From NCBI RefSeq assembly GCF_000526495.1, contig NZ_JAGE01000002.1, positions 434,001 to 498,000 of the forward strand: DNA of 64,000 nt. Reading direction: 5' to 3'. The DNA is from Ruminiclostridium josui JCM 17888. Lineage in GTDB: Bacteria > Bacillota > Clostridia > Acetivibrionales > DSM-1351. The notes beneath the pieces were generated by a model. It was not told where the DNA came from. It ran no database searches and was given only the letters and a program-made list of their open reading frames with translations. The translations under genes and the position numbers were made by a program. This document shows positions 1 through 64,000 of the stretch, piece by piece. How positions within the stretch are numbered: the stretch's first letter is position 1; every line of letters begins with the position of its first letter.

Positions 1-505
1 TCTGAAAAAAAATAACAATGATAGTGAGAAGGCTAAGGATTTTGTCAGACAACTTTTTGAAAATGTACCGGTTCTGGACTCAGGAGCCAGAGGTGCAACA
101 ACTACCTTTGTTGAACGCGGTTTAGGCGATGTATTAATAGCGTGGGAAAATGAAGCCTTTCTTTCGATAAATGAGCTTGGAAAGGATAAATTTGAGATTG
201 TAATACCGTCGGTGAGTATTTTGGCTGAACCTCCGGTTTCTGTAGTTGATTCCGTTGTTGATAAAAAAGGTACAAGAAAGATTGCAGAAGCATATCTTCA
301 ATACCTCTATAGTGATGAAGGTCAGGAAATAGCAGCAAAAAACTACTACAGACCAAGAAATCAGAATATTGAAAAGAAATATGCAACACAGTTCCCAAAA
401 ATCAATCTATTTACTATAGACGAAGTTTTTGGAGGCTGGAACAAAGCTCAACAGGAGCATTTCAGCGATGGAGGAGTCTTTGACCAAATTTACATAAAAA
501 AATAA
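1..505 (+). CDS. sbp: sulfate-binding protein, C-terminal part (gene starts before the window)
   Basis: The reading frame is open from base 2 to the stop at 503-505, so this is the last ~167 residues of a periplasmic-type binding protein. It shows the Sbp/CysP family pattern of a Gly-Ala-Arg-Gly-Ala-Thr-Thr-Thr sulfate-loop segment, a [11 protein letters not shown] motif and a [11 protein letters not shown] helix near the C-terminus. In this family the lipoprotein or secreted protein captures sulfate (or thiosulfate) outside the membrane and hands it to CysT/CysW. It lies 21 bases before cysT, which fixes its role. The signal peptide is outside the window. Confidence 0.93.
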
Positions 506-526
506 TGAAGAATTGGAGGTGAAATT

Positions 527-1372
527 ATGAATCTTATAATAAAGCCGTCAAAAATCAAGCAGCCAAGTGTTATACCCGGCTTTGGAATTACCATGGGAAT
601 TTCACTTCTGTATTTAGCACTTTTGGTGCTGATTCCAATATCAATGGTATTTGTCAATAGCTCAAGTTTGGGCCTAAAAAACTTTATGGATATTGCATTA
701 AGCAGTAGGGTGATAGCATCGCTGAAAATTTCTTTTGGTACATCGTTTCTTGCAGCTACAATAAATGCAATATTTGGACTTCTTTTGGCTTGGGTTCTGC
801 AGCGATATACCTTCCCATTCAAGAAGATTGTAGATGGCTTGATTGACTTACCATTTGCATTACCAACAGCAGTTGCCGGCATCTCCCTTACAACTCTTTA
901 TGCACCAAATGGATGGATAGGAAGGCTTCTGGAGCCAATGGGCATAAAAGTATCCTATACGACTATTGGAATAACTGTGGCATTAATATTTATTAGTTTT
1001 CCATTTGTAGTCAGAACAGTTCAGCCGGTTCTGCAGAGTATAGACAGAGAAGTGGAGGAGGCAGCAGCCTGTCTTGGAGCAAGCAGATTTCAAACCTTTT
1101 GCAAAATTATAATCCCGGAACTTTTTCCTTCTATCATTACAGGGTTTGCACTATCCTTTGCAAGAGCCTTGGGTGAATATGGCTCTGTAGTGTTTATATC
1201 AGGAAACATGCCTATGAAAACAGAAATAACACCGCTTCTCATAAGATCAAAACTTGAACAATATGATTATGCTGGTGGAACAGCAGTTGCAGCAATTATG
1301 CTCATAATTTCTTTTTTAATGCTGTTAACCATAAATTTCTTTCAGTGGTGGGCAGTTAACAGGCATAAATAA
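527..1372 (+). CDS. cysT: sulfate ABC transporter permease CysT
   Basis: Integral membrane permease of 281 residues for sulfate/thiosulfate import. About six hydrophobic segments are visible. The EAA loop (EEAAACLGASRFQTF, then an ALGEYGSVVF segment) that contacts the ATPase is present around residues 180-225. The start is an ATG with GGAGGTG 8 bases upstream. It follows the binding protein and precedes its paralogue cysW, the standard order of Sbp-CysT-CysW-CysA transporters. The two permeases form a heterodimer in the membrane. Length is normal for the family. Confidence 0.95.
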   Translation: MNLIIKPSKIKQPSVIPGFGITMGISLLYLALLVLIPISMVFVNSSSLGLKNFMDIALSSRVIASLKISFGTSFLAATINAIFGLLLAWVLQRYTFPFKKIVDGLIDLPFALPTAVAGISLTTLYAPNGWIGRLLEPMGIKVSYTTIGITVALIFISFPFVVRTVQPVLQSIDREVEEAAACLGASRFQTFCKIIIPELFPSIITGFALSFARALGEYGSVVFISGNMPMKTEITPLLIRSKLEQYDYAGGTAVAAIMLIISFLMLLTINFFQWWAVNRHK

Positions 1373-1401
1373 TTTTTCAATACTTTATAAAGGAGGACAA
1401 A

Positions 1402-2283
1402 ATGGCAGGAAGCTTACCATTGAACAATAAGGTTCTTAATACATATCAGAAAAGTACCCCAAAGAATTCCGGGGCAGTGCGAATAATACTTACTGTACTG
1501 GCGTTACTCTTTTTTATACTAATGCTCTTAGTTCCGCTTATATCAGTATTTGTTAAAGCTTTCCAACAGGGAGCTAAGGTTTATATGGCAGCTATTAGTG
1601 ATTCTATGGCACTTGAAGCTATTAAACTAACATTACTTACAATAATTATAGTGGTTCCTATAAACACCGTATTTGGGCTTGTAGCTGCATGGGCTGTATC
1701 CAAGTTCAGATTCAAGGGGAAAAACCTTATTATAACTATTATAGATTTGCCTTTTGCTATTTCTCCCGTAGTAGCAGGATTGATATTTGTTTTGCTTTTT
1801 AGTACAAGCCATGGAATACTGGCTCCGGTATTAAATGAATTTGGTCTCAAAGTAATTTTTGCCCCTCCAGGGATAATTCTTGCTACATTATTTGTAACTC
1901 TACCTTTTGTAGCCAGAGAACTTATTCCACTTATGGAAGCACAGGGAACTTCTGAAGAAGAAGCAGCTCTGACATTGGGAGCAAGCGGCTTTAAAACATT
2001 TCTGCTTATTACTCTTCCGAATGTAAAGTGGGCATTGACCTATGGTATTATGCTTACGGCAGCAAGGGCAGCAGGAGAATTTGGCGCAGTATCAGTTGTG
2101 TCAGGACATATCAGAGGATTAACAAATACTGTTCCTCTGCACGTTGAAATATTGTACAACGAATACAAGTTTTCAGCTGCATTTGCAGTAGCCTCACTTT
2201 TGACAGTAATTGCAATTATTAACCTGATAATCAAAAATATCGCAGATTGGAAAATCAAACAGCAGGAAAAATATCAAAAATAG
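1402..2283 (+). CDS. cysW: sulfate ABC transporter permease CysW
   Basis: Second membrane subunit of the sulfate importer, 293 residues. It has a basic N-terminal tail of ~25 residues, then about six hydrophobic segments. The EAA loop (EEEAALTLGASGFKTF) is followed by ARAAGEFGAVSVVSGH, the CysW-type version of the motif. An AAAGGAGGA ribosome site precedes the ATG. It is paralogous to the CysT gene 29 bases upstream and should pair with it around CysA dimers. Nothing unusual is seen. Confidence 0.95.
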   Translation: MAGSLPLNNKVLNTYQKSTPKNSGAVRIILTVLALLFFILMLLVPLISVFVKAFQQGAKVYMAAISDSMALEAIKLTLLTIIIVVPINTVFGLVAAWAVSKFRFKGKNLIITIIDLPFAISPVVAGLIFVLLFSTSHGILAPVLNEFGLKVIFAPPGIILATLFVTLPFVARELIPLMEAQGTSEEEAALTLGASGFKTFLLITLPNVKWALTYGIMLTAARAAGEFGAVSVVSGHIRGLTNTVPLHVEILYNEYKFSAAFAVASLLTVIAIINLIIKNIADWKIKQQEKYQK

Positions 2284-2318
2284 CAAGGAAAATATAAAAG
2301 TAAATCGGAGTGTAAGTT

Positions 2319-3392
2319 ATGAGTATAGAATTATCAAATATTTCAAAGACATTTGAATCATTCAAGGCTCTCACTAATATTGATTTGAAAATAAATACCG
2401 GAGAGCTTGTGGCTTTACTAGGACCTTCAGGATCAGGTAAAACAACGCTTCTAAGGATTATCGCCGGACTTGAAACAGCAGACCAGGGGAGCATTCTGTT
2501 TGACGGAGAAGATAATACAGGTAAAAGTACACGAGATAGGAAAGTAGGTTTTGTTTTTCAGCATTATGCATTATTCAAGCATATGACAGTATTCGAAAAC
2601 ATTGCCTTTGGACTTAAGGTAAGGCCATCTAAAATAAGGCCAGGAAAAGAGGATATAGAAAAAAAGGTAAATGAGCTATTGTCTCTGGTAAAAATGGAAG
2701 AACTTGCAAAACGTTATCCTAGCCAACTATCAGGAGGACAGCGACAAAGGATAGCACTTGCAAGGGCGCTGGCTGTTGAACCTAGAGTGCTTTTACTGGA
2801 TGAACCCTTTGGTGCCTTGGATGCAAAAGTGAGGAAAGACCTTAGAAGATGGCTTAGAAAGCTTCATGATGAATATCCAATTACAAGTGTATTTGTTACA
2901 CATGACCAAGAGGAAGCACTTGACGTAGCAGACAGGATAGTAATTCTTAATCAAGGGAAAATAGAACAGATAGGTACTCCTGAGGAAGTATATGATAATC
3001 CGGCAAATCCCTTTGTTTATAACTTTTTGGGAAATGTAAATCTGTTTCACGGGAGAGTACATAACGGAAAAATAGAGCTTGGAAGCTTGACATTGGATTC
3101 TCCGGAACATTCCGAAGCCGTTGACAGGAATATCATTAGTTATATTCGCCCTCACGATATTGAAATAAGTCTAGAGCAAAATGGAAATGAATTCGTTGCA
3201 GCTGAGATTATATTTATTAGAGCAGTAGGGCCTATTGTTAACCTTGAAATGAAAAGATTAGACACCGGAGAATATGTAGAAGCTGAAATCAGCAAAGATT
3301 TATATAAAAAGCTTTTACTAAAGGAAAGGCAAACAGTTTATGTTAAGCCAAAGGATTTTAAAGTATTTATACCGGAAGATTATATGATATGA
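2319..3392 (+). CDS. cysA: sulfate ABC transporter ATP-binding protein CysA
   Basis: Cytoplasmic ATPase that powers sulfate uptake, 357 residues. It has Walker A (GPSGSGKTT, about residue 35), the LSGGQRQR signature (about 138), Walker B (LLLDEP) and the H-loop ([10 protein letters not shown]). A C-terminal TOBE-like regulatory domain (residues ~240-355) includes the family segment [10 protein letters not shown]. These are CysA/TupC-type features, and the Sbp-CysT-CysW context settles sulfate as the substrate. A small inverted repeat follows the stop codon, then the ROK gene. Confidence 0.95.
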
Positions 3393-3409
3393 AAAATTTT
3401 TTTGTATAC

Positions 3410-3429
3410 TTTTGCCTAAAATGGCAAAA
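3410..3429. repeat. inverted repeat before the ROK gene (possible operator)
   Basis: TTTTGCC (3410-3416) and GGCAAAA (3423-3429) are perfect 7-base arms around a 6-base loop, directly upstream of the ROK regulator start. The stem is short and no T-run follows, so a strong terminator is unlikely. A dyad in front of a ROK regulator could be its own operator; this is inference. Confidence 0.4.
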
Positions 3430-3446
3430 AGTCAGGAAGTGATTTG

Positions 3447-4643
3447 ATGATTGACAATAATATTTTCAGCGGGTTAAGCTCGGAATCAAAAAAGATATTC
3501 AGTTTAATACTACATATCAGGGCATCAACTAAGGGCACTCTGTCAGAGATATCGGACATAAAGCTCACAAGTTTGAACAGAATGATGCAGCCACTTGAAG
3601 AAATGGAACTCCTAGTAAAAGCAGAAACCGGAGAATCAACAGGAGGGCGAAAACCTGTTTTATATGATGTGAATCCTTCAGGTTACTACATAATCGGAAT
3701 AGATATATCCAGAACATATACACAAATTGTTCTAACAAATCTTAAAATGAAGCCAATAAAAAAATTCAGGTTTGATATGAACAAGGAATCCACTCCAAAA
3801 CTTGTACTTAGCAAAATACTAAGCTGGATAAAGGATGTAAATAGTAAGCTGAAAAAAGAAAACGGTACTATTATAGGTGTTGGGATAGGTACTGTAGGTC
3901 CTATTGATAAAAAAAGAGGGCTGATACTAAATCCTGAGAACTTTTTAGCTCCCGGTTGGGAGAATATACCCCTAAAATCAATATTTGAAAAAAGACTAGG
4001 AGTCCCGGTTGAAGTGGACAATGGAGCAAATGCTGCTGTACTTGCTGAAACAAATTTCGGAATTGCAAAAGGGATTAAAAATGTAATTTACATTAATTGT
4101 GGTATTGGGATAAGAATGGGGATTATTGCCTCAGGTCTCTTTGTAAGAAATATTAACGATGCAGAAGATGCATTTGCACATATGGTTGTTGATGCTAACG
4201 GTATGAAATGTTCCTGCGGAAATAAAGGCTGTATAGAAGCCTATTCATCTATATATTCTTTGGTTGAAAGATTTAAAAATCTAAATAAGAAAACCGACTC
4301 GGAAATTATACAAGATGAAATAACTTATGTTGAAATCTGTAAGGCTGCAGAAAGGATGGAAACTCCAGCTGTTGACGTTATAACGTATGCAGCGAAGTTT
4401 ATGGGTGAAGGGCTAGCCAATCTTATAAAGCTGCTCAATCCCGGTATTGTGATTTTAAGCGGTCCACTTATCATAAATTCTCAACTTTTTTATGATTTAT
4501 GTACAGATATAGCTTATAAAAAAAGTCATTTACAAAAAGACGGAAGAGTTATTTTCAACAGAGGAGGGCAATTTAATGAAATTGCCATTGCTATTGGTGC
4601 TAGTGCCATGGTATTGGAAAAGTTTTTAGGTAATGAGCTATAA
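3447..4643 (+). CDS. ROK-family regulator / sugar-kinase-like protein in the sulfate operon
   Basis: A 398-residue ROK protein. The N-terminal ~75 residues look like a winged helix-turn-helix. The ROK fold follows, with the phosphate-binding GIDISRTYTQIV segment, GVGIGTVGPID, VEVDNGANAAVLAE, and the zinc motif H-x10-CSCGNKGCIEAYSS. Such proteins normally sense sugars or sugar phosphates as repressors. Here the gene sits inside a sulfate assimilation operon between cysA and cysH, which is unusual. ATG 3447 is preferred over TTG 3444 because AGGAAG lies 7 bases upstream of the ATG. Its ligand and target cannot be read from the sequence. Confidence 0.85.
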   Translation: MIDNNIFSGLSSESKKIFSLILHIRASTKGTLSEISDIKLTSLNRMMQPLEEMELLVKAETGESTGGRKPVLYDVNPSGYYIIGIDISRTYTQIVLTNLKMKPIKKFRFDMNKESTPKLVLSKILSWIKDVNSKLKKENGTIIGVGIGTVGPIDKKRGLILNPENFLAPGWENIPLKSIFEKRLGVPVEVDNGANAAVLAETNFGIAKGIKNVIYINCGIGIRMGIIASGLFVRNINDAEDAFAHMVVDANGMKCSCGNKGCIEAYSSIYSLVERFKNLNKKTDSEIIQDEITYVEICKAAERMETPAVDVITYAAKFMGEGLANLIKLLNPGIVILSGPLIINSQLFYDLCTDIAYKKSHLQKDGRVIFNRGGQFNEIAIAIGASAMVLEKFLGNEL

Positions 4644-4671
4644 GAGATAATTCTTGAAAGGAGAAATTAAA

Positions 4672-5394
4672 ATGATACAACTTGATTTAAAAGCACTAAA
4701 CTCAGAAAACAAAAGTGCGGAAGAAGTTATAAGTTACATTCTGAAAATAATGGGGCCTTCTAATATAGCACTGGCTTCCAGCTTGTCAATAGAGGATCAG
4801 GTGCTTACACACATGATTTTAAATATTAACCCTAAAGCTAGGATATTCTTCATAGACACGGGAAGACATTTTCAAAAGACCTATGACCTTATGGAAGAAA
4901 CAATGCGCTCTTATAAGTTTAACTATGAGGTATATGCTCCTGAAAGTGGAGATATTGAAGAAGCTGTATCACAGCTAGGACCGAATTTTTTCTATGACAG
5001 TGTTGATTCAAGAAAAAAATGCTGTGAAATCAGAAAGGTCAAACCTCTAAAAAGAGTACTTGCTACTGTAGACGGATGGATATGTGGTTTGAGAAGAGAA
5101 CAATCACCTACCCGACAAAACATGGAAATTTTTGAATGGGATGAGGGCAATTCCATTTACAAAATTAATCCTATTGTATTTTGGTCAGAAGAAGATGTGT
5201 GGAAATATATTAAAGCCCATAACATTCCTTACAGCAATCTGTATAGGAACGGATTTCGCAGTATCGGATGTCAGCCATGTACCAGAGCCGTACAGCCCGG
5301 TGAAGATGTGCGAAGCGGAAGATGGTGGTGGGAGGATCCTGATAAAAAAGAATGTGGTCTCCATTTGGGAACAACACAGTCAATAAAGTATTAA
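4672..5394 (+). CDS. cysH: adenylyl-sulfate (APS) reductase, [4Fe-4S] type
   Basis: Reduces activated sulfate to sulfite in assimilation. Residues 1-240 carry the N-type ATP-pyrophosphatase fold ([23 protein letters not shown]). The Cys pair C117-C118 and C200-x2-C203 are the four ligands of the [4Fe-4S] cluster that marks APS-using enzymes, and ECGLH with C228 is the catalytic cysteine motif. PAPS reductases lack the cluster, so this enzyme should use APS directly with thioredoxin. The start is ATG 4672 behind AAAGGAGA; an upstream TTG at 4654 overlaps that ribosome site and is unlikely. The cysDN genes follow immediately. Confidence 0.94.
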
Positions 5395-5432
5395 AGCAGT
5401 ATATAAAAATATTCATTAAATGGAGGTTTGCT

Positions 5433-6314
5433 ATGAATCACTTAGATAAATTGGAGGCACAGAGTGTTTACATATTAAGAGAAGCGTACAGAGAATTTAA
5501 AAATATATGCATGCTCTGGTCTATAGGAAAAGATAGTACAGTTCTTTTATGGTTGGCAAGAAAGGCTTTTTTCGGTCATGTACCAATACCTCTTGTTCAT
5601 ATTGATACACATTATAAGATTCCTGAGATGATAAAATACAGAGACGAACTGGCGCTAAAGTGGAAACTAACCATGGTTTACGGTGAAAACAGTGAAGCAT
5701 TGGCACATAAAAACACCTTCCCAGACGGAAAGACAGACCGCATAACCTGCTGCCAGCAACTTAAATCAGAAGCATTAAAAAATACACTATCAGGTGAGTG
5801 GAACAGGTATATTATGGACCATGCAACTGGTAAATACGTTTTAGATAAAAATAGAGAAAAGTACACCGGAGTTATTGTAGGTGTGAGGGCGGATGAAGAA
5901 GGCAGTCGGTCAAAAGAAAGGTACTTTTCACCAAGAGACAAAGAAAACGACTGGGATGTGGGAGATCAGCCGCCGGAATTCTGGAATCAGTTCAAAACTG
6001 ATTTTGCTCCGGGGACACATATCAGAATTCATCCTCTTCTGGATTGGACGGAATTAAATATTTGGGAGTACATAGAGAGGGAGAATATCCCTATTACATC
6101 ACTATATTTTGATCAGGGCAACGGAAAACGATACAGGTCCCTTGGCTGCTACCCTTGCACATCTCCTGTAGAATCCACAGCACGAAATGTAAGTGAGATA
6201 ATTGATGAATTAAAGAGCGGCAAATTTGCAAATATAGCAGAAAGATCAGGTCGTGAACAGGATAAGGATGACGGCGGCGGACTTGAAACACTTCGTAGGG
6301 GAGGTTATATGTAA
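5433..6314 (+). CDS. cysD: sulfate adenylyltransferase subunit 2 CysD
   Basis: Catalytic small subunit of ATP sulfurylase, 293 residues, making APS from sulfate and ATP with CysN. It has the PP-loop-like [17 protein letters not shown], the [11 protein letters not shown] segment, the R-x-D motif in [20 protein letters not shown], and the C-terminal [14 protein letters not shown] and [15 protein letters not shown] family signatures. TGGAGG precedes ATG 5433; the open frame runs upstream but without a ribosome site. The stop codon overlaps the start region of cysN, so the two are translationally linked. Confidence 0.95.
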
Positions 6315-6315
6315 T

Positions 6316-8082
6316 ATGGACAATAGAGAGCAAATGAACATAGTAATTGTAGGCCATGTGGACCATGGAAAAAGTACGGTAATAGGAAGGCTGCTGGCAG
6401 ACACCGGTTCACTGCCCGAAGGTAAGCTGGAATCGGTTAAGGAATATTGCAGAAAAAATTCCAGACCCTTTGAATATGCATTTCTCTTAGATGCACTAAA
6501 AGACGAACAGGCACAGGGGATTACCATTGACACTGCTAGATGCTTTTTTAAGACAAATAAAAGAGACTATATTATAATCGATGCACCGGGCCATATAGAA
6601 TTTCTAAAAAATATGGTAACGGGTGCATCCAGAGCAGAAGCAGCGCTTTTAGTAATAGATGCCAATGAGGGAATTAAGGAGAACTCTAAGCGTCACGGAC
6701 ACATTGTTTCAATGCTTGGAATAAAGCAGGTTGTGGTTTTAGTTAATAAAATGGATTTGGTAGACTTTAATAAAGATGTTTATAAATCTATAACCGAAGA
6801 ATTTACAGAATTCCTGAGTAAAATCAATATAAAACCCATAAACTTCATTCCTATAAGTGCATTTAACGGAGACAATATTGCAGATAAATCCTGTCTCACA
6901 TCATGGTATGACGGTCCTACAGTACTGGCGCAGTTAGATTCATTTGAAAACAGGAAGGAAGATATTCAACTACCCTTCCGTATGCCAGTACAGGATATCT
7001 ACAAGTTTACCGAGGAAAATGACCACAGAAGAATTGTTGCAGGTACTATTCTCAGCGGAACCATAAAGGCAGGTGATGAGGTGGTTTTCTTGCCTTCAAA
7101 AAAGAAGAGTGTTGTAAACAGTATTGAAGGCTTTAATGTAGTCCCTACGGACAAAGCAGCTGCCGGACAGGCAATAGGTTTAACACTTAAAACACAAATA
7201 TACATAAAAGCAGGAGAACTAATGGTCAGAGCTGATGAAGTTCAGCCGGTTTTGAGCTCACGCTTCAGAGTAAATATTTTTTGGGTAGGTAAATTTCCAC
7301 TAATTAAAAATAAAAATTACAAACTTAAGATAGGAACTTTAAGGATTACAGTAAAGCTAGCAGAAATTCTGAATATAATCGACGCAGCAGAACTGAATAT
7401 AAATACCGTCAAGAACCAGGTAGAAAGACATGATGTGGCAGAGTGCATACTTGAAACAGTAAAGCCTATTGCCTTTGACCCTATTTCCCAAATGGAAACA
7501 ACCGGCAGATTCGTAATTGTGGATAATTATGAAATATCAGGGGGAGGAATTATTCTTGAGGGTGTTTCAGAAAAAGGTGATACATTACATAGTCAAATAA
7601 GTGAAAAAGAATTTTTATGGGAGCAGGGGCTGGTTTCGCCAAATATGAGAGAAGACTTGTATGGTCACAAAGGAATATTCGTTGTTTTAACCTCTGGTAA
7701 TGAAGAATACGTACAGTCTATACACCAGAATGGAAAAGAACTTGAGTACAAATTATTCAAATCAAATCATATAACCTGCTATTTAGGTATACCAAGCGCT
7801 GAAACTCCATTAGCTTCCGGTGATAGGGACAGTCAGATACTGCAGATTGGTGAACTTGCCGAAATATTTACCAATGCCGGGCAAATATTTATTACTTCTG
7901 TATTCAATTTGGATGATTATGAAGCGGAAAAACTAAAGCTGCTGATTCGGAATCATGAAGTAAGAATTATTAATATTGGAGAATCGCCATTTAACAACTT
8001 TATACCTGATGCACATATCAAGGATTCTGACAATGAGAGGATTGTTGATTCGCTATATGATTTACTTAAAAGCAAAAAGTAA
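6316..8082 (+). CDS. cysN: sulfate adenylyltransferase subunit 1 CysN with a degenerate APS-kinase domain
   Basis: Regulatory GTPase of ATP sulfurylase, 588 residues. Residues 1-420 are an EF-Tu-like GTPase with GHVDHGKST (G1), DAPGHIEF (G3) and NKMD (G4), plus two beta-barrel domains ending at [14 protein letters not shown]. Residues ~435-588 align in pattern with the APS kinase part of CysNC fusions (LYGHKG, then [20 protein letters not shown]), but the P-loop is gone: the position of G-S-G-K-S reads S-G-N-E-E. The kinase should therefore be inactive, which fits an APS-type CysH that needs no PAPS. ATG 6316 follows AGGGGAGG and starts just after the cysD stop. Confidence 0.93.
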
Positions 8083-8162
8083 TTATTGACTATTAGGAGT
8101 AAAGTAAGATATATTTACCTGAAAAGGTGACATTTTTTTAATTAAAATGGAGTTGAGTAGAT

Positions 8163-9026
8163 ATGGGACAGGTAAATTACAAGGAATTGAAAAATGGAGG
8201 ATTCATTCAGCAGGTTCAAAAAGATAACTTTTCTATGAGATTAGGCATTGCCGGTGGCCACATTAAGGCAGACCAGTTGCTTAAAGTTTATGAAATCGCA
8301 AAGAAATACGGGCAAGGTTATATACATATGACTTCAAGACAAAGTATTGAAATTCCATATATTAAGCTTGAAGATATTGAAACAGTCAAGAGAGAACTTG
8401 CTGAGGCAGAATTGTACCCTGCTGCCAGCGGACCAAGAGTAAGAACAATTACAGCTTGTCAGGGAAACAGTGTTTGTAAGAATGGGCTTATAGATTCAGC
8501 CGACCTTGCAAAGGAGTTTAGCGAGAGGTATTACGGAAAGGAATTACCTCATAAATTCAAGCTTGGAATCACAGCCTGCACAAATAACTGTCTTAAAGCA
8601 GAAGAAAATGATCTTGGGGTAAAGGGAGCTATTAAACCAGTATGGAGTAAAAATAATTGTACCTATTGCGGTCTGTGTGAAGCTGTTTGTCGACATAAGG
8701 CCATAACTATTGATAAAGAGGTTAAAGGTTTTTCATATGATGAATCTTTATGCAAATATTGCGGGAAATGTGTAAAAGGGTGTCCTAAAGGAGCATATGA
8801 AGGTGAAAGTGGTTTTATCGTTTACTTTGGAGGCCTGTTCGGAAATAGAATAGCAATAGGAAAACAGCTTCTCCCAATTGTATTCCCAAAAGATAAGTTG
8901 TTTGACATTATTGATGTCACTCTTGGATTTTTTGAAAAGAATGCTAAAAAGGGTGAGCGTTTCAGATACACTCTTGATCGGGTTGGATGGGAATTATTTG
9001 AAAAGGAACTGGAAGGAGTTTTGTAA
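8163..9026 (+). CDS. compact siroheme-[4Fe-4S] sulfite reductase with two ferredoxin clusters
   Basis: A 287-residue member of the nitrite/sulfite reductase superfamily. An N-terminal ferredoxin-like half (GGFIQQVQKDNFSMRLGIAGG) is followed by the siroheme/4Fe-4S ligands C99-x5-C105 and C139-x3-C143, then two [4Fe-4S] ferredoxin motifs (C166-x2-C-x2-C-x3-C176 and C197-x2-C-x2-C-x3-C207). Small anaerobe enzymes of this type reduce sulfite to sulfide. Its place right after cysHDN points to the assimilatory step. No other sulfite reductase subunit lies in the operon. Annotators sometimes call such proteins AsrC-like; I leave the symbol empty. Confidence 0.88.
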   Translation: MGQVNYKELKNGGFIQQVQKDNFSMRLGIAGGHIKADQLLKVYEIAKKYGQGYIHMTSRQSIEIPYIKLEDIETVKRELAEAELYPAASGPRVRTITACQGNSVCKNGLIDSADLAKEFSERYYGKELPHKFKLGITACTNNCLKAEENDLGVKGAIKPVWSKNNCTYCGLCEAVCRHKAITIDKEVKGFSYDESLCKYCGKCVKGCPKGAYEGESGFIVYFGGLFGNRIAIGKQLLPIVFPKDKLFDIIDVTLGFFEKNAKKGERFRYTLDRVGWELFEKELEGVL

Positions 9027-9932
9027 ATGATATATGATGTAATTATTGTTGGGAAAGGACCGGCAGGCCTGTCCGCTGCCATTTATACAGTCAGAGCAAA
9101 CTTAAAAACACTTGTGATAGGTAAGAATGATAGCGGACTATATAAAGCCTCCAAAATAGAAAATTATTTTGGATTTTCAGAGGCTGTTAGCGGCAGAGAT
9201 TTATTAAAAGCAGGTGAACTTCAAGCTCAAAGACTGGGAGCAGAAATTACGGATGAAGAAGTAATGGAAATTAAAAAGACAGACAATTTTGAGATTATTA
9301 CACGTGAAAAGAGCTATTTTGCAAAAACAGTTTTATTGGCAAGCGGCCAGCCCCAGAAAAAACTATCAATAGATGGGCTCAAGGAAATGGAAGGAATAGG
9401 GGTGAGCTACTGCACAACCTGTGACGGCTTTTTTTACAGGGGCTTGAAGGTTGGAGTTCTCGGCAATAAGGATTTTGCAATACATGAAGCTAGAGAGTTA
9501 AAAGCTTTTACCAATGATATCACCATATATACAAATGGAAAAGAACTGGAATGCAAGGACGATTATGATAAATTACATAAGGATTTTAGAATAGAGAAAA
9601 AGCCAATTCAAAAGCTTCACGGAAAAGAATGTCTTGAGGAAATACATTTTACCGATGGCTCTTTTGAAAAGTTGGATGGATTGTTTATAGCAAATGATAT
9701 TGCTTCTAGTATTAATTTTGCAAAAAAGCTTGGAGTATTGACAAAAGGTGCATCTATTATTGTGGATGAAAACCAGAAAACCAACATTGACGGTCTATAC
9801 GCAGCAGGCGACTGCACCGGCGGCTTTAAGCAGGTAGCTACGGCAGTTGGTCAGGGCGCACTGGCTGCCGGAAAAATTACTGAATATGTTAGGAGAGAAG
9901 ATTTAATTAACAAACAATTAACATTCTCTTAA
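9027..9932 (+). CDS. thioredoxin-reductase-like FAD flavoprotein
   Basis: A 301-residue pyridine-nucleotide disulfide oxidoreductase. It has the FAD-binding GKGPAGLSAAIYTVRA motif near the N-terminus, the redox pair C129-x2-C132 in CTTCDGFF, a second FAD motif (DGLYAAGDCTGGFKQV) near residue 262, and the GQGALAA helix. The NADPH-binding middle lacks a perfect GxGxxA (it reads VLGNKDFAIHEA), so the electron donor is uncertain. The ATG abuts the sulfite reductase stop codon, so the pair is co-translated. It likely supplies electrons for sulfite reduction, directly or through a thioredoxin that also serves CysH. Confidence 0.85.
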   Translation: MIYDVIIVGKGPAGLSAAIYTVRANLKTLVIGKNDSGLYKASKIENYFGFSEAVSGRDLLKAGELQAQRLGAEITDEEVMEIKKTDNFEIITREKSYFAKTVLLASGQPQKKLSIDGLKEMEGIGVSYCTTCDGFFYRGLKVGVLGNKDFAIHEARELKAFTNDITIYTNGKELECKDDYDKLHKDFRIEKKPIQKLHGKECLEEIHFTDGSFEKLDGLFIANDIASSINFAKKLGVLTKGASIIVDENQKTNIDGLYAAGDCTGGFKQVATAVGQGALAAGKITEYVRREDLINKQLTFS

Positions 9933-10084
9933 TAGATGTAAATATGGTTTGCATATTATTATAATTTCGTTAAAGGTGAGTAGTTAGTAAATAACTAAGT
10001 TAACATACATGATGCAACTGCATTTGGCTTTGTTTCCTATACGGTTAACGAGACTTTTAACATAATCCGAAACTGATTAAGTTT

Positions 10085-10467
10085 TTGGGTGGCTATGTAA
10101 TAGAAAAAAGCTTGAGTATAGACAATCTTTTTCTATTTATTATGGTATTCAGTAGCTTTGGAATTAAACAAGAGTATCAAAGAAGAGTACTCAATTACGG
10201 TATAGTTGGAGCATTGATACTAAGGCTTATATTTGTTTTACTTGGGGTTACGATTGTTAATATGTTCCATTGGATTTTCTATGTATTTAGGGCTATTCTC
10301 ATTATTAGCTGAATAAGAATGATTTTTAAGAATGAAGATAGCAATGATGCAAAGGATAGTAAAATAATAAAAACTAACTTCAAGTATTATATTATCAGTT
10401 TTATTCAGCGGAAGGAAAAAAGAAAAAATACAAGGATAAATTTTTTACTAAAAGCCAATCATCTTTA
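10085..10467 (+). pseudogene. TerC-family membrane protein, pseudogene
   Basis: Residues read from 10085 match the TerC core motif (GYVIEKSLSIDN, then IVGALILRLIF and FHWIFYVF). The frame hits TGA at 10310-10312 exactly where the family has the Gly of the YTGIKM segment; reading on in the same frame gives IRMIFKNED, the expected continuation. A later piece, KYKDKFFTKSQ, matches the next TerC motif but in another frame, so there is also a frameshift. No N-terminal third and no C-terminal half are found. The gene was an inner-membrane metal/tellurite-associated protein and is now dead by truncation, stop and frameshift. Confidence 0.8.
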
Positions 10468-10560
10468 ATTGATGGTTGGTTAAATTTTTATTACATTGTA
10501 AATTTTTATTATTTATTGTAATATTATCTATATATTTAGTGTTAGGGGGAGATGTATACT

Positions 10561-11412
10561 ATGCAAAGTGTCGGTAAGTTATCTGTCAAACGAAATCGAA
10601 TAATTCTTGTAAGTTTGATTTTATTGATTGTTCTTGCCATTTTAACCACAGTATTAATCATGACAAAAAATACTGGAAAAGCTTCAAACTACGTATTTGG
10701 AGAGCAAGCACTTAAAATAGACGGCAAAATTGTCGAAACCAGTGTTTTTCGTGACGAAAAAAATATTTTCTTTGAAAGAAACAAAACAAACTCTACAATG
10801 ATGCAAAAAACCGATGAGGAAATCAATGATTTGATTCTTGAGGAAGTAATAAAAAAAGTACTGGCTGATAACTACTTCTACAATTATTCAGGTTACAAAG
10901 TGACTCAAAAAGAAATAGATGATTATTACAATAAATATGTAAAGCCAAGCTTAGAAGGCTCTGGTGGTGAGGGTGCCAGTATCAGTGAAGGCCTTGATTA
11001 TAAGTCAGAAGCCGAATACAAAAAAGATGTTGAATTATATATTTTAAAGCTAAAGAGTGTTCCGGATATTGCAAAGGAGTATGGAGTAAGTCTTGATGAA
11101 AATGATTTTAACAAAAAATACGAAGAATATACTAAACAGTACAAAGACATGCCGGATAGAATCCACCCTAAAGATGAATATAAGAAAATGATGATTGTAA
11201 GGGAATTTTCCATATCGGATAAATTAGACACTTGGCTTGAGAAACTAAGAAGCAAAGCTAAAATCGAAATCATAGAACCTTCCTTGAAAGCCTATAGATT
11301 GTATAAAGACGGAGAGTATTCTAAAGCAGCAGATGAATATAAGAAGGCCTATAAAAAGTATAAGTTAAGCTATTATATAGATAAGGAAAAGGAATGCAGG
11401 AGTAAGGAATAA
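10561..11412 (+). CDS. membrane-anchored SurA-N-like protein with a TPR-like tail
   Basis: A 283-residue protein with a short basic N-terminus, one hydrophobic segment (about residues 14-36, an uncleaved anchor or signal) and an extracytoplasmic Lys/Glu-rich helical domain. The pattern (IDGKIVE near residue 55, then VTQKEIDDYYNKYV and a long helical hairpin) resembles the N-terminal chaperone domain of SurA/PrsA, but there is no parvulin peptidyl-prolyl isomerase domain. The last ~35 residues (AYRLYKDGEYSKAADEY) look like one TPR unit. ATG 10561 lies 10 bases after AGGGGGA; ATG 10552 is too close to it. A strong terminator follows. Confidence 0.6.
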   Translation: MQSVGKLSVKRNRIILVSLILLIVLAILTTVLIMTKNTGKASNYVFGEQALKIDGKIVETSVFRDEKNIFFERNKTNSTMMQKTDEEINDLILEEVIKKVLADNYFYNYSGYKVTQKEIDDYYNKYVKPSLEGSGGEGASISEGLDYKSEAEYKKDVELYILKLKSVPDIAKEYGVSLDENDFNKKYEEYTKQYKDMPDRIHPKDEYKKMMIVREFSISDKLDTWLEKLRSKAKIEIIEPSLKAYRLYKDGEYSKAADEYKKAYKKYKLSYYIDKEKECRSKE

Positions 11413-11424
11413 GGATTGAGGTAT

Positions 11425-11471
11425 AAAAACAGCTATCCATGTATTAAAAAAATACATGGATAGCTGTTTTT
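11425..11471 (+). terminator. strong intrinsic terminator after the SurA-N-like gene
   Basis: A perfect 21-base-pair stem (11425-11445 with 11451-11471), a 5-base A loop and a closing T tract. The DNA from here to about 11740 is very AT-rich with no gene; the only promoter-like element is TTGACA at 11706-11711, with no convincing -10 box. Confidence 0.93.
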
Positions 11472-11745
11472 ATATATTAAATTTTTCTGTCTAGAATTCA
11501 ATCCCCAATTCTTGATGCTCTTAATAAATAGATTATCATATATGAATTAAAATTAATACAAGAAATAATATCATAGTACAATTGCGTATAATACTGCATA
11601 TAATAGTAATACGCGGTTTTATTAAATTTACTTTTAACTTAATTTCAATTTTATATATTATACACATAATATAATATTCGTCTTTAACTGTAATTCCAAA
11701 CAAATTTGACATTTTTACTTGTATCGGGAAGGTAAGGTGTTCACT

Positions 11746-12474
11746 TTGGGAATTAGCATTGTTATTCCGTCTAAAGGAAGAGTTAATCTGCTTGGTGAGT
11801 TACTGGAAAGCGTATTTATTGCACGACAAAATTATTCCGGAAAAAGTGAAGTAATTGTTGTTGATGACAGTAATGAAAAAGACTCATTAGAAATAAGAAA
11901 ATTATGTGAAAAATACGATTGTAAAATGATGTATTTCTCTCCTTCGGTTGCCGGAAAACGCAACTATGGAGGAAGACATGCCGAGCACGAGGTTATTTTA
12001 TACTTGGATTCTGATTGTCTTGCAACACCCAATCTGATAAATGAACATTTAAAACTTTATGAAGATAAAAGTGTTGGTGCTGTTTTGGGCCTTCTGGAAT
12101 TTACCGGTGAAGATACATGGTTTTGGAAGGCAGCAGGCAATTCCCAATTTGTTACTAGTTTTTATCTTGCCAAACATGCCAAAAATGTTTCTTGGGGACC
12201 TACTGCAAATTTCTCTGTTCGAAAAGACGTTTTTATTAAAACCCAGGGCTTTGATGAAGATTTTCCAAATAAGCCGGGGGGTGAAGATGTTGATTTTGGA
12301 CTAAGGATAAACAAATTAGGCTACAAAATTGCATGTACATCACATGGTTTAGTTTACCACAGTAAAAAAACATGGATTCCTGTAAAGGATATGTTTAAGC
12401 GTGTATGGTATTATGGTTCATCCGATTATTACCTAATGAAAAAGCACCCGGACTTTAATGAATGTACTGCCTAG
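11746..12474 (+). CDS. family 2 glycosyltransferase, catalytic part (MftF-like, split)
   Basis: About 242 residues of a GT-A glycosyltransferase: ISIVIPSKGR at the N-terminus, VIVVDDSN, the DxD metal motif in LDSDCLA, and the acceptor-side GGEDVDFGLRI. The C-terminal WYYGSSDYYLMKKHP pattern matches mycofactocin-type glycosyltransferases, where it leads into membrane helices. Here the frame ends at 12474, and the helices continue in the next frame from 12458. The start is uncertain: TTG 11746 (AAGGTG 6 bases upstream) or GTG 11737. It opens the RiPP-like gene set with UDP-xylose genes downstream. Confidence 0.82.
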   Translation: MGISIVIPSKGRVNLLGELLESVFIARQNYSGKSEVIVVDDSNEKDSLEIRKLCEKYDCKMMYFSPSVAGKRNYGGRHAEHEVILYLDSDCLATPNLINEHLKLYEDKSVGAVLGLLEFTGEDTWFWKAAGNSQFVTSFYLAKHAKNVSWGPTANFSVRKDVFIKTQGFDEDFPNKPGGEDVDFGLRINKLGYKIACTSHGLVYHSKKTWIPVKDMFKRVWYYGSSDYYLMKKHPDFNECTA

Positions 12475-12844
12475 AAGAACACTAATTTATTTTCTTTATC
12501 TCATTATAATTATGATTTTTTCATTTTCTAAGTCGTGGTTATTCTTGATCTCGTTTCCTGCATTGCTTATTTTTGATATAGCTCTTACTTCGATTTTAAT
12601 AAACAAATTCACTTACATAAAAAAGACCAACTTTCTGCAGCAGTTTGTAAATCAAACTCTTGTGCTGACAAATGAACTGGGGTTTATGATAAAAGCTCTT
12701 CGAAAAAATAGTATTCACTACTGGTTTAAACAGATTGTTACTTTCGATGGTCAGCTTGAAAGCCAAATAAACAGCGGAAGCTTATTATTATGGAGCCATC
12801 TAATAAGCTTGTGTATTTTACTTGCTTTTTCAATAGTTATTTAA
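12458..12844 (+). CDS. membrane C-terminus of the split glycosyltransferase
   Basis: A 128-residue ORF with two tight hydrophobic helices at residues ~9-25 and ~27-48, an amphipathic middle and a C-terminal hydrophobic helix (residues ~107-128). Its first residues (NVLPRR) continue naturally from the KKHPDF end of the preceding glycosyltransferase after a one-base shift, and no ribosome site is seen before ATG 12458. I read the two ORFs as one glycosyltransferase interrupted by a frameshift or sequencing error. A separately translated, coupled membrane subunit is the alternative. Confidence 0.6.
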   Translation: MNVLPRRTLIYFLYLIIIMIFSFSKSWLFLISFPALLIFDIALTSILINKFTYIKKTNFLQQFVNQTLVLTNELGFMIKALRKNSIHYWFKQIVTFDGQLESQINSGSLLLWSHLISLCILLAFSIVI

Positions 12845-12989
12845 ATTTTTATGGACTCATCATATTAAGCTACATTCCTAATGATGAAATTTTCCGGATT
12901 AATTTTAACATATATAGTTTGTTAACAAGCAAATAATACTGTATTTCTGCTTTATATAAAAAGTCAAAGAAAGGAAAGTGAAAATATAA

Positions 12990-13931
12990 ATGTCTATCAG
13001 TAAAACAGTGTTGGTTACAGGCGGTGCAGGGTTTATAGGCAGTAATCTTTGCAGACGGTTATTAAAAGAAAACTGCAAAGTTATTTGCCTGGATAACTTT
13101 TATACGGGAAGCAAAAGAAATGTAGAGGACTTGCTTCAAAATCAGGATTTTGAGCTTGTGGAACACGATGTTACAGTTCCGTTTAATATTAGTGCGGATG
13201 AAATATACCACCTTGCGGCACCTGCTTCGCCAATGCATTATCAAAAGGATCCCATCTATACAATAAAAACTATTGTTATTGGAACCTTGAATGCTTTGGA
13301 ATGTGCAAGAATTAACAATTCAAAGATTCTAAACACTTCAACAAGTGAGATTTATGGGGAGCCGTTGGTGCACCCCCAAACTGAAACTTACAGAGGTAAT
13401 GTTAACATAAATGGGATCAGAGCTTGTTATGATGAAGGCAAAAGATGTAGTGAGACTTTATGCTCAGACTATCGCAGACATCATAAAGTGGACACAAAAA
13501 TTGTCAGGATATTCAATACCTACGGTCCATACATGAATAAAAATGATGGAAGAGTGGTATGTGAATTTATAAATTGTATACTAAAAAACCAGCCTATCGA
13601 ATTATTTGGCGGGGGGGTTCAAACACGTTCCTTCTGCTATATTGATGATCTTGTTGAAGGGCTTATAAGGATGATGAATAGTGACAGCTCCGGACCCATA
13701 AATTTAGGAGGGACTGATGAAATAACCATTGCCGAATTAGCGAAAATTGTATCGCAAGTTATGAATAAAGAGCCGGTAATTGAATATAAAGATATGCCAT
13801 CAGATGACCCCACAAGAAGAAAGCCCGATATATCAAAAGCTGCCAAGGAATTGGCATGGAAGCCATGTGTTGACATTAGGACAGGAATTTATAAGACAGC
13901 TAAGTATTTCGAATCTATTTATGCTGAATAG
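12990..13931 (+). CDS. uxs: UDP-glucuronate decarboxylase (UDP-xylose synthase)
   Basis: An extended SDR of 313 residues that converts UDP-glucuronate to UDP-xylose in the cytosol. It has the NAD motif TGGAGFIGSN, the UXS signature HLAAPASPMHYQKDPI, a catalytic Ser/Thr in NTSTSEIYG, the Y-x3-K motif in ACYDEGKR, and ARIFNTYGP-like VRIFNTYGPYM. These separate it from UDP-galactose 4-epimerases. UDP-glucose dehydrogenase follows 14 bases later, so the pair supplies UDP-xylose. The likely users are the glycosyltransferases at 11746 and 22893. Confidence 0.9.
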   Translation: MSISKTVLVTGGAGFIGSNLCRRLLKENCKVICLDNFYTGSKRNVEDLLQNQDFELVEHDVTVPFNISADEIYHLAAPASPMHYQKDPIYTIKTIVIGTLNALECARINNSKILNTSTSEIYGEPLVHPQTETYRGNVNINGIRACYDEGKRCSETLCSDYRRHHKVDTKIVRIFNTYGPYMNKNDGRVVCEFINCILKNQPIELFGGGVQTRSFCYIDDLVEGLIRMMNSDSSGPINLGGTDEITIAELAKIVSQVMNKEPVIEYKDMPSDDPTRRKPDISKAAKELAWKPCVDIRTGIYKTAKYFESIYAE

Positions 13932-13945
13932 AGAGGTGAATATAT

Positions 13946-15265
13946 ATGAAAATAGCTGTTATAGGTATAGGCTATGTAGGATTGGTAACATCCGGATGTT
14001 TTGCGGAATCAGGGTTTAATGTTGTCAGCATGGATATTAATGAAGAAAAAATTAATATGCTTAAAGATGGACAAGTACCTTTTTATGAACCGGGCTTAAG
14101 TGAAATAGTTAAGCGAAATTATATTAATGGCAGACTTGAATTTACGACAGATTGTAAATATGCTGTGGAAAACTCAACGATAATTTTTATAGCAGTAGAT
14201 ACCCCGTCAAATAAAGAAGGTAATGCTGATATAAGTCAGGTTCTATCAGTCGCTAATTCCATAGGGGAGTACATTAACGACTATAAGATTATCGTCACAA
14301 AAAGTACGGTTCCTGTAGGTACAGGTAATAAAATCAAAGAAATACTTAGAGAAGTACTAAGTAAAAGAGGTGAAAACTATAATTTTGATGTAGTTTCAAA
14401 TCCGGAATTTCTGAGAGAAGGAAGTAGTGTACATGATTTTATGAATCCGGAAAGAGTTATAGTAGGTGCAGATAATATTGATGAAAACGATAATATAAAA
14501 AAGATTTTCAAAGAACTATACAATAAAAATAATTGTTCGTTTGTTTTTACTAATATAGAAACATCAGAAATAATTAAATATGCTTGTAATTCATTCCTAG
14601 CTGTGAAGGTTGCTTTTATTAACGAAATTGCAAATCTAAGCGAGGCTATCGGAGTAAATGTTAAGGATGTTGCAAAAGGGATGGGGCTAGATAGCCGCAT
14701 TGGAGGTAAATATTTAAATGCCGGCCCCGGATATGGCGGAAACTGTCTTCCTAAAGACACAAAAGCATTAGTACATATAGGTAATGAATATGGAGTAGAC
14801 ATGTCTATTATTAAAACTGTAATCAAATCCAACAATCTTCAAAAAAATCGTATTGCAAAAAAAATTGAAATGGTTTTAGACGGTGTATGTGGAAAAACTA
14901 TAGCTTTGCTGGGGCTTTCCTTTAAAGCGGATACCGATGATTTGCGGGAGTCGGTTGCATTAGTCATTATTAATAAATTAATTAATAAAGGCGCATTTGT
15001 AAAAGTTTTTGATCCTGTTGCAATTAATTCAGCGAAAAAATGTCTTATAAAACAAGAAAATTTATATTTTGCAAATGATGAATATGATGCAATAGCTGAT
15101 GCGGATGCAATAGTTATTGCAACAGAATGGAAACAGTTCAGCGAAATTGATTTTATAGCGGCAAAGAAGCAATTGAAAAGAAGTATAATTTTTGATCTTA
15201 AAAATTTGCTGGATAAAACTAAGTTATTGAATATTGGATACGAATACCACGGAATTGGTATTTAG
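13946..15265 (+). CDS. ugd: UDP-glucose 6-dehydrogenase
   Basis: A 439-residue NAD-dependent dehydrogenase that makes UDP-glucuronate from UDP-glucose. It has the N-terminal Rossmann motif GIGYVGLVT, the substrate helix with KYACNSFLAVKVAFINE, the catalytic cysteine in GPGYGGNCLPKD, and the C-terminal Rossmann segment LGLSFKADTDDLRES. Length is normal for the family. GAGAGGTGA precedes the ATG. Its product is the substrate of the UDP-glucuronate decarboxylase just upstream. Glucuronate could also be used as such; the adjacent decarboxylase favours xylose. Confidence 0.94.
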   Translation: MKIAVIGIGYVGLVTSGCFAESGFNVVSMDINEEKINMLKDGQVPFYEPGLSEIVKRNYINGRLEFTTDCKYAVENSTIIFIAVDTPSNKEGNADISQVLSVANSIGEYINDYKIIVTKSTVPVGTGNKIKEILREVLSKRGENYNFDVVSNPEFLREGSSVHDFMNPERVIVGADNIDENDNIKKIFKELYNKNNCSFVFTNIETSEIIKYACNSFLAVKVAFINEIANLSEAIGVNVKDVAKGMGLDSRIGGKYLNAGPGYGGNCLPKDTKALVHIGNEYGVDMSIIKTVIKSNNLQKNRIAKKIEMVLDGVCGKTIALLGLSFKADTDDLRESVALVIINKLINKGAFVKVFDPVAINSAKKCLIKQENLYFANDEYDAIADADAIVIATEWKQFSEIDFIAAKKQLKRSIIFDLKNLLDKTKLLNIGYEYHGIGI

Positions 15266-15335
15266 AAATCATAATAGATTGAAATGCTATAGCAGTGAGT
15301 ATATGCGGAATTAAAACATTAAGGGGGTAAAAAAA

Positions 15336-15680
15336 ATGAGTAGTTCTTCGAAAATTAAAGAAAAGGATTTATATCCAGTATGGAATCCCGAGTTTGTGGT
15401 AACTGAAGATAAAAATACCAAGGGTAATATGTTGTGTGTCCCCATTCAGAATGAAAGATTGCTAAATTTCCAACATTTTAAGATTTTAAGTGCTTTTGAT
15501 ATGAAGTTTGACCTGGACAGAATTGATTCTTTTGGTATACATAAATATTGTAATGGCAGCTACACGGTAGAGAAAATTATTCAAATGGTGGTGTCTGAAA
15601 ATTCTGACGCAACGGAAATGTCTGTAAGAGCAATAATTGATAAAATGGCACGAATCGGAATTATTAGCTTAATAGAGTAA
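15336..15680 (+). CDS. PqqD-like RiPP recognition protein
   Basis: A 114-residue protein with the PqqD pattern: N-terminal strands with YPVWNPEFVV, then a winged helix in which a hydrophobic segment (FGIHKYCNGSYTVEKIIQMV) resembles the conserved DG..t..eI region and is followed by a C-terminal helix. PqqD proteins (RREs) bind the leader of a RiPP precursor and present it to a radical SAM maturase. It lies 35 bases before such a maturase and 2.4 kb before a candidate precursor. AAGGGGG precedes ATG 15336. The fold assignment rests on pattern and context. Confidence 0.65.
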   Translation: MSSSSKIKEKDLYPVWNPEFVVTEDKNTKGNMLCVPIQNERLLNFQHFKILSAFDMKFDLDRIDSFGIHKYCNGSYTVEKIIQMVVSENSDATEMSVRAIIDKMARIGIISLIE

Positions 15681-15715
15681 GTTAAATAATATTTTATATA
15701 ACGGGAGGTAGAAAA

Positions 15716-18025
15716 ATGGAACTAACATTAGTTTCTCCAAACAGTGAGTGTGAAAAATGTACTACCATGTATGAGCAATTGGTTGTCCTAAAGAATAAGT
15801 ATCCTGATATAAATTTGAAAAAAATATCATATGAAGCAAACAAAGAAGGGTTTTTGAACTATACTACTCCAATTCTATTGATGGATGATTGTGTAGTGTC
15901 TTCAGGAAGAGTTGTACCAATGGAATTTCTGGAGGAATACATAGAAAACCAGTTAAGCTTTAAATCTTCTTCCTGCAGTTGCGGTTGCAGCTGTTCTTCC
16001 CAAAAAGAAGATAATTATAGTAATGAATTCTCTTTGTCAGGAACAAGATGGCATGTATTTCAAAACGGAGATGAATATATCGCTTTGGATGTAAATACAT
16101 CCAGATGTATGGAAATGGACGAGTATGCTCTTAAAGTGTTGCAGGGAGAAGCAGCGCGTGAAGGCAAAATGGAGGCGGCAGTTAAAGAGTACAATACTCT
16201 CAAATATATCGATTATTACAGCCACGAAAATTTTACCCGTGAAATACCGGAGAATGAACTTAATGTATGTTCAATAAACCTTACAATACCTCATGCTTGT
16301 AATCTGGACTGTGAATATTGCTATAGCAAGGATTATTACAAGCCTGTCTCTAGAGAACAGGTGTTCAAGATTTTGGACAGATTGATAGAACGGTTTGTTG
16401 CTCCGTCAAAAAACAAAAGATTTATGTTTAACTTTTCGCTGTTTGGCGAAGTACTTTTGAATATTCCCCTTTTAACAGAAATGAAGCAATACCTTGAGGA
16501 CTGGGGAAACAAAAACGGTAAAAGGCTCTCAAGCAGGTTTAATGCCACAAATGCTACTCTCTTAACCCCTGAAAAAGCCCGTGAAATGTGGGAACTGTCA
16601 GATATGGGTGAAATAAATATAAGCATTGATGGTCCCGCACATATCCATGATAAAGTAAGGCATTTTCCCAACGGAAAAGGAACTTACACAATTATTGAGG
16701 AGAATGTAAAGGACTGCGTAAACAAATGGCCTACTGTAGCATCTGCAGTACTAAACGGTCAAAATCCAAATGTAACTGAGATTTTTCTCCATCTTTATAA
16801 CCTGGGATTCAGACGTATTCGTATCAAACCTATAAGAGCAAGCTATGATAATCCTTATGCAATAACAAAGGACAATGTGAATATTGTAAAAGAGGAATAT
16901 ACGAAATTTATTAAGTTCCTTTTGGAACAGGATGATGCGCAACTAGTAGATTATATATCTTGTATTGATGGAGACGAGTTGCTGGGCAGGTTTTTCCAGA
17001 CATTGTTAAAAGGAATTGTTTCTAAATACAGGTGTCCTGCTTTAAGAGACACAATTGTTGTTAATAGTGATGGTGATATTTACTCATGTCAGAGCGTTAT
17101 AGGTTTTGAAGAATTTAAGGTAGGAAACATCTTTGACGATGACACTGCCTGGAACGAAAAGAGAAATTCACTTTTAACCAAAATGCATGTGAATCTAAAG
17201 GAAGAGTGTAAAAAATGCTGGGCAATTAATTTGTGCGGAGGAGGATGTGCACATGCCGGATGGCTCAATAATGGTTCACTTGAAACCCCAGATCTTGTTA
17301 AATGTGATTTGGTAAGGCATGTTATAGAGCAAGCAATGATTTTACTTTCTGGAATAAGAAGCAGACCAGAGGCTTCAAAAATGCTTGAAACTGCATTTAG
17401 AAGGCGTTCTCCCCAATCTGTATTATTGTCAGCATCAAGTAAACATACAAATGTTTCACCGCTGTCCGATTCAACTGCTTGGGAAAATGCAAAGATTATA
17501 AATCTAAATAGAAAAGAGCAATTAAGGGGAGCTGTAAGCGGAAAACAGATTTTTACTGGGAAGGTACATACTTTGTGGGATGAACAATATTTTTATCTGA
17601 AAGCTGATATTCTTGGTTTGAATTCTGATAAAAAAATGTTTAATCAAGAAAATCTGGTTCGGTTCTGTCTTATGGAGAATACTGATGGGAATATATGGGA
17701 ATATGGAATAGGTTTAAACATAGGACAACCTGTTCTCACTCGTTTCTATATGAAGGATATATCAAAGGATTTCTTTGGAAATGTAGAAGATGCGATTGTA
17801 TCTATAAGTGAAACTGAGGAAGGAATGTCATATCAGGTTGCTATTCCATGGAAGGAATTTGGAGTGAAACCGGAAGATGGTAAGGTTTTAAGATTTAATG
17901 TGGTGCTTTACGAAAGAGAACATCCTTATCCATATGTGGCTGAGTGGTGGTGGGAATGGTCACCAGGAATGGTTGTGGAAATGAATCCAAACCTGTTAGG
18001 AAAGCTTGTATTAAAAAGTAAATAA
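15716..18025 (+). CDS. radical SAM/SPASM peptide maturase with thioredoxin-like head and CBM9-like tail
   Basis: A 769-residue multidomain enzyme. Residues 1-80 form a thioredoxin/glutaredoxin-like domain with C12-x2-C15. Residues 83-96 are a Cys-rich linker (C87, C89, C91, C93). Residues ~105-180 look like an RRE/PqqD-type leader-binding wing. The radical SAM domain has C195-x3-C199-x2-C202. SPASM cysteines lie at ~440, 458, 498, 501, 507 and 511. Residues ~580-765 resemble a family 9 carbohydrate-binding module (AWENAK, LWDEQYFYLKADI, WEYGIGLNI, WWWEWSPGM). Radical SAM/SPASM enzymes install thioether or C-C links in peptides; a sugar-binding tail is not usual. The 53-residue precursor gene follows by 29 bases. 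Confidence 0.85.
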   Translation: MELTLVSPNSECEKCTTMYEQLVVLKNKYPDINLKKISYEANKEGFLNYTTPILLMDDCVVSSGRVVPMEFLEEYIENQLSFKSSSCSCGCSCSSQKEDNYSNEFSLSGTRWHVFQNGDEYIALDVNTSRCMEMDEYALKVLQGEAAREGKMEAAVKEYNTLKYIDYYSHENFTREIPENELNVCSINLTIPHACNLDCEYCYSKDYYKPVSREQVFKILDRLIERFVAPSKNKRFMFNFSLFGEVLLNIPLLTEMKQYLEDWGNKNGKRLSSRFNATNATLLTPEKAREMWELSDMGEINISIDGPAHIHDKVRHFPNGKGTYTIIEENVKDCVNKWPTVASAVLNGQNPNVTEIFLHLYNLGFRRIRIKPIRASYDNPYAITKDNVNIVKEEYTKFIKFLLEQDDAQLVDYISCIDGDELLGRFFQTLLKGIVSKYRCPALRDTIVVNSDGDIYSCQSVIGFEEFKVGNIFDDDTAWNEKRNSLLTKMHVNLKEECKKCWAINLCGGGCAHAGWLNNGSLETPDLVKCDLVRHVIEQAMILLSGIRSRPEASKMLETAFRRRSPQSVLLSASSKHTNVSPLSDSTAWENAKIINLNRKEQLRGAVSGKQIFTGKVHTLWDEQYFYLKADILGLNSDKKMFNQENLVRFCLMENTDGNIWEYGIGLNIGQPVLTRFYMKDISKDFFGNVEDAIVSISETEEGMSYQVAIPWKEFGVKPEDGKVLRFNVVLYEREHPYPYVAEWWWEWSPGMVVEMNPNLLGKLVLKSK

Positions 18026-18054
18026 ATGATTTTAGGTAAAGGGAGGTGAAAAGT

Positions 18055-18216
18055 ATGGAAAATTTGAGAGAAGCAAAATTTCTGGAAACAACCATAATAA
18101 ATGATGAGCTGCTTGATATTACTGAGCTGACAACTTCAATTATTGGAGAAGGATGCAATTGTAAAGAGGGCGGCGTAGTAGCTTGTACCTGCTGCGGTTC
18201 AAGTAGACAATTATAA
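18055..18216 (+). CDS. candidate Cys-rich RiPP precursor peptide (53 aa)
   Basis: A small ORF behind an excellent GGGAGGTGA site, between two radical SAM maturase genes. The first ~33 residues form an acidic, leader-like segment (MENLREAKFLETT... LDITELTTSII), followed by GEG as a possible leader-core boundary. The short core has five cysteines: C34, C36, C44, C46 and C47, ending in GSSRQL. Position, size and composition fit a substrate of the flanking SPASM enzymes (thioether-linked peptide, sactipeptide or ranthipeptide type). It shares no long sequence with precursors I recognise, so the class is open. Confidence 0.8.
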   Translation: MENLREAKFLETTIINDELLDITELTTSIIGEGCNCKEGGVVACTCCGSSRQL

Positions 18217-18232
18217 AAGAAGGATGTTTTTT

Positions 18233-19627
18233 GTGACTGAAAATATTAGCGGGCAAATACCACTATATAAACAAAGCTATTATAATTTTGAGCTAAAGCT
18301 GGATAATGAAAAGTATATGCTATATAACACCAAAACCGGTGCTGTTTCTCTTTTAGACAACATAGAAAGAGACACTATGAGCTCTGCTTTATCAGGTAAA
18401 AATGTATGCAAAGACAGATTATTAATAGGCAACTTGTTAAGTCAAGGCTTCATAGTAGAAAGAAATAGAAATGAGTTGGATGATATCAAGTCAATTACTC
18501 AGAGCTTTAGAAAAGCAAAGAACCTTGTACGGTTAATTGTATTACCTGCTGAGGCATGTAATTTTACATGCCCCTATTGCTTTATTTACAGGCAGAGAAA
18601 TATTTTTATGAGCGAATGGGTATATGATTCAATCCTTAAATATATTGAAAGTAAGGTATCAAAAAGTACAGAGCAAACTTTAGTACAGCTTTCATGGTAC
18701 GGAGGAGAACCTCTATTAGCTTCCCAAAAGATAATTGAGTTTATGGGAAGGTTGAACCAGTTAAAAGAAAATTACAATTTTAAATTAAATAGTTCCATAT
18801 ATACAAATGGATATCTTCTTACAAGTGACTTGTTCCAACAACTCCTAGAATGTGGTATAGAAACTTTTCAGGTTACGGTTGACGGAGGTAAAAGTAGTCA
18901 TGATCGTTTGCGGAGATTAAATAGTGGAGAGTCTACATTTGATACTATTTATACAAACTTAAAAAATATCAAAAGATTTACCGGTAAAGAGAAAAGTTTT
19001 AAATTTTACATTAGAGCGAACTTTTTAAAGAGCAGCATTGAATCAATGAATGAATTTATAGAGGATTTTGTTAAAGATTTTGAGACAGATAAAAGATTTA
19101 ATATCTTTTTCAGACCGGTATATCACTTTAAAACCTCCAGAAATGATGTGGAAAAGGTTGCTGATGATATATTAGATCCTGATGAAGGTGTAAATTCACA
19201 GTTAGTTCTCGCAAACAAGGTTTTCAGTCAATTACCTGAAAAATCAATGGATTCTATGGTCAATATATTTAAGCCTTTACCATCACCAATACACACTTGG
19301 TGTACCGGAAGCAGCGGAAATACTTATATTATCGGTGCTGACGGGGCTGTGTTTATGTGTGATACCATGATGGTTGAAAAAGAAAAGAGTGTAGGAGAAA
19401 TTACCTTGGATGGACGTATTTCATTAAACGAAAATGCTCAACCTTGGATAAGACCTGTCTTTGAAGATTTAGAAAATAATCGAAAAGAATGCTTAAAGTG
19501 TAAATTGCTCCCGGTTTGTCTGGGAGGCTGCAGATTATCAGCGGCTTCAGGACACAAAGCATGCTTCTGGAGTGAGAAAGTTATACTTGATTCCATGAGA
19601 AAATATGCTGAAATGATTTCAAAATGA
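18233..19627 (+). CDS. radical SAM/SPASM Cys-rich peptide maturase
   Basis: About 464 residues from GTG 18233 (AGAAGGA 9 bases upstream; ATG 18224 abuts that site). An N-terminal ~95-residue RRE-like domain (FELKLDNEKYMLYN) precedes the radical SAM motif C109-x3-C113-x2-C116 in EACNFTCPYCF. The fold contains the LSWYGGEPLL and VTVDGG segments of SPASM peptide maturases. C-terminal SPASM cysteines (WCTGSSG, FMCDTM, CLKCKLLPVCLGGC and a late ACFW) hold two auxiliary clusters. It resembles clostridial Cys-rich peptide maturases of the CcpM/Clo7bot kind. It sits 16 bases after the precursor and is its most likely modifying enzyme. Confidence 0.87.
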   Translation: MTENISGQIPLYKQSYYNFELKLDNEKYMLYNTKTGAVSLLDNIERDTMSSALSGKNVCKDRLLIGNLLSQGFIVERNRNELDDIKSITQSFRKAKNLVRLIVLPAEACNFTCPYCFIYRQRNIFMSEWVYDSILKYIESKVSKSTEQTLVQLSWYGGEPLLASQKIIEFMGRLNQLKENYNFKLNSSIYTNGYLLTSDLFQQLLECGIETFQVTVDGGKSSHDRLRRLNSGESTFDTIYTNLKNIKRFTGKEKSFKFYIRANFLKSSIESMNEFIEDFVKDFETDKRFNIFFRPVYHFKTSRNDVEKVADDILDPDEGVNSQLVLANKVFSQLPEKSMDSMVNIFKPLPSPIHTWCTGSSGNTYIIGADGAVFMCDTMMVEKEKSVGEITLDGRISLNENAQPWIRPVFEDLENNRKECLKCKLLPVCLGGCRLSAASGHKACFWSEKVILDSMRKYAEMISK

Positions 19628-19679
19628 AATTATATTGTATCCGGAAGAATGTGTACTTGAAAAAGAGGAAAGCAGAGGT

Positions 19680-20822
19680 GTGAATATTTTGAAAGAAGCA
19701 AAAGGGTATTTTGACTATGCGGCCAGTGCTCCTGCATTTGAGGAGAGCATTGAAGTTTTTAAAAACATATCTATGTTTACTTTTGGAAATCCTTCATCCA
19801 ACCATAGCCCAGGGATGAAAGCAAGGGAAATCTTAAACAAAAGCAAAGAAAAGTTTTTAAATGTACTTGGTATTTCAGATGCAACTATTGTTGTTACTTC
19901 AGGAGGCTCAGAGGCTAATAATCTGATTTTGAATTCCATGATTCTGAAATATCCTGATAAGAAAATCTTAGTTGCACAGGATTCCCACGAATCATGTTAT
20001 TTTATCAAAAAAAAGTATCCCGATAGAGTGGATATTCTGAATATTGACAGTCATGGTCAGATTAATTTAAAGGATTTGGAGAACACTCTTTCTCAGGAAT
20101 ATTCTCTTCTATGTATACTTCACGGAAACAACGAAACAGGAGTTGTTCAGAGGGAATTAAGAAAAATAATTGAAATCTGTAGAAATAAAAATGTTTTGAT
20201 ACATATTGATGGAGTTCAGACTGTAGGACATATTCCTATAGGAATAGATGATTTTAAGGGAATATTTTATACTTTTTCTTCCCATAAATTTGGCTCTCCA
20301 AGAGGAAGCGGAGGGATTATTACAAGTTCACCTGAGCTATTAAACAGCTTCATTTTTGGCGGACCACAAGAGAAAAATATACGTGCTGGAACGGAAAATA
20401 TCGCAGCTTTTGCTGCGGCTGCTTCTGCTCTTGAAATATCTATTAATAAATTTGAACAAATGGAAGAACGATTAAAATTATATTGCAATTATGTAAAAGG
20501 TAAGCTTACGGAGCATTTTCCCCAAATAATATTCAATTCAAGCGATAATGGATTACCAGGACTTTTATCACTATCAGTCCCTGGTATAAAGGGTAGTATT
20601 ACGGTCACGGAGATGGCTATGCACGGATATGCAATATCATCGGGATCGGCCTGTCATTCCAGTATGGAAATTCCGCCGCGCATTATAATGGCTATGGGCA
20701 GAAGTATGAAGGAAGCATTTGGTTCATTGAGAATATCTATGGGGTATTACACCGAAGAAGATGATGTTTATTCTATGACAGATGCTTTAATAAAGGCAAT
20801 TAGTCGACAATTAAAGGAGTGA
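19680..20822 (+). CDS. NifS/IscS-like cysteine desulfurase in the RiPP locus
   Basis: A class V PLP enzyme of ~380 residues. It shows the N-terminal FDYAASAP start, HGNNETGVVQ, the PLP lysine in SSHKFGSPRGSGG, the GTENIAAFAAA helix and the active-site cysteine in SSGSACHS. Desulfurases take sulfur from free cysteine as a persulfide, for Fe-S clusters or thio-modification. The start is GTG 19680 or TTG 19689, both after AGAGG-type sites. It is translationally linked to the next gene by a 1-2 base overlap. Here it could rebuild the auxiliary clusters of the maturases or act on the peptide; the sequence does not decide. Confidence 0.87.
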   Translation: MNILKEAKGYFDYAASAPAFEESIEVFKNISMFTFGNPSSNHSPGMKAREILNKSKEKFLNVLGISDATIVVTSGGSEANNLILNSMILKYPDKKILVAQDSHESCYFIKKKYPDRVDILNIDSHGQINLKDLENTLSQEYSLLCILHGNNETGVVQRELRKIIEICRNKNVLIHIDGVQTVGHIPIGIDDFKGIFYTFSSHKFGSPRGSGGIITSSPELLNSFIFGGPQEKNIRAGTENIAAFAAAASALEISINKFEQMEERLKLYCNYVKGKLTEHFPQIIFNSSDNGLPGLLSLSVPGIKGSITVTEMAMHGYAISSGSACHSSMEIPPRIIMAMGRSMKEAFGSLRISMGYYTEEDDVYSMTDALIKAISRQLKE

Positions 20823-20827
20823 TAAAA

Positions 20828-21859
20828 ATGTCAATTTTTATTAATGAAAAGGAATTTAATATTAGCAAAGTTCAGCAAGGTAAATTTGAGCAATGGGGAG
20901 TAACTTTTCAACTTGATTGTATTTATGAAGTAATTAATGAATTTGAATCAAATAATCTTCGTGGAATTAATTTATCTGTAACAAAAAAGGGAGAATATTT
21001 TTTAGAAGGCTGGAAGGCTCCTGATGAAAAATGTTTTGACAGCGGAAGAACAGTACACTACAAGGGCAATTGCTTGGCTGTTCTGGATGATGATAATCAT
21101 TTTATATTCAAGAATATGCGGATTTGTGAAAAGACCAGCAGTGTATATATGTTGCCGGTTTATCAAAAGGAACTCGAAGTTTCAGAACCCGATCCTGAAC
21201 TTTATGCTAGATTAACTACCGATCCCGTGTTGTTTGATTGTGATACTTTTGAAAGGGATGCAGGTTTAGTAGCCGAAAACATAAAATATAGCCCCGAGAC
21301 AGCAGAAGTAAGTTTGCTTTATACAGGTCCTTTTCGTTGTATTTTTCTTCCAAATGGAACTATTGTAAGAAGGGGAATTCCAGTTTCTGTATCAAAAAAA
21401 TCTGCAGAAATTATAGGGGAGAATAACTATTTATTATTAGAGTTTACAGCTCCACTTGCTAAAAACTATTTGGATTTATATAAAAAGTATGGGGCGATTT
21501 TTTTACTGGGAAACAGTATGGGCGAAAGTATTAATTATTACCCTCAGATAGAGAAAATCAAGTCAATATCCGATTCATTAAAATTACGCTTTAAAAATAT
21601 GATTGATAACAATAATGATTATTTTATTTTACAGGGAAGTGATCCTGCAGATAAAGATTCTTGTTGTCCAAATCCTTTAGTATCAGAATTGAAGCAACTG
21701 GCTAATGCTGGTCTTGTATCCTCATATGGCTCACCGACTGCCGGCAGCTGTCCTATGACAATATATGCCTTTAATGGCGAATTAAGTACTGTGGATGACG
21801 GCTTTCCGACCTTTAATCAAAATGGTCTGCTAAGACTTGCCATGAGAAAATATCTCTAA
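20828..21859 (+). CDS. uncharacterised protein of the RiPP locus (343 aa)
   Basis: I do not recognise this family. It is soluble, without signal peptide or membrane helix, and rich in beta-strand patterns in the first ~200 residues. Later residues contain an SCCPNPLVSELKQLANAG segment and SPTAGSCPMTIYAFNG near the C-terminus. Several cysteines are scattered (the DSCC pair near residue 279, one near 306). AAAGGAGTG precedes ATG 20828, overlapping the end of the desulfurase gene, so both are made together. Position suggests an accessory maturation or scaffold role; no function is claimed. Confidence 0.55.
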   Translation: MSIFINEKEFNISKVQQGKFEQWGVTFQLDCIYEVINEFESNNLRGINLSVTKKGEYFLEGWKAPDEKCFDSGRTVHYKGNCLAVLDDDNHFIFKNMRICEKTSSVYMLPVYQKELEVSEPDPELYARLTTDPVLFDCDTFERDAGLVAENIKYSPETAEVSLLYTGPFRCIFLPNGTIVRRGIPVSVSKKSAEIIGENNYLLLEFTAPLAKNYLDLYKKYGAIFLLGNSMGESINYYPQIEKIKSISDSLKLRFKNMIDNNNDYFILQGSDPADKDSCCPNPLVSELKQLANAGLVSSYGSPTAGSCPMTIYAFNGELSTVDDGFPTFNQNGLLRLAMRKYL

Positions 21860-21925
21860 AAATACGAAATTTAATTCATTTACACTGCCTAATTGATTTG
21901 GCAGAAGCGAGGAGTTGATATAAAT

Positions 21926-22789
21926 ATGCGTAAAGAATTTATAGCAGAAATAATTGGCACGTTTATTCTTGTTTTTTTCGGCTGTGGCTCCGTTGCAGTT
22001 GATGTAATAAGCGGTGCACATCTTGGTTTGTTTCAGGTGGCAATTGTTTGGGGAATAGCAGTTAATCTGGCCATTTACATGGTGGGCTCCATAAGTGGTG
22101 CGCATCTTAATCCTGCAATAACAATTGCTATGGCTATTTTCAGACCTAAAAAGTTTCCCGCAAAAAAGATATTGCCATATATTTTAGCTCAATTAGTAGG
22201 CGCTGTTATTGCCGGGCTAGTATTGTACGGACTATTTAGTAAAACCCTTATCAGTTTTGAAGCTTCAAATAATATTGTAAGAGGGCAGCCTGGAAGTGAA
22301 TTATCGGCTATGATGTTTGGAGAGTACTTCCCGAATCCTGCTATTTATGGAACCACAAAAGAAGTATTTGCACAGGTACCATTGATTATTGGTACGGTGG
22401 CAGAGTTTATGGGTACTATGTTTCTTGCACTGGGAGTATTTGCATTAACAGATGAGAAGAAGTTTGACAGTTCCAAAAAAGGATTCAGAGCTTTTACATA
22501 TTGCATAGGTCTTGTACTTTCTATATCCATAATCATGTTCGCTCCTTTTTCCCAAGCCGGGCTTAATCCTGCCAGAGATTTTGGTCCAAGGTTAGTTTCA
22601 TACTTTGCAGGATGGAAAGATATTGCCATTCCGGGCCCAAATGGAGGATTTTTGCTAGTGTATATTTTAGCGCCAATCGCTGGAGCAATTTTAGGTGGCT
22701 GTATATATAAATTTATTGCTCAAATTTCACCAGCAAAGGATGAATCCGAATATAGTGGCAATAGAGAATTTGCTCGTAAAGCCAGTTGA
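21926..22789 (+). CDS. MIP-family channel (glycerol facilitator type)
   Basis: A 287-residue membrane channel with six hydrophobic segments and the two half-helix motifs HLNPAIT and GLNPARDFGPR. The Asp after the second NPAR is typical of glycerol facilitators rather than strict water channels. An extended loop between helices 3 and 5 (FGEYFPNPAIYG) also fits GlpF-like proteins. ATG 21926 has a GAGGAG site. It passes small uncharged solutes; in arsenic loci such channels can carry arsenite, which is worth noting beside the ArsR region 3 kb downstream. A terminator follows. Confidence 0.9.
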   Translation: MRKEFIAEIIGTFILVFFGCGSVAVDVISGAHLGLFQVAIVWGIAVNLAIYMVGSISGAHLNPAITIAMAIFRPKKFPAKKILPYILAQLVGAVIAGLVLYGLFSKTLISFEASNNIVRGQPGSELSAMMFGEYFPNPAIYGTTKEVFAQVPLIIGTVAEFMGTMFLALGVFALTDEKKFDSSKKGFRAFTYCIGLVLSISIIMFAPFSQAGLNPARDFGPRLVSYFAGWKDIAIPGPNGGFLLVYILAPIAGAILGGCIYKFIAQISPAKDESEYSGNREFARKAS

Positions 22790-22835
22790 TTTATATTAAT
22801 GAATTTTAAACGTAATATTTTTAGAAATAGAACAG

Positions 22836-22869
22836 AGGAGGGGATTGGAATTTTATCCCCTCCTACTTT
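22836..22869 (+). terminator. intrinsic terminator after the MIP channel
   Basis: Perfect 10-base arms (22836-22845 with 22855-22864) around a 9-base loop, followed by a CTTTT run. It ends the RiPP-locus transcript and separates it from the next glycosyltransferase, which has its own GGAGGGA site. Confidence 0.75.
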
Positions 22870-22892
22870 TAATAAGGAGGGACCATATTTGT

Positions 22893-25247
22893 ATGAAATT
22901 TGATTTTTCTGTCGTAATACCATTTTACAACAAGAGATTTGAGCTTAATCTTGTGTTAAAAGGACTATCCTGTCAGGACTATGATAAAGGCAAATTTGAA
23001 GTGGTTATAGTAGATGATGGTTCAGAAAATTCCATTAATGATTTGCTAGAGAAATATGCAAATTATTTGAACATAAAGTATATATATCTTGAGCACACCG
23101 GGAACCGTGGTCGGAATAGAAACAAAGGTGCTAAAGAAAGTAATGGCAAAAAAATAATTTTTCTTGATGGTGATATAATACCGGAGAGCAATTTAATATC
23201 CGCTTTTTATAAAGCAACAAAAGATAACCCAAGGTTGGTTTCAGTGGGATTTCGAAGACTTCTTAGAGAAGTTGACATCAGTCTCTTGACAGAAGAAGCT
23301 GTAGAAAATAATTGTGAATCCTTATTAAAACTTCCTTATAATTCAGACAGCCGCCATTTAAATGTGGATTATGAGAAGAGCACGGGTAACAAAATAGTGG
23401 GCGGATGGCAATATCTTTATACTAATTGTGTATGTATACCTAAAAATGAGTTTGAAGCTATAGGCGGATTTGATGAAGTATTTTCTGAAAATTGGGGTGC
23501 AGAGGATGTGGAACTTGGGTTTAGACTTTTTCAAAATGGGTGTATTATTGAAATGAACGAAGCAGCAAACGGTATTCATATTTTTCACACTGAAGATGGC
23601 TTCAAAAGATTTGAATCAATGATGAAAAATTATGATATTTTTCTTCGTATGCACAAGCATTGGACTGTTGAGCTATTTACCAAAGAGTATGAAACCCAGG
23701 CTATTGAAATTATTGGAATGCAAAAGTTAATAAAGAAGAGAAGCCATATTGTGTCAAAAATCCAAAATGTTGATACAGTTATAAGCCATCTGCCTGAAAA
23801 CGTTTTGCTGTGTGGAATCGAGATAAGTGAATTAATTAATTGCCATAAAATTATTAATGTATTTAATCCTGAACCTTTGATAAAGTCGGAAAAAGTACTT
23901 AATTGGTTAGGAATAAAAACTGATTATAAAGACAACCATTTTGAATTGGCACTGCTATCAATAAAATACAAAGAGATTAATTACGGACTTTTTCACATCC
24001 TGTATCATGAAATAAGCAGAATAGCCAAAAAAGTAATTTTGGTAGATGACAATTCAAATATTCTTTCCGTTTTGAATTCTACCGAGGTAGAACCCTTTGA
24101 CTTCCCAAAAGAAATTATTTTTTATGTATCAGCATTTGAGAACTACTCCATTTACAGACACTATATAAACCTTGCAATTGCTCTGCATAAGAAAGGAATT
24201 AAAACCGGTTATAATGTATATTTTGACCCAACCCATGAAATAAATCCAAACCGTGGTGTTATGCATACCAGAAATAAAGAAAAAATTGATATAATTAATA
24301 AGCTCTTAAGGCATGAAATGAGCATAAATTCCAGTCAAACGATATCAATTGTTGATAAAATTCTTTTAAAGGTTGCTTCCAAAAATATGGGGGCAAGGAT
24401 ATTATGGGATGAAATAAATTATCACGGTCATGAAAAAGAGTTCGGTTCTGATATTACCTCTTATGTTGATGCAGTTTGCCCAAGAAGAGAAAGGGATGTG
24501 GATTTTTATAATGAGAATAAATTAATAGGTTACATACCTGTGGGCATTGATAAGCAAAAAATAATTGAAATAAAGGGAATGGATAAGGCCAAGAAAGATA
24601 AATTTACATTTCTTTGGTCAGATCAATATACCGACAAATATTCAAATCTTGAAATTATTTTAGAAGCATTTACTGAGTTGTTTAAGAATAAGGACGATGT
24701 AGATTTAAAGATTGTTCATACAGGAAAAAATCTTGTATATAGTTCATATAATAAATTCTTTTATCAAGAGTCCTTTGACCGAATTTATGCTGATTTATAT
24801 AATAAATATCAGCACGAAAAGAATATTAAGTTCCTGCAAGCGGAATTATCTGAAGAAGAGTATTCAAAAGAGATTTTCCAGTGTGATTGCTTTATTAATC
24901 TTAACTCCCTGATGAAAATAAACAGTTGGGTATTAGAGTCAATAGCTTTTGGTAAAAAACCAATGATATTGGATAATGGCAATTATGACGGTTATTTTTC
25001 GGATAAGGAAAGCTTCAGGGTCAAGACAAAACTTGTTCCTGTTTTAGTTGGAAAGCCATCAAAGGATGATGGAAATTTGAGAAATACATATCATATTGAT
25101 GTTCCTATAAAGGAATCCATTATTGATGTCTTTCAAGAAATATATAACAATAAAGATTCCTTGAGTATTGACAGTTCTGTAGTAAATGATTTTATCGACA
25201 GGCATGACTGGATGACTATAGCAGATATGTTTGTTGAAATAATATAG
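22893..25247 (+). CDS. two-domain glycosyltransferase (GT2 plus GT4-like)
   Basis: A 784-residue fusion. Residues 1-280 form a GT2 GT-A domain: FSVVIPFYNK, VVIVDDGSE, the DGD metal motif in FLDGDIIPES, and GGFDEVFSENWGAEDVELG with the acidic ED pair. Residues ~420-784 look like a GT-B fold of the GT4 type, with PVGID near residue 545, VHTGKN, and ALESIAFGKKPM-like VLESIAFGKKP. The middle region (~300-400) is not assigned. Two different glycosyl transfers by one polypeptide are implied. ATG 22893 follows GGAGGGACC. With the UDP-xylose genes it suggests that a glycan is built in this locus. Confidence 0.82.
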   Translation: MKFDFSVVIPFYNKRFELNLVLKGLSCQDYDKGKFEVVIVDDGSENSINDLLEKYANYLNIKYIYLEHTGNRGRNRNKGAKESNGKKIIFLDGDIIPESNLISAFYKATKDNPRLVSVGFRRLLREVDISLLTEEAVENNCESLLKLPYNSDSRHLNVDYEKSTGNKIVGGWQYLYTNCVCIPKNEFEAIGGFDEVFSENWGAEDVELGFRLFQNGCIIEMNEAANGIHIFHTEDGFKRFESMMKNYDIFLRMHKHWTVELFTKEYETQAIEIIGMQKLIKKRSHIVSKIQNVDTVISHLPENVLLCGIEISELINCHKIINVFNPEPLIKSEKVLNWLGIKTDYKDNHFELALLSIKYKEINYGLFHILYHEISRIAKKVILVDDNSNILSVLNSTEVEPFDFPKEIIFYVSAFENYSIYRHYINLAIALHKKGIKTGYNVYFDPTHEINPNRGVMHTRNKEKIDIINKLLRHEMSINSSQTISIVDKILLKVASKNMGARILWDEINYHGHEKEFGSDITSYVDAVCPRRERDVDFYNENKLIGYIPVGIDKQKIIEIKGMDKAKKDKFTFLWSDQYTDKYSNLEIILEAFTELFKNKDDVDLKIVHTGKNLVYSSYNKFFYQESFDRIYADLYNKYQHEKNIKFLQAELSEEEYSKEIFQCDCFINLNSLMKINSWVLESIAFGKKPMILDNGNYDGYFSDKESFRVKTKLVPVLVGKPSKDDGNLRNTYHIDVPIKESIIDVFQEIYNNKDSLSIDSSVVNDFIDRHDWMTIADMFVEII

Positions 25248-25263
25248 CTATAAACATTCAAAA

Positions 25264-25302
25264 ATTACTGCCAATTTCGAATCATTCAAAATTGGCAGTA
25301 AT
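25264..25302. terminator. bidirectional terminator between the glycosyltransferase and the Cys-rich peptide
   Basis: Perfect 14-base arms (25264-25277 and 25289-25302) with an 11-base loop. T or A runs flank both sides, so it can serve the + strand glycosyltransferase and the - strand peptide gene, which converge here. Confidence 0.8.
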
Positions 25303-25316
25303 CCTCTTTTGTATGA

Positions 25317-25568
25317 TTACTTGCAGGTGCAGTCATTATCAACTTTTGGGGAACAGCCGCAACTTTCTGCCTGCTCATTACTGCCACAACCACAATCCTG
25401 TGAAACAAGTGTGTCTTCAATTGCAGAAGATACATCAACTTCACATGAAGAGCAACAGCTGTTAGCAACAGTTGTACTACCGCATCCACACTGTGTTTCA
25501 GTTTTTTTACCAAAAAGTATTTCGCTCAGCGTTTTACGCTTTTGTGCATCTTTTTTAGTATCTGGCAT
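25317..25568 (-). CDS. 83-residue, 11-cysteine peptide (metallothionein-like or RiPP precursor)
   Basis: A basic helical head (residues 1-24, KRKTLSEILFGKK) is followed by a Cys-rich body with C27, C29, C38, C39, C42, C59, C61, C70, C72, C80 and C82, mostly as CGCG or CxC units, ending in DCTCK. AAGGAGG lies 10 bases before the ATG. An ATCGTA-type dyad 24 bases upstream, shared with the divergent arsR, implies ArsR control. The same head-plus-11-Cys layout forms the N-terminus of the radical SAM protein at 29468-30826. It could be a metal-binding peptide or a substrate of that enzyme. Confidence 0.75.
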   Translation of the reverse strand: MPDTKKDAQKRKTLSEILFGKKTETQCGCGSTTVANSCCSSCEVDVSSAIEDTLVSQDCGCGSNEQAESCGCSPKVDNDCTCK

Positions 25569-25591
25569 GTAATCACTACCTCCTTATCGCA

Positions 25592-25609
25592 TATCGTAAA
25601 TATACGATA
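25592..25609. promoter_or_regulatory. ArsR-type operator upstream of the Cys-rich peptide
   Basis: Perfect dyad TATCGTA-N4-TACGATA, 24 bases before the peptide start on the - strand. The same core recurs at 25705, 25726, 26094, 30916 and 31025. Confidence 0.75.
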
Positions 25610-25704
25610 ATTATATGTAAAATATATTTTTAAGTCAAGTGAAATAAGGCAATAATAGGAAGTAATTACAAATAAGTAATATTATCCAATGAAATCATTG
25701 ACAG

Positions 25705-25747
25705 TATCGTATTTATACGATATAATACATCGTGTAAATACGATGTA
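25705..25747. promoter_or_regulatory. two ArsR-type operators upstream of arsR
   Basis: Two adjacent dyads: TATCGTA-N4-TACGATA (25705-25722) and TACATCGT-N6-ACGATGTA (25726-25747). They lie 23 bases before the arsR start and probably overlap its promoter, which suggests autorepression relieved by metal. Confidence 0.78.
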
Positions 25748-25769
25748 AGCGAGGTGAATATATTAATTA

Positions 25770-26072
25770 ATGGATGTTATTGCTATCTGCAATGCTTTAG
25801 GTAATAAAACCCGTTTTCAGATAATTAAATCTTTAAAGAACAAGTCGATTTCTACATGCTGTGATAAGATTGAATATTTTGAAAATGGTATTAGTGTTGG
25901 AGATGTAGTTAAACTTACCGGACTTGCACAGTCAACAGTCTCTCAGCATTTAGTAGTACTAGAGAAGGCTGGATTACTTTATAGGGAAAAAAGGGATCTT
26001 TGGACATGTTATTTCCTTAATACTGAAGTAATTAAAGAGTTTTTAGCAGAGTTGAATAGTGACCTAAAATAA
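25770..26072 (+). CDS. arsR: ArsR-family metal-responsive repressor
   Basis: A 100-residue winged helix-turn-helix repressor. The recognition helix region (LTGLAQSTVSQHLVVLEKAGL) is typical of ArsR/SmtB proteins. Cysteines at residues 6, 28 and 29 (the STCCDK pair) lie N-terminal to it and could bind a thiophilic metal or metalloid. It is flanked upstream by two ATCGTA dyads and downstream by a third at 26094, then by the permease. GAGGTG is 13 bases before ATG 25770, a little far. It likely controls the permease, the divergent Cys-rich peptide and the distant radical SAM gene. Confidence 0.88.
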   Translation: MDVIAICNALGNKTRFQIIKSLKNKSISTCCDKIEYFENGISVGDVVKLTGLAQSTVSQHLVVLEKAGLLYREKRDLWTCYFLNTEVIKEFLAELNSDLK

Positions 26073-26093
26073 TAAAAAATTTTACTTGTCTAC

Positions 26094-26109
26094 ATCGTAA
26101 AAAAACGAT
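26094..26109. promoter_or_regulatory. ArsR-type operator between arsR and the permease
   Basis: ATCGT-N6-ACGAT dyad, 27 bases before the permease start. It would let ArsR control the permease independently of arsR read-through. Confidence 0.6.
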
Positions 26110-26135
26110 ATAGATTTATGATGGAGGTAAAAGAT

Positions 26136-27272
26136 ATGGAAAAATATTTTCCCATGATAGGGGATTTAGTTTCTAACATGGTTATTGAAGTTCTTACAAG
26201 TTATTCACACAATTGGTTGCCACTTCTCATAGCCGCGCTCACAGCTGCAATAATGACGGTATATGTCAATAATGATAAGCTAAGCAATTTTCTTCTTAAA
26301 AAAACGAAAATTTCAGTTTTTGCAGCTGTACTTTTCGGAGCACTCACACCTCTTTGTGCATGTGGAACAATGGCAGTTCTGTTGGGGATGGTGACTACTG
26401 CTTTACCATGGAGCCCTATTATGGCGTTCCTGACTTCTTCACCGTTAATGAGTCCTGATGGTTTCGTTATGAATGCTGGAATAATCGGCTTCCAATTTGC
26501 GGTAGCATTGACAATTGCATCTATTGTTATTGGTTTGGGATCAGGCTTTATAACAAGTGCTATCGAACGCAAAACTAAATTTTTAAAGAATCAAAGCCGC
26601 TTTGACGGTAAATCAAAACCTGCATCAGCATGTGGATGCGGTACGACAAATGAACCTGAGAATGTGAATTCATGTTCATGCGGTACACCTGAACCGTCTC
26701 CGGTACAAAGCTGTTCATGTGAATCAGATACTGTTCCGGAAGTTCAGGCATGTGGATGCGGTACGGCCACTGCAACAGTACAGACATGTTGTGGTAATAT
26801 ACAATCACCGGTGGTTGACAAGGGGCTTATAGGTAAACTAAAACTGGACCAAGTTTGGAAGGCTTTAATAGATATAGGTGTAAAGCAAATATTACTTTAC
26901 TTTACCATATTTATAGCTTTAGGCTATCTTGTAAACAGATTTATTCCTACCGATTTAATAGTAAGTTTGTTTGGAGCTAAAAAGTTTTATGCCGTTCCAT
27001 TGGCATCTGCAATAGGTGTGCCTATCTATATTAATACTGAAGCTTCTATTGCAATTGTACAATCGTTTCTCAAGGGAGGAGCAAGCGGTGGATCTGTTCT
27101 TGCTTTTATGATCACAGGTCCGGGTACCAGTGCAATGGTTATTGCAGGTCTTGCTACATTCATGAAAAGACGTGCTCTTGCTCTTTATGTTGGACTAATA
27201 TTCTTTGGGGGAATTTTCTGCGGATATCTGTATGACATCTTAATTGCAACGGGACTTGTAGGAATTAAATAG
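26136..27272 (+). CDS. DUF318/ArsP-type permease with a Cys-rich cytoplasmic loop
   Basis: A 378-residue membrane permease of the DUF318 family, which includes ArsP organoarsenical exporters and Cu/Zn exporters. It has two halves of ~4 helices each; the first contains PLCACGTMAVL, the second VPIYINTEASIAIV and ITGPGTSAMV. Between them (residues ~164-222) lies a loop with ten cysteines in five pairs (ACGCG, SCSCG, SCSCE, ACGCG, TCCG), matching the style of the 11-Cys peptide. The loop probably binds the exported metal or docks the peptide. TGGAGGT precedes ATG 26136. The substrate cannot be told from sequence. Confidence 0.85.
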   Translation: MEKYFPMIGDLVSNMVIEVLTSYSHNWLPLLIAALTAAIMTVYVNNDKLSNFLLKKTKISVFAAVLFGALTPLCACGTMAVLLGMVTTALPWSPIMAFLTSSPLMSPDGFVMNAGIIGFQFAVALTIASIVIGLGSGFITSAIERKTKFLKNQSRFDGKSKPASACGCGTTNEPENVNSCSCGTPEPSPVQSCSCESDTVPEVQACGCGTATATVQTCCGNIQSPVVDKGLIGKLKLDQVWKALIDIGVKQILLYFTIFIALGYLVNRFIPTDLIVSLFGAKKFYAVPLASAIGVPIYINTEASIAIVQSFLKGGASGGSVLAFMITGPGTSAMVIAGLATFMKRRALALYVGLIFFGGIFCGYLYDILIATGLVGIK

Positions 27273-27293
27273 AAATAAAAACAGGGTGGTTAT

Positions 27294-28976
27294 ATGATAA
27301 AAAAGCTTATATTGCTCTTAAAGAAAATTAAGACGGTTTTATTTGGAGAGAAAATTATACAACTGCCGGTTAAAAAAATTAAAGTAAATCAAGTGGGATA
27401 CCTTCCTTTTGAAAGGAAGGTATTCATGTTTACTGATATCAATAAAAATATGAACGGGGTTGTTTTTCATGTTGTTCGTCTGTCTGACCATAAAGCATTC
27501 AAAGGAGTGCTAGGGAATATAATTGTAGATAAAGACAGCGGAGACAAAAATTATTTAGGTGAGTTTTCATTTGTTGAAGAACCCGGAGAGTATGTTATAA
27601 GAATCGGTGATGAAGAGTCATATCCATTTAAGATTACGCCAGATAAGTACAGAAAAGTGTTTTATACAGCTATGCGTTCATATTACCTTCAAAGATGTGG
27701 CATGGAAATCAATGACTCAATAACCGGTGTTTCTCATGGACCATGTCACATAAACGATGCCATTATGGAGAGTGAACCTAAAGGCGGAAAAATAACTGCA
27801 ACGGGTGGATGGCACGATGCAGGGGATTATGGAAAATATATTCCTACCGCGGCTGTAACTGTAGCCCAAATACTTCTGATGTATGAACTTTCACCTGAAA
27901 CATTCGGAAGTGTTTTTCTTGATATTCAAAAAGAAAAAGATAATTTACATCTACCCGATATCCTTGAAGAAATTAAATATGAGCTGGATTGGATGCTAAA
28001 AATGCAGGATCCCAAAGACGGTGGAGTTTATTTTAAGATAAGTACCAATGAATTTCCTCCGCCAAATATAGCACCTGAAGATGATGATAGTATTTGCTAT
28101 TGTTATAGCAAGGGAACGGCAGTAACTGCCAACTTTGGAGCGGCTATTTCTATTGCTGCAAGAGTCTTTGAAAAGGTTGATCAGGATTATTCAGACACGC
28201 TAAAGAAGGCTGCAATAGCAGCAGGAGAATTTCTGATTAAAACTAATGATCAGATTTTGGTTCATACTGTGGGAAATACAGGAGCTTATCTTAATTCTTC
28301 TGTTGAAGATGATTTGTTATGGTGTTATGCAGAGCTTTACTGTTTGACAGGGAATAGCAAATACATTACTCTGATTGATAAGTATTGGGTTGAAGTTTTT
28401 TCCCCTAATATTAACTGGGACAATGTCTCTTTTTTAGCTGCATATGCACTTACTTCCTGTATGGGAATTCCAACTGAGCGCCAGAATTATATCAGAGATA
28501 CAATATTTCAGTGGACGAAAAGTATAAAAAATCAGATTTCTTTAAATGGTTACAGGAGTGCTTTGAAATTTGAGGAGTATACTTGGGGTTCAAACAAGGC
28601 TGCTTTGGCCTATGGTGTTAGCATGATCCTTGCACAGAAAATTCTTGGCAGGAATGACTTGGAAGATGAAATTAAAGCCCAGCTTGATTATGTATTGGGA
28701 GTTAACCCTCTAAGCAAGGTTTATATTACTAAACTAGGTACTGATTATGTTCGAAATCCTCATCATCGTCTTATAAAATCAAAAGGAATATTAATACCTG
28801 GATTATTGGTGGCAGGTCCGAATAATAATGCTGAAGATGGTTTTTACAGTAAAGGTCTCGGACCTAAAGGATATGTTGATTTGTTCGAAGCCTGCTCCTG
28901 TAACGAGTATGCAATTGATTATAATGCACCCCTTGTTTTTGTGGCAGGTTATCTCTTCATGATTAATAAAAATTGA
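27294..28976 (+). CDS. family 9 glycoside hydrolase without signal peptide or dockerin
   Basis: A 560-residue GH9 enzyme. An N-terminal Ig-like CelD_N domain (IKVNQVGYLP at ~29, up to ~120) precedes the (alpha/alpha)6 barrel. Catalytic acids are seen in GWHDAGDYGKY (the Asp pair) and in CNEYAIDYNAPLV (the proton-donor Glu); YVLGVNPLSK and NPHHR are also family motifs. The N-terminus (MIKKLILLLKKIK) lacks a convincing cleavable signal, and there is no dockerin or CBM, so the enzyme may be cytosolic and cut short beta-glucan oligomers. Its position between an ArsR-controlled permease and a second ArsR is odd. Confidence 0.88.
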   Translation: MIKKLILLLKKIKTVLFGEKIIQLPVKKIKVNQVGYLPFERKVFMFTDINKNMNGVVFHVVRLSDHKAFKGVLGNIIVDKDSGDKNYLGEFSFVEEPGEYVIRIGDEESYPFKITPDKYRKVFYTAMRSYYLQRCGMEINDSITGVSHGPCHINDAIMESEPKGGKITATGGWHDAGDYGKYIPTAAVTVAQILLMYELSPETFGSVFLDIQKEKDNLHLPDILEEIKYELDWMLKMQDPKDGGVYFKISTNEFPPPNIAPEDDDSICYCYSKGTAVTANFGAAISIAARVFEKVDQDYSDTLKKAAIAAGEFLIKTNDQILVHTVGNTGAYLNSSVEDDLLWCYAELYCLTGNSKYITLIDKYWVEVFSPNINWDNVSFLAAYALTSCMGIPTERQNYIRDTIFQWTKSIKNQISLNGYRSALKFEEYTWGSNKAALAYGVSMILAQKILGRNDLEDEIKAQLDYVLGVNPLSKVYITKLGTDYVRNPHHRLIKSKGILIPGLLVAGPNNNAEDGFYSKGLGPKGYVDLFEACSCNEYAIDYNAPLVFVAGYLFMINKN

Positions 28977-29047
28977 TTAATATATATTGATATATACCAA
29001 ATAATGGTCTATAGTATAGATTATTATCTATATTGGAGTGATAAATA

Positions 29048-29386
29048 ATGCTGAATTATGAAGAAAATTCAAAAATAATTAAAGCCCTTTCTGATCCAGG
29101 CAGACTTAAAATAATTGATATTTTGTCATGTGGTGAGAAATGTGCTTGTAATATATTAGAGCAATTTGATTTTACACAGCCAACATTATCTCATCATATG
29201 AAGGTCTTAACCGATTGTGGTCTGGTAAAAAGCAGAAAAGAAGGATTATGGAACTATTATTCACTGGATACTACCAACTGTAATAAGCTTATTCTGTTTC
29301 TTATGAGCCTTGTAACTGATACATGTGATTGTATATGTAAAGATAATTCTATGATAGATAACGGATGTGACTGCACATGTAAATAA
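29048..29386 (+). CDS. arsR: ArsR-family repressor with arsenite-type motif and Cys-rich tail
   Basis: A 112-residue ArsR protein. GEKCACNILEQF at residues ~30-41 matches the arsenite-sensing CxC(D/N)L motif at the start of the recognition region; QPTLSHHMKVL is the DNA-binding helix. An extra C-terminal tail of ~22 residues holds CDCICK and CDCTCK, i.e. six cysteines. The last block is nearly the same as the DCTCK end of the 83-residue Cys peptide. The tail may be a second metal site or an exchange site with the peptide. Targets are unknown; an AT-rich dyad (near 28982-28999) could be its own operator. Confidence 0.87.
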   Translation: MLNYEENSKIIKALSDPGRLKIIDILSCGEKCACNILEQFDFTQPTLSHHMKVLTDCGLVKSRKEGLWNYYSLDTTNCNKLILFLMSLVTDTCDCICKDNSMIDNGCDCTCK

Positions 29387-29415
29387 AATTATAACTTAAA
29401 TGTGATATATGGTCT

Positions 29416-29458
29416 AACAGTAGGATAATCACTGCAAATCAACAATTATCCTACTGTT
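29416..29458. terminator. bidirectional terminator between arsR and the radical SAM gene
   Basis: Perfect 14-base arms (29416-29429 and 29445-29458) with a 15-base loop between two convergent genes. Confidence 0.78.
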
Positions 29459-29467
29459 GTTATTAGA

Positions 29468-30826
29468 TTAAAATGTATCATTCTTCTTGAAATTCTTGCA
29501 TGCAGAGCAGATTGTGTTTTTTATATTTTTAGGTGCGCCATCTCTTGGGATAAACATACTTCTTGCATATTGGTATTTCTCACCATGCCAGACCTCTTCA
29601 AAGGATTCCTTTGACAAATCTCCAAAGGCATTGTCCTCATTTGTCAACCAACAACATGGAAATACCTTGCCATCCCAATTTACAATTAAGTTTTCAAAAA
29701 GTTGGTTGCAAATGCTATTTTGATTTATTGGGTAGGTGTATTCTCCTAGATAAATACTTTTTACATATTTATCGTTTTTAGGAAGCCAATCATTTTTTCT
29801 TTTTTCAAGGGTTTCACCAAAATCAGCGTCAGGGATGAGATCACAAAGTGTTATCTCATCAGTCATAAAAAGCATTCCTAAATCTTCGGCCATTTTCCTT
29901 GCTTTTTCTACTTCATGTTCATTATATTTATTTACCATCAGCTTCCAAACAATAATCGGTGTTTCACTCTTTAATTGCTTTTTAATACTATTTAACATAC
30001 GTATATTTGAAATAATAAGATCAAAGTCACCACCTTTTCTATAGGCGGAGTAAGAATCTTGAGATGCTCCATCGATAGAAAGGACTAGGCTACATAATCC
30101 GGATTGTACAATATTGGTAAAAAATTCATTATTCTTATTAAAACTAAAATTTGAATGGATTGAAGTCATGATACCCTTTTGGCTAGAGTATTTTATCATT
30201 TCAAATATTTCAGGGTTTAAAAAGGATTCACCGAAACTAAATAATGCTATGCTTTCCAAAGTAGGTATTTTGTCAACCACTGTTTTAAATGTACTGAATG
30301 ACATTACACCTTTTTTATAATTAGCCTTTTTCTGCCCGTAAAAACACAATGGACATTCTAAATTGCATATATTAGTAGGATCAATTGAGATAAATGTTGG
30401 GGAAGGTACTTTTCCGAATTTTTTATAGCTAAAAAGGTCATCTAGATTTTTAAACACTTTAGGATTAATCTGTTCATATGCTCTGTAGTATGTAAGCTCT
30501 TCTTGTGACATTTTTGTAATTTCTTCAGGTCCAACAGTATAGATACTGCCGCATCCACAGCTTGAGTCCGCCTTTTTTTTACCGAATCGTTGTGCGATAC
30601 TATTAAAGGTTTCGTTTACAGATGAGGAGCAACAGCTGCTGACTTGGTTGGCACTACCGCATCCGCAGGTCGGGGGAGATGGTGGAGTACAACATCTGCA
30701 ATTTTGTGTTGCCTTGGGAGGCGTATTGCATCCACAAACTTGATTTTCTTTTTCTTGGTCAGAATCGAGAAATATATTTCTAAGAACTTGTATCAGAGAT
30801 TTCTTTTTTTCATTACTGTTTATCAT
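29468..30826 (-). CDS. radical SAM/SPASM protein with an N-terminal 11-Cys peptide-like extension
   Basis: A 452-residue protein. Residues 1-30 form a Lys-rich helix and residues 31-92 carry eleven cysteines (C31, C33, C43, C45, C46, C54, C56, C65, C66, C90, C92) in CGC, CRCC and CGCG units, the same layout as the free 83-residue peptide. The radical SAM site is C154-x3-C158-x2-C161. A SPASM-type C-terminus holds SICNQLFENL, FPCCW and ICSACKNF cysteines. The GAGGAAAT site precedes the ATG. The extension could be a fused substrate, a docking decoy or a metal buffer. Two ATCGTA dyads lie upstream, so it joins the ArsR regulon. Confidence 0.82.
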   Translation of the reverse strand: MINSNEKKKSLIQVLRNIFLDSDQEKENQVCGCNTPPKATQNCRCCTPPSPPTCGCGSANQVSSCCSSSVNETFNSIAQRFGKKKADSSCGCGSIYTVGPEEITKMSQEELTYYRAYEQINPKVFKNLDDLFSYKKFGKVPSPTFISIDPTNICNLECPLCFYGQKKANYKKGVMSFSTFKTVVDKIPTLESIALFSFGESFLNPEIFEMIKYSSQKGIMTSIHSNFSFNKNNEFFTNIVQSGLCSLVLSIDGASQDSYSAYRKGGDFDLIISNIRMLNSIKKQLKSETPIIVWKLMVNKYNEHEVEKARKMAEDLGMLFMTDEITLCDLIPDADFGETLEKRKNDWLPKNDKYVKSIYLGEYTYPINQNSICNQLFENLIVNWDGKVFPCCWLTNEDNAFGDLSKESFEEVWHGEKYQYARSMFIPRDGAPKNIKNTICSACKNFKKNDTF

Positions 30827-30915
30827 ATTAATTTCCTCACTTTACAATATATTTTTTATGCTGTTATGCTGATTATTTCATCTCCTTTCTGATTGGCATA
30901 GTAATTAATATCCAT

Positions 30916-30931
30916 ATCGTATATTTACGAT
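30916..30931. promoter_or_regulatory. ArsR-type operator upstream of the radical SAM gene
   Basis: ATCGTA-N4-TACGAT perfect dyad, 90 bases upstream of the - strand radical SAM start. Confidence 0.7.
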
Positions 30932-31024
30932 GTGAATATGCAAAAAAGTACGTTGTTATAACAACTGTTTAATTATTTTAGATATATGTAAAATAGAAGG
31001 CCTCTAAGATTGTATTTTCTCAAA

Positions 31025-31050
31025 TTCATATCGTTAGTTTACGATATGAA
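31025..31050. promoter_or_regulatory. extended ArsR-type operator
   Basis: TTCATATCGT-N6-ACGATATGAA: perfect 10-base arms, ~200 bases upstream of the radical SAM gene, with a further half-site at about 31063-31071. It could serve the radical SAM gene or the divergent MarR unit. The rest of 30830-31310 holds no convincing gene. Confidence 0.65.
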
Positions 31051-31280
31051 TTATATCTATATTTTACGATATTGTCAATATGAAAGTAAAAATTTTACAG
31101 ATTTGAATATTAATTAACTGTTTTAAAATTCATTGGAGTTGGTAAATACATAATTACGGAACTTGCCTATAAAAAAGAACAAGGTTTCATCAAGGAGAAA
31201 TGATATGCGACACCACTTGAGGATTTTAAATATTGAAAATAAATAAATATTTTCTTATATAATACTTGTACATTACAACT

Positions 31281-31295
31281 ATTGTATAGTACAAT
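31281..31295. promoter_or_regulatory. dyad upstream of marR (possible MarR operator)
   Basis: ATTGTA-N3-TACAAT dyad, 22 bases before the marR start and just downstream of a TATAAT box at about 31256-31261. Likely autoregulatory by position. Confidence 0.5.
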
Positions 31296-31317
31296 GGTAG
31301 TAGGAGGCAAGCAAATA

Positions 31318-31755
31318 ATGAATATTACTGATGATTCGAAAAAATTAAGAGAACTAATTAGAGTACTTGAAAGAAAGTTAGGTGTTATAAAGGAAAACCA
31401 AACTTCATGCTGTAGTATCACTTTAGGTCAATGCCATGCTTTAGTTGAAATTGGGCGTTCAGGCAGTATTTCTTTAAATGAGTTGGCAGATTTATTAAAT
31501 CTTGATAACAGTACCATGAGTAGAACAGTAAATAACTTAGTAAAGGCAAAACTGGCAAAAAGAGATGTTGACCCGGAAGACAGAAGGTATATAACCATTT
31601 CGCTCACAGACAGTGGAGCAAAACTGTTTACAGATATTGAGGAAAGTATGAATTCATATTTTGGTAAAATATACAACTCACTTCCGAAAAATAAAAAATT
31701 ACAGGTATTGGAAAGTTTGGGGCTCTTATTGGAAGCCATTGATAAAAACAACTGA
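31318..31755 (+). CDS. MarR-family regulator with cysteine sensor region
   Basis: A 145-residue MarR winged helix protein. The recognition helix is in LADLLNLDNSTMSRTVNNLV and the wing in DPEDRRYITISLT. Ahead of them, SCCSITLGQCHAL carries three cysteines, a pattern seen in MarR proteins encoded with arsenic or thiol-related methyltransferases. TAGGAGGC precedes ATG 31318. The next two genes follow within 25 bases, so the three form an operon. The cysteines suggest sensing of a metalloid or redox change; the effector is not known. Confidence 0.85.
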   Translation: MNITDDSKKLRELIRVLERKLGVIKENQTSCCSITLGQCHALVEIGRSGSISLNELADLLNLDNSTMSRTVNNLVKAKLAKRDVDPEDRRYITISLTDSGAKLFTDIEESMNSYFGKIYNSLPKNKKLQVLESLGLLLEAIDKNN

Positions 31756-31778
31756 ATTTAGAGAAAGGCGGTTTGATT

Positions 31779-32222
31779 ATGAATAAAGTAGAATGTTCCG
31801 AACAATGTTTTTTAAGTGGGTTTAACTGTGCGCAAGCTGTTTTTTCTACATACTCCGGTGAATTGGGGCTAGACCCTGAATTAGCTTTGAGAATTGCAGG
31901 TAGCTTTGGTGGAGGTATGGGGCATATTGGTGAAACTTGTGGTGCGGTCACAGGTGCAATAATGTTAATCGGTTTGAAACATGGAAAAGTAAGAGTTGAT
32001 GATAATGCTTCAAAGGAAAAAACCTATGCACTTGTTAAGGAATACAAGAGACAATTTGTAAAATTGAATGGATCGGTCAGATGTAAAGAATTGTTAGGTT
32101 ACGATATCAGTATTCCTGAAGAAATGAGTGTAGCTGGCGAAAAGAATCTTTTTAAAACATTGTGTCCAAAATTAGTGAGAGATTCCTCTGAAATAGTTGA
32201 AAAATTACTGGATTTGAAGTAG
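31779..32222 (+). CDS. C_GCAxxG_C_C family protein
   Basis: A 147-residue member of the C-GCAxxG-C-C family, named after its spaced cysteines: ECSEQCF, FNCAQAV, ETCGAVTGA, RCKELLG and LCPKLV. The family is of unknown biochemical function and often neighbours redox or metalloid genes. GAAAGGCGG lies before ATG 31779. It is sandwiched between the Cys-sensor MarR and a Cys-tailed methyltransferase, an arrangement that suggests a shared thiol or metalloid substrate. The Gly-rich GSFGGGMGHIGETCG segment is typical. Confidence 0.87.
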   Translation: MNKVECSEQCFLSGFNCAQAVFSTYSGELGLDPELALRIAGSFGGGMGHIGETCGAVTGAIMLIGLKHGKVRVDDNASKEKTYALVKEYKRQFVKLNGSVRCKELLGYDISIPEEMSVAGEKNLFKTLCPKLVRDSSEIVEKLLDLK

Positions 32223-32228
32223 AAGTGA

Positions 32229-32861
32229 GTGAATTTTATAGATAGTAAAGTATATTTTAGCGAGGTAGCTGGTAAATGGGATACGATGCGGCAAGGTTTT
32301 TTTTCAGAAACTGTTCGGCAAAAGGCATATAGTCTTGCAAATGTTAAAGAAGGAAAAATCGCAGCAGACATTGGAGCCGGTACTGGTTTTATAACAGAGG
32401 GGCTTATACAAAAGGGTTTGAGAGTTATTGCTGTAGACAGATCAGAAGAAATGTTGAAGCAGATGAAAAATAAATTTGGTGCAAATATAAAAATTGAATA
32501 CCGGCAAGGGGAAGCTGAATGTCTCCCAATTGAAACCCATTCTGTGGATTATGCAATGGCTAATATGTATTTACACCACGTTGAAGAACCTCTACTAGCT
32601 ATAAAAGAAATGGTCAGAATACTTAAGCCAGGTGGAAAAATCGTTATAACTGATTTGGACGAACATAATATTGACTTTTTAAAAACTGAACACCATGATC
32701 GATGGATGGGATTTAAACGAATAGACGTTTCAAGTTGGTTTCGTTCTGTTGGTCTGAAAAATGTAATTGTTGATTGTGCCGGTGGTAATTGCTGTGCAAC
32801 TTCCGGTTGTGGACGCACCAATGCAAATATTAGTATTTTTGCTGCTTACGGAGAAATATAA
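32229..32861 (+). CDS. class I SAM-dependent methyltransferase with CC...C tail
   Basis: A 210-residue Rossmann methyltransferase starting at GTG 32229, 6 bases after the previous stop. Motif I is ADIGAGTGFITEGL, followed by VDRSEEML (acidic loop), the MYLHHVEEP segment and LKPGGKIVITDLD. The C-terminus has GNCCATSGCGR, a Cys cluster not needed for SAM binding and reminiscent of metalloid methyltransferases, though the three conserved ArsM cysteines are not in their usual order. With MarR and the C_GCAxxG protein it forms a conserved-looking trio. Substrate unknown. Confidence 0.83.
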   Translation: MNFIDSKVYFSEVAGKWDTMRQGFFSETVRQKAYSLANVKEGKIAADIGAGTGFITEGLIQKGLRVIAVDRSEEMLKQMKNKFGANIKIEYRQGEAECLPIETHSVDYAMANMYLHHVEEPLLAIKEMVRILKPGGKIVITDLDEHNIDFLKTEHHDRWMGFKRIDVSSWFRSVGLKNVIVDCAGGNCCATSGCGRTNANISIFAAYGEI

Positions 32862-32897
32862 TTGCTAAATCTTATTGTTTTTTCTTATAAGAAAGCG

Positions 32898-32943
32898 GAA
32901 ATATTCTGAAACCCCTGAAATCAAAGGAGTTTCAGAATATTTC
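32898..32943. terminator. bidirectional terminator between the methyltransferase and the PKS operon
   Basis: Perfect 15-base arms (32898-32912 and 32929-32943) with a 16-base loop, between the ends of two convergent operons. Confidence 0.78.
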
Positions 32944-32993
32944 TCAAGATGATACTTCAAAGGGTACTTTATAGAAATTCAAGATTTTATAAA

Positions 32994-34382
32994 TCAATTT
33001 TCAAGTAAATCCAGATAATCGAAAGGGTCAGATTTTGGCTCGCTGTAATTCTTCCAAATGTACATTTTCACACCCGGAATTCTACATAGCATAGTCAAAA
33101 GAAAATTTAAAATACTTCTGCTTGTTTTTCTTTTTGATTTACCATATCCGTACATTTCATGTGCTTTATAAAACCGATGGTCACCCCTGTAAATAAAACG
33201 CCATTTTCCCCAAACCAAATCATTGCAAATTTTTCCAGAGCCTTCTACAAGGAAGGTGTATGGGCGACGATATTTTTGATTTGCATAGAAAACTATCCGT
33301 TTTGCAAAATCATCTATCAGCGAGTCAATGTCTTCTGATTTTTCGTGCTCATCGGTAACAATCCCTGCCAGATTAGCTCGATCAATCTCCGTTTGGAAAC
33401 GAATGATTTCTCTAAGTTGAGGTAATTGACTAAGTGGCCCAGAGACAATGTATCCCACTTGCTTATTAATCATTTGAGGTTGATGGGTATTTAAAAACTT
33501 CCGGTCAAAAAACATTTTCCACCGGGATGAAAAGTAACGGTCAACGATTCTCAGGCACAGAATAATGATATCGGCTTCCCGAATCTTTTTATTATAAACA
33601 GTGAAAATATCATCAGTATCTGCATATACACATTGATTATCGAAGCCACAATGCACACATCCAAGACAGCCGCCTTTAATATCCATCCTGTTTACGTCGA
33701 TGACTTCTACAGATTCGGTAAACGCATTACTTAGACGGGACACCATTTTTCCAAGGTTGCTGTCGGCTTCGGGACAATCGGTTAGAAGCAGTATTTTTTT
33801 CCCGGAGCTATTCACCTGACAGGCAGATTCTCCCGGAATATATCTGTTACTATTATACTGTAAGGGCTGATACATTTTTGCAATGGGAATTTTTTCAGTA
33901 ATGGCGTTAAAAAAGTCCATAGCAAAAAGATATAATCTATCTCGTTGGGATTTCTGTATCAATTCGTTCATGGAAGCAGAAAAATAACCAGTACAAAGCA
34001 TGTTTAAATCTTCACAAATTGCTGTTAAGTAATCATGAGTTACATTATCGTATATATGTATGGAAGAGGTCAATATTGCTGCATATTTTCCACTGAAGGC
34101 ATCTTCTGCTTTACGCTCCCGAATTAATTCGATAAAACGTTTATAGTTGGAGTGCACTAAAAAAAAGAAAGTTGGTGTTGCCCATATTATACCGTCCGAA
34201 TTTCTGATTATATCTATGACACGTAAAAACTCCGAAGTATTTTCCTCTAGAGTGCGGATATCATAGGATACATGTACATATTGAAAGGTGTGCTGGGGAA
34301 ATTCCTGTTCCATATAGCGTGCATACTGCATAGTAACACTTATTTCTCCTTTTGGACTTCCATTAAGTACCGTGATTTTCAT
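32994..34382 (-). CDS. double-flavodoxin iron-sulfur flavoprotein (copy 2)
   Basis: A 462-residue protein made of two flavodoxin-like halves. Residues 1-190 start with MKITVLNGSPKGE, an FMN phosphate loop. The second half (from ~215, KILLLTDCPEADSN) carries C-x2-C-x2-C-x5-C (GCLGCVHCGFDNQC), the compact [4Fe-4S] motif of iron-sulfur flavoproteins, and a DRYFSSRWKMFFDR segment. A ~60-residue basic tail follows. Single-domain members are ~200 residues, so the duplication is unusual. ATG 34382 has GAGGTG; the open frame extends 13 residues upstream without a site. It is a close paralogue of the next gene. Likely an electron carrier or reductase for the polyketide pathway. Confidence 0.78.
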   Translation of the reverse strand: MKITVLNGSPKGEISVTMQYARYMEQEFPQHTFQYVHVSYDIRTLEENTSEFLRVIDIIRNSDGIIWATPTFFFLVHSNYKRFIELIRERKAEDAFSGKYAAILTSSIHIYDNVTHDYLTAICEDLNMLCTGYFSASMNELIQKSQRDRLYLFAMDFFNAITEKIPIAKMYQPLQYNSNRYIPGESACQVNSSGKKILLLTDCPEADSNLGKMVSRLSNAFTESVEVIDVNRMDIKGGCLGCVHCGFDNQCVYADTDDIFTVYNKKIREADIIILCLRIVDRYFSSRWKMFFDRKFLNTHQPQMINKQVGYIVSGPLSQLPQLREIIRFQTEIDRANLAGIVTDEHEKSEDIDSLIDDFAKRIVFYANQKYRRPYTFLVEGSGKICNDLVWGKWRFIYRGDHRFYKAHEMYGYGKSKRKTSRSILNFLLTMLCRIPGVKMYIWKNYSEPKSDPFDYLDLLEN

Positions 34383-34408
34383 TGTAAACACCTCGATGTA
34401 TAAAAATA

Positions 34409-35782
34409 TTATTTGCTCCAATTATGGATAACCTTACGAAAAGGAGCAATCATAATGCGCCTTGTATTTTTTTGAATGGTTTTTCTAACCCAAGGCAGTC
34501 TAATGAGATTGATTAAAAAAATGTTTTTGATTTTTCTATCAAATTTCTTCTGGGGAAAGTCAAACATCTTATGTTTACGATAATATCGGTAGTCCCCATT
34601 TAGTTTTACGGAATATCTCTCCCAAATTAAATCCCTTAGCAGCTTGCCTGCCGCTACACCAAGGAAGGTAAAGGGTTTAACATAACTATGATCAGCAAAA
34701 TAAATTAATTTTTGTGCCTGAACATCCAGTAATCGATCAATTTCTTGTGAATCTTGGTATTCATCGGTTACAATACCTACCAGGTTTGCTTTGTCAATCT
34801 CTACCTGAGCACGGATGAGTTCATGCAATGTATAATTTTGTCGTAAAGGTCCTGAAACAAGATAGCAAATCTGTTTATTCACCATCTGCGGACGGGTAGT
34901 ATTAAGAAAACGGCGGTCCACAAACATTTTCCAGCGTGATGAAAAATAGCGATCCACCATCCTAAGGGCAAAAATAATAATATCAGCCTCTTTAATCTTT
35001 TTGTTATAGATTTCATGGATGTCATCGCTGTTACCATAAATACATACGTTGTCCATCCCACACTGTAAACAAGCCTTGCAACTGCCGTTCATTTTGATTT
35101 TATTAACATCCAATACCTCAACGGAGCCTGAAAAGGTATTACGCATCCTTTCAATCATTCCGTACAGGTTAGAACTTGGGTCAGTGCAGTCTGTGAGCAT
35201 TAATATACGATGTTCTTTTACATCTACCTTTTTAAGAGGGAGAGTTGAAGTATATGTAAAGCACTTTTCTTGCAGAGGGGGAAATAAATTTTCTCTTTGC
35301 ACTTTGCCTGATGCAGATTGAAAGAGGGTTTCTGCAAATGTTTCAAGACATTGTTTCTGTTTTATACTTAATGCAATACTTTTAGATGCAGAAAATGGTT
35401 CAAAGTATTGCATTCCAAGGTCTTCACATATGGCTTGAATATAATCATGGGCTGTACTGTCGTAAATATGGTTTGAAGTAGATAGAGAGGCTGCATATTT
35501 ATTACTAAATGCTGTCTGGAAATTGTTTTCGTAAATCCATTCAATAAATCTTTTATAATCGGAGTGAACCAACATAAAAATCACCGGGAATGACCAGAGT
35601 ATTATATCTGATTTCTCCACATATTTAACTGCGTGCAAAAAATTTTCATGGGAGTTCTCACTTTGACAGATATGGCATACATTCCATTCATGTTGTGGGT
35701 AATTATCAATTAAATGTTTAACTAGCAGTAAAGTTGTACTTTTTTCTCTTTTTGGACTTCCGTTTAGTACAGTTATTTTCAT
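34409..35782 (-). CDS. double-flavodoxin iron-sulfur flavoprotein (copy 1)
   Basis: A 457-residue paralogue of the gene at 32994, with the same layout: MKITVLNGSPKRE at the start, a second flavodoxin half beginning HRILMLTDCTDPSSN, the cluster motif CKACLQCGMDNVC, DRYFSSRWKMFVDR, and a basic C-terminal tail. GAGGTG is 6 bases before ATG 35782. The two copies are adjacent on the - strand and arose by tandem duplication. They end the polyketide operon, so they may reduce an intermediate or feed electrons to the HemW-like radical SAM enzyme. No homologous system of known function comes to mind. Confidence 0.78.
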   Translation of the reverse strand: MKITVLNGSPKREKSTTLLLVKHLIDNYPQHEWNVCHICQSENSHENFLHAVKYVEKSDIILWSFPVIFMLVHSDYKRFIEWIYENNFQTAFSNKYAASLSTSNHIYDSTAHDYIQAICEDLGMQYFEPFSASKSIALSIKQKQCLETFAETLFQSASGKVQRENLFPPLQEKCFTYTSTLPLKKVDVKEHRILMLTDCTDPSSNLYGMIERMRNTFSGSVEVLDVNKIKMNGSCKACLQCGMDNVCIYGNSDDIHEIYNKKIKEADIIIFALRMVDRYFSSRWKMFVDRRFLNTTRPQMVNKQICYLVSGPLRQNYTLHELIRAQVEIDKANLVGIVTDEYQDSQEIDRLLDVQAQKLIYFADHSYVKPFTFLGVAAGKLLRDLIWERYSVKLNGDYRYYRKHKMFDFPQKKFDRKIKNIFLINLIRLPWVRKTIQKNTRRIMIAPFRKVIHNWSK

Positions 35783-35849
35783 TACCGACACCTCAAACTT
35801 TTTTATTTGTACTTTTTACCTTAACGTAACAAACTTTTAAAAAGTTTAA

Positions 35850-37823
35850 CTACTTAGGGCTTCGATCAACCATATTAAACTTTGGATTTGAGTATACTTT
35901 ATTTTCAATAAAAAGATGATGTAGCATTTGAAGAGAAAGCATTACTCCAATAGCCAAATCTACTCTTTTCCTGGTGTGATCATCAGGTGAGAGAGTTTTC
36001 CGAGCCAGAGTTATATATTTTGAATTTTTTCTGTGAAAAATTCCGGTTCTTTTAATTGCATCTACCGAAAGCAGTTCTTCTTCAAGCTCATGCCCTCTGC
36101 TAGTTGCCAGAAAGGAATCCCAATTAGGTGATAAAAACGTGTGCTTTTTACCTTTTCTAATATGAGGGGGCAGCTCTGTATTAAATGCTTCTCTAAGGAC
36201 ATGTTTTTCACGGAGATTATCCATTTGTAGAAGATACTTGGGATGAAGTTTTGATACAAACGCTGCTAAATCACGATCTAAATAAGGCAAACGTCCTTCT
36301 ACAGAATTTGCCATTTCTATTCTGTCCCCTAGAAGAGGAATCATATATGTATATAGTTGGTTTAAAGAAATAAAACGGCTGGCGTTGAAAGGGTGAAGTT
36401 CTCTTAAATACTCGAAATCATAGTTGCGTCGTATGAGATTTCCCGGTTGCTGAGCTGAAGTGATTCCCAGTGCCTCGGTGTCCAGAATCTTATGAAACAT
36501 TTCATATGCTCCGATTGCACGGTTGGCAAAAAAACTGTGATATCCGACAAAACTGCTGTTCTGATTCCATTTATCATTGTGATCCCACATAGCAAATTCC
36601 GTTGGGGCTTCTTTTACTTTAAATTCTTCTAAAAATTTCAGTCCTTTTTTAGCAGTATCACTGTCGGATAACAGCATCCTCCATATCTGTTCCAGACGGA
36701 AATAGGGGTACCCTCCAAAGTACTCGTCTCCGCCTTCACCGGTAATACAAACCTTATAGCCTGATTGATGGACATGAGCTGATAATAGTTGTTTTGCAAT
36801 AGAATGCGGATTTACAATTACTGCTTCATTATGGTAAAGATTTTTTTCAAAAGAATCTGCCAGCATTTCCATACTACAATGGACACTTTGAAAGTCTACA
36901 TTATAAAATTTGGCAGTTTCCTCAGCAATACCCGATTCATCATATATAGCTTCGTTGAACCCTATATTAAATGCTTTCAACTTTTGGTTAAGCTTTGCCA
37001 TGATACCGCAGAGAAGGGTAGAATCCACACCTCCGCTCAAATAAACCACTACAGGGACATCTGCTATCATTCTTCGTCTTACCGCATTAACTAAGTAGTG
37101 TTGTACTCCTTCTTTGGCTTCAGAAAAGGATATACTATTATCGGTATTGAAGCGAGGTTTCCAATAGCATTTCTCCCTTAAACCGTACTCGTCGCTGATT
37201 TCTAGGTAATGGCCGGGACGTATACTTTTTATACCGTCTATAAAGGTATCAGTTGGTGAGTAAAGGGTAATACAGGTAGACATAACGTAGTCGGGCGAGA
37301 TTTTTCTTTCAATCCTGTCAAGAGAAAGAATTCCCTTGATTTCAGAAGAAAATACAAATTCATTACTGTTAACATGGTAAAAAAGCGGTTTAATTCCATG
37401 ACGGTCCCGCCCTGCATACATTGTCTTTTTTCGCTCATCCCATAATATAAACGCGAATTCGCCATTGATTTTATCAAGAAAATCCATTCCATATTCTTCG
37501 TAAAGATGTACAATTACTTCAGTATCAGAGCGGGTAATAAAGCGATGTCCCTTTTTTATAAGATTCTGGCGACATTCCTCAATATCATAAATTTCACCAT
37601 TATATACTAATGCAACTGATTGGTCTTCATTATACATGGGTTGATGCCCATTTTTTATATCTATAATGCTAAGGCGAAGGTTTGCTAGACCGACCCTTCC
37701 ACCATTTACAATGCAAAAACCGGCCTCATCCGGTCCACGATGTACGATGGCAGAAGACATCCGCCGCAAATCTGTTGGATCTACAACTCCATGAATTTTA
37801 TATAGGCTATTGATTCCACACAT
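35850..37823 (-). CDS. asnB: asparagine synthetase (glutamine-hydrolysing) family
   Basis: A 657-residue class II glutamine amidotransferase. Cys2 (MCGI) is the glutaminase nucleophile after Met removal; HRGPDE, NGEIYD and the SDTEV loop line the glutamine site. The synthetase domain has VVYLSGGVDST (PP-loop), GEGGDEYFGGYPY and ANSVEGRLPYLD. All catalytic elements are intact. AsnB-like enzymes adenylate a carboxylate and transfer ammonia. Within a polyketide operon it may amidate the acyl product rather than aspartate, as is known for AsnB homologues in antibiotic clusters. A housekeeping role cannot be excluded. Confidence 0.88.
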   Translation of the reverse strand: MCGINSLYKIHGVVDPTDLRRMSSAIVHRGPDEAGFCIVNGGRVGLANLRLSIIDIKNGHQPMYNEDQSVALVYNGEIYDIEECRQNLIKKGHRFITRSDTEVIVHLYEEYGMDFLDKINGEFAFILWDERKKTMYAGRDRHGIKPLFYHVNSNEFVFSSEIKGILSLDRIERKISPDYVMSTCITLYSPTDTFIDGIKSIRPGHYLEISDEYGLREKCYWKPRFNTDNSISFSEAKEGVQHYLVNAVRRRMIADVPVVVYLSGGVDSTLLCGIMAKLNQKLKAFNIGFNEAIYDESGIAEETAKFYNVDFQSVHCSMEMLADSFEKNLYHNEAVIVNPHSIAKQLLSAHVHQSGYKVCITGEGGDEYFGGYPYFRLEQIWRMLLSDSDTAKKGLKFLEEFKVKEAPTEFAMWDHNDKWNQNSSFVGYHSFFANRAIGAYEMFHKILDTEALGITSAQQPGNLIRRNYDFEYLRELHPFNASRFISLNQLYTYMIPLLGDRIEMANSVEGRLPYLDRDLAAFVSKLHPKYLLQMDNLREKHVLREAFNTELPPHIRKGKKHTFLSPNWDSFLATSRGHELEEELLSVDAIKRTGIFHRKNSKYITLARKTLSPDDHTRKRVDLAIGVMLSLQMLHHLFIENKVYSNPKFNMVDRSPK

Positions 37824-37848
37824 ATTTTATACCCTTTTTCATATTAGT

Positions 37849-38925
37849 TTATTTACATGGTTTTCCCCAATTATCTAATGTAACGGTGTCAGGACATTCA
37901 AATGCATCCTGACCGATTTGCTCAGCTAATTTTTTTAGCATTCCAGGTGGGGGAGAGAACATCAGATCTTTTTTTGCCTGTTCTTGGGAAAATTCGCCTT
38001 CTCTTATCATATAAGCATATTCCTCAGTAAAATACGTATAGTCCATTTTCCTAAAGTCACTATAAGTATTTAGCCAAATCATTATACAGTTGGTAGTTCT
38101 GCAGGGATAACTGGTGGGCATAGGCTGCCAGCCAAAGCGGCGCATGAGATCTTCTTTATAAGCTTCCTTATCGGTTTTATTAAATTTGAACATATAGTAG
38201 GGAATAAACAGGGGCAGTTCCGAGCGGATGCTTTCTTCAGCATCTTTCATCTCCTGTAGGATTACATGTTCATCCATAAGCTTAAATTTATTACGGAACT
38301 CTCTCACAAATTGAATATCTTCACGCTTTAATACTTCTGCAATGATTTGTTCAACCATATCATTAAATCTCGGTCTGTTTGTAATAATGGAAAATCCACC
38401 TTTTGAAAAGCCGTTGATAATCAATGGAATGTTAAATTTCCTTGCCAGTTCAATGTTATTTAGATATAAAATAGTTCCGCACATTAAGCAGGTACTAATT
38501 TTAAGATCAGACTCATTGATATAGCGAAATAACTTTTTCATGAATGTCATATCATGTTGCCAGACAATTAGATCTACATCCAACCCGGCACAAAGTTTTC
38601 TGGCATTTTCCGAAGCTATTTCACTTACAAAACCATCGTCATTATGATATACAAGAGGGCGGAGTTTGTATTTCTCAACTAAGGTTACCAATGCATTAGA
38701 GCTATCCACGCCTCCACTGAGAGGAACAAGGACATCATATTTGTTGCCCCTTTTTTTGAATTTCCTAAGAAATTTACCTAATTCCTCCTCATTTTCGAAT
38801 AACCTTGAACTTTTACGAGCAATTTCGTTTTCGAAATTGTTGCATAAATTGCAAATGTCGTTTTCATCCAGTGTCAAACCGGGATAAGTATCCGGTAACA
38901 AACACTTTTTACAATGCTTTTCCAT
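37849..38925 (-). CDS. PP-loop N-acetyl-sugar-amidotransferase-like protein
   Basis: A 358-residue N-type ATP pyrophosphatase of the WbuX/PseA family. An N-terminal zinc motif (CKKCLLP and CNLCNNF) precedes the PP-loop PLSGGVDSS at ~residue 70. LVYHNDDGF, CLMCGTILY and NGFSKGGFS follow. Family members transfer an amino group from a glutaminase partner to an activated sugar or acid. No HisH-like glutaminase is next to it; the AsnB-like enzyme 25 bases downstream could provide ammonia. In a polyketide operon it may perform an amidation or thio/amidine step. Substrate is unknown. Confidence 0.82.
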   Translation of the reverse strand: MEKHCKKCLLPDTYPGLTLDENDICNLCNNFENEIARKSSRLFENEEELGKFLRKFKKRGNKYDVLVPLSGGVDSSNALVTLVEKYKLRPLVYHNDDGFVSEIASENARKLCAGLDVDLIVWQHDMTFMKKLFRYINESDLKISTCLMCGTILYLNNIELARKFNIPLIINGFSKGGFSIITNRPRFNDMVEQIIAEVLKREDIQFVREFRNKFKLMDEHVILQEMKDAEESIRSELPLFIPYYMFKFNKTDKEAYKEDLMRRFGWQPMPTSYPCRTTNCIMIWLNTYSDFRKMDYTYFTEEYAYMIREGEFSQEQAKKDLMFSPPPGMLKKLAEQIGQDAFECPDTVTLDNWGKPCK

Positions 38926-38952
38926 ATATCAACACTCCTTATCCTAATGCAA

Positions 38953-40293
38953 CTATAATATACTAGGCATTCCAATTTTGACCTTATTAAGTACCATCCA
39001 AAGACGGTCTGTAAATATAATTTTGTCTGTTCCGCTTTTAATAAAGCGTAGTCGGCGCATATCCTCCAGCACTTTGTCGTAAATGTCCCCCATTGGAACT
39101 CCATAGTGTTCCATAAAACGCTGTTCTACAATTTCTTTAAAATTGGGTAGGGAACGATTCATATAGATAATACGATAGAGAATGAATCGTTCATAAGCTT
39201 GCTGCTGATTGAGAGCAACTCCGCTGATAGCAGGATCACGGTTTTCATTTATTGCAGAGATATACTCATCAACGTTATGGAAATTACAGCCTTCACCATC
39301 ATCAAGTAATGTTCCGGCACTAGAACCGATACCTACAATCCTTGTTTCAGTAGAATGGTATTTATGTTCATAAGCACCTTTCTTATGATAGAATACGGGG
39401 GATTCCTCTCTGAAATAATTATTATTGAGCATAGTTTTTTCAATAAAAGCATCAAATTCCAATAACCTTTTGAAATGTGCCTTAATTGTAATACCTTCTT
39501 TTCTTTCAAGTTCTTCACCTAAAGGTGTGTGTGTGGCAATTCTAAGAGGGAACAAAGTAACTTGATGTGGTGCACCAAAAGAATTCAGCACTTCCATATC
39601 GTATTCCAAATGTTCCTTTGTCTGTCCAATGAGCCCATAAATCATATCGATATTTACTGTAAATCCATAATCCAGTAAAAGATTGATTATTTGTTTTGCT
39701 TTTTCAGGCGTATGTGCACAATGCATTTCCTTTAGAAAACGGTCGCTAAAGGTCTGGATTCCGAGACTGACTCTGTTCATTCCACTGCTTTTTAACGCTA
39801 TAATTTTTTCTTCATTTAATGTTGAAGGATTTGACTCAAATGAAAACTCACCATCTTTGTCAAAATTAAAGCTGTTAAAAATTTTGTAAACAATTCGTTT
39901 AATATTTTCTGCGCTTAAAACCGAAGGGGTACCACCACCAAAGTAGACAGAACTAAAAGTTGTAGATTTTATAAAGGGAGTATTCTTTATATTTTCGATT
40001 TCCTTTTCCAAAGCATCCAAATAATCCGTTATTTTTTGGGATGTATATGGAGTTGTATAATAAGGGCAGTAATCACACCTTGTAGCACAAAAGGGAATAT
40101 GTACATACAAAACATTTTTTGTGTTCGGGTATCGGTTGGGATTGGCAAAAATATTCTGCTTCAGATTTTCTACCGCAATTCTTTCCCAATCACTTGCTTC
40201 CACCCTTGAACGAATGTTGAATATTTCGGTATAATTTTTTTCCGAAAGCCGTTTTAAAATATCCTGTGTTGATAAGTTCTCAGTGATATTCAT
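38953..40293 (-). CDS. HemW-like radical SAM enzyme in the polyketide operon
   Basis: A 446-residue coproporphyrinogen-oxidase-like radical SAM protein. YVHIPFC69-x3-C73-x2-C76 is the cluster site, then YFGGGTPSVL, SLGIQTFSD and NIDMIYGLIGQT, the HemW/HemN patterns. The C-terminal HemN-like domain is ~110 residues. GGGAGGA precedes ATG 40293. HemW-like enzymes in natural-product loci (class C methyltransferases, Jaw5/C10P cyclopropanases) use two SAM molecules to add methyl or cyclopropane carbons. This is the most attractive role here; a true haem chaperone is the alternative. Confidence 0.83.
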   Translation of the reverse strand: MNITENLSTQDILKRLSEKNYTEIFNIRSRVEASDWERIAVENLKQNIFANPNRYPNTKNVLYVHIPFCATRCDYCPYYTTPYTSQKITDYLDALEKEIENIKNTPFIKSTTFSSVYFGGGTPSVLSAENIKRIVYKIFNSFNFDKDGEFSFESNPSTLNEEKIIALKSSGMNRVSLGIQTFSDRFLKEMHCAHTPEKAKQIINLLLDYGFTVNIDMIYGLIGQTKEHLEYDMEVLNSFGAPHQVTLFPLRIATHTPLGEELERKEGITIKAHFKRLLEFDAFIEKTMLNNNYFREESPVFYHKKGAYEHKYHSTETRIVGIGSSAGTLLDDGEGCNFHNVDEYISAINENRDPAISGVALNQQQAYERFILYRIIYMNRSLPNFKEIVEQRFMEHYGVPMGDIYDKVLEDMRRLRFIKSGTDKIIFTDRLWMVLNKVKIGMPSIL

Positions 40294-40325
40294 TATAATT
40301 CCTCCCAATTATTAAATTCAGCAGT

Positions 40326-41180
40326 TTATAACTTCTCATTTGTATTTTCAAACTTCTTTAGATGTTGTTCTATTAAAGCGTTCATTTCCTGGTGATTTTC
40401 AATAAACGCTGAGTGCCCTGCACTGGGGATAATATGCAAGGTACTGTTTGGAATCTTTGCTGCGATTTCCTTCTGATATTCCAGAGGGAAAACCTTATCA
40501 TTACCACTACCAACAACAAGTGTAGGACAGGTGATATGTTCCAGACTCTCTTTAAGATTTGGATGGTTTCTAAGGGCTGTTAACAATGCTTTAAAAGAAC
40601 GAGTGTTTCGGTTGTAATTGTAATAGTTTTCAAGAGTAATATGCTCCATGTCAGAAGTTTTTTCTAAATATTCCTCTGAATGGTTCCAGGGATATAGAAA
40701 CATATATACATTTTTAAGGTCAACACCTGAATCAATCATTGTTATCAAACCATGAATCATCTGATAAATATAAATATTTATCCGGACACCGGTATTCAAC
40801 AATACCAGACTGTTTACATAAGATGGAAACTGGTAGGTGAACCAAAGGCCGAACATACCTCCAAGTGAATAGCCAATCAAGTGAGTTTCCCGACGACCCT
40901 CACGGTCTAAAACATTTTTTATGGCTGTTATAATATCCTCATAAACCAGTTCCTGATTTTCCTTTTCTTCAGAATTGCCTACTCCAGGGTAATCAAGAAA
41001 CAGTAGTTTATAATTATCGCGAAAATAAGAGTATCGCTGCTGTTTTATCCATGATTTATTACCTACATATAAACCGTTTAAAAAGAAGATAATCTTCTCA
41101 GAAGCGGGATTGCCTCCAACATAATAGCATACCGTACGTTGATTATTCTCAATAAAAAATTTGCTCATGTTATCTTTCAT
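40326..41180 (-). CDS. alpha/beta hydrolase
   Basis: A 284-residue alpha/beta-hydrolase fold enzyme. FLNGLYVGNKSW gives the oxyanion region, GYSLGGMFG the nucleophile elbow, and GSGNDKVFP and AGHSAFIE the acid and His of the triad. In a type II polyketide operon without a thioesterase domain it may release or transfer the chain from the ACP. The start is ATG 41180 with only a weak upstream GGTATTGG; ATG 41168 is possible. Specificity is not readable. Confidence 0.82.
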   Translation of the reverse strand: MKDNMSKFFIENNQRTVCYYVGGNPASEKIIFFLNGLYVGNKSWIKQQRYSYFRDNYKLLFLDYPGVGNSEEKENQELVYEDIITAIKNVLDREGRRETHLIGYSLGGMFGLWFTYQFPSYVNSLVLLNTGVRINIYIYQMIHGLITMIDSGVDLKNVYMFLYPWNHSEEYLEKTSDMEHITLENYYNYNRNTRSFKALLTALRNHPNLKESLEHITCPTLVVGSGNDKVFPLEYQKEIAAKIPNSTLHIIPSAGHSAFIENHQEMNALIEQHLKKFENTNEKL

Positions 41181-41259
41181 AGTTTAGTAACCAATACCTT
41201 TACAATTATTTTACTACCTCGCTAAACAACAGGTTTAATATTGCTCATACTCGTCAAAA

Positions 41260-42006
41260 TTAGGTTTCCTTTACGGTTTGAGTGAAACCGCCATCCAAAA
41301 TAATGTTAGAGCCATTTTCAAAAACATGGTTTCCTTCTGCAAGATATGAAATGAATTCAGCTATTTCTTCCACTTCTGCATACCTTCCCAACGGTATTCT
41401 TTGAGTAGATTTGGGGTCGTTGTACCAAGGTGAGGATTTAATCAGATCAGTAGCAACCGGGCCAGGGGAGACGGCATAATATGAAATATCATTTTTTCTG
41501 TTACGGAGGCCCATTTGCTTTGTCCATTCAATAAGCATGGCTTTAGAAACAGCATAGGGGAGCTGGCCTTTCCGGGGTTTGACTCCTGAAATACTGCAAA
41601 GATTTACAACCGTAGCGTTTGGGGATAATCTTAGCCTGCTCAAACAGGCAGAATGGACTGCTAAAGCACCAAAATAATTAGTATCCAACACCTGATTCCA
41701 GTCCTCATTACTCACTTCATAAATGAGATTGTCTTTTAAGGTACCTGCATTATTTACTAAAATATCCAACCGTTGGAAAGGGAAGTTATTCAAAGCTTTT
41801 TGAATTTCTTCCTGAGGAGACCTCACATCAAATTCAATGATTTCTCCAACCCCACCAGAGGCTACAATGTCATCCAATAAATCGCGGGCATTTTCTTTAT
41901 TTCTGGAGTTGATACATACATAACACCCGTCCGATGCCAGTTTTCTGCATATAGCAGCTCCAATTCCCTTATTACCACCCGTTACCAAAGCAATTTTCTT
42001 GTCCAT
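41260..42006 (-). CDS. short-chain dehydrogenase, 3-oxoacyl-ACP-reductase-like
   Basis: A 248-residue classical SDR. TGGNKGIGAA is the cofactor motif, NNAGTLKD the NNAG strand, a catalytic Ser lies in NLCSISGVKP, and Y-x3-K is in LPYAVSK; VSPGPVATD and an ILDGGFTQ end complete the FabG pattern. It likely reduces beta-keto groups made by the adjacent ketosynthases with NAD(P)H. The next gene upstream encodes a degenerate SDR, which may be its partner in a heteromer, as known for some FabG-like pairs. Confidence 0.88.
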   Translation of the reverse strand: MDKKIALVTGGNKGIGAAICRKLASDGCYVCINSRNKENARDLLDDIVASGGVGEIIEFDVRSPQEEIQKALNNFPFQRLDILVNNAGTLKDNLIYEVSNEDWNQVLDTNYFGALAVHSACLSRLRLSPNATVVNLCSISGVKPRKGQLPYAVSKAMLIEWTKQMGLRNRKNDISYYAVSPGPVATDLIKSSPWYNDPKSTQRIPLGRYAEVEEIAEFISYLAEGNHVFENGSNIILDGGFTQTVKET

Positions 42007-42023
42007 ATTTCACCCTGCTTTCC

Positions 42024-42623
42024 TTAAAGCGTTAATGACTGTGCGGTCAAATACATTTTCCGTTTGCCAGACCATGCCAGAAAAGATATAAGATCCGGTA
42101 AGTAATCTTGATTTGTTACTTTGATGGAGTTCACAAGAATCTTTTTTCTTGATAATTCTAATGCTGCTACCTTAGATACAGCATCTAGACCTTTACTAAA
42201 GGATTCCATCAAAACACCGCATTGAGGATTTTTTTCTAAATATATTGGAGTGAAATCCAGATACCATAACATACTTTGTCTATAACGCATTACCGGAAGA
42301 TAAAGCATTTTTGTGAGGGAGAAGACCTTTTGCAGGAGTACTCTCAAGTTTTCATCGGCACTGGATAAATCCAAAAGACTATCTACTGTGGGGCATACTA
42401 CAATATGTTTTGCAGGCATCCAATTATCCAATTTTTCCTGAATCTGACGCTCATCGAAAAAATCAGTATAGCCACATAAACCTTCTACATCTTTGTTTAT
42501 GCTGTTTCTTAGGTCAGAATCAATCATATAGTTTATATCATTGTCAGATCTTAAATCCAAAATGGATAGAGACTGCTCTTTAGATGTTTTACCTAAATAG
42601 GCATATAAAATCTTATCCGACAT
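42024..42623 (-). CDS. degenerate SDR-like protein (inactive partner?)
   Basis: A 199-residue protein with weak SDR features. It lacks the TGxxxGxG cofactor loop. The segment MESFSKGLDAVSKV matches the YxxxK helix region, but the catalytic Tyr position holds Glu, and the following ALELSRKKILVNSIKV is the conserved SDR strand. It is therefore catalytically dead by this reading. ATG 42623 follows AAAGGA. Located 17 bases before the intact ketoreductase, it may form a structural heterodimer with it. Alternative: a diverged protein of another Rossmann family. Confidence 0.65.
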   Translation of the reverse strand: MSDKILYAYLGKTSKEQSLSILDLRSDNDINYMIDSDLRNSINKDVEGLCGYTDFFDERQIQEKLDNWMPAKHIVVCPTVDSLLDLSSADENLRVLLQKVFSLTKMLYLPVMRYRQSMLWYLDFTPIYLEKNPQCGVLMESFSKGLDAVSKVAALELSRKKILVNSIKVTNQDYLPDLISFLAWSGKRKMYLTAQSLTL

Positions 42624-42662
42624 TATATTTAATCCTTTCAAGCACATAGGCTTACTCCGAAT

Positions 42663-43694
42663 TTACCAAATAAACGGCATTGCCTTACATTTATTTATCA
42701 TGTCATCAAATTCTTTTCGTTCCATTAATGAATGATATGGGGACTTTCTTACAACAAATTCTTTTGCTTTAAAAATAATACCATTCGAATCAAAGGAACA
42801 GATGTTACACACCATATCTTCATCAATAGCAACCAATTCTACAAAAACCTTAACTTTACCGGTTAATGGATGAGGTCTGCAAAAATCCAATTGCTTACCT
42901 CCAATAGGAAGCCTTCCAATTAGGTTTATATATCTGGAAAAGAATACTGCATATTGTAAGCAAGAATCATTTCCAAGAGGAGAAGTCAAAAAAGTAGATT
43001 CTTGATTGGAAATGAAGTTTTTCTCTTTTCCAGAACAGTCATACTCACCGATAAATAAAGTTTTTTCACTATTTACAGCAAAGCGTGCACAGGAACTTTG
43101 AAACAAAGGTCCTAATGAAGGGAAATAGAACTTATAGTAACTATCTTTTGGTAATTGGTAGTAGTTATATTCTTCCTGGGGAATTAGAAATTCCTGAATT
43201 TCAACATCATTATAGGATAAAACTACGCGTGATGTCGCATTAAGTCGCGTTCCCAATACCTGATTCATTTTGTTAATTCTTTTAGAAACAATTTCAATTT
43301 CAAATTCAATTTCATTTTTATTTTTAATTACTTTCCGGTATATAAATTGTGCCTTCATGGAATTACCGGGAAGCATTGCAAGTGCACGCAATATTGAAAA
43401 ATCCACAAGCTGTGCCGGTCTTAAATTAGCTACATCCAAATTCAGTTGATATTCAGAATAGAAGACAGCGGCTTCAAAAAAAAGCTCCATGATCATGGTT
43501 GCAGGAACAAAAGAATCGGTACCGAAAATATGGTCCTTTAAATAAACGTGGTGGGACGAATCTATTTCAATATCTAAACGTGCTGTATCTCCTTCCACAG
43601 AAAAACACTCAATATGGTTTTTAAAATGAGGGTAACGGTCTTCCGAAAGTTCAAAGGCACTTTCGGTATTTTGAAACTTTTTTTCCGTATGCAT
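42663..43694 (-). CDS. hot-dog dehydratase-like protein of the polyketide operon
   Basis: A 343-residue protein with two hot-dog halves. The first half contains H-x3-G-x4-P within YLKDHIFGTDSFVP, the active-site pattern of polyketide synthase dehydratases, followed by MIMELFFEAAVFY. The second half (from ~200) has SLGPLFQSSCARFAV and LDFCRPHPLTGKV, with an Asp/His region not clearly resolved. It would remove water from beta-hydroxyacyl-ACP. Start ATG 43694 lies after GAAAGGA inside the intergenic gap; the longer frame into the ketosynthase gene has no ribosome site. Confidence 0.72.
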   Translation of the reverse strand: MHTEKKFQNTESAFELSEDRYPHFKNHIECFSVEGDTARLDIEIDSSHHVYLKDHIFGTDSFVPATMIMELFFEAAVFYSEYQLNLDVANLRPAQLVDFSILRALAMLPGNSMKAQFIYRKVIKNKNEIEFEIEIVSKRINKMNQVLGTRLNATSRVVLSYNDVEIQEFLIPQEEYNYYQLPKDSYYKFYFPSLGPLFQSSCARFAVNSEKTLFIGEYDCSGKEKNFISNQESTFLTSPLGNDSCLQYAVFFSRYINLIGRLPIGGKQLDFCRPHPLTGKVKVFVELVAIDEDMVCNICSFDSNGIIFKAKEFVVRKSPYHSLMERKEFDDMINKCKAMPFIW

Positions 43695-43716
43695 AGAGGC
43701 GGTTCCTTTCATAATG

Positions 43717-45006
43717 TTATTTATATCTTGCAAATAATACTGAAGTATTTTGTCCTCCAAATCCAAAGCTGTTGGAAAGTGCATAATCCATTTTTACCTC
43801 ACGAGGACCATCTGCAACATAGTCCAAATCAAGTGCACTGTCTCGTTCTTTCCAATTTCTAGTAGGATGGATTACTCCTTCTTGAATGCTCTTCAGACAA
43901 ACAATTGCTTCAATGGCAGCAGCTGCCATGATGGAATGTCCAATCATAGATTTGGTAGATGAGATTGGGATTTTGTAGGCATAGTCTTTAAAAGTATTCT
44001 TAATTGCTATGGTTTCCGTTAAGTCATTCATTTTAGTTGATGTACCATGAGCATTAATGTATCCCACATCCTCAGGATTTACACCGGCCATCTTCAAACA
44101 TGCCTGTATGGTTGCTGTACTGATTGTGGCTTCAGGATCTGGGTCTGTAGGACGGTATGCATCACTGAAATATCCATAGCCTACTATTTCACCAAGAATA
44201 TTGGCTCCTCTTTTTACGGCTGATTCCAGACTCTCCAAAATGACAACTCCGCAACCAGAACCCATCACAAATCCATCGCGACGTGCATCAAAAGGGCAGC
44301 AAGCTGTTTCAGGGTCAGGATTGACTGTCAAAGCACCAATACGTGTAAAGCCAAGCATACTATTTAAATCCAAATTGTAAGCTCCACCTGCAATGGCAAT
44401 ATCTATATAACCATTCTGTATTTTAAAGAAAGCCTCTCCAATAGCATTGTTTCCTGATGCACACGCAGTAGCTACACTTAACTGTGGGCCAGTGATTCGA
44501 AGATTTCGGGAAACATAGTGATTAATGCTCTCATTATCATTAAATGGGGTAGTTTTGCCCAATTTTTTTCCTTTAATTAAATCAAAATACAGTTGATCGT
44601 CAAATCCCGTTTCAGTTTTTGCTTTCTTAAGAAAGGGGGCATATTGATCAACGTAATTTATTAAGTTCATTTTTCGGTCAGCGATACAAACCGCTATATG
44701 GTCAGTGGAGTCCATTTTTCGCGGCTCCAATCCTGATTGCTTTAATGCTTCGTATACAGCCAAAAAATAGCTTTTTACGCTATCATCTTCCGGTAGATAC
44801 GAAAAAAGTACGGGATCCTCTTTTTCATATTGGGTAAAATCAGCTTCAGGCAGACATGCCCCAATTTTAACAATGTCACCCTGCAAATTGATATGCTTAA
44901 TTTTGGAAATCCCATTATTACATTTCAGCAAATTATCCCATAGGGTATTAACGCCAAAACCAAATGGCGTAACAGCCCCCATACCTGTTACAACTACTCT
45001 ATTCAT
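43717..45006 (-). CDS. beta-ketoacyl-ACP synthase, intact (KS-alpha-like)
   Basis: A 429-residue thiolase-fold condensing enzyme. The catalytic triad is complete: C182 in ATACASG, H320 in NAHGTST and H357 in MIGH. The C-terminal NSFGFGGQNTSV glycine loop is present. It resembles KS-alpha of type II synthases, and it overlaps by 8 bases the upstream gene, whose product is KS-like but lacks the triad, as expected for a KS-alpha/chain-length-factor pair. It should extend the chain on the ACP encoded at 47519. Confidence 0.9.
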   Translation of the reverse strand: MNRVVVTGMGAVTPFGFGVNTLWDNLLKCNNGISKIKHINLQGDIVKIGACLPEADFTQYEKEDPVLFSYLPEDDSVKSYFLAVYEALKQSGLEPRKMDSTDHIAVCIADRKMNLINYVDQYAPFLKKAKTETGFDDQLYFDLIKGKKLGKTTPFNDNESINHYVSRNLRITGPQLSVATACASGNNAIGEAFFKIQNGYIDIAIAGGAYNLDLNSMLGFTRIGALTVNPDPETACCPFDARRDGFVMGSGCGVVILESLESAVKRGANILGEIVGYGYFSDAYRPTDPDPEATISTATIQACLKMAGVNPEDVGYINAHGTSTKMNDLTETIAIKNTFKDYAYKIPISSTKSMIGHSIMAAAAIEAIVCLKSIQEGVIHPTRNWKERDSALDLDYVADGPREVKMDYALSNSFGFGGQNTSVLFARYK

Positions 45007-46273
45007 ATATATCCCTCTTCCTTATGACAAGACTGCTGATCTCTCCTAGATGACTGAAAGAATTGATCAGACAAATTTTGCTGTCTACTTCTAACGCCTG
45101 TCCTAATACATAATTCAATGATTGATCTAATAAATGAGAATTATCTGATAGAATTGGTGCGATAAACCCGTTTTGAAGTTCTAGACAGGAAATGGCCACC
45201 GAAATGGCGCCAGAGGCAGCTAAGGTGTTTCCAATGTAAGATTGTGCTGTCGTTACCCATGGCTTCTTACCAAACAGCTTTTTAATAGAAGCCGCTTCGG
45301 CAGCATCCATGATTGAATTACCGCCGGCACTGGCCTGGATAAAATCTACGTCATCTGCAGAAATGCCTGATGACTCCAATGCTTTAACCATACACTTTTC
45401 AAAATGCGGTATAAGGCTTTCGGAACAGTTAAAGTCTGCACGGTCAGGAATGTAAAAATTACTGTAACCGATGATTTCGGCGTATGGCTTTGCGCCTCTT
45501 TCTTTAGCCTCTTGTTCAGTTTCTAGAATTAGAATAGCTGCGCCTTCGCTTCCTATGAAACCTTTACTTTTTACGCTAAAAGGATACGATTCATGAATTG
45601 ATTCGCTTATTACGCCTTCATCTAGCATTAGACAAAAAACGTCGGGGGAAATTGCATCTTCAACAGCACCACAGAAAGCTCTAACTGCCCGTTGATGCCG
45701 TAGAACCAGGAATGCCTCTCCAATAGCTACAATCCCGCTGTTAATTCCATTTACTACAGTATAATTTAAACCTTTAATTCCGTTTTGTATGGAAATTTGA
45801 CCTGCTGTTGTATTAGGTAGTCGTCCGAGAATCCAAAGAGGGGGGAGCATGCGATATCCTGTATCTCCAAGCTTGTTGTAATCCAAACAACCATCTTCGT
45901 CAACACAAGGTATTATAGCCTCGCTTACAGGTTTTAAGCTAAGGCTATGGGTGAAACCGGAGCCGACAATTAAAGTGGTAGCCTGGCTCTGCTTTTTGAT
46001 TTCTTCTAATGATAAATCCGTATCTAGTTTTGCTAATTCGGCAGCAGTACAGCCAAAGATGTTCTGCCTGCTAAGGAATTTCAGAGACTTTCTATTTTGA
46101 ATATATTTGCCCGGGTTAAAATCCGGCACACTACCGATATTATTTGCAAAACCACTCTTATCTGAAGCCCTGAGAGTGCTTTTTCCATCTTTCAAGGCAG
46201 TTATGTGATCTTCTAATCCAATTCCCAATGGACTTAAAATTCCTATTCCGCTGATGACTACTGCATTTTCCAT
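44999..46273 (-). CDS. degenerate ketosynthase (chain-length-factor-like)
   Basis: A 424-residue KS-fold protein with all three catalytic residues replaced. The Cys position in the nucleophile elbow reads NGINSG (Ile), the first His motif reads QASAGGNS, and the second reads SYIGNT (Asn for His). GSEGAAILILE and the C-terminal NSFSHLG loop keep the fold. Classical chain-length factors have Gln at the Cys position, so this one is a different lineage. It precedes and overlaps the intact ketosynthase, indicating a heterodimer that sets chain length. ATG 46273 follows TGGAGGATA. Confidence 0.85.
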   Translation of the reverse strand: MENAVVISGIGILSPLGIGLEDHITALKDGKSTLRASDKSGFANNIGSVPDFNPGKYIQNRKSLKFLSRQNIFGCTAAELAKLDTDLSLEEIKKQSQATTLIVGSGFTHSLSLKPVSEAIIPCVDEDGCLDYNKLGDTGYRMLPPLWILGRLPNTTAGQISIQNGIKGLNYTVVNGINSGIVAIGEAFLVLRHQRAVRAFCGAVEDAISPDVFCLMLDEGVISESIHESYPFSVKSKGFIGSEGAAILILETEQEAKERGAKPYAEIIGYSNFYIPDRADFNCSESLIPHFEKCMVKALESSGISADDVDFIQASAGGNSIMDAAEAASIKKLFGKKPWVTTAQSYIGNTLAASGAISVAISCLELQNGFIAPILSDNSHLLDQSLNYVLGQALEVDSKICLINSFSHLGEISSLVIRKRDIYE

Positions 46274-46290
46274 GATATCCTCCACATAAT

Positions 46291-47526
46291 TTAAACCCTT
46301 GCAAAAATAAGGGATGAATTATAACCTCCGAGTCCGCTTGTATTACTGATACAATAATCCATCTTAACATCCCTGGCAGAACCTTTAACGTAATCAAGAT
46401 TACAGAATTGATCTCCTTCTTGAAAGTTTCTGGTAATATGGACACGCTGATCTAAAAGACTCTTGATACATACAAAAGCTTCTATTGCACCACAGGCGGC
46501 AAAAGTGTGCCCAATCATTGATTTTGTACTGCTTACAGGAATTTCGTAGGATTTATTTCCAAAAACCTCTTTAATTGCGATACTCTCTTCCTTGTCATTG
46601 GATACGGTGGATGTCCCGTGGGCATTAATATACCCTATGCCATCAGCCTGCAGTCCGGCATCATCCAAAGCCCGCTGCATGGCCGCAATTTTTCCTTTGT
46701 AGGATGCATCAGTCAAACTTCCTCCATCCAATGCATTTCCATAGCCCACAATTCTTCCTTTTATATCCGCACCTCGTTTAAGGGCGTTGCTTAATGACTC
46801 CAACACCAGCATACAAGCACCCTGACCAATAACAAAACCATTACGGTTTTTGTCAAAAGGCTTGACGGCACTTTCAGGGTCGTCACTTGTTGAACACATT
46901 TTCAGTCGGCTAAAGCCCGAGGTATGTAAGTATGACAGTTTATTATCCACAGCTCCAGCCAGAAGAACAGTTTCCTCGCCACGCTGAATCTTCTTCATTG
47001 CTTCTCCGATAGCCTGATTGCCTCCGGCACAGGCAGACAAAATAGTACACCCAAATCCTTTGAGAGAAGCTGCAGAAGCCAGGTGGGATAGTAGAAGATT
47101 AGGGTAGGTTTCCAAAAACCATTTAGGATTCCTATCCTCTAAAGGTATTCCATCATATTCCTCTGCAAGGGTGGACCCAGCACCTACAACAGCCCCGATA
47201 TTATACCTTTGAGTATCATCCGGAGTACTCAGGTTTGCATCTTCTAATGCCTTTAGTCCTGCATAAATAAGCATTTTGGCGGTTGGACCCAAATGTCTAC
47301 ATTTAGCCTTATATCCTGAATTCATCATTTTTAGCTGGTGGAATGGAAGTTCAGGCATTACACCGCCAATATATACTTGATTTTCACTTAATCGGCTAAA
47401 ATCACCGGATAATCGGCGAATACCATTCTCGCCGGCAAGCAGTGAGTTCCACACCTCATTATAATTGCATCCTAAAGGAGTAACCAAACCGATGCCAGTG
47501 ACAACAACCTGATTATCCTTATGCAT
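46291..47526 (-). CDS. beta-ketoacyl-ACP synthase, intact (second)
   Basis: A 411-residue FabF-like condensing enzyme with C166 in LSACAGG, H303 in NAHGTST and H340 in MIGHT. The N-terminal VVVTGIGLVTPLG and C-terminal SNTSGLGGYNS loops are typical. It overlaps the end of the ACP gene by 8 bases (start 47526, ACP stop at 47519-47521), so it is translationally coupled to it. Two active ketosynthases and a degenerate one in one operon suggest separate priming or branching steps. Confidence 0.9.
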   Translation of the reverse strand: MHKDNQVVVTGIGLVTPLGCNYNEVWNSLLAGENGIRRLSGDFSRLSENQVYIGGVMPELPFHQLKMMNSGYKAKCRHLGPTAKMLIYAGLKALEDANLSTPDDTQRYNIGAVVGAGSTLAEEYDGIPLEDRNPKWFLETYPNLLLSHLASAASLKGFGCTILSACAGGNQAIGEAMKKIQRGEETVLLAGAVDNKLSYLHTSGFSRLKMCSTSDDPESAVKPFDKNRNGFVIGQGACMLVLESLSNALKRGADIKGRIVGYGNALDGGSLTDASYKGKIAAMQRALDDAGLQADGIGYINAHGTSTVSNDKEESIAIKEVFGNKSYEIPVSSTKSMIGHTFAACGAIEAFVCIKSLLDQRVHITRNFQEGDQFCNLDYVKGSARDVKMDYCISNTSGLGGYNSSLIFARV

Positions 47527-47890
47527 TTGCCTTCTTCCAATCAACAAAGTATATTAGGGTTTTTACCTTCATAAGTGGTTTTAAACTCTTAGTTGATATA
47601 ATTTCTTCCAGCAAATCTCCTTTAATATGAGGATATTTTTTTAATTCATCGCTCATTTTATCATCATCATATTTTTCTTCATCTTTTAAACCCGCAGGGA
47701 AAATATCTGTTACTGCTACTTTACCGATATTAAAATCCTTTTCCAATCTAAAACAGATATCAATAAAATCAATTGATTCAGCGGCAAGATCATTTATTAA
47801 ATCAGAATCGGCAGTTATTGTTTCACCAGAGTCCTCTAATGCCAAAACTTCTTCCAAAATCTTTATTATTTTTTTCTCATTTTCAGTCAT
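47519..47890 (-). CDS. acyl carrier protein with extended C-terminus
   Basis: A 123-residue protein. Residues 1-60 are an ACP helix bundle with the phosphopantetheine serine S39 in DLAAESIDFID. The remaining ~60 residues (after DIFPAG) are longer than a normal ~80-residue ACP and unlike ACP helix IV; they end in a basic WKKANA tail. It is the first gene of the - strand polyketide operon behind a GGAGGATG site. The extension may dock one of the ketosynthases. No phosphopantetheinyl transferase is encoded nearby. Confidence 0.88.
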   Translation of the reverse strand: MTENEKKIIKILEEVLALEDSGETITADSDLINDLAAESIDFIDICFRLEKDFNIGKVAVTDIFPAGLKDEEKYDDDKMSDELKKYPHIKGDLLEEIISTKSLKPLMKVKTLIYFVDWKKANA

Positions 47891-48081
47891 TGTTGCTTCA
47901 TCCTCCTAAAATTTTAGATTTTTAATAATCCTACACAGTCAAAAAAGTGAATTTTATATCTCTTTAAAATCCATTCTTAAGACTGATATGGGCACTTTGA
48001 GTGTTCTTACTATAATACTTCTGAATCAAAAAAGTATATAACGCTGCACATTTATGTTCTTCCACTTCCTTTTATGGAACG

Positions 48082-48149
48082 CCAAGTATTTCTATACCCT
48101 TATTAATCTGATAAGGGGGATACTACCCTCTGTACAGGTCTATACTTGG
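48082..48149 (-). other. structured leader element of the polyketide operon
   Basis: Outer arms (48082-48089 with 48142-48149, 8 pairs) enclose an inner perfect hairpin (48097-48103 with 48111-48117, 7 pairs, 7-base loop), giving a junction-like fold in the ~450-base 5' leader between promoter and ACP. It does not match a riboswitch class I recognise. The rest of 47900-48340 shows nothing I can name. Confidence 0.4.
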
Positions 48150-48352
48150 GAGAATAAATGTTTTGAAAAGATTTTGCTTAGCATATTCTACTAATTTATA
48201 CCGCTATAATCTCCTTAGCAAAAAGATTTAAATGTTTACATATAAAGCTAACTAAAACAAGAGTGGCTAAATCACAGCTACTTATGTTTGATTGAATAAT
48301 AAACTATACATAATACATATATGGGTTGAATTTACTATAATGGATATTTCAT

Positions 48353-48381
48353 ATAATACAAGATATCTTGCAAATTGTCAA
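48353..48381 (-). promoter_or_regulatory. sigma-A promoter of the polyketide operon with a spacer palindrome
   Basis: On the - strand TTGACA (48381-48376), a 17-base spacer and TATTAT (48358-48353). The 12-base perfect palindrome CAAGATATCTTG (48359-48370) occupies the spacer next to the -10 box, a likely repressor site. Confidence 0.7.
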
Positions 48382-48496
48382 CAATTATTCCAACATTTTA
48401 CAAAAAAATAGATTAGAATTATTATACATTTTGTCAATTTATTTAAAAAATTACAATAAATAGAAAATAATAATAGAATTAGCTCAAAAAAATAAA

Positions 48497-48621
48497 AGAC
48501 CAGCTAATTAAAGTCAAGAGTTTTTAAGAAAAAGCTTTATGAATTTTTGAAAACTCCTGACATAGAAAAAATGCATAACAACAAGACCACCTTTGCGAAG
48601 TAGACATAAAATAGCTGGTCT
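48497..48621. repeat. nested inverted repeats downstream of the IS110 transposase
   Basis: Outer arms AGACCAGCTA (48497-48506) and TAGCTGGTCT (48612-48621) enclose a second imperfect pair based on GTCAAGAGTTTT (about 48514-48525) and AAAACTCCTGAC (about 48550-48561). It may be a terminator-like or end structure of the element. Confidence 0.5.
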
Positions 48622-48669
48622 AAAATGAAATACTGATCCTTGAAAACTAAACATCAAGTGCAGGTACTG

Positions 48670-49959
48670 CTAAGCTGCTATATGCTTTGCTGCTAATATC
48701 TGAGCATGTTCCTGAGGACTGCGTAACTGGTACGGTTTTCTGTCCCTTAGAACAGCAAAGATGTAAATGATGATCTTACGCATAACTGCTCCCAAAGCTA
48801 CCTTCTTAGGTTTACTCTGGCATTTTTGCTTGTAGAATTCAAGTAATACAGGGTTGCAAGCCTCTTTATTCCGCTTAGTTCGGATATTGGCAAGAGCAGT
48901 TGTAAAAAGAACCCTGCGAAGTAGCCTGGAACCTCTCTTGGACATTTTATTCCGTGTGCCGGTAAATTCTCCGGATTGCATCACAGAGGGGTCAATGCCA
49001 AAGTAAGCAACCAGTTTTCCCGGCTTAGAGAAAGCGGAAAAATCGCCGATTTCTGCTAGAATGGTGGCAGCAGTAAGAAGGCCAATACCTGGCAGGCTCT
49101 GAAAAAGTTCAAGAGTTAATGCTAGCATGGGCATATCCTTTGCCATATCTTCAGCGATCAATAGATGAATGGTTTTTAGGACCTTCGCCAAGTTATCTTC
49201 CAGAGTTCTGATCATGGATATGTAGACACCCAGCATAGCAATGTTCGAGGAATTATGAACAGTCAAAGGCGCAAACTCTCTGGCTTTGGAGACCAAAAGA
49301 TTATACTTTGCAGTTGACCACTTAAGGCTTCTGCGAGAATTCTTCTGGATCAGTGCAATCAACTTGTTCCTGTTCGCTTTAAGAATATGCGCAGGCGTAG
49401 GATATTTCTCCAATACTGCAAGAGCAGCCTTTGAAAAGATGTTGGGGAATACATCCTTGAAGTTTAACATGAGTTGGTCAACAATACCCGTAAGCCTGTT
49501 TTTGTAGGCAGTAAGTTCGTCAGAGAGCTTGTAGTACTGTCGGCAAAGACTTCGCAGGCATTCAATATCCTCATCGGGGATATTAGTAGTTTTAAGCTCC
49601 TGAAATCTGTATAGCAGGGCAATTTTCCGGGCATCAGCTTTATCATTTTTCACTTTTCTGATTCCAATATTTTTGATAGAATCAGTCTGGATGGGGTTTA
49701 TGATGGAGACCTCCAATCCAGCTTTACAAAGTGAATGGAAAAGGATTTTGTGATAGTGCCCGGTGGATTCCATGACGACGAAAGGCCTAGAATCAAAGTC
49801 CTTTTCCGTTTTTTTCAGTAATTCAACGACTCTTTCAACGTCAGAACTGGAATCATGGTGGATCTTCATGCGGGCAATCACTTCATTGGATGGAGAAAGA
49901 ATTGCCATCTCACTGAAGAATTTACCTACATCGATTCCTGCAATAGGTCTGAAATTCAT
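48670..49959 (-). CDS. IS110-family transposase
   Basis: A 429-residue DEDD transposase. The N-terminal RuvC-like domain has AGIDVGK, VMESTGHYHK and DKADARK acidic motifs. A coiled-coil middle leads to the Tnp_20 domain with LPGIGLLTAATILAEIGD and GIDPSVMQSGEFTG, which holds the conserved serine, then KMSKRGSRLLRRVL. The frame is intact, so the element may be active. ATG 49959 follows AAGGAGG by 7 bases. IS110 enzymes recombine DNA with a bridge RNA encoded next to the gene; a candidate lies just upstream. Confidence 0.95.
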   Translation of the reverse strand: MNFRPIAGIDVGKFFSEMAILSPSNEVIARMKIHHDSSSDVERVVELLKKTEKDFDSRPFVVMESTGHYHKILFHSLCKAGLEVSIINPIQTDSIKNIGIRKVKNDKADARKIALLYRFQELKTTNIPDEDIECLRSLCRQYYKLSDELTAYKNRLTGIVDQLMLNFKDVFPNIFSKAALAVLEKYPTPAHILKANRNKLIALIQKNSRRSLKWSTAKYNLLVSKAREFAPLTVHNSSNIAMLGVYISMIRTLEDNLAKVLKTIHLLIAEDMAKDMPMLALTLELFQSLPGIGLLTAATILAEIGDFSAFSKPGKLVAYFGIDPSVMQSGEFTGTRNKMSKRGSRLLRRVLFTTALANIRTKRNKEACNPVLLEFYKQKCQSKPKKVALGAVMRKIIIYIFAVLRDRKPYQLRSPQEHAQILAAKHIAA

Positions 49960-49984
49960 CAAAATGCCTCCTTAAAAAATTAAT

Positions 49985-50190
49985 GGACTTAAAAGCCTCC
50001 ATTCCTTCTCATGTAAGCAAACAACCTTGCATGTGACACGAGGAACCAGCTAAAAAGCTGGCCTCAACCAGCCAAATCATGTAGACTTACCGGAATGGAA
50101 AAATACTCTTTCATACGGGTAATCGGCCCGCCAAGGTCCGTCCCAGGAGGTGAAACACACACCTTCCAAGTCCGGAAGATATTATACATG
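49985..50190 (-). ncRNA. candidate bridge RNA of the IS110 element
   Basis: The noncoding region 5' of the transposase folds strongly: TCCATTCC (49998-50005) pairs with GGAATGGA (50092-50099), enclosing a perfect GAGG/CCAGC...GCTGG/CCTC hairpin (50040-50065) and a CATG-based stem. More stems follow (AAGGT...ACCTT). IS110 elements encode their two-loop guide RNA here. No loop-target match was checked. Confidence 0.5.
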
Positions 50191-50372
50191 ATTGTCAAAG
50201 TTCAGGCCAACAAACGCTGGCATAATGGCTAAGATGTGAAGCCGGATGATGTGCTTGATGTTTGGAAAAGAATAAAATTTGAAGTGTTATGTTAACTATG
50301 ACTTTTAATGGGTCGAACAGTGGCTTTGGTCACTGATTTAATACAAAATAATTGTACAAGGAGGTAAGTACA

Positions 50373-50456
50373 ATGAAGACATGCAACAAAAGATTAATTT
50401 CTTTTGCTGCATGTCTTTATGTAGTAATTATATATACGGAAAAAAGTAATAATTAA
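50373..50456 (+). CDS. 27-residue small ORF with strong ribosome site
   Basis: AAGGAGGTA lies 9 bases before an ATG opening a 27-codon frame (start MKTCNKRLISFAACLYVV): a basic head followed by a hydrophobic stretch, like a signal peptide start. It may be the severed start of a secreted-protein gene beside the insertion sequence, or a small membrane peptide. I recognise no family. Confidence 0.35.
   Translation: MKTCNKRLISFAACLYVVIIYTEKSNN
50376..50417 (+). terminator. hairpin inside the small ORF
   Basis: AAGACATGCA (50376-50385) pairs with TGCATGTCTT (50408-50417), and the stem continues inward with CAAAAGA/TCTTTTG after one mismatch. The following T run is weak. It overlaps the small ORF, so attenuation or simple termination are both possible. 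From 50460 to 50680 no gene is seen; a TATAAT box lies at about 50590. Confidence 0.5.
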
Positions 50457-50681
50457 TACAATATTAAGCCCTTCTAAAATGCCTAAATAACATACTTTTA
50501 ACTAATTATACTTATTCTATATAGCATTATTTTTTGACTCACTAATTGAATTATAATACAATAATTTACTTATATGTATATAATTATGATATAATATTCT
50601 TGTATAAACCCTACTATGATAACTATCTGTAGAAATATAAGCTCCCGCCAAATTGAAAAGTGAATATAAAGGAGGAAAGCT

Positions 50682-53600
50682 ATGATTAAAATGCGTATTT
50701 TGTCATGTCTGCTAATTACTTCAATTCTCACAGGACTACTTTCATTTATGCCTGTAAACAATGCAAATGCAGACACCGGTTTGATGCTTTGGTATAGGTT
50801 TAACGAGGGATCAGGTATAAAAGTGGCCGATTCTTCAGGTAACGGCAGGGACGGAATTTTGAATGGTAATTGCAGTTGGATAACGGCCCAAAATGGCTCG
50901 GGTGCAATTGAATTAGATGGAAGTTCAGGATATATAAAGATGCCCAATGGCCTATTGTCAGAGCTGACAGAGACTACTGTAAGCGCCAGGGTCTTTGTTG
51001 ATTCATCAAATATGAACCCGTCCTGGATATTTACTTTTGGTACGACGACAGATTCCAAAAGTGACGTGAATGCACATTATTTCGGTTTTCTATTAGAATC
51101 AGGAGTTTACAGGGTTATGCTTGCAAAAGCACGCTGGACTGACGAGCAAAACACTAAGGTGAACTCGGCCTTTAGTACAGGAGTGTGGAAGTATGTTACA
51201 TATACTCAAAAAGGGACTATAGGTACACTTTATGTAGATGGGGTGAAGGTTGCTGAGAACACCAATGTAGCATATACTCCCAAAGATATTGAATCTACGG
51301 CAGCAAATTTCATTGGAAGAGCACCTTATGTTGAGGACAAATATTTCAAAGGAAAAATTTCTGATTTCAGATTATATAATAGGGCATTGAGCAGCGCAGA
51401 GGTAGTAGAATTAAGTAACAGCAGCGCAGCTGATATTGTGGCAATGGACAAAGCAGCGCTAAACTTAGGAGATTTAAGTCAGGTAACTTCAAAAATTAAC
51501 TTGCCCACAACAGGAGAGAATGGCAGTATTATTACCTGGGTCTCTTCTAACCCAAGTGTTGTTTCTTCAACTGGCTATGTAAATAGGCCTAAATACCCTG
51601 ATACAGATAAACAGGTAACGCTTACTGCAACTATATCTAGAGGAAGTGCAAGTGATACTAAAATATTCCAAGTTACAGTTAAAGCATTGTTGCAAGGACA
51701 GGACCAGGTAATTGAGAATGCCAAAAAGCAGCTTTTTATTCCTAATGCAGATGATATACGCGGAAATATTACATTACCATCATCAATTGTTACTGAAGGA
51801 GTAACTGTCAAGGTAACATGGTCAACGGACAAGCCTTCTATTGTTAATGTGAATGAAGTAGTGAATCAAGGCTATGACAATACTCCTGCAGGTGTCGTTA
51901 CAAGGCCTAACACAGACACAAAAGTAACATTAACAGCACATCTGACAAATGGAACTGCATCGGATACCACAGATTTGACTATTACAGTAAAGGCAAAACC
52001 AAAAACTATAAATGAATCGGATTATAAGGGATATTTCTTTACATATTTTAATGGCACTGCCAGATCTGATGCAGAGCAGATATACTTTGCTTCAAGTATA
52101 GATGGACTTCATTGGAATGAACTCAATGGAAACAATCCGGTACTGACTTCAACTGTTGGAGATAAGGGTGTTCGAGATCCTTTTATAATAAGATCACCTG
52201 ATGGAGATAAATTCTATATGGTTGCAACAGACCTAAGAATAGCAAATGGTAAAGGCTGGGATGCAGCTGCAACATCCGGAAGTAAATCTGTTGTTATTTG
52301 GGAATCCAATGATTTAATAAATTGGTCTAAAGAAAGACTAGTTAAGGTTGCAAGGGATGACGCAGGCTGTACCTGGGCTCCTGAAATAGTATTTGACGAG
52401 AAAACCGGAGAATATGTGATGTTCTGGGCATCAAGAATAGGAGCAGATAACTATAGCAAGTTTAGAATATACATAGCAAAGACAAGAGACTTTTATACTT
52501 TTACCGAACCAAAGTTGTATATTGAAAGAAGTAATGATGTAATAGATACAACAATAATCAAACACGCAGGCATATATTACAGATTTTCAAAAGATGAAGT
52601 TAATAAGAACATTCTTATAGATAAATGCGATCAGTTGCTGAATAAGAATTTCGTATCTTTACCATCAACTAGTGTTGAAAGCCAGAAAGGTGTTGAAGGA
52701 CCCGCAATCTTCAAGTTTAACGGTCAAAACAAATGGTGTCTGCTATTAGATTACTATGGAGGAGGAGGCTACTATCCCATGGTATCTACAGACATTGCAT
52801 CTGGTGTGTTTACTAGACTAAATTCTTCAGAGTATAAGCTGCCAACCGGGCCACGTCATGGAACAGTAATGCCCATAACCCAGGCTGAATACAATGCAAT
52901 TATGACAAAATGGGGAAACTCAGCACCAATTGAAGAACCCAAGACAACTCCGATACTTGAATACAAATTTGACGAGACAAAGACAGGAAATACAATCGCT
53001 GATACATCAGGTAATAACCGTAAGGGTACCTTGAACGGAAATGCAACATATGTATATGACTCTGAAAAGAAATCTCAAGTACTTTATCTAGATGGAACCA
53101 CAGATACCTTTGCGGCTTTCCCACAGGGTTTCTTTGATGGCAGGAATACGGTAACAATATCTATGGATATTAAGCCGTTGACAGTATCAGGGAATTTCTT
53201 TACTTTTACTGTAGGTAAAGATACAAATAAATATATGTTTCTGAGAACACGGGATACTGAAAGCAGAAATGCAATTACTATAAATTCCTACTCAAATGAA
53301 CAGGAGGTTAAGGCCACTACTGTACCTATAGCAAATAAGTGGATGAATATTAAGTTGGTAATAACACCTACAAGTATGGCTATATATAAGGATGGCTTGA
53401 TGCTTGGCAGAAATAATAATGTGTCAATTTCAATGTCGGATTTGGGTACAAGTCTGATGGCTTATCTAGGTAAATCCTTCTACTCAGCAGATCTCTATTT
53501 CAAGGGCTATTTTGACAATGTAAAAGTGTACAATCGTGCATTTAATGAAACAGAAATTGCAGATGAATTTGGTATTGCTAACAAGCCAGTAAAAATAGTA

Positions 53601-56225
53601 AGTGCAGAAGATGTTACTGTTACCAAAAATGCAGGTCAATTACCTGAATTACCTTCGAAAGTAAAAGTTAATTACAGTAATGGTACAACAGGAAGTGCTA
53701 AAGTATTATGGGATGATATAAGTCAGGCTAAGTATACAGAGGATGGAATTGCTACAGTTGAAGGAGTATTATATGAAAATGAGTACGAAAATCCTTTAAT
53801 ATTGAACAGGGCAGATCCGTGTATTTATAAACATACAGATGGTTATTATTATTTCACTGCCTCATATACAGATGCTTCAAACGGACACAACAATGTAGGT
53901 ATGTATCAATATGACCGTATAGTAATTAGAAAAGCATCAACCATTCAGGGCCTTTCCACTGCAACTGAAAAGGTAATATATACAAAGGCTCCTCTTCAAG
54001 GAAACAAAAGTCCTCATGTCTGGGCACCAGAAATACACTTTATTAACGGGAATTGGTATATTTATTATACAACTACCATATCCAGCACCGACGTCTGGCA
54101 AATACGGCCACATGTCTTAATGTGCCCGGGTAATCTGGATCCAATGGTAAAAGAAAACTGGCAGGACAAGGGACAGGTAAAGAAGACTAATTCTTCAGAC
54201 ATGGCTTTTAGTGGTTTCTCTCTGGATGAAACTGTTTTTGAGCATAACGGAAATATGTATATGGTTTGGGCTCAGAATGACCCTAATTCAAACTTATATA
54301 TTGCTAGAATGAAAGATCCCTATACAATTGATACAAATGCTGTCAAGATTGCCACTCCTCAATACGATTGGGAAATTCATGCCTATAAAGTAAATGAGGG
54401 GCCAAGCGTTATTAAGAGAAACGGCAGAATATTCATTTCTTATTCCGCTAGCGGTACAGATGCTCTATATTGTATGGGACTTCTTACAGCCTCGGATAAA
54501 AGCGATTTATTGAATCCTAATTCTTGGGTAAAGACACCATATCCGGTAATGACCTTCAATACAGAGGCAGGCCAATACGGCCCGGGACATAATACATTTA
54601 CAGTGTCTGAGGATGGTAGTGAAGATATCCTTGTATACCATGCCCGTCAGGAAGAAAAATACATTAGTGGTAGCTATGAACCCCTGTATGATGCAGGCAG
54701 ACATACCCGTGTTCAGAAATTAGTCTGGAATAGCGACGGAACTCCTAACTTCGGAGTACCAATGGCAGACGGAAAAGTATTGTCAACGGTAAAGGTTAAA
54801 GCAAACATTGTTGAAGAGAACATTATAAAAGGAGCATCTGCAGAAGGATACAGTATCATTGGGACAAAATGTGATTCGGTAAATAAAAAGGCTACAGTAT
54901 ATTTCAGTCGTAGCAACAGTACTGTAAAGGATATTTCATCAGTGCCATTAAAATATCAGTTAGCAAACGGCTGTACAATAGATGGATTGGTTGGACACCC
55001 CATAGATTTGACACAGCCGGTATCGATTAGAATCAAGATGCCGGATGAGAGTATACAGGTATGGACAGTAGAAGGGATACTCTGCAATAATCCTGTTTTA
55101 GGAGGACAATTTGCTGACCCAGATATCAGTATATTTGGAGATAAATACTATATATATCCTACCACAGACGGTTATACAGGATGGAGTGGAACCCAGTTCC
55201 ATGCATTTTCATCATCAGATATGATTAACTGGAAAGATGAAGGAGTTATTCTTGATGCAGGAGTGGGGAAGGATGTTCCTTGGGCGGTAGGAAGTGCTTG
55301 GGCGCCAACTATTGTAGAGAAGAACGGAAAGTATTATTTCTACTTCTGTGCAAAGCGTTCAGATGGTAAATCCTGTATTGGAGTTGCAACCTCGGAAAGT
55401 CCTAAAGGGCCATTTATAGCAGAAAGTGAACCATTAATCACACCGGAAAATCTGGAAAATGGAGTTACTGTAAGTCAGACAATAGACTCATCAGTCTTTA
55501 CAGATGATGACGGAATTTCCTATCTGCTTTTTGGTAATGGCTCACCTGCTATAGTTCAGTTGAATGATGATATGATAAGCTTAAAATCAGGGTCTATGAA
55601 AAATCTGAGTGGTGCTGTTGATTTCAGAGAATCAATGACAGTGATTAAGAGGAACGGTCTGTATCATTTTACATGGTCGTGTGATGATACAGGTAGTGAA
55701 AACTATCATGTAAACTATGGTACTTCAAATAGCCTATATGGGCCTATTCAATATCAATACACAGTTTTATCCAAGAATCCGGACAACAATATTCTTGGAT
55801 GCGGACATCAGTCAATTATAAAGCTTCCTAATAAAGATGAGTATTATATGGCTTATCACAGGTTTGTGACGCCATTGGGGCAATATAGCAGTGGTCTCGG
55901 CTACCATAGAGAGACCTGTATTGATAAAGTGGAGTTTGATGCCAACACCGGACTGATGAAGGTAGTAGTTCCTACATTAGAAGGGGTGGCAGAAACACCG
56001 CTTAACGTAGAAGTTGTAGGTGATTATAATGGAGACAAAACAGTAGACGCCATTGATTTTGCATATTTAAAGCAATACCTACTGGGAAAGATAGATAGTT
56101 TTCCTGTCCAGGACAAGATGTTTGTCGGAGATTTAAATATGGATGGTGAAATAAATGCTATTGATTTAGCCATACTCAAAGGGTATTTGCTGGGTAAGTA
56201 TGATAAGTTGCCCTATGTTAATTAG
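50682..56225 (+). CDS. cellulosomal triple-GH43 protein with LamG, Ig-like domains and dockerin
   Basis: A secreted 1847-residue enzyme. A signal peptide (1-31, cut after NANA) is followed by a LamG-like domain (33-245), two atrophied bacterial Ig domains (250-440), GH43 module A (447-746; VRDPFII, WAPEIV, VEGPAIF), a second LamG (759-964), an Ig-like domain (967-1030), GH43 module B (1036-1366; RADPCIY, WAPEIH, NEGPSVI), a linker domain, GH43 module C (1469-1778; FADPDIS, WAPTIV, FRESMTV) and a type I dockerin (1783-1847) with two calcium repeats carrying AI pairs. GH43 enzymes are inverting arabinofuranosidases, xylosidases and arabinanases. Three different modules on one cellulosome subunit suggest attack on branched arabinoxylan or arabinan. 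GGAGG precedes ATG 50682. Confidence 0.92.
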   Translation: MIKMRILSCLLITSILTGLLSFMPVNNANADTGLMLWYRFNEGSGIKVADSSGNGRDGILNGNCSWITAQNGSGAIELDGSSGYIKMPNGLLSELTETTVSARVFVDSSNMNPSWIFTFGTTTDSKSDVNAHYFGFLLESGVYRVMLAKARWTDEQNTKVNSAFSTGVWKYVTYTQKGTIGTLYVDGVKVAENTNVAYTPKDIESTAANFIGRAPYVEDKYFKGKISDFRLYNRALSSAEVVELSNSSAADIVAMDKAALNLGDLSQVTSKINLPTTGENGSIITWVSSNPSVVSSTGYVNRPKYPDTDKQVTLTATISRGSASDTKIFQVTVKALLQGQDQVIENAKKQLFIPNADDIRGNITLPSSIVTEGVTVKVTWSTDKPSIVNVNEVVNQGYDNTPAGVVTRPNTDTKVTLTAHLTNGTASDTTDLTITVKAKPKTINESDYKGYFFTYFNGTARSDAEQIYFASSIDGLHWNELNGNNPVLTSTVGDKGVRDPFIIRSPDGDKFYMVATDLRIANGKGWDAAATSGSKSVVIWESNDLINWSKERLVKVARDDAGCTWAPEIVFDEKTGEYVMFWASRIGADNYSKFRIYIAKTRDFYTFTEPKLYIERSNDVIDTTIIKHAGIYYRFSKDEVNKNILIDKCDQLLNKNFVSLPSTSVESQKGVEGPAIFKFNGQNKWCLLLDYYGGGGYYPMVSTDIASGVFTRLNSSEYKLPTGPRHGTVMPITQAEYNAIMTKWGNSAPIEEPKTTPILEYKFDETKTGNTIADTSGNNRKGTLNGNATYVYDSEKKSQVLYLDGTTDTFAAFPQGFFDGRNTVTISMDIKPLTVSGNFFTFTVGKDTNKYMFLRTRDTESRNAITINSYSNEQEVKATTVPIANKWMNIKLVITPTSMAIYKDGLMLGRNNNVSISMSDLGTSLMAYLGKSFYSADLYFKGYFDNVKVYNRAFNETEIADEFGIANKPVKIVSAEDVTVTKNAGQLPELPSKVKVNYSNGTTGSAKVLWDDISQAKYTEDGIATVEGVLYENEYENPLILNRADPCIYKHTDGYYYFTASYTDASNGHNNVGMYQYDRIVIRKASTIQGLSTATEKVIYTKAPLQGNKSPHVWAPEIHFINGNWYIYYTTTISSTDVWQIRPHVLMCPGNLDPMVKENWQDKGQVKKTNSSDMAFSGFSLDETVFEHNGNMYMVWAQNDPNSNLYIARMKDPYTIDTNAVKIATPQYDWEIHAYKVNEGPSVIKRNGRIFISYSASGTDALYCMGLLTASDKSDLLNPNSWVKTPYPVMTFNTEAGQYGPGHNTFTVSEDGSEDILVYHARQEEKYISGSYEPLYDAGRHTRVQKLVWNSDGTPNFGVPMADGKVLSTVKVKANIVEENIIKGASAEGYSIIGTKCDSVNKKATVYFSRSNSTVKDISSVPLKYQLANGCTIDGLVGHPIDLTQPVSIRIKMPDESIQVWTVEGILCNNPVLGGQFADPDISIFGDKYYIYPTTDGYTGWSGTQFHAFSSSDMINWKDEGVILDAGVGKDVPWAVGSAWAPTIVEKNGKYYFYFCAKRSDGKSCIGVATSESPKGPFIAESEPLITPENLENGVTVSQTIDSSVFTDDDGISYLLFGNGSPAIVQLNDDMISLKSGSMKNLSGAVDFRESMTVIKRNGLYHFTWSCDDTGSENYHVNYGTSNSLYGPIQYQYTVLSKNPDNNILGCGHQSIIKLPNKDEYYMAYHRFVTPLGQYSSGLGYHRETCIDKVEFDANTGLMKVVVPTLEGVAETPLNVEVVGDYNGDKTVDAIDFAYLKQYLLGKIDSFPVQDKMFVGDLNMDGEINAIDLAILKGYLLGKYDKLPYVN

Positions 56226-56330
56226 GATTTGGTGCAGGTAAAATTGTAAGAACAGAGATGTGATATAGTGGTAGTTTGACTGTAGATACATGATGTTGGT
56301 AACGTGAAGCAGATTGCTTAAATGATGAGA

Positions 56331-56376
56331 AAAGTCGCTATTTATGGGTTTTGGGATTCATAAATAGTGGCTTTTT
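56331..56376 (+). terminator. terminator after the triple-GH43 gene
   Basis: A 16-base stem with two G-U pairs (56331-56346 with 56360-56375) followed by TTTT. The rest of 56226-56637 holds no gene; the next promoter must lie between 56380 and 56620. Confidence 0.75.
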
Positions 56377-56637
56377 GTGTTATAGAAGGATTTTAAAGGA
56401 AAGATATGTTATAACAAATATAAGGGATATATGGTAAAATATTGATTAAGAAGATTTAGCTAAGATTGGAAGGCTGTAATTTTAAGAATTATGGGGGGCT
56501 TAAATACTGTTTTCCATATTACTGGGCATGCATATAATAGCAGTAATGTGAAAATTCGAATTGCTACCATGTCTTTATACTATCAAATAAGAATTATATT
56601 AAAAATATAAATACCTTATATTTGAGGAGGATTTATT

Positions 56638-57534
56638 ATGAAAATGGCTAAAGTTTATGACTTGCTAATATCTTGCCCAGGTGATGTTTCTCAATTTGTA
56701 GGAATGTTTGAAAATGTTGCGAGTAAATTTAATAACTTTTATGGGAGAGAAAATGGTGTTGTCTTGCGGACAATAAGTTGGACAAACAATGCCTTTCCAC
56801 AATTTGGTGGACATCCTCAAAAAATTTTGGATAAACAGATTGTTGATAAAGCAGACTTTGCGGTTGCTGTTTTTTGGACAAGATTTGGTACAGAAACCGA
56901 GGATTATGGCTCGGGTACGGAAGAAGAAATAGAACGTATGCTCAAGGATGGAAAGCATGTGTTTCTTTATTTTCTTGACAAACCTGTCTCACCATCAAAA
57001 ATCGACCAAGAGCAGTATGCTAAAATACAAGCGTTTAAAGAGAAACATAAAAATGAAGGTCTTTTCTTCACAGTACCAGACGAAAATGCTTTGGTAAATA
57101 TATTTCGTGAGCATTTAGAATTATATATTGACAGTATTCATCGTGGAGTAGAGTTTAGTAAAACGAGAGGAAATAAACTGATACTTTGGGTGGACGATTG
57201 CCCTGAAAACAATGTGTATGTACGGAACATTCTTGAAAACTATGGGTTAAAGTTTGATTTAGCATTATCAACTGAACGTGCACTAAATTTTATGGAGAAC
57301 AATACGTATTCGCTTGTTATATCTGATATGGGGCGAAAGGAAGGACCTCGCGAGGGGTATGTATTGTTGAAGAAAATACGTGATAGTGGCAACAAAATTC
57401 CATTTATAATATTCTCTTCAGACGGAAGTCGGTTGGAGCATAGGGTAGAAGCGGAAAAAAATGGGGCACAAGGGTCAACAGACACAGTACCAGAAGTGGT
57501 TGATATGGTATTAAAGGAATTACTTAACACATGA
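56638..57534 (+). CDS. DUF4062-like domain fused to a response-regulator receiver
   Basis: A 298-residue cytosolic protein. Residues 1-165 match the DUF4062 pattern: LLISCPGDV at the start, VLRTISWTNNAFPQFGGHPQ, DKADFAVAVFWTRFGTET and GSGTEEEIERML, a TIR/SIR2-like Rossmann fold seen at the N-terminus of immune STAND proteins. Residues 178-296 are a receiver domain (LILWVDDCPENN with the acidic pair, VISDMGR with the phosphoacceptor Asp, then PFIIFSSDG with the Thr/Ser position). No output or kinase domain lies nearby, and no partner gene is visible. Such stand-alone fusions hint at signalling or defence. GAGGAGG precedes ATG 56638. Confidence 0.72.
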   Translation: MKMAKVYDLLISCPGDVSQFVGMFENVASKFNNFYGRENGVVLRTISWTNNAFPQFGGHPQKILDKQIVDKADFAVAVFWTRFGTETEDYGSGTEEEIERMLKDGKHVFLYFLDKPVSPSKIDQEQYAKIQAFKEKHKNEGLFFTVPDENALVNIFREHLELYIDSIHRGVEFSKTRGNKLILWVDDCPENNVYVRNILENYGLKFDLALSTERALNFMENNTYSLVISDMGRKEGPREGYVLLKKIRDSGNKIPFIIFSSDGSRLEHRVEAEKNGAQGSTDTVPEVVDMVLKELLNT

Positions 57535-57785
57535 TTTGTCAGAAAAATAACTTTTGCTTCTGCTAATAAGTAATATTCGTAACTAATGTTCAAGCTTAAA
57601 CTTCTCGTTATGTTATTGCTACAATACATGGAAATCTGAAAGTCAGAACCTTCTTATAAATTACATAGGACAATATATAATTTGCCCGTTCCGTAAATGA
57701 GTTGTATGATAATATGATAACTCATCAAATATTAAGTTAAAAAAAACATATCTTGAATAGAAAGGCATGAATAAAGGAAAGTAAT

Positions 57786-58186
57786 ATGAAATATTATTTA
57801 AGAGGTGAAATTGCCAAGATAGCTGACATTAATGTGGAAACACTAAGATTCTATGAAAAGAACAAGCTAATTCCTAATCCTAAAAGAACTTCAAAAGGAT
57901 ACAGACTTTATTCAGAAGATACATTAATTATCCTTAGCTTTATTAAGAGTGCTAAGAGTGCTGGATTTACTTTAGAACAGATAAGAAATTTATTTCAGCT
58001 ATTAATGGTGTAGATTTAGATATAAATTACGTAGAAGAATTAATTAATAAAAAGCTTGTTGAAATTGATGATAAGATTATAGAGCTTAAAGGTGTCAAAG
58101 AAAATCTTAAAGATATTAAGGAAAATTTATATAAGCCACATGAATGTCCATTATGTAATGCATTTATTAATAATTTAGAAAAATAA
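57786..58186 (+). pseudogene. MerR-family regulator, frameshifted
   Basis: Residues 1-70 are a MerR winged helix (YYLRGEIAKIADINVETLRFYEKNKLIP, SKGYRLYSED, SAGFTLEQIRNLF). The frame breaks near 57993 and ends at 58013. The natural continuation (SAINGVDLDIN, then the dimerisation helix ELINKKLVEIDDKI and HECPLCNAF) reads in the other frame to the stop at 58184-58186. One missing base, probably in the TTATTTCAG run, explains it. The full protein would be ~134 residues with a CPLC effector motif. A sequencing error is possible, since its operator is intact downstream. Confidence 0.78.
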
Positions 58187-58194
58187 AAATATGC

Positions 58195-58226
58195 TTGACT
58201 TTGTACCTAAGTACAAGATTTATAAT
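58195..58226 (+). promoter_or_regulatory. MerR-type promoter/operator of the EFR1 gene
   Basis: TTGACT (58195-58200), a 20-base spacer and TATAAT (58221-58226). The long spacer contains the dyad TTGTAC-N4-GTACAA (58201-58216). A 19-20 base spacer with a central dyad is the hallmark of MerR-activated promoters. Confidence 0.85.
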
Positions 58227-58255
58227 TATTTAAAATTATAATAAGAGGTGCTAGT

Positions 58256-59038
58256 ATGAGGTCAAGAATTTTTTATTTTTCTGGAACTGGAAATTCTTTG
58301 GCAATAGCAAGAGAACTTAATAACAGTTTGAATGATAAAGCATGTATAATTCCATTATCAATATATAGAAATGAAGAATCTGTTCAAATAAATGCAGATG
58401 TAGTAGGATTTGCATTTCCAGTTCATTTTATGAATGTTCCTGATTTAGTTAAGTCCTTTATAAAAAAATTAATATTTAAAACTAATCCATATATTTTTGC
58501 TATTGCAACCTGCAATGGAACTCCTGGTATAAGCTTGAGTGAATTAAATAAATGTATAAATAAAAAAGGACAATCATTGTCTTCAGTATTTCTTATTAAT
58601 ATGCCTGGAAATGCACTTGTAACTCCACACAACTTAGAAGTTGAAAGGCTGAACACTTATAAGGCTAAAGTAACTGAAATTTCTGCTAAAATTAATAATA
58701 GAAGTATAATTAAAATTGAAGGTAAAGATAACCTTAAGACTCGTATAGAAAGTAGCATTTGTGAACTCTTGGGAAAGCATTTATATTTAAATCCTAAAAA
58801 TGTTTCATATACATATCAGTGTGTTGGTTGTGGAATATGCGAAAATGTATGCCCACTAAATAATATAAAAATTATAAATAAAAGGCCACATTGGAAAAAG
58901 GATTGTTCAAGCTGTTTAGCTTGTTTTCATTGGTGCCCTAAAAAAGCTGTTCGGGGTGGAAAAATGTTGAATAAAAGAGGGCAATATCATCATCCAGAAA
59001 TATCTATAGAGGATATGGATTTGAAAATAAAGTTTTGA
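58256..59038 (+). CDS. EFR1-family flavodoxin-ferredoxin protein
   Basis: A 260-residue protein with an N-terminal flavodoxin-like domain (IFYFSGTGNSLAIAREL, FMN loop; FAFPVHFMNVP; ATCNGTPG) and a C-terminal two-[4Fe-4S] ferredoxin domain (CVGCGICENVCPLN and CSSCLACFHWCPKK). EFR1 proteins shuttle electrons in anaerobes; their partners are usually unknown. It is preceded by a MerR-type promoter with the frameshifted MerR gene upstream, which suggests induction by a stress or metal signal. GAGGTG precedes ATG 58256. Confidence 0.88.
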   Translation: MRSRIFYFSGTGNSLAIARELNNSLNDKACIIPLSIYRNEESVQINADVVGFAFPVHFMNVPDLVKSFIKKLIFKTNPYIFAIATCNGTPGISLSELNKCINKKGQSLSSVFLINMPGNALVTPHNLEVERLNTYKAKVTEISAKINNRSIIKIEGKDNLKTRIESSICELLGKHLYLNPKNVSYTYQCVGCGICENVCPLNNIKIINKRPHWKKDCSSCLACFHWCPKKAVRGGKMLNKRGQYHHPEISIEDMDLKIKF

Positions 59039-59066
59039 TATTTTAGAATTATTAAACGAATTTGAC

Positions 59067-59108
59067 TGCCGATTGGGGTGCTGATGTAGCATCTTAGTCG
59101 GTTTTTTT
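59067..59108 (+). terminator. terminator after the EFR1 gene
   Basis: GCCGA...TCGGT stem with G-U pairs around 59067-59101, then a T7 run. Confidence 0.65.
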
Positions 59109-59476
59109 GGGCTTTAGCCTGTTGAGTATGTTGGAGTTTATCGGAAAAGGAATGGAGAAATGGCAAGCCAAAATTTTCATATTATTACCAATTAAGTATT
59201 GACAGTAAGTGGACTGTTTACTATAATAATGCATACTAGTCACATATGTTTTATATGGATTTGGATTTTGAGCCAAAAAAACTTGTGTGCAAAAATTTAA
59301 CGTTGGAATTTTCCCATTGATTATTGAAACGCATCTGAATCCTACTGGTACGCAATCGATATGGAGAAAGTCGCACAGCAATTTAATTATGCCAGAATTC
59401 ATATTAATTAGATATATATTACGCTAGGTGGGGGGTTCAACCACCATTTTATGGCAAATAAATGGGGGAAGGATTT
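59109..59476. other. gene-free stretch upstream of the LysR regulator
   Basis: No convincing gene on either strand. A small GGTGG...CCACC hairpin (59427-59445) precedes the LysR ribosome site. A - strand ORF here has no family features. Confidence 0.55.
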
Positions 59477-60421
59477 ATGACTTTACAGCAATTACGCTAC
59501 GTTATTACTATTTCCGAAACAGGCTCGCTGAACAAGGCGGCGGAGTTTCTTTATGTGTCACAGCCTTCGCTTACAAGTACCGTCAAAGAACTTGAAAAGG
59601 AAATCGGCATTACAATTTTCCACAGGAGCGGTAAAGGGGTGAGCCTGACTAGTGACGGCGCAGAATTCTTACTTTACGCCCGCCAGATTTATAGTCAATA
59701 TGAGTCGTTGCTTGAAAAGTATGGGAAAAACGGAAATCTGAAAAGAAAATTCGGTGTTTCCACACAACACTATTCCTTTGCGGTAAAGGCATTTGTGGAA
59801 ATGGTAAAATCCTTTGACACCTCTAAATATGAGTTCGCCATACGGGAGACGAAAACAAAGGACGTTATAAACGACGTCAGTACGCACAAAAGCGAGATAG
59901 GGATTCTATACCTGAGCGATTTTAACCAAAAAATCATTAGGAGATTGCTCTCTACTAATAATCTTGAATTTCATAAGCTGGTTGATTGCAAGGCTTATGT
60001 CTATTTGTGGAAGGGTCATCCGCTGGCAAAGGAAAGTTCCATCCATTTTTCCCAGCTTGCCGAATATCCTTGTCTATCCTTTGAGCAGGGGGATAACAGT
60101 TCTTTTTATTTTACCGAAGAAATACTGAGTACCAACGAATATCCGCGGACCATCAAGGCATGCGACCGGGCAACTATGCTGAATCTGATGATTGGGTTGA
60201 ACGGTTATACGCTGTGCTCCGGCATAATCTGCGAAGAACTCAACGGCACCGATTTTACTACAGTTCCTTTTGAGGATGATGATTTAAATCCAAATAGTGT
60301 AATGGAAATCGGTTATATCATCAGAAAAAACACCATTCTCAGTCACATGGGAAGTCAGTATATTGAAGAAATCAAAAAATTTCTTATTGCCAATGGCAAA
60401 GAAACCGATACGCGCCTATAG
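59477..60421 (+). CDS. LysR-family regulator of the nitrogenase-like operon
   Basis: A 314-residue LysR regulator. The N-terminal winged helix (LQQLRYVITISETGSLNKAAEFLYVSQPSL split by the recognition helix, EKEIGITIFHRS wing) precedes a periplasmic-binding-like effector domain. GGGGGAAGG lies before ATG 59477; ATG 59462 sits inside that site. It is 142 bases upstream of the nitrogenase-like genes, read in the same direction, separated by a terminator. A LysR regulator (SalR) controls the methylthio-alkane reductase genes of Rhodospirillum, so it is a reasonable candidate sulfur sensor; this is inference. Confidence 0.88.
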   Translation: MTLQQLRYVITISETGSLNKAAEFLYVSQPSLTSTVKELEKEIGITIFHRSGKGVSLTSDGAEFLLYARQIYSQYESLLEKYGKNGNLKRKFGVSTQHYSFAVKAFVEMVKSFDTSKYEFAIRETKTKDVINDVSTHKSEIGILYLSDFNQKIIRRLLSTNNLEFHKLVDCKAYVYLWKGHPLAKESSIHFSQLAEYPCLSFEQGDNSSFYFTEEILSTNEYPRTIKACDRATMLNLMIGLNGYTLCSGIICEELNGTDFTTVPFEDDDLNPNSVMEIGYIIRKNTILSHMGSQYIEEIKKFLIANGKETDTRL

Positions 60422-60443
60422 ATTCATTCTATAGGCGCGTATC
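60407..60443 (+). terminator. strong terminator overlapping the LysR stop codon
   Basis: Perfect 16-base arms (60407-60422 with 60428-60443), 5-base loop, then ATTTT. The stop codon TAG lies in the stem. Confidence 0.85.
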
Positions 60444-60562
60444 ATTTTCATGTATTGGATATGAAAAGCCTTTTATTCTATAATAACCGCAGTGATATTT
60501 GATTTGACTAATAGGCTAAATCTATTCTTGTTTTTCAATTTTAAATAAGATGGAGGTATAAA

Positions 60563-62191
60563 ATGTCCAAAGTAAACTTACGTCTTGCGAATGTTGAAAA
60601 TCGCGAAGCAAGACTCGGTTCTATTGTATCATGGGATGGAAAGGCAAGTGAACTTTCCAGACTTTCGCAAGAACAAAATGAAAGTCGTGAAATTTCCAGA
60701 AACGGTTGCAGTGGTTGTGCTGGTAATAAAAAAGGCGGAGGTTGTCGCATAAATGAACTAAATATGCCGTTCAATCAGCAGACGATGTGTAATAATGCCA
60801 TTGTCGCATGTCAAATCGGGAATCTTACAGATTGCATTTTAATTGAACACTCCCCAATAGGCTGTTCCGCCAATCATCCCCGATTTGATCTGGGTTTCAA
60901 AATAGGTCTCATTCGTCGTCATAAACCTGTGGAAAGCATACGCATTTTCAGCACAAATTTGCTTGAAAAAGATATGGTGTTTGGAGCAAGTGATAAGTTG
61001 CGGCAATCCATACGAGATGCATTTAATAGGTACGCACCGAAAGCAATATTTATATCAATGTCCTGCTCCACCGCTATTATCGGTGAAGATATAGGTGCAA
61101 TTGCAAGCGAGCTTGAAGAAGAAATTGGTATACCCGTCGTTCCACTTTACTGCGAAGGCTTCAGAAGCAAACACTGGTCAACAGGTTTCGATATTTCACA
61201 GCATGGCATTGTCAGACAGATAGCGAATAAAAACCCTGTCCGGCAACCGGACTTAATAAACATAGTTGCACTTTGGGGGACGGATTATTTTACGGATATG
61301 TTAAAGCCTCTCGGACTGAGAGTGAATTATATAATAGACATGGCTAGCTTTGAAGAATTACAGCAAACTTCCGAAGCGGCAGCTACAGCAACATTCTGCC
61401 ATACTCTCGGTTCATATATGGCCACTGCACTTGAAGAAGAATATGGTATACCGCAAATAAAAGGACCTCAACCATACGGCATTAAAGGCACGGACGATTG
61501 GCTCAGAGCGGTTGCTCGGACAGTTGGCAAAGATGGGCAAATAGAGGACTATATCAAAGAACAGCACGAAAAATGGCTGCCTGAAATTGAAAAACTCAAA
61601 ATAAAGCTTAAAGAATTTAACGGAGGTAAAACGGTAAGGGGTTTCGTTTCAACAGGCTCATCATTCGCACATGCTATGATTGAAGTTGTCCGTGACCTTG
61701 GTGTGGATGTGAACGGTTCTATCGTTTTCCACCATGACCCGACTTATGACGCAGGTTATCCTGAACAGGAAACTTTGCAGCATTTAATAGATGCAAGCGG
61801 TGATATAGACTATTTTACCGTAAGTAAAACACAGCAATTTCAGTTTGCCGGACTTTTAAAACGTGTTAACCCCGATTTTATTATTATAAGACATAACGGT
61901 CTTGCTCCTGTTGCTGCAAAGCTCGGGATACCGTCATTTGCCATGGGCGATGAACATTTCCCGCTTGGGTATGAGGGAATTGTTCGTACAGGTAACGCAT
62001 TACTTGATATTTTGGCTCGCAAGAAATTCAACAATGTATTAAAACGCCATGTTAAATTGCCATATACTGAATGGTGGCTTAATCAGCCCGATCAGTTTAT
62101 ACTTGCAAAGCACCCCGAAATACTTGATGAACCCGAGCCTGTTGTAGAAACCACAAAGAAAAAAACCGTAATTAAGGAGGTTATAGCATAA
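60563..62191 (+). CDS. nitrogenase-like component 1, alpha (NifD-like)
   Basis: A 542-residue nitrogenase-superfamily subunit. C76 (in QTMCNNA), C101 (EHSPIGCSANH) and C168 (SMSCSTAIIGEDIG) align with the three P-cluster cysteines of NifD. C279 (ATFCHTLGSY, followed by LEEEYGIP) and H465 (MGDEHFPLGYEG) match the FeMo-cofactor ligands Cys275 and His442. YCEGFRSKHWSTGFD is a strong NifD/AnfD-type segment. An extra N-terminal GCSGCAG...GGGC block is not in NifD. So it should hold both cluster types, unlike chlorophyllide or Cfb homologues. It overlaps the next gene by one base. Substrate may be an organosulfur compound, not N2. Confidence 0.85.
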   Translation: MSKVNLRLANVENREARLGSIVSWDGKASELSRLSQEQNESREISRNGCSGCAGNKKGGGCRINELNMPFNQQTMCNNAIVACQIGNLTDCILIEHSPIGCSANHPRFDLGFKIGLIRRHKPVESIRIFSTNLLEKDMVFGASDKLRQSIRDAFNRYAPKAIFISMSCSTAIIGEDIGAIASELEEEIGIPVVPLYCEGFRSKHWSTGFDISQHGIVRQIANKNPVRQPDLINIVALWGTDYFTDMLKPLGLRVNYIIDMASFEELQQTSEAAATATFCHTLGSYMATALEEEYGIPQIKGPQPYGIKGTDDWLRAVARTVGKDGQIEDYIKEQHEKWLPEIEKLKIKLKEFNGGKTVRGFVSTGSSFAHAMIEVVRDLGVDVNGSIVFHHDPTYDAGYPEQETLQHLIDASGDIDYFTVSKTQQFQFAGLLKRVNPDFIIIRHNGLAPVAAKLGIPSFAMGDEHFPLGYEGIVRTGNALLDILARKKFNNVLKRHVKLPYTEWWLNQPDQFILAKHPEILDEPEPVVETTKKKTVIKEVIA

Positions 62192-63543
62192 TGGCTAAAC
62201 AAACAAACTCAATAGTCCACCCACGTTACGGTTGTTCAATCGGTGCGGCATATACCGTTCTTGCAATCAACAGGGCTATCCCTATTATAAACTGTTCTCC
62301 CGGTTGCGTGGATAAACAATACACAATGCTTTCGGGTGAAAACGGTTATCAGGGTGCGGGATATGGTGGTGGTGGTGCTATTCCCTCCGTAAATATCGGT
62401 GAAAAGGATGTGGTATTTGGAGCCGCAAAAAAACTTGATGATCTTGTGAAATCTACACTCCGCATTATTGACGGCGATTTGTTCGTTGTGCTGTCAGGTT
62501 GTGTTAGCGAGCTTATTGGCGACGACGTTGAAAGCGTTACGAGAAAATATGCCGAAAAGGGAAAACCTGTAATACATTCGGACGTAGCTGGATTTAAGGG
62601 AAATAATCTCTATGGACATGAACAAGTTGTTATTGATATTATTGACCAGTTTGTGGGGGATTATGGAAAAGACGAGCCGAAGCAAAAAAAACTAATCAAT
62701 GTATTTACGGAGGTTCCATACTTTAATACATTTTGGCGTGGTGATTATACAGAGATAAAGCGTATTTTAGAGGGGGCGGGGTATACCGTCAATATACTTT
62801 TCGGAATTGACAGCGGCGGGATTTCAGAATGGAAAACCATTCCCAAAGCGGAGTATAATATTGTTCTGTCACCTTGGGTAGGACTTAGAATCGCTGAGCA
62901 CCTTGAAAAGAAATACAACACACCTTATCTACATTATCCTGTCATACCTATCGGCGAAGAGGCAACCACTGAATTTATACATAATGTTCTGAAATTTACA
63001 AAAGCAGGCAAGACACAAGTGGCTAAGGCTAACAATTTCATTGCCAAAGAAGCACAGATTTACTATTACTACCTTGAACACTTTGCAGAATTTTTTGCGG
63101 AATTCTGGTTCGGACTGCCGTCAAAATTTGCTATTGTATCAGATGCTGCATATAACATCGCAATAACAAAATTCCTTGCCGATCAATTGGGGCTTATACC
63201 CCTAAAAGCAATTATTACTGACAACACGCCTGCAAAACATCGTGTACATTTACAAGAATTGTATAAAAACCTCACGGACGGTGTAAGCGTTGATGTAGAC
63301 TTTATCGAGGACGGTTATATTATCGAACAGGAGATTGAAAAGGTAGATTTTGGCTCTGCAATGCCATTCATATTCGGTACATCCTGGGAGGCAGACGTTG
63401 CGGCTAAACGAAAGGCACAGCTTATCCGCATTGGGACGCCGATAACAGACAGACTTGTTATAAATAAAAGCTATGTGGGATATCGAGGAGCGTTATCGTT
63501 AATTGAAACAATATATACGGCGTCGGTAGGCGGTCAGCCGTAA
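62191..63543 (+). CDS. nitrogenase-like component 1, beta (NifK-like)
   Basis: A 450-residue partner of the NifD-like protein. C15 (YGCSIGAAY), C39 (CSPGCVDKQY) and C104 (LSGCVSELIGDD) correspond to the P-cluster cysteines of NifK (70, 95, 153). The N-terminus is much shorter than in NifK. TEVPYFNTFWRGDYTEIKRILEGAGYTVN is the family's domain-2 pattern (quoted in part: VPYFNTFWRG). LYPLG-like substrate regions are not obvious. The ATG shares its A with the nifD-like stop, so the subunits are made 1:1. No NifH-like reductase is in the window; it should lie downstream. Confidence 0.85.
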   Translation: MAKQTNSIVHPRYGCSIGAAYTVLAINRAIPIINCSPGCVDKQYTMLSGENGYQGAGYGGGGAIPSVNIGEKDVVFGAAKKLDDLVKSTLRIIDGDLFVVLSGCVSELIGDDVESVTRKYAEKGKPVIHSDVAGFKGNNLYGHEQVVIDIIDQFVGDYGKDEPKQKKLINVFTEVPYFNTFWRGDYTEIKRILEGAGYTVNILFGIDSGGISEWKTIPKAEYNIVLSPWVGLRIAEHLEKKYNTPYLHYPVIPIGEEATTEFIHNVLKFTKAGKTQVAKANNFIAKEAQIYYYYLEHFAEFFAEFWFGLPSKFAIVSDAAYNIAITKFLADQLGLIPLKAIITDNTPAKHRVHLQELYKNLTDGVSVDVDFIEDGYIIEQEIEKVDFGSAMPFIFGTSWEADVAAKRKAQLIRIGTPITDRLVINKSYVGYRGALSLIETIYTASVGGQP

Positions 63544-63561
63544 GAAGAATGAGGAATCTAT

Positions 63562-64000
63562 ATGGCTAAAAAACTTATTGTTAACGAACTTAAAACATCT
63601 TATATAATCAAAGATAACGGTAAAAAACAAAAATTTACCGCACTGGAGAATATTAATATTACAGTAGAAGAGGGAGAATTTATCACAATACTTGGTCCTT
63701 CTGGTTGCGGAAAGTCAACATTGCTTGACGTGATTGCGGGACTAATTAAACCCGAAAAAGGAGAAGTGCTAATTGACGATAAGAAGGTTGAAAAGCCATC
63801 TCTTGATGTAGGGTTTGTCATGCAAAGCTATGGGCTGTTTCCTTGGAGGACTGTGCGAAGAAATATTGAATATGGTCTTGAATTAAAAAAAGTACCTAAA
63901 AAAGAGCGTAAAGAGATAACTGATAAATATTTGTCACTCATTCACCTAGAAAGCTTTGCGGACAGATACCCCTATGAGCTTTCTGGCGGAATGAAGCAAC
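63562..64000 (+). CDS. ABC transporter ATP-binding protein, nitrate/sulfonate/taurine type (partial)
   Basis: The first 146 residues of an ABC ATPase, cut by the window end. Walker A is GPSGCGKSTLL, the Q-loop VGFVMQSYGLFPWRTVRRN is the SsuB/TauB/NrtD version, and the LSGGMKQ signature is the last visible motif. GAGGAA lies 6 bases before ATG 63562, and the gene begins 18 bases after the nifK-like stop, so it is in the same operon. A sulfonate, taurine or thioether importer would fit a nitrogenase-like enzyme that liberates sulfur from small organosulfur molecules. Confidence 0.88.
   Translation, partial: MAKKLIVNELKTSYIIKDNGKKQKFTALENINITVEEGEFITILGPSGCGKSTLLDVIAGLIKPEKGEVLIDDKKVEKPSLDVGFVMQSYGLFPWRTVRRNIEYGLELKKVPKKERKEITDKYLSLIHLESFADRYPYELSGGMKQ

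What the first reader, a model, noticed from the sequence alone, without database searches (positions are those of the whole stretch)
15716..18025. Radical SAM/SPASM maturase fused to a thioredoxin-like head and a CBM9-like sugar-binding tail
The order Trx-like CxxC, CxCxCxC linker, leader-binding wing, radical SAM, SPASM, CBM9-like domain is seen directly as motifs. Radical SAM/SPASM enzymes are known for peptide crosslinks; a family 9 carbohydrate-binding module on such an enzyme is not an architecture I know. Next to UDP-xylose genes and glycosyltransferases it suggests the enzyme acts on, or is recruited to, a glycosylated peptide or cell-wall glycan.
Basis: partly seen in the sequence, partly recalled or inferred. 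Interest (0 to 1): 0.88.

Follow-up and report, generated by a model that had tools for sequence, protein, structure and literature searches.

The report
Peptide-modifying enzyme with sugar-binding tail
A clostridium-like bacterium carries an unusual three-part enzyme that probably modifies a small cysteine-rich peptide encoded right beside it, inside a gene island that may be tied to handling arsenic and attaching sugars.

Summary
Window 15716-18025 encodes an intact 769-aa protein: thioredoxin-like head (CxxC), CxCxCxC linker, leader-binding wing, radical SAM, 7-Cys SPASM and CBM9-family tail. The isolated tail passes Pfam's CBM9_1 cut-off; its model's three best PDB matches are CBM9 structures. 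No other genome searched showed the full architecture. The same compact, one-way gene run (11719-25247) encodes UDP-xylose synthesis, glycosyltransferases, a cysteine desulfurase, an aquaporin and a protein carrying the C-terminal module of ArsM-like arsenic methyltransferases. In a congener (G005) the same site holds an arsenite exporter, an ArsR-type regulator and glutathione-synthesis genes. Best reading: one of two maturases of a new RiPP, probably thioether-crosslinked, perhaps xylosylated, plausibly arsenic-linked; the tail would dock on a glycan, the head manage core thiols. Shown: domains, layout, precursor ORF, ArsM-module homology, synteny. Inferred: chemistry, glycosylation, arsenic function. 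New variant of a known kind.

The parts
15716..18025 (+). rSAM1: 769-aa Trx-like / CxCxCxC / leader-binding wing / radical SAM / SPASM / CBM9 fusion (the finding)
15716..15943 (+). head: Thioredoxin_3-like, residues 1-76, C12xxC15
   Evidence: (24.3 bits, E 3.1e-5); model weak here (10-residue blocks at pLDDT 36-67)
15974..15994 (+). CxCxCxC linker (C87, C89, C91, C93)
16043..16255 (+). leader-binding (RRE-type) wing, about residues 110-180
   Evidence: several NCBIfam peptide-maturase models match from residue 112-113; strands 112-134 and helices 136-164 in the model
16289..16771 (+). radical SAM domain, CxxxCxxC = C195/C199/C202
17033..17305 (+). SPASM domain, 7 Cys (440, 458, 498, 501, 507, 511, 530)
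17474..18016 (+). CBM9 tail, residues 587-767
18055..18216 (+). candidate RiPP precursor, 53 aa, core CNCKEGGVVACTCCG
   Evidence: GGGAGGTGA, five bases, ATG; in the gap between two maturases
18224..19627 (+). rSAM2: second radical SAM/SPASM maturase, TIGR04463 / Clo7bot-maturase-like
   Evidence: 192.9 and 179.5 bits, cut-offs 525 and 600
19635..20822 (+). NifS-like cysteine desulfurase; SSHK and SACHSS motifs present
   Evidence: (TIGR03402 229.7 bits, cut-off 530.75)
20819..21859 (+). protein with ArsM-type C-terminal module (res 64-119) and a weaker possible second copy (165-204)
21893..22789 (+). aquaporin / MIP channel
   Evidence: (TIGR00861 180.2, cut-off 171.25)
22845..25247 (+). 800-aa glycosyltransferase (GT2 N-terminal part)
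15336..15680 (+). 114-aa protein, discrete PqqD/RRE-like candidate (by eye only)
   Evidence: no significant family hit, no PDB hit; directly upstream of rSAM1
13946..15265 (+). nucleotide sugar dehydrogenase, UDP-glucose 6-dehydrogenase-like
   Evidence: TIGR03026 455.1, cut-off 189.8; TuaD 505.1, cut-off 700
12990..13931 (+). UDP-glucuronate decarboxylase (UDP-xylose synthase)
11719..12474 (+). GT2 glycosyltransferase, EpsD/MftF-like
   Evidence: 93.6 and 86 bits, cut-offs 370 and 280
11426..11470 (+). terminator-like hairpin (20 pairs) closing the gene before the run
25260..25306 (-). hairpin (20 pairs) after the run; terminator-like on the - strand, that is for the 83-aa peptide gene
25317..25568 (-). 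83-aa Cys-rich CGCGS peptide
25770..26072 (+). ArsR/SmtB-family regulator
26118..27272 (+). ArsP_1 / SO_0444-type permease with Cys-rich insert
29048..29386 (+). second ArsR with GEKCACNIL motif and Cys tail
29468..30826 (-). rSAM3: radical SAM/SPASM protein with Cys-rich N-terminus
25593..25608 (.). operator-like palindrome before the 83-aa peptide gene
25706..25744 (.). two operator-like palindromes before arsR-permease; the first lies in the spacer of a 12-of-12 promoter-like match
30916..30931 (.). operator-like palindrome before rSAM3

Best explanation
rSAM1 is a radical SAM/SPASM peptide maturase of a RiPP that I found described nowhere (searches named in Tried and rejected). Its substrate is the 53-aa peptide encoded at 18055-18216. 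The leader binds the wing; the radical SAM and SPASM clusters, together with the second maturase (18224), crosslink the Cys-rich core, most likely by thioether bonds. The Trx-like CxxC head and CxCxCxC linker keep the core thiols reduced or hand over a soft metal(loid). The product or a partner is glycosylated with sugars made from UDP-xylose, and the cytoplasmic CBM9 tail docks the enzyme on that glycan. The cluster serves a thiol/metalloid function, probably arsenic handling. Shown: domains, precursor ORF, gene layout, UDP-xylose genes, ArsM-module protein, arsenic locus at the same site in a congener. Inferred: substrate identity, thioether chemistry, glycosylation, roles of head and tail, arsenic function.
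For: Core: best solved match 5wgg/5why, entry title on thioether bond formation in sactipeptide biosynthesis (phmmer E 3.1e-28; Foldseek E 1.0e-26; the enzyme name CteB is recalled); best NCBIfam models are peptide maturases, all below cut-off (PapB 178 bits, nif11 175). Precursor ORF with strong SD between two maturases. Compact one-way run; desulfurase and 20819 overlap by 4 nt if 20819 starts at its GTG, or lie 5 nt apart if at the next ATG. UDP-xylose route in the run and a GT2 with 86 bits to MftF of the mycofactocin system. Tail is CBM9. Arsenic: a profile of four ArsM-type C-termini hits the 20819 protein at E 1.7e-11, best of 2000 shuffles 0.33; the first hits, found from 20819 itself, lie in an ars operon of G043 (E 2.1e-5) and in an arsinothricin cluster (E 0.04), both with an aquaporin gene close by, as here. 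G005 holds ACR3 (436 bits, cut-off 283), an ArsR-type regulator (48.8, cut-off 55), GshA-like (391, cut-off 393) and GshB-like genes at the same site. The second ArsR is 51% identical to one directly upstream of an ArsM-like gene in G235.
Against: rSAM1 reaches none of the peptide-maturase family cut-offs among the 25 best models shown (only the general SPASM model TIGR04085 is passed), so its chemistry cannot be read from a family. The precursor has no convincing homologue: 6 of 397 other phylum genomes gave weak hits (best E 0.009, 18 aa, in a genome where I saw no maturase among the ORFs around it). No ArsM, ArsL, ArsD or ACR3 gene was identified inside the island; the own genome has one ACR3 elsewhere. 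The palindrome was not found before 11719, so the left run is not shown to be under the arsR regulon. The hairpin at 25260-25306 is terminator-like only for the opposite strand. G007 lacks both the island and the ACR3 cassette at this place. The Roseibium relative has a C-terminal extension that does not match CBM9 and I saw no ars genes around it. Sugar contacts of the tail were not tested; a stacking Trp of the Thermotoga module (recalled as W71) falls, as I read them, on Asn in one alignment and beside Phe in another.
Confidence: 0.55

Rival explanations
1. An ordinary ranthi- or sactipeptide-type antibiotic cluster: rSAM1 and rSAM2 make a thioether peptide toxin or signal; the ars-type genes are unrelated passengers of the same island.
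For: Radical SAM/SPASM enzymes beside Cys-rich peptides are commonly of this type (recalled); rSAM2 is nearest to TIGR04463 and Clo7bot maturases. Thuricin CD uses two radical SAM enzymes (title seen). No palindrome before the run.
Against: The ArsM-module gene directly follows the desulfurase gene inside the run, with an aquaporin next; a congener has arsenite genes at the same site; I saw no peptidase or ABC exporter in the run (by eye).
Confidence: 0.27
2. The CBM9 tail is a structural or protein-protein module with no sugar role, and the glycan genes make a surface polysaccharide unrelated to the peptide. (This concerns one step only and can be true together with the main reading.)
For: A radical SAM enzyme is expected in the cytoplasm while CBM9 modules are usually secreted (recalled); the Roseibium relative has a different extension at the same place; hits 4-6 are nitrite oxidoreductase and ethylbenzene dehydrogenase chains, which are not sugar binders (recalled).
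Against: Best three fold matches are CBM9s, two with glucose or cellobiose bound; UDP-xylose genes and two glycosyltransferases share the run.
Confidence: 0.4
3. rSAM1 matures a protein or cofactor rather than a peptide natural product (like anaerobic sulfatase maturases or the quinohemoprotein maturase).
For: Sulfatase maturase and quinohemoprotein models match (100 and 161 bits, below cut-off); anSME structures are fold neighbours.
Against: I saw no sulfatase or quinohemoprotein target in the island (by eye); a small Cys-rich ORF lies directly beside it.
Confidence: 0.1

Closest known systems
SCIFF maturases (TIGR03974; CteB structure 5wgg/5why, name recalled)
   Same: wing, radical SAM fold and 7-Cys SPASM; best solved structure match
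   Different: rSAM1 scores 162.6 against a cut-off of 425, while a true member from G006 scores 710.5; rSAM1 adds a Trx-like head and CBM9 tail; its neighbour peptide hits no family
PapB-type ranthipeptide maturase (NF047865)
   Same: best NCBIfam score of rSAM1, 178.1 bits
   Different: cut-off 340; no PapA-like precursor identified
Mycofactocin cluster (precursor, RRE protein, radical SAM/SPASM, GT2 MftF; layout recalled)
   Same: logic of RRE + radical SAM + precursor + glycosyltransferase; GT 11719 has 86 bits to MftF
   Different: cut-off 280; two maturases, desulfurase and ars-type genes here
Arsinothricin cluster arsQML and ars operons with ArsM
   Same: the ArsM-type C-terminal module, an aquaporin and ArsR-type regulators
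   Different: no arsL, arsQ or ArsM methyltransferase identified here; the radical SAM enzymes here are SPASM peptide-maturase-like
CBM9 modules (1i82, 7nwn, 7nwo)
   Same: sequence family and fold of the tail
   Different: fused to a radical SAM enzyme, divergent (16-26% identity to 14 aligned modules)
Bufferins, copper-binding RiPPs (abstract start seen)
   Same: precedent for a RiPP that protects against a metal
   Different: made by MNIO enzymes, not radical SAM; copper

Membership tests
radical SAM/SPASM RiPP maturases | CxxxCxxC cluster motif | tested here: met
   C195/C199/C202 invariant in 27 rows; PF04055 39.7 bits over 29.5
radical SAM/SPASM RiPP maturases | 7-Cys SPASM domain | tested here: met
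   PF13186 26.9 over 21.5; TIGR04085 67.1 over 27
radical SAM/SPASM RiPP maturases | small precursor peptide encoded beside it | tested here: met
   53-aa ORF with SD at 18055-18216; that it is the substrate is untested
radical SAM/SPASM RiPP maturases | peptide crosslinking activity | not testable with these tools
   needs expression and mass spectrometry
PapB ranthipeptide maturase NF047865 | score over curated cut-off 340 | tested here: not met
   178.1
SCIFF maturase TIGR03974 | score over curated cut-off 425 | tested here: not met
   162.6
CBM9 (PF06452) | profile match over cut-off 23.4 | tested here: met
   isolated tail 28.2 bits, 7-183 of 185; within the whole protein 22.7, 25.6 summed in the frame by the genome search
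CBM9 (PF06452) | beta-sandwich fold of CBM9 | tested here: met
   top 3; model of moderate confidence and built on CBM9 rows
CBM9 (PF06452) | sugar binding | not testable with these tools
   aromatic contact residues not resolved by alignment
Thioredoxin_3 (PF13192) | profile match over cut-off 24.8 | tested here: inconclusive
   24.3 bits, nearly full profile length, E 3.1e-5
MTH895/ArsE family TIGR00412 | score over cut-off 62 | tested here: not met
   18.2
ArsD metallochaperone (PF06953) | profile match of the head | tested here: not met
   only Thioredoxin_3 reported at E up to 10
ArsM-type C-terminal module (20819 protein) | significant homology to C-termini of ArsM-like proteins | tested here: met
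   E 1.7e-11 against 0.33 for the best of 2000 shuffles; the model proteins score 333.9 and 350.9, 72.4 and 48.5 for a piece to NF040538, cut-off 500, and the same profile hits an annotated arsM at E 1.8e-5
ArsM methyltransferase (NF040538, NF038099) | family score | tested here: not met
   20819 protein hits neither at E up to 10
Arsinothricin biosynthesis cluster | arsQ, arsM, arsL together | tested here: not met
   none identified among the island proteins scanned or read
mycofactocin GT MftF (TIGR03965) | score over cut-off 280 | tested here: not met
   86 (11719) and 65.6 (22845)

The most novel reading that the evidence does not exclude
The island makes a ribosomal, radical-SAM-crosslinked, xylosylated Cys-rich peptide that binds or covalently carries arsenic. 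It would do the work that glutathione and ACR3 genes do at the same site in a congener, and rSAM1 would be a maturase with its own arsenite- or thiol-handling head and glycan-reading tail: an arsenic-handling RiPP.
Probability: 0.18. Interest if true: 0.92.

Novelty: new variant of a known kind. Interest (0 to 1): 0.7.

Why it matters
A maturase that carries both a thiol-redox head and a glycan-binding tail would show how a RiPP enzyme can be tethered to a glycosylated substrate and manage reactive core cysteines in one chain. The precursor, two maturases and UDP-xylose genes in one compact run make this directly testable by co-expression. If the arsenic link holds, it would add a metalloid to the metals handled by ribosomal peptides and give the C-terminal module of ArsM a second context.

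Tried and rejected
Conservation of the SPASM-CBM9 fusion in Roseibium aggregatum (L087): best plasmid hit of rSAM1 (31.6%, E 2e-44), with a long C-terminal extension and nearby sugar genes, but the extension does not match CBM9 (hhalign E 0.57; blastp E 0.12). I first noted it as a parallel architecture and dropped that.

Long open frames as possible fusions: G006 is a plain SCIFF maturase (447 aa, 710.5 bits over 425); G084's 698-aa frame runs through an undetermined residue into an unrelated part and shows no CBM9 by eye; G040 has a different N-terminal domain and no tail. G030's 539-aa frame was fetched but not examined beyond its core match.

Head as ArsD: dropped, no ArsD match. rSAM1 as PapB, nif11, SCIFF or CcpM maturase: all below cut-off. 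Arsinothricin-type chemistry: no arsQML identified.

Alignment A2, mixing CBM9 fragments with full maturases, put the fragments on the radical SAM core and was not used for a model. The full-length model has no usable head or tail, so the tail was modelled alone. The core tree puts rSAM1 in a supported group of 6 of 29 rows with Roseibium, G040, G026 (two rows) and G009, but its own branch is long and its place inside is unsure. Promoter-like sites are not enriched in 11301-31300 as a whole (89 found, 90.4 in shuffles). I first called the hairpin at 25260-25306 a terminator of the run; the scan supports that only for the opposite strand.

Papers: searches showed me no paper on an arsenic-linked RiPP or on a CBM9 or thioredoxin domain fused to a SPASM enzyme in the titles and abstract starts listed; I read passages only of PMC8552651 and PMC4289311. 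Absence from these listings is not proof of absence from print.
Full report
What is there. The finding's coordinates are exact: 15716-18025 (+) is one intact 769-aa frame. Family scans give Radical_SAM 192-352 and SPASM 440-502 over their cut-offs; CBM9_1 falls just under its cut-off in the whole protein and Thioredoxin_3 further under (22.7 against 23.4; 18.2 against 24.8). Scanned alone, the tail passes the CBM9_1 cut-off over nearly the whole profile (28.2 bits) and the head reaches 24.3 for Thioredoxin_3. In a 27-row alignment nine cluster cysteines are invariant. AlphaFold gives a confident core (10-residue blocks of 191-560 at 73-98) but no usable head or tail in the full-length run. The tail alone, on 15 CBM9-type rows, folds as a beta sandwich (mean pLDDT 62.8, pTM 0.67), and its three best PDB matches are CBM9 structures; the alignment was chosen from CBM9 relatives, so this is not independent of the profile match. 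The core's best PDB matches are 5why and 5wgg, titled thioether bond formation in sactipeptide biosynthesis.

How rare it is. rSAM1 was searched in 100 genomes (99 others) and its two-row profile with Roseibium in 398 genomes of the phylum (397 others; the sets overlap). Hits to the core are common (94 of 100 at E 0.001; 214 of 398 at E 1e-40; own genome included), but among the listed matches only the window's own gene covers head and tail; both lists were cut, sorted by E-value. The tail alone found 3 of 57 other order genomes, weakly and in other, unrelated frames. The neighbours 15336, 20819 and the 83-aa peptide gave 0, 1 and 0 of 57 other order genomes, and 20819 gave 0 of 390 others in a class sample.

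The missed precursor. The 198-bp gap between rSAM1 and rSAM2 holds a 53-codon ORF, MENLREAKFLETTIINDELLDITELTTSIIGEGCNCKEGGVVACTCCGSSRQL, with GGGAGGTGA five bases before ATG 18055. Leader-plus-Cys-rich-core shape and position between two maturases are the usual signature of a RiPP precursor. No family model hits it. In 397 other phylum genomes 6 gave weak hits (E 0.009 to 0.08); around the best, 18 residues in G646, I saw no radical SAM gene among the ORFs listed (by eye). The others were not followed.

The gene run. From 11719 to 25247 the main genes point the same way with short gaps: GT2, UDP-glucuronate decarboxylase (E 2.8e-98 to PDB 2b69), UDP-glucose-dehydrogenase-like enzyme, the 114-aa protein (RRE-like by eye only; no significant hit), rSAM1, precursor, rSAM2, NifS-like desulfurase with its lysine and cysteine motifs, 20819, aquaporin, an 800-aa glycosyltransferase. 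The two longest terminator-like stems of 11301-31300 (20 pairs each; 15 sites found, 9.3 in shuffles) flank the run: 11426-11470 on the + strand, closing the gene before it, and 25306-25260 on the - strand, closing the convergent 83-aa peptide gene. That the run is one transcript is inferred.

The arsenic thread. The 20819 protein had no hit over a family cut-off. Its only homologue among 57 other order genomes is the C-terminal part of an ArsM-like protein in G043 (72.4 bits to NF040538, cut-off 500), beside a MIP channel (166.3, cut-off 171.25), ArsR (87.8, over 55), ArsD (90.8, over 90) and ArsA (748.8, over 650). Among plasmids its only hit (E 0.04) lies in an annotated arsinothricin cluster with arsQ, arsL, arsM and aquaporin. 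A profile of four such C-termini then finds 20819 at E 1.7e-11 with two domains, against 0.33 for the best of 2000 shuffles; the second domain alone is weak (7.0 bits). Among 2829 ORFs of the fetched loci it otherwise hits, at E up to 1, only ArsM-type proteins, the annotated arsM of the arsinothricin cluster among them (E 1.8e-5); those loci were partly collected with an ArsM query, so that tally is biased, while started from 20819.

Synteny. Window 8442-11485 and 31217-32861 match congener G005 in the same order at 85-88% identity, except that G005 has about 10.9 kb of other genes between window 10373 and 10452. Between 11485 and 31217 the window has about 19.7 kb, G005 about 4 kb: an ACR3 arsenite exporter (436 bits, cut-off 283), an ArsR-type regulator (48.8, cut-off 55), a GshA-like (391, cut-off 393) and a GshB-like protein (485 to a bifunctional GshAB model, cut-off 425). 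Congener G007 has neither there and goes on at window 50.5 kb. ACR3 occurs in 7 of 11 genus genomes, the own genome included, there at another place. So the site is an arsenic locus in one congener; this supports, but does not prove, an arsenic role of the island.

The right-hand unit. A 16-bp palindrome, ATCGTATTTATACGAT, has 10 strand-wise matches with up to 3 mismatches against 0.93 expected; 0 of 100 shuffles reach 10. Palindromes count on both strands; the distinct places are six: 25593, 25706, 25729, 26094, 30916, 34566. Four lie before the 83-aa Cys-rich peptide, before arsR-permease (two) and before rSAM3. None was found before 11719. The two 12-of-12 promoter-like matches of the region lie at 25698-25726 (+), with the palindrome at 25706 in its spacer, and at 31078-31050 (-), upstream of rSAM3; an 11-of-12 match at 25638-25610 (-) stands before the peptide gene; overall such matches are not enriched (89 against 90.4). 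The rSAM3 N-terminus resembles the peptide and the permease insert beyond composition (0 of 500 shuffles each); peptide and insert less clearly (2 of 500); peptide and the second ArsR's tail 3 of 500; the 53-aa precursor does not resemble the peptide (165 of 500). The second ArsR (29048) is 51% identical to an ArsR (87.8 bits) directly upstream of an ArsM-like gene in G235 (178.7 bits to PRK11873, cut-off 263); the first is not alignable to it.

Mechanism. Most likely: leader binding by the wing, radical-SAM/SPASM crosslinking of the Cys-rich core by rSAM1 and rSAM2, with the Trx-like head and Cys linker managing the core thiols and the CBM9 tail docking on a glycan made from UDP-xylose by the run's transferases. 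Shown: parts and layout. Inferred: every catalytic step, the glycan link and the arsenic role. The strongest contrary facts are the missing homologues of the precursor, no arsM, arsL or ACR3 identified in the island, no arsR palindrome before the left run, and an unresolved sugar site in the tail.

Novelty. rSAM1 belongs with the radical SAM/SPASM peptide maturases but passes none of the maturase-family cut-offs among the 25 best models shown (54 matched). The combination of head and tail was not seen elsewhere in what was searched, and the paper searches named in Tried and rejected listed nothing on it. I therefore call it a new variant of a known kind.

Noticed in passing
window 29468-30826 (-) and 25317-25568 (-): A third radical SAM/SPASM protein with a Cys-rich N-terminus resembling an 83-aa Cys-rich peptide and a permease insert; the same palindrome lies upstream of rSAM3, of the peptide gene and of arsR-permease. 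Possibly a second, metal-regulated peptide-maturase pair.
   Followed up: partly
window 35850-47547 (-): Cluster with three ketosynthase-like proteins, SDR, alpha/beta hydrolase, HemN-like radical SAM and asparagine-synthetase-like protein, with two flavodoxin-fold reductases just before it (32994-35791): looks like a polyketide or fatty-acid-type natural product cluster (read by eye from ORFs).
   Followed up: no
window 27294-28976: GH9 enzyme with CelD_N domain between the permease and the second ArsR; its N-terminus does not look like a usual signal peptide (by eye), odd for a cellulase.
   Followed up: no
L116 (G009) 2533-8262: Congener with four nearly consecutive radical SAM-like proteins and a small acyl-carrier-like protein (by eye), one of them a distant rSAM1 relative: another uncharacterised multi-maturase cluster.
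   Followed up: no
L087 7857-15141: Roseibium aggregatum plasmid: SPASM protein with an extension of over 200 aa, second radical SAM, PLP decarboxylase and nucleotide-sugar genes; extension of unknown fold.
   Followed up: partly
window 60563-63543: Two nitrogenase-like proteins at the window's right end (by eye).
   Followed up: no
window 48670-49962 (-): IS110-like transposase (by eye).
   Followed up: no
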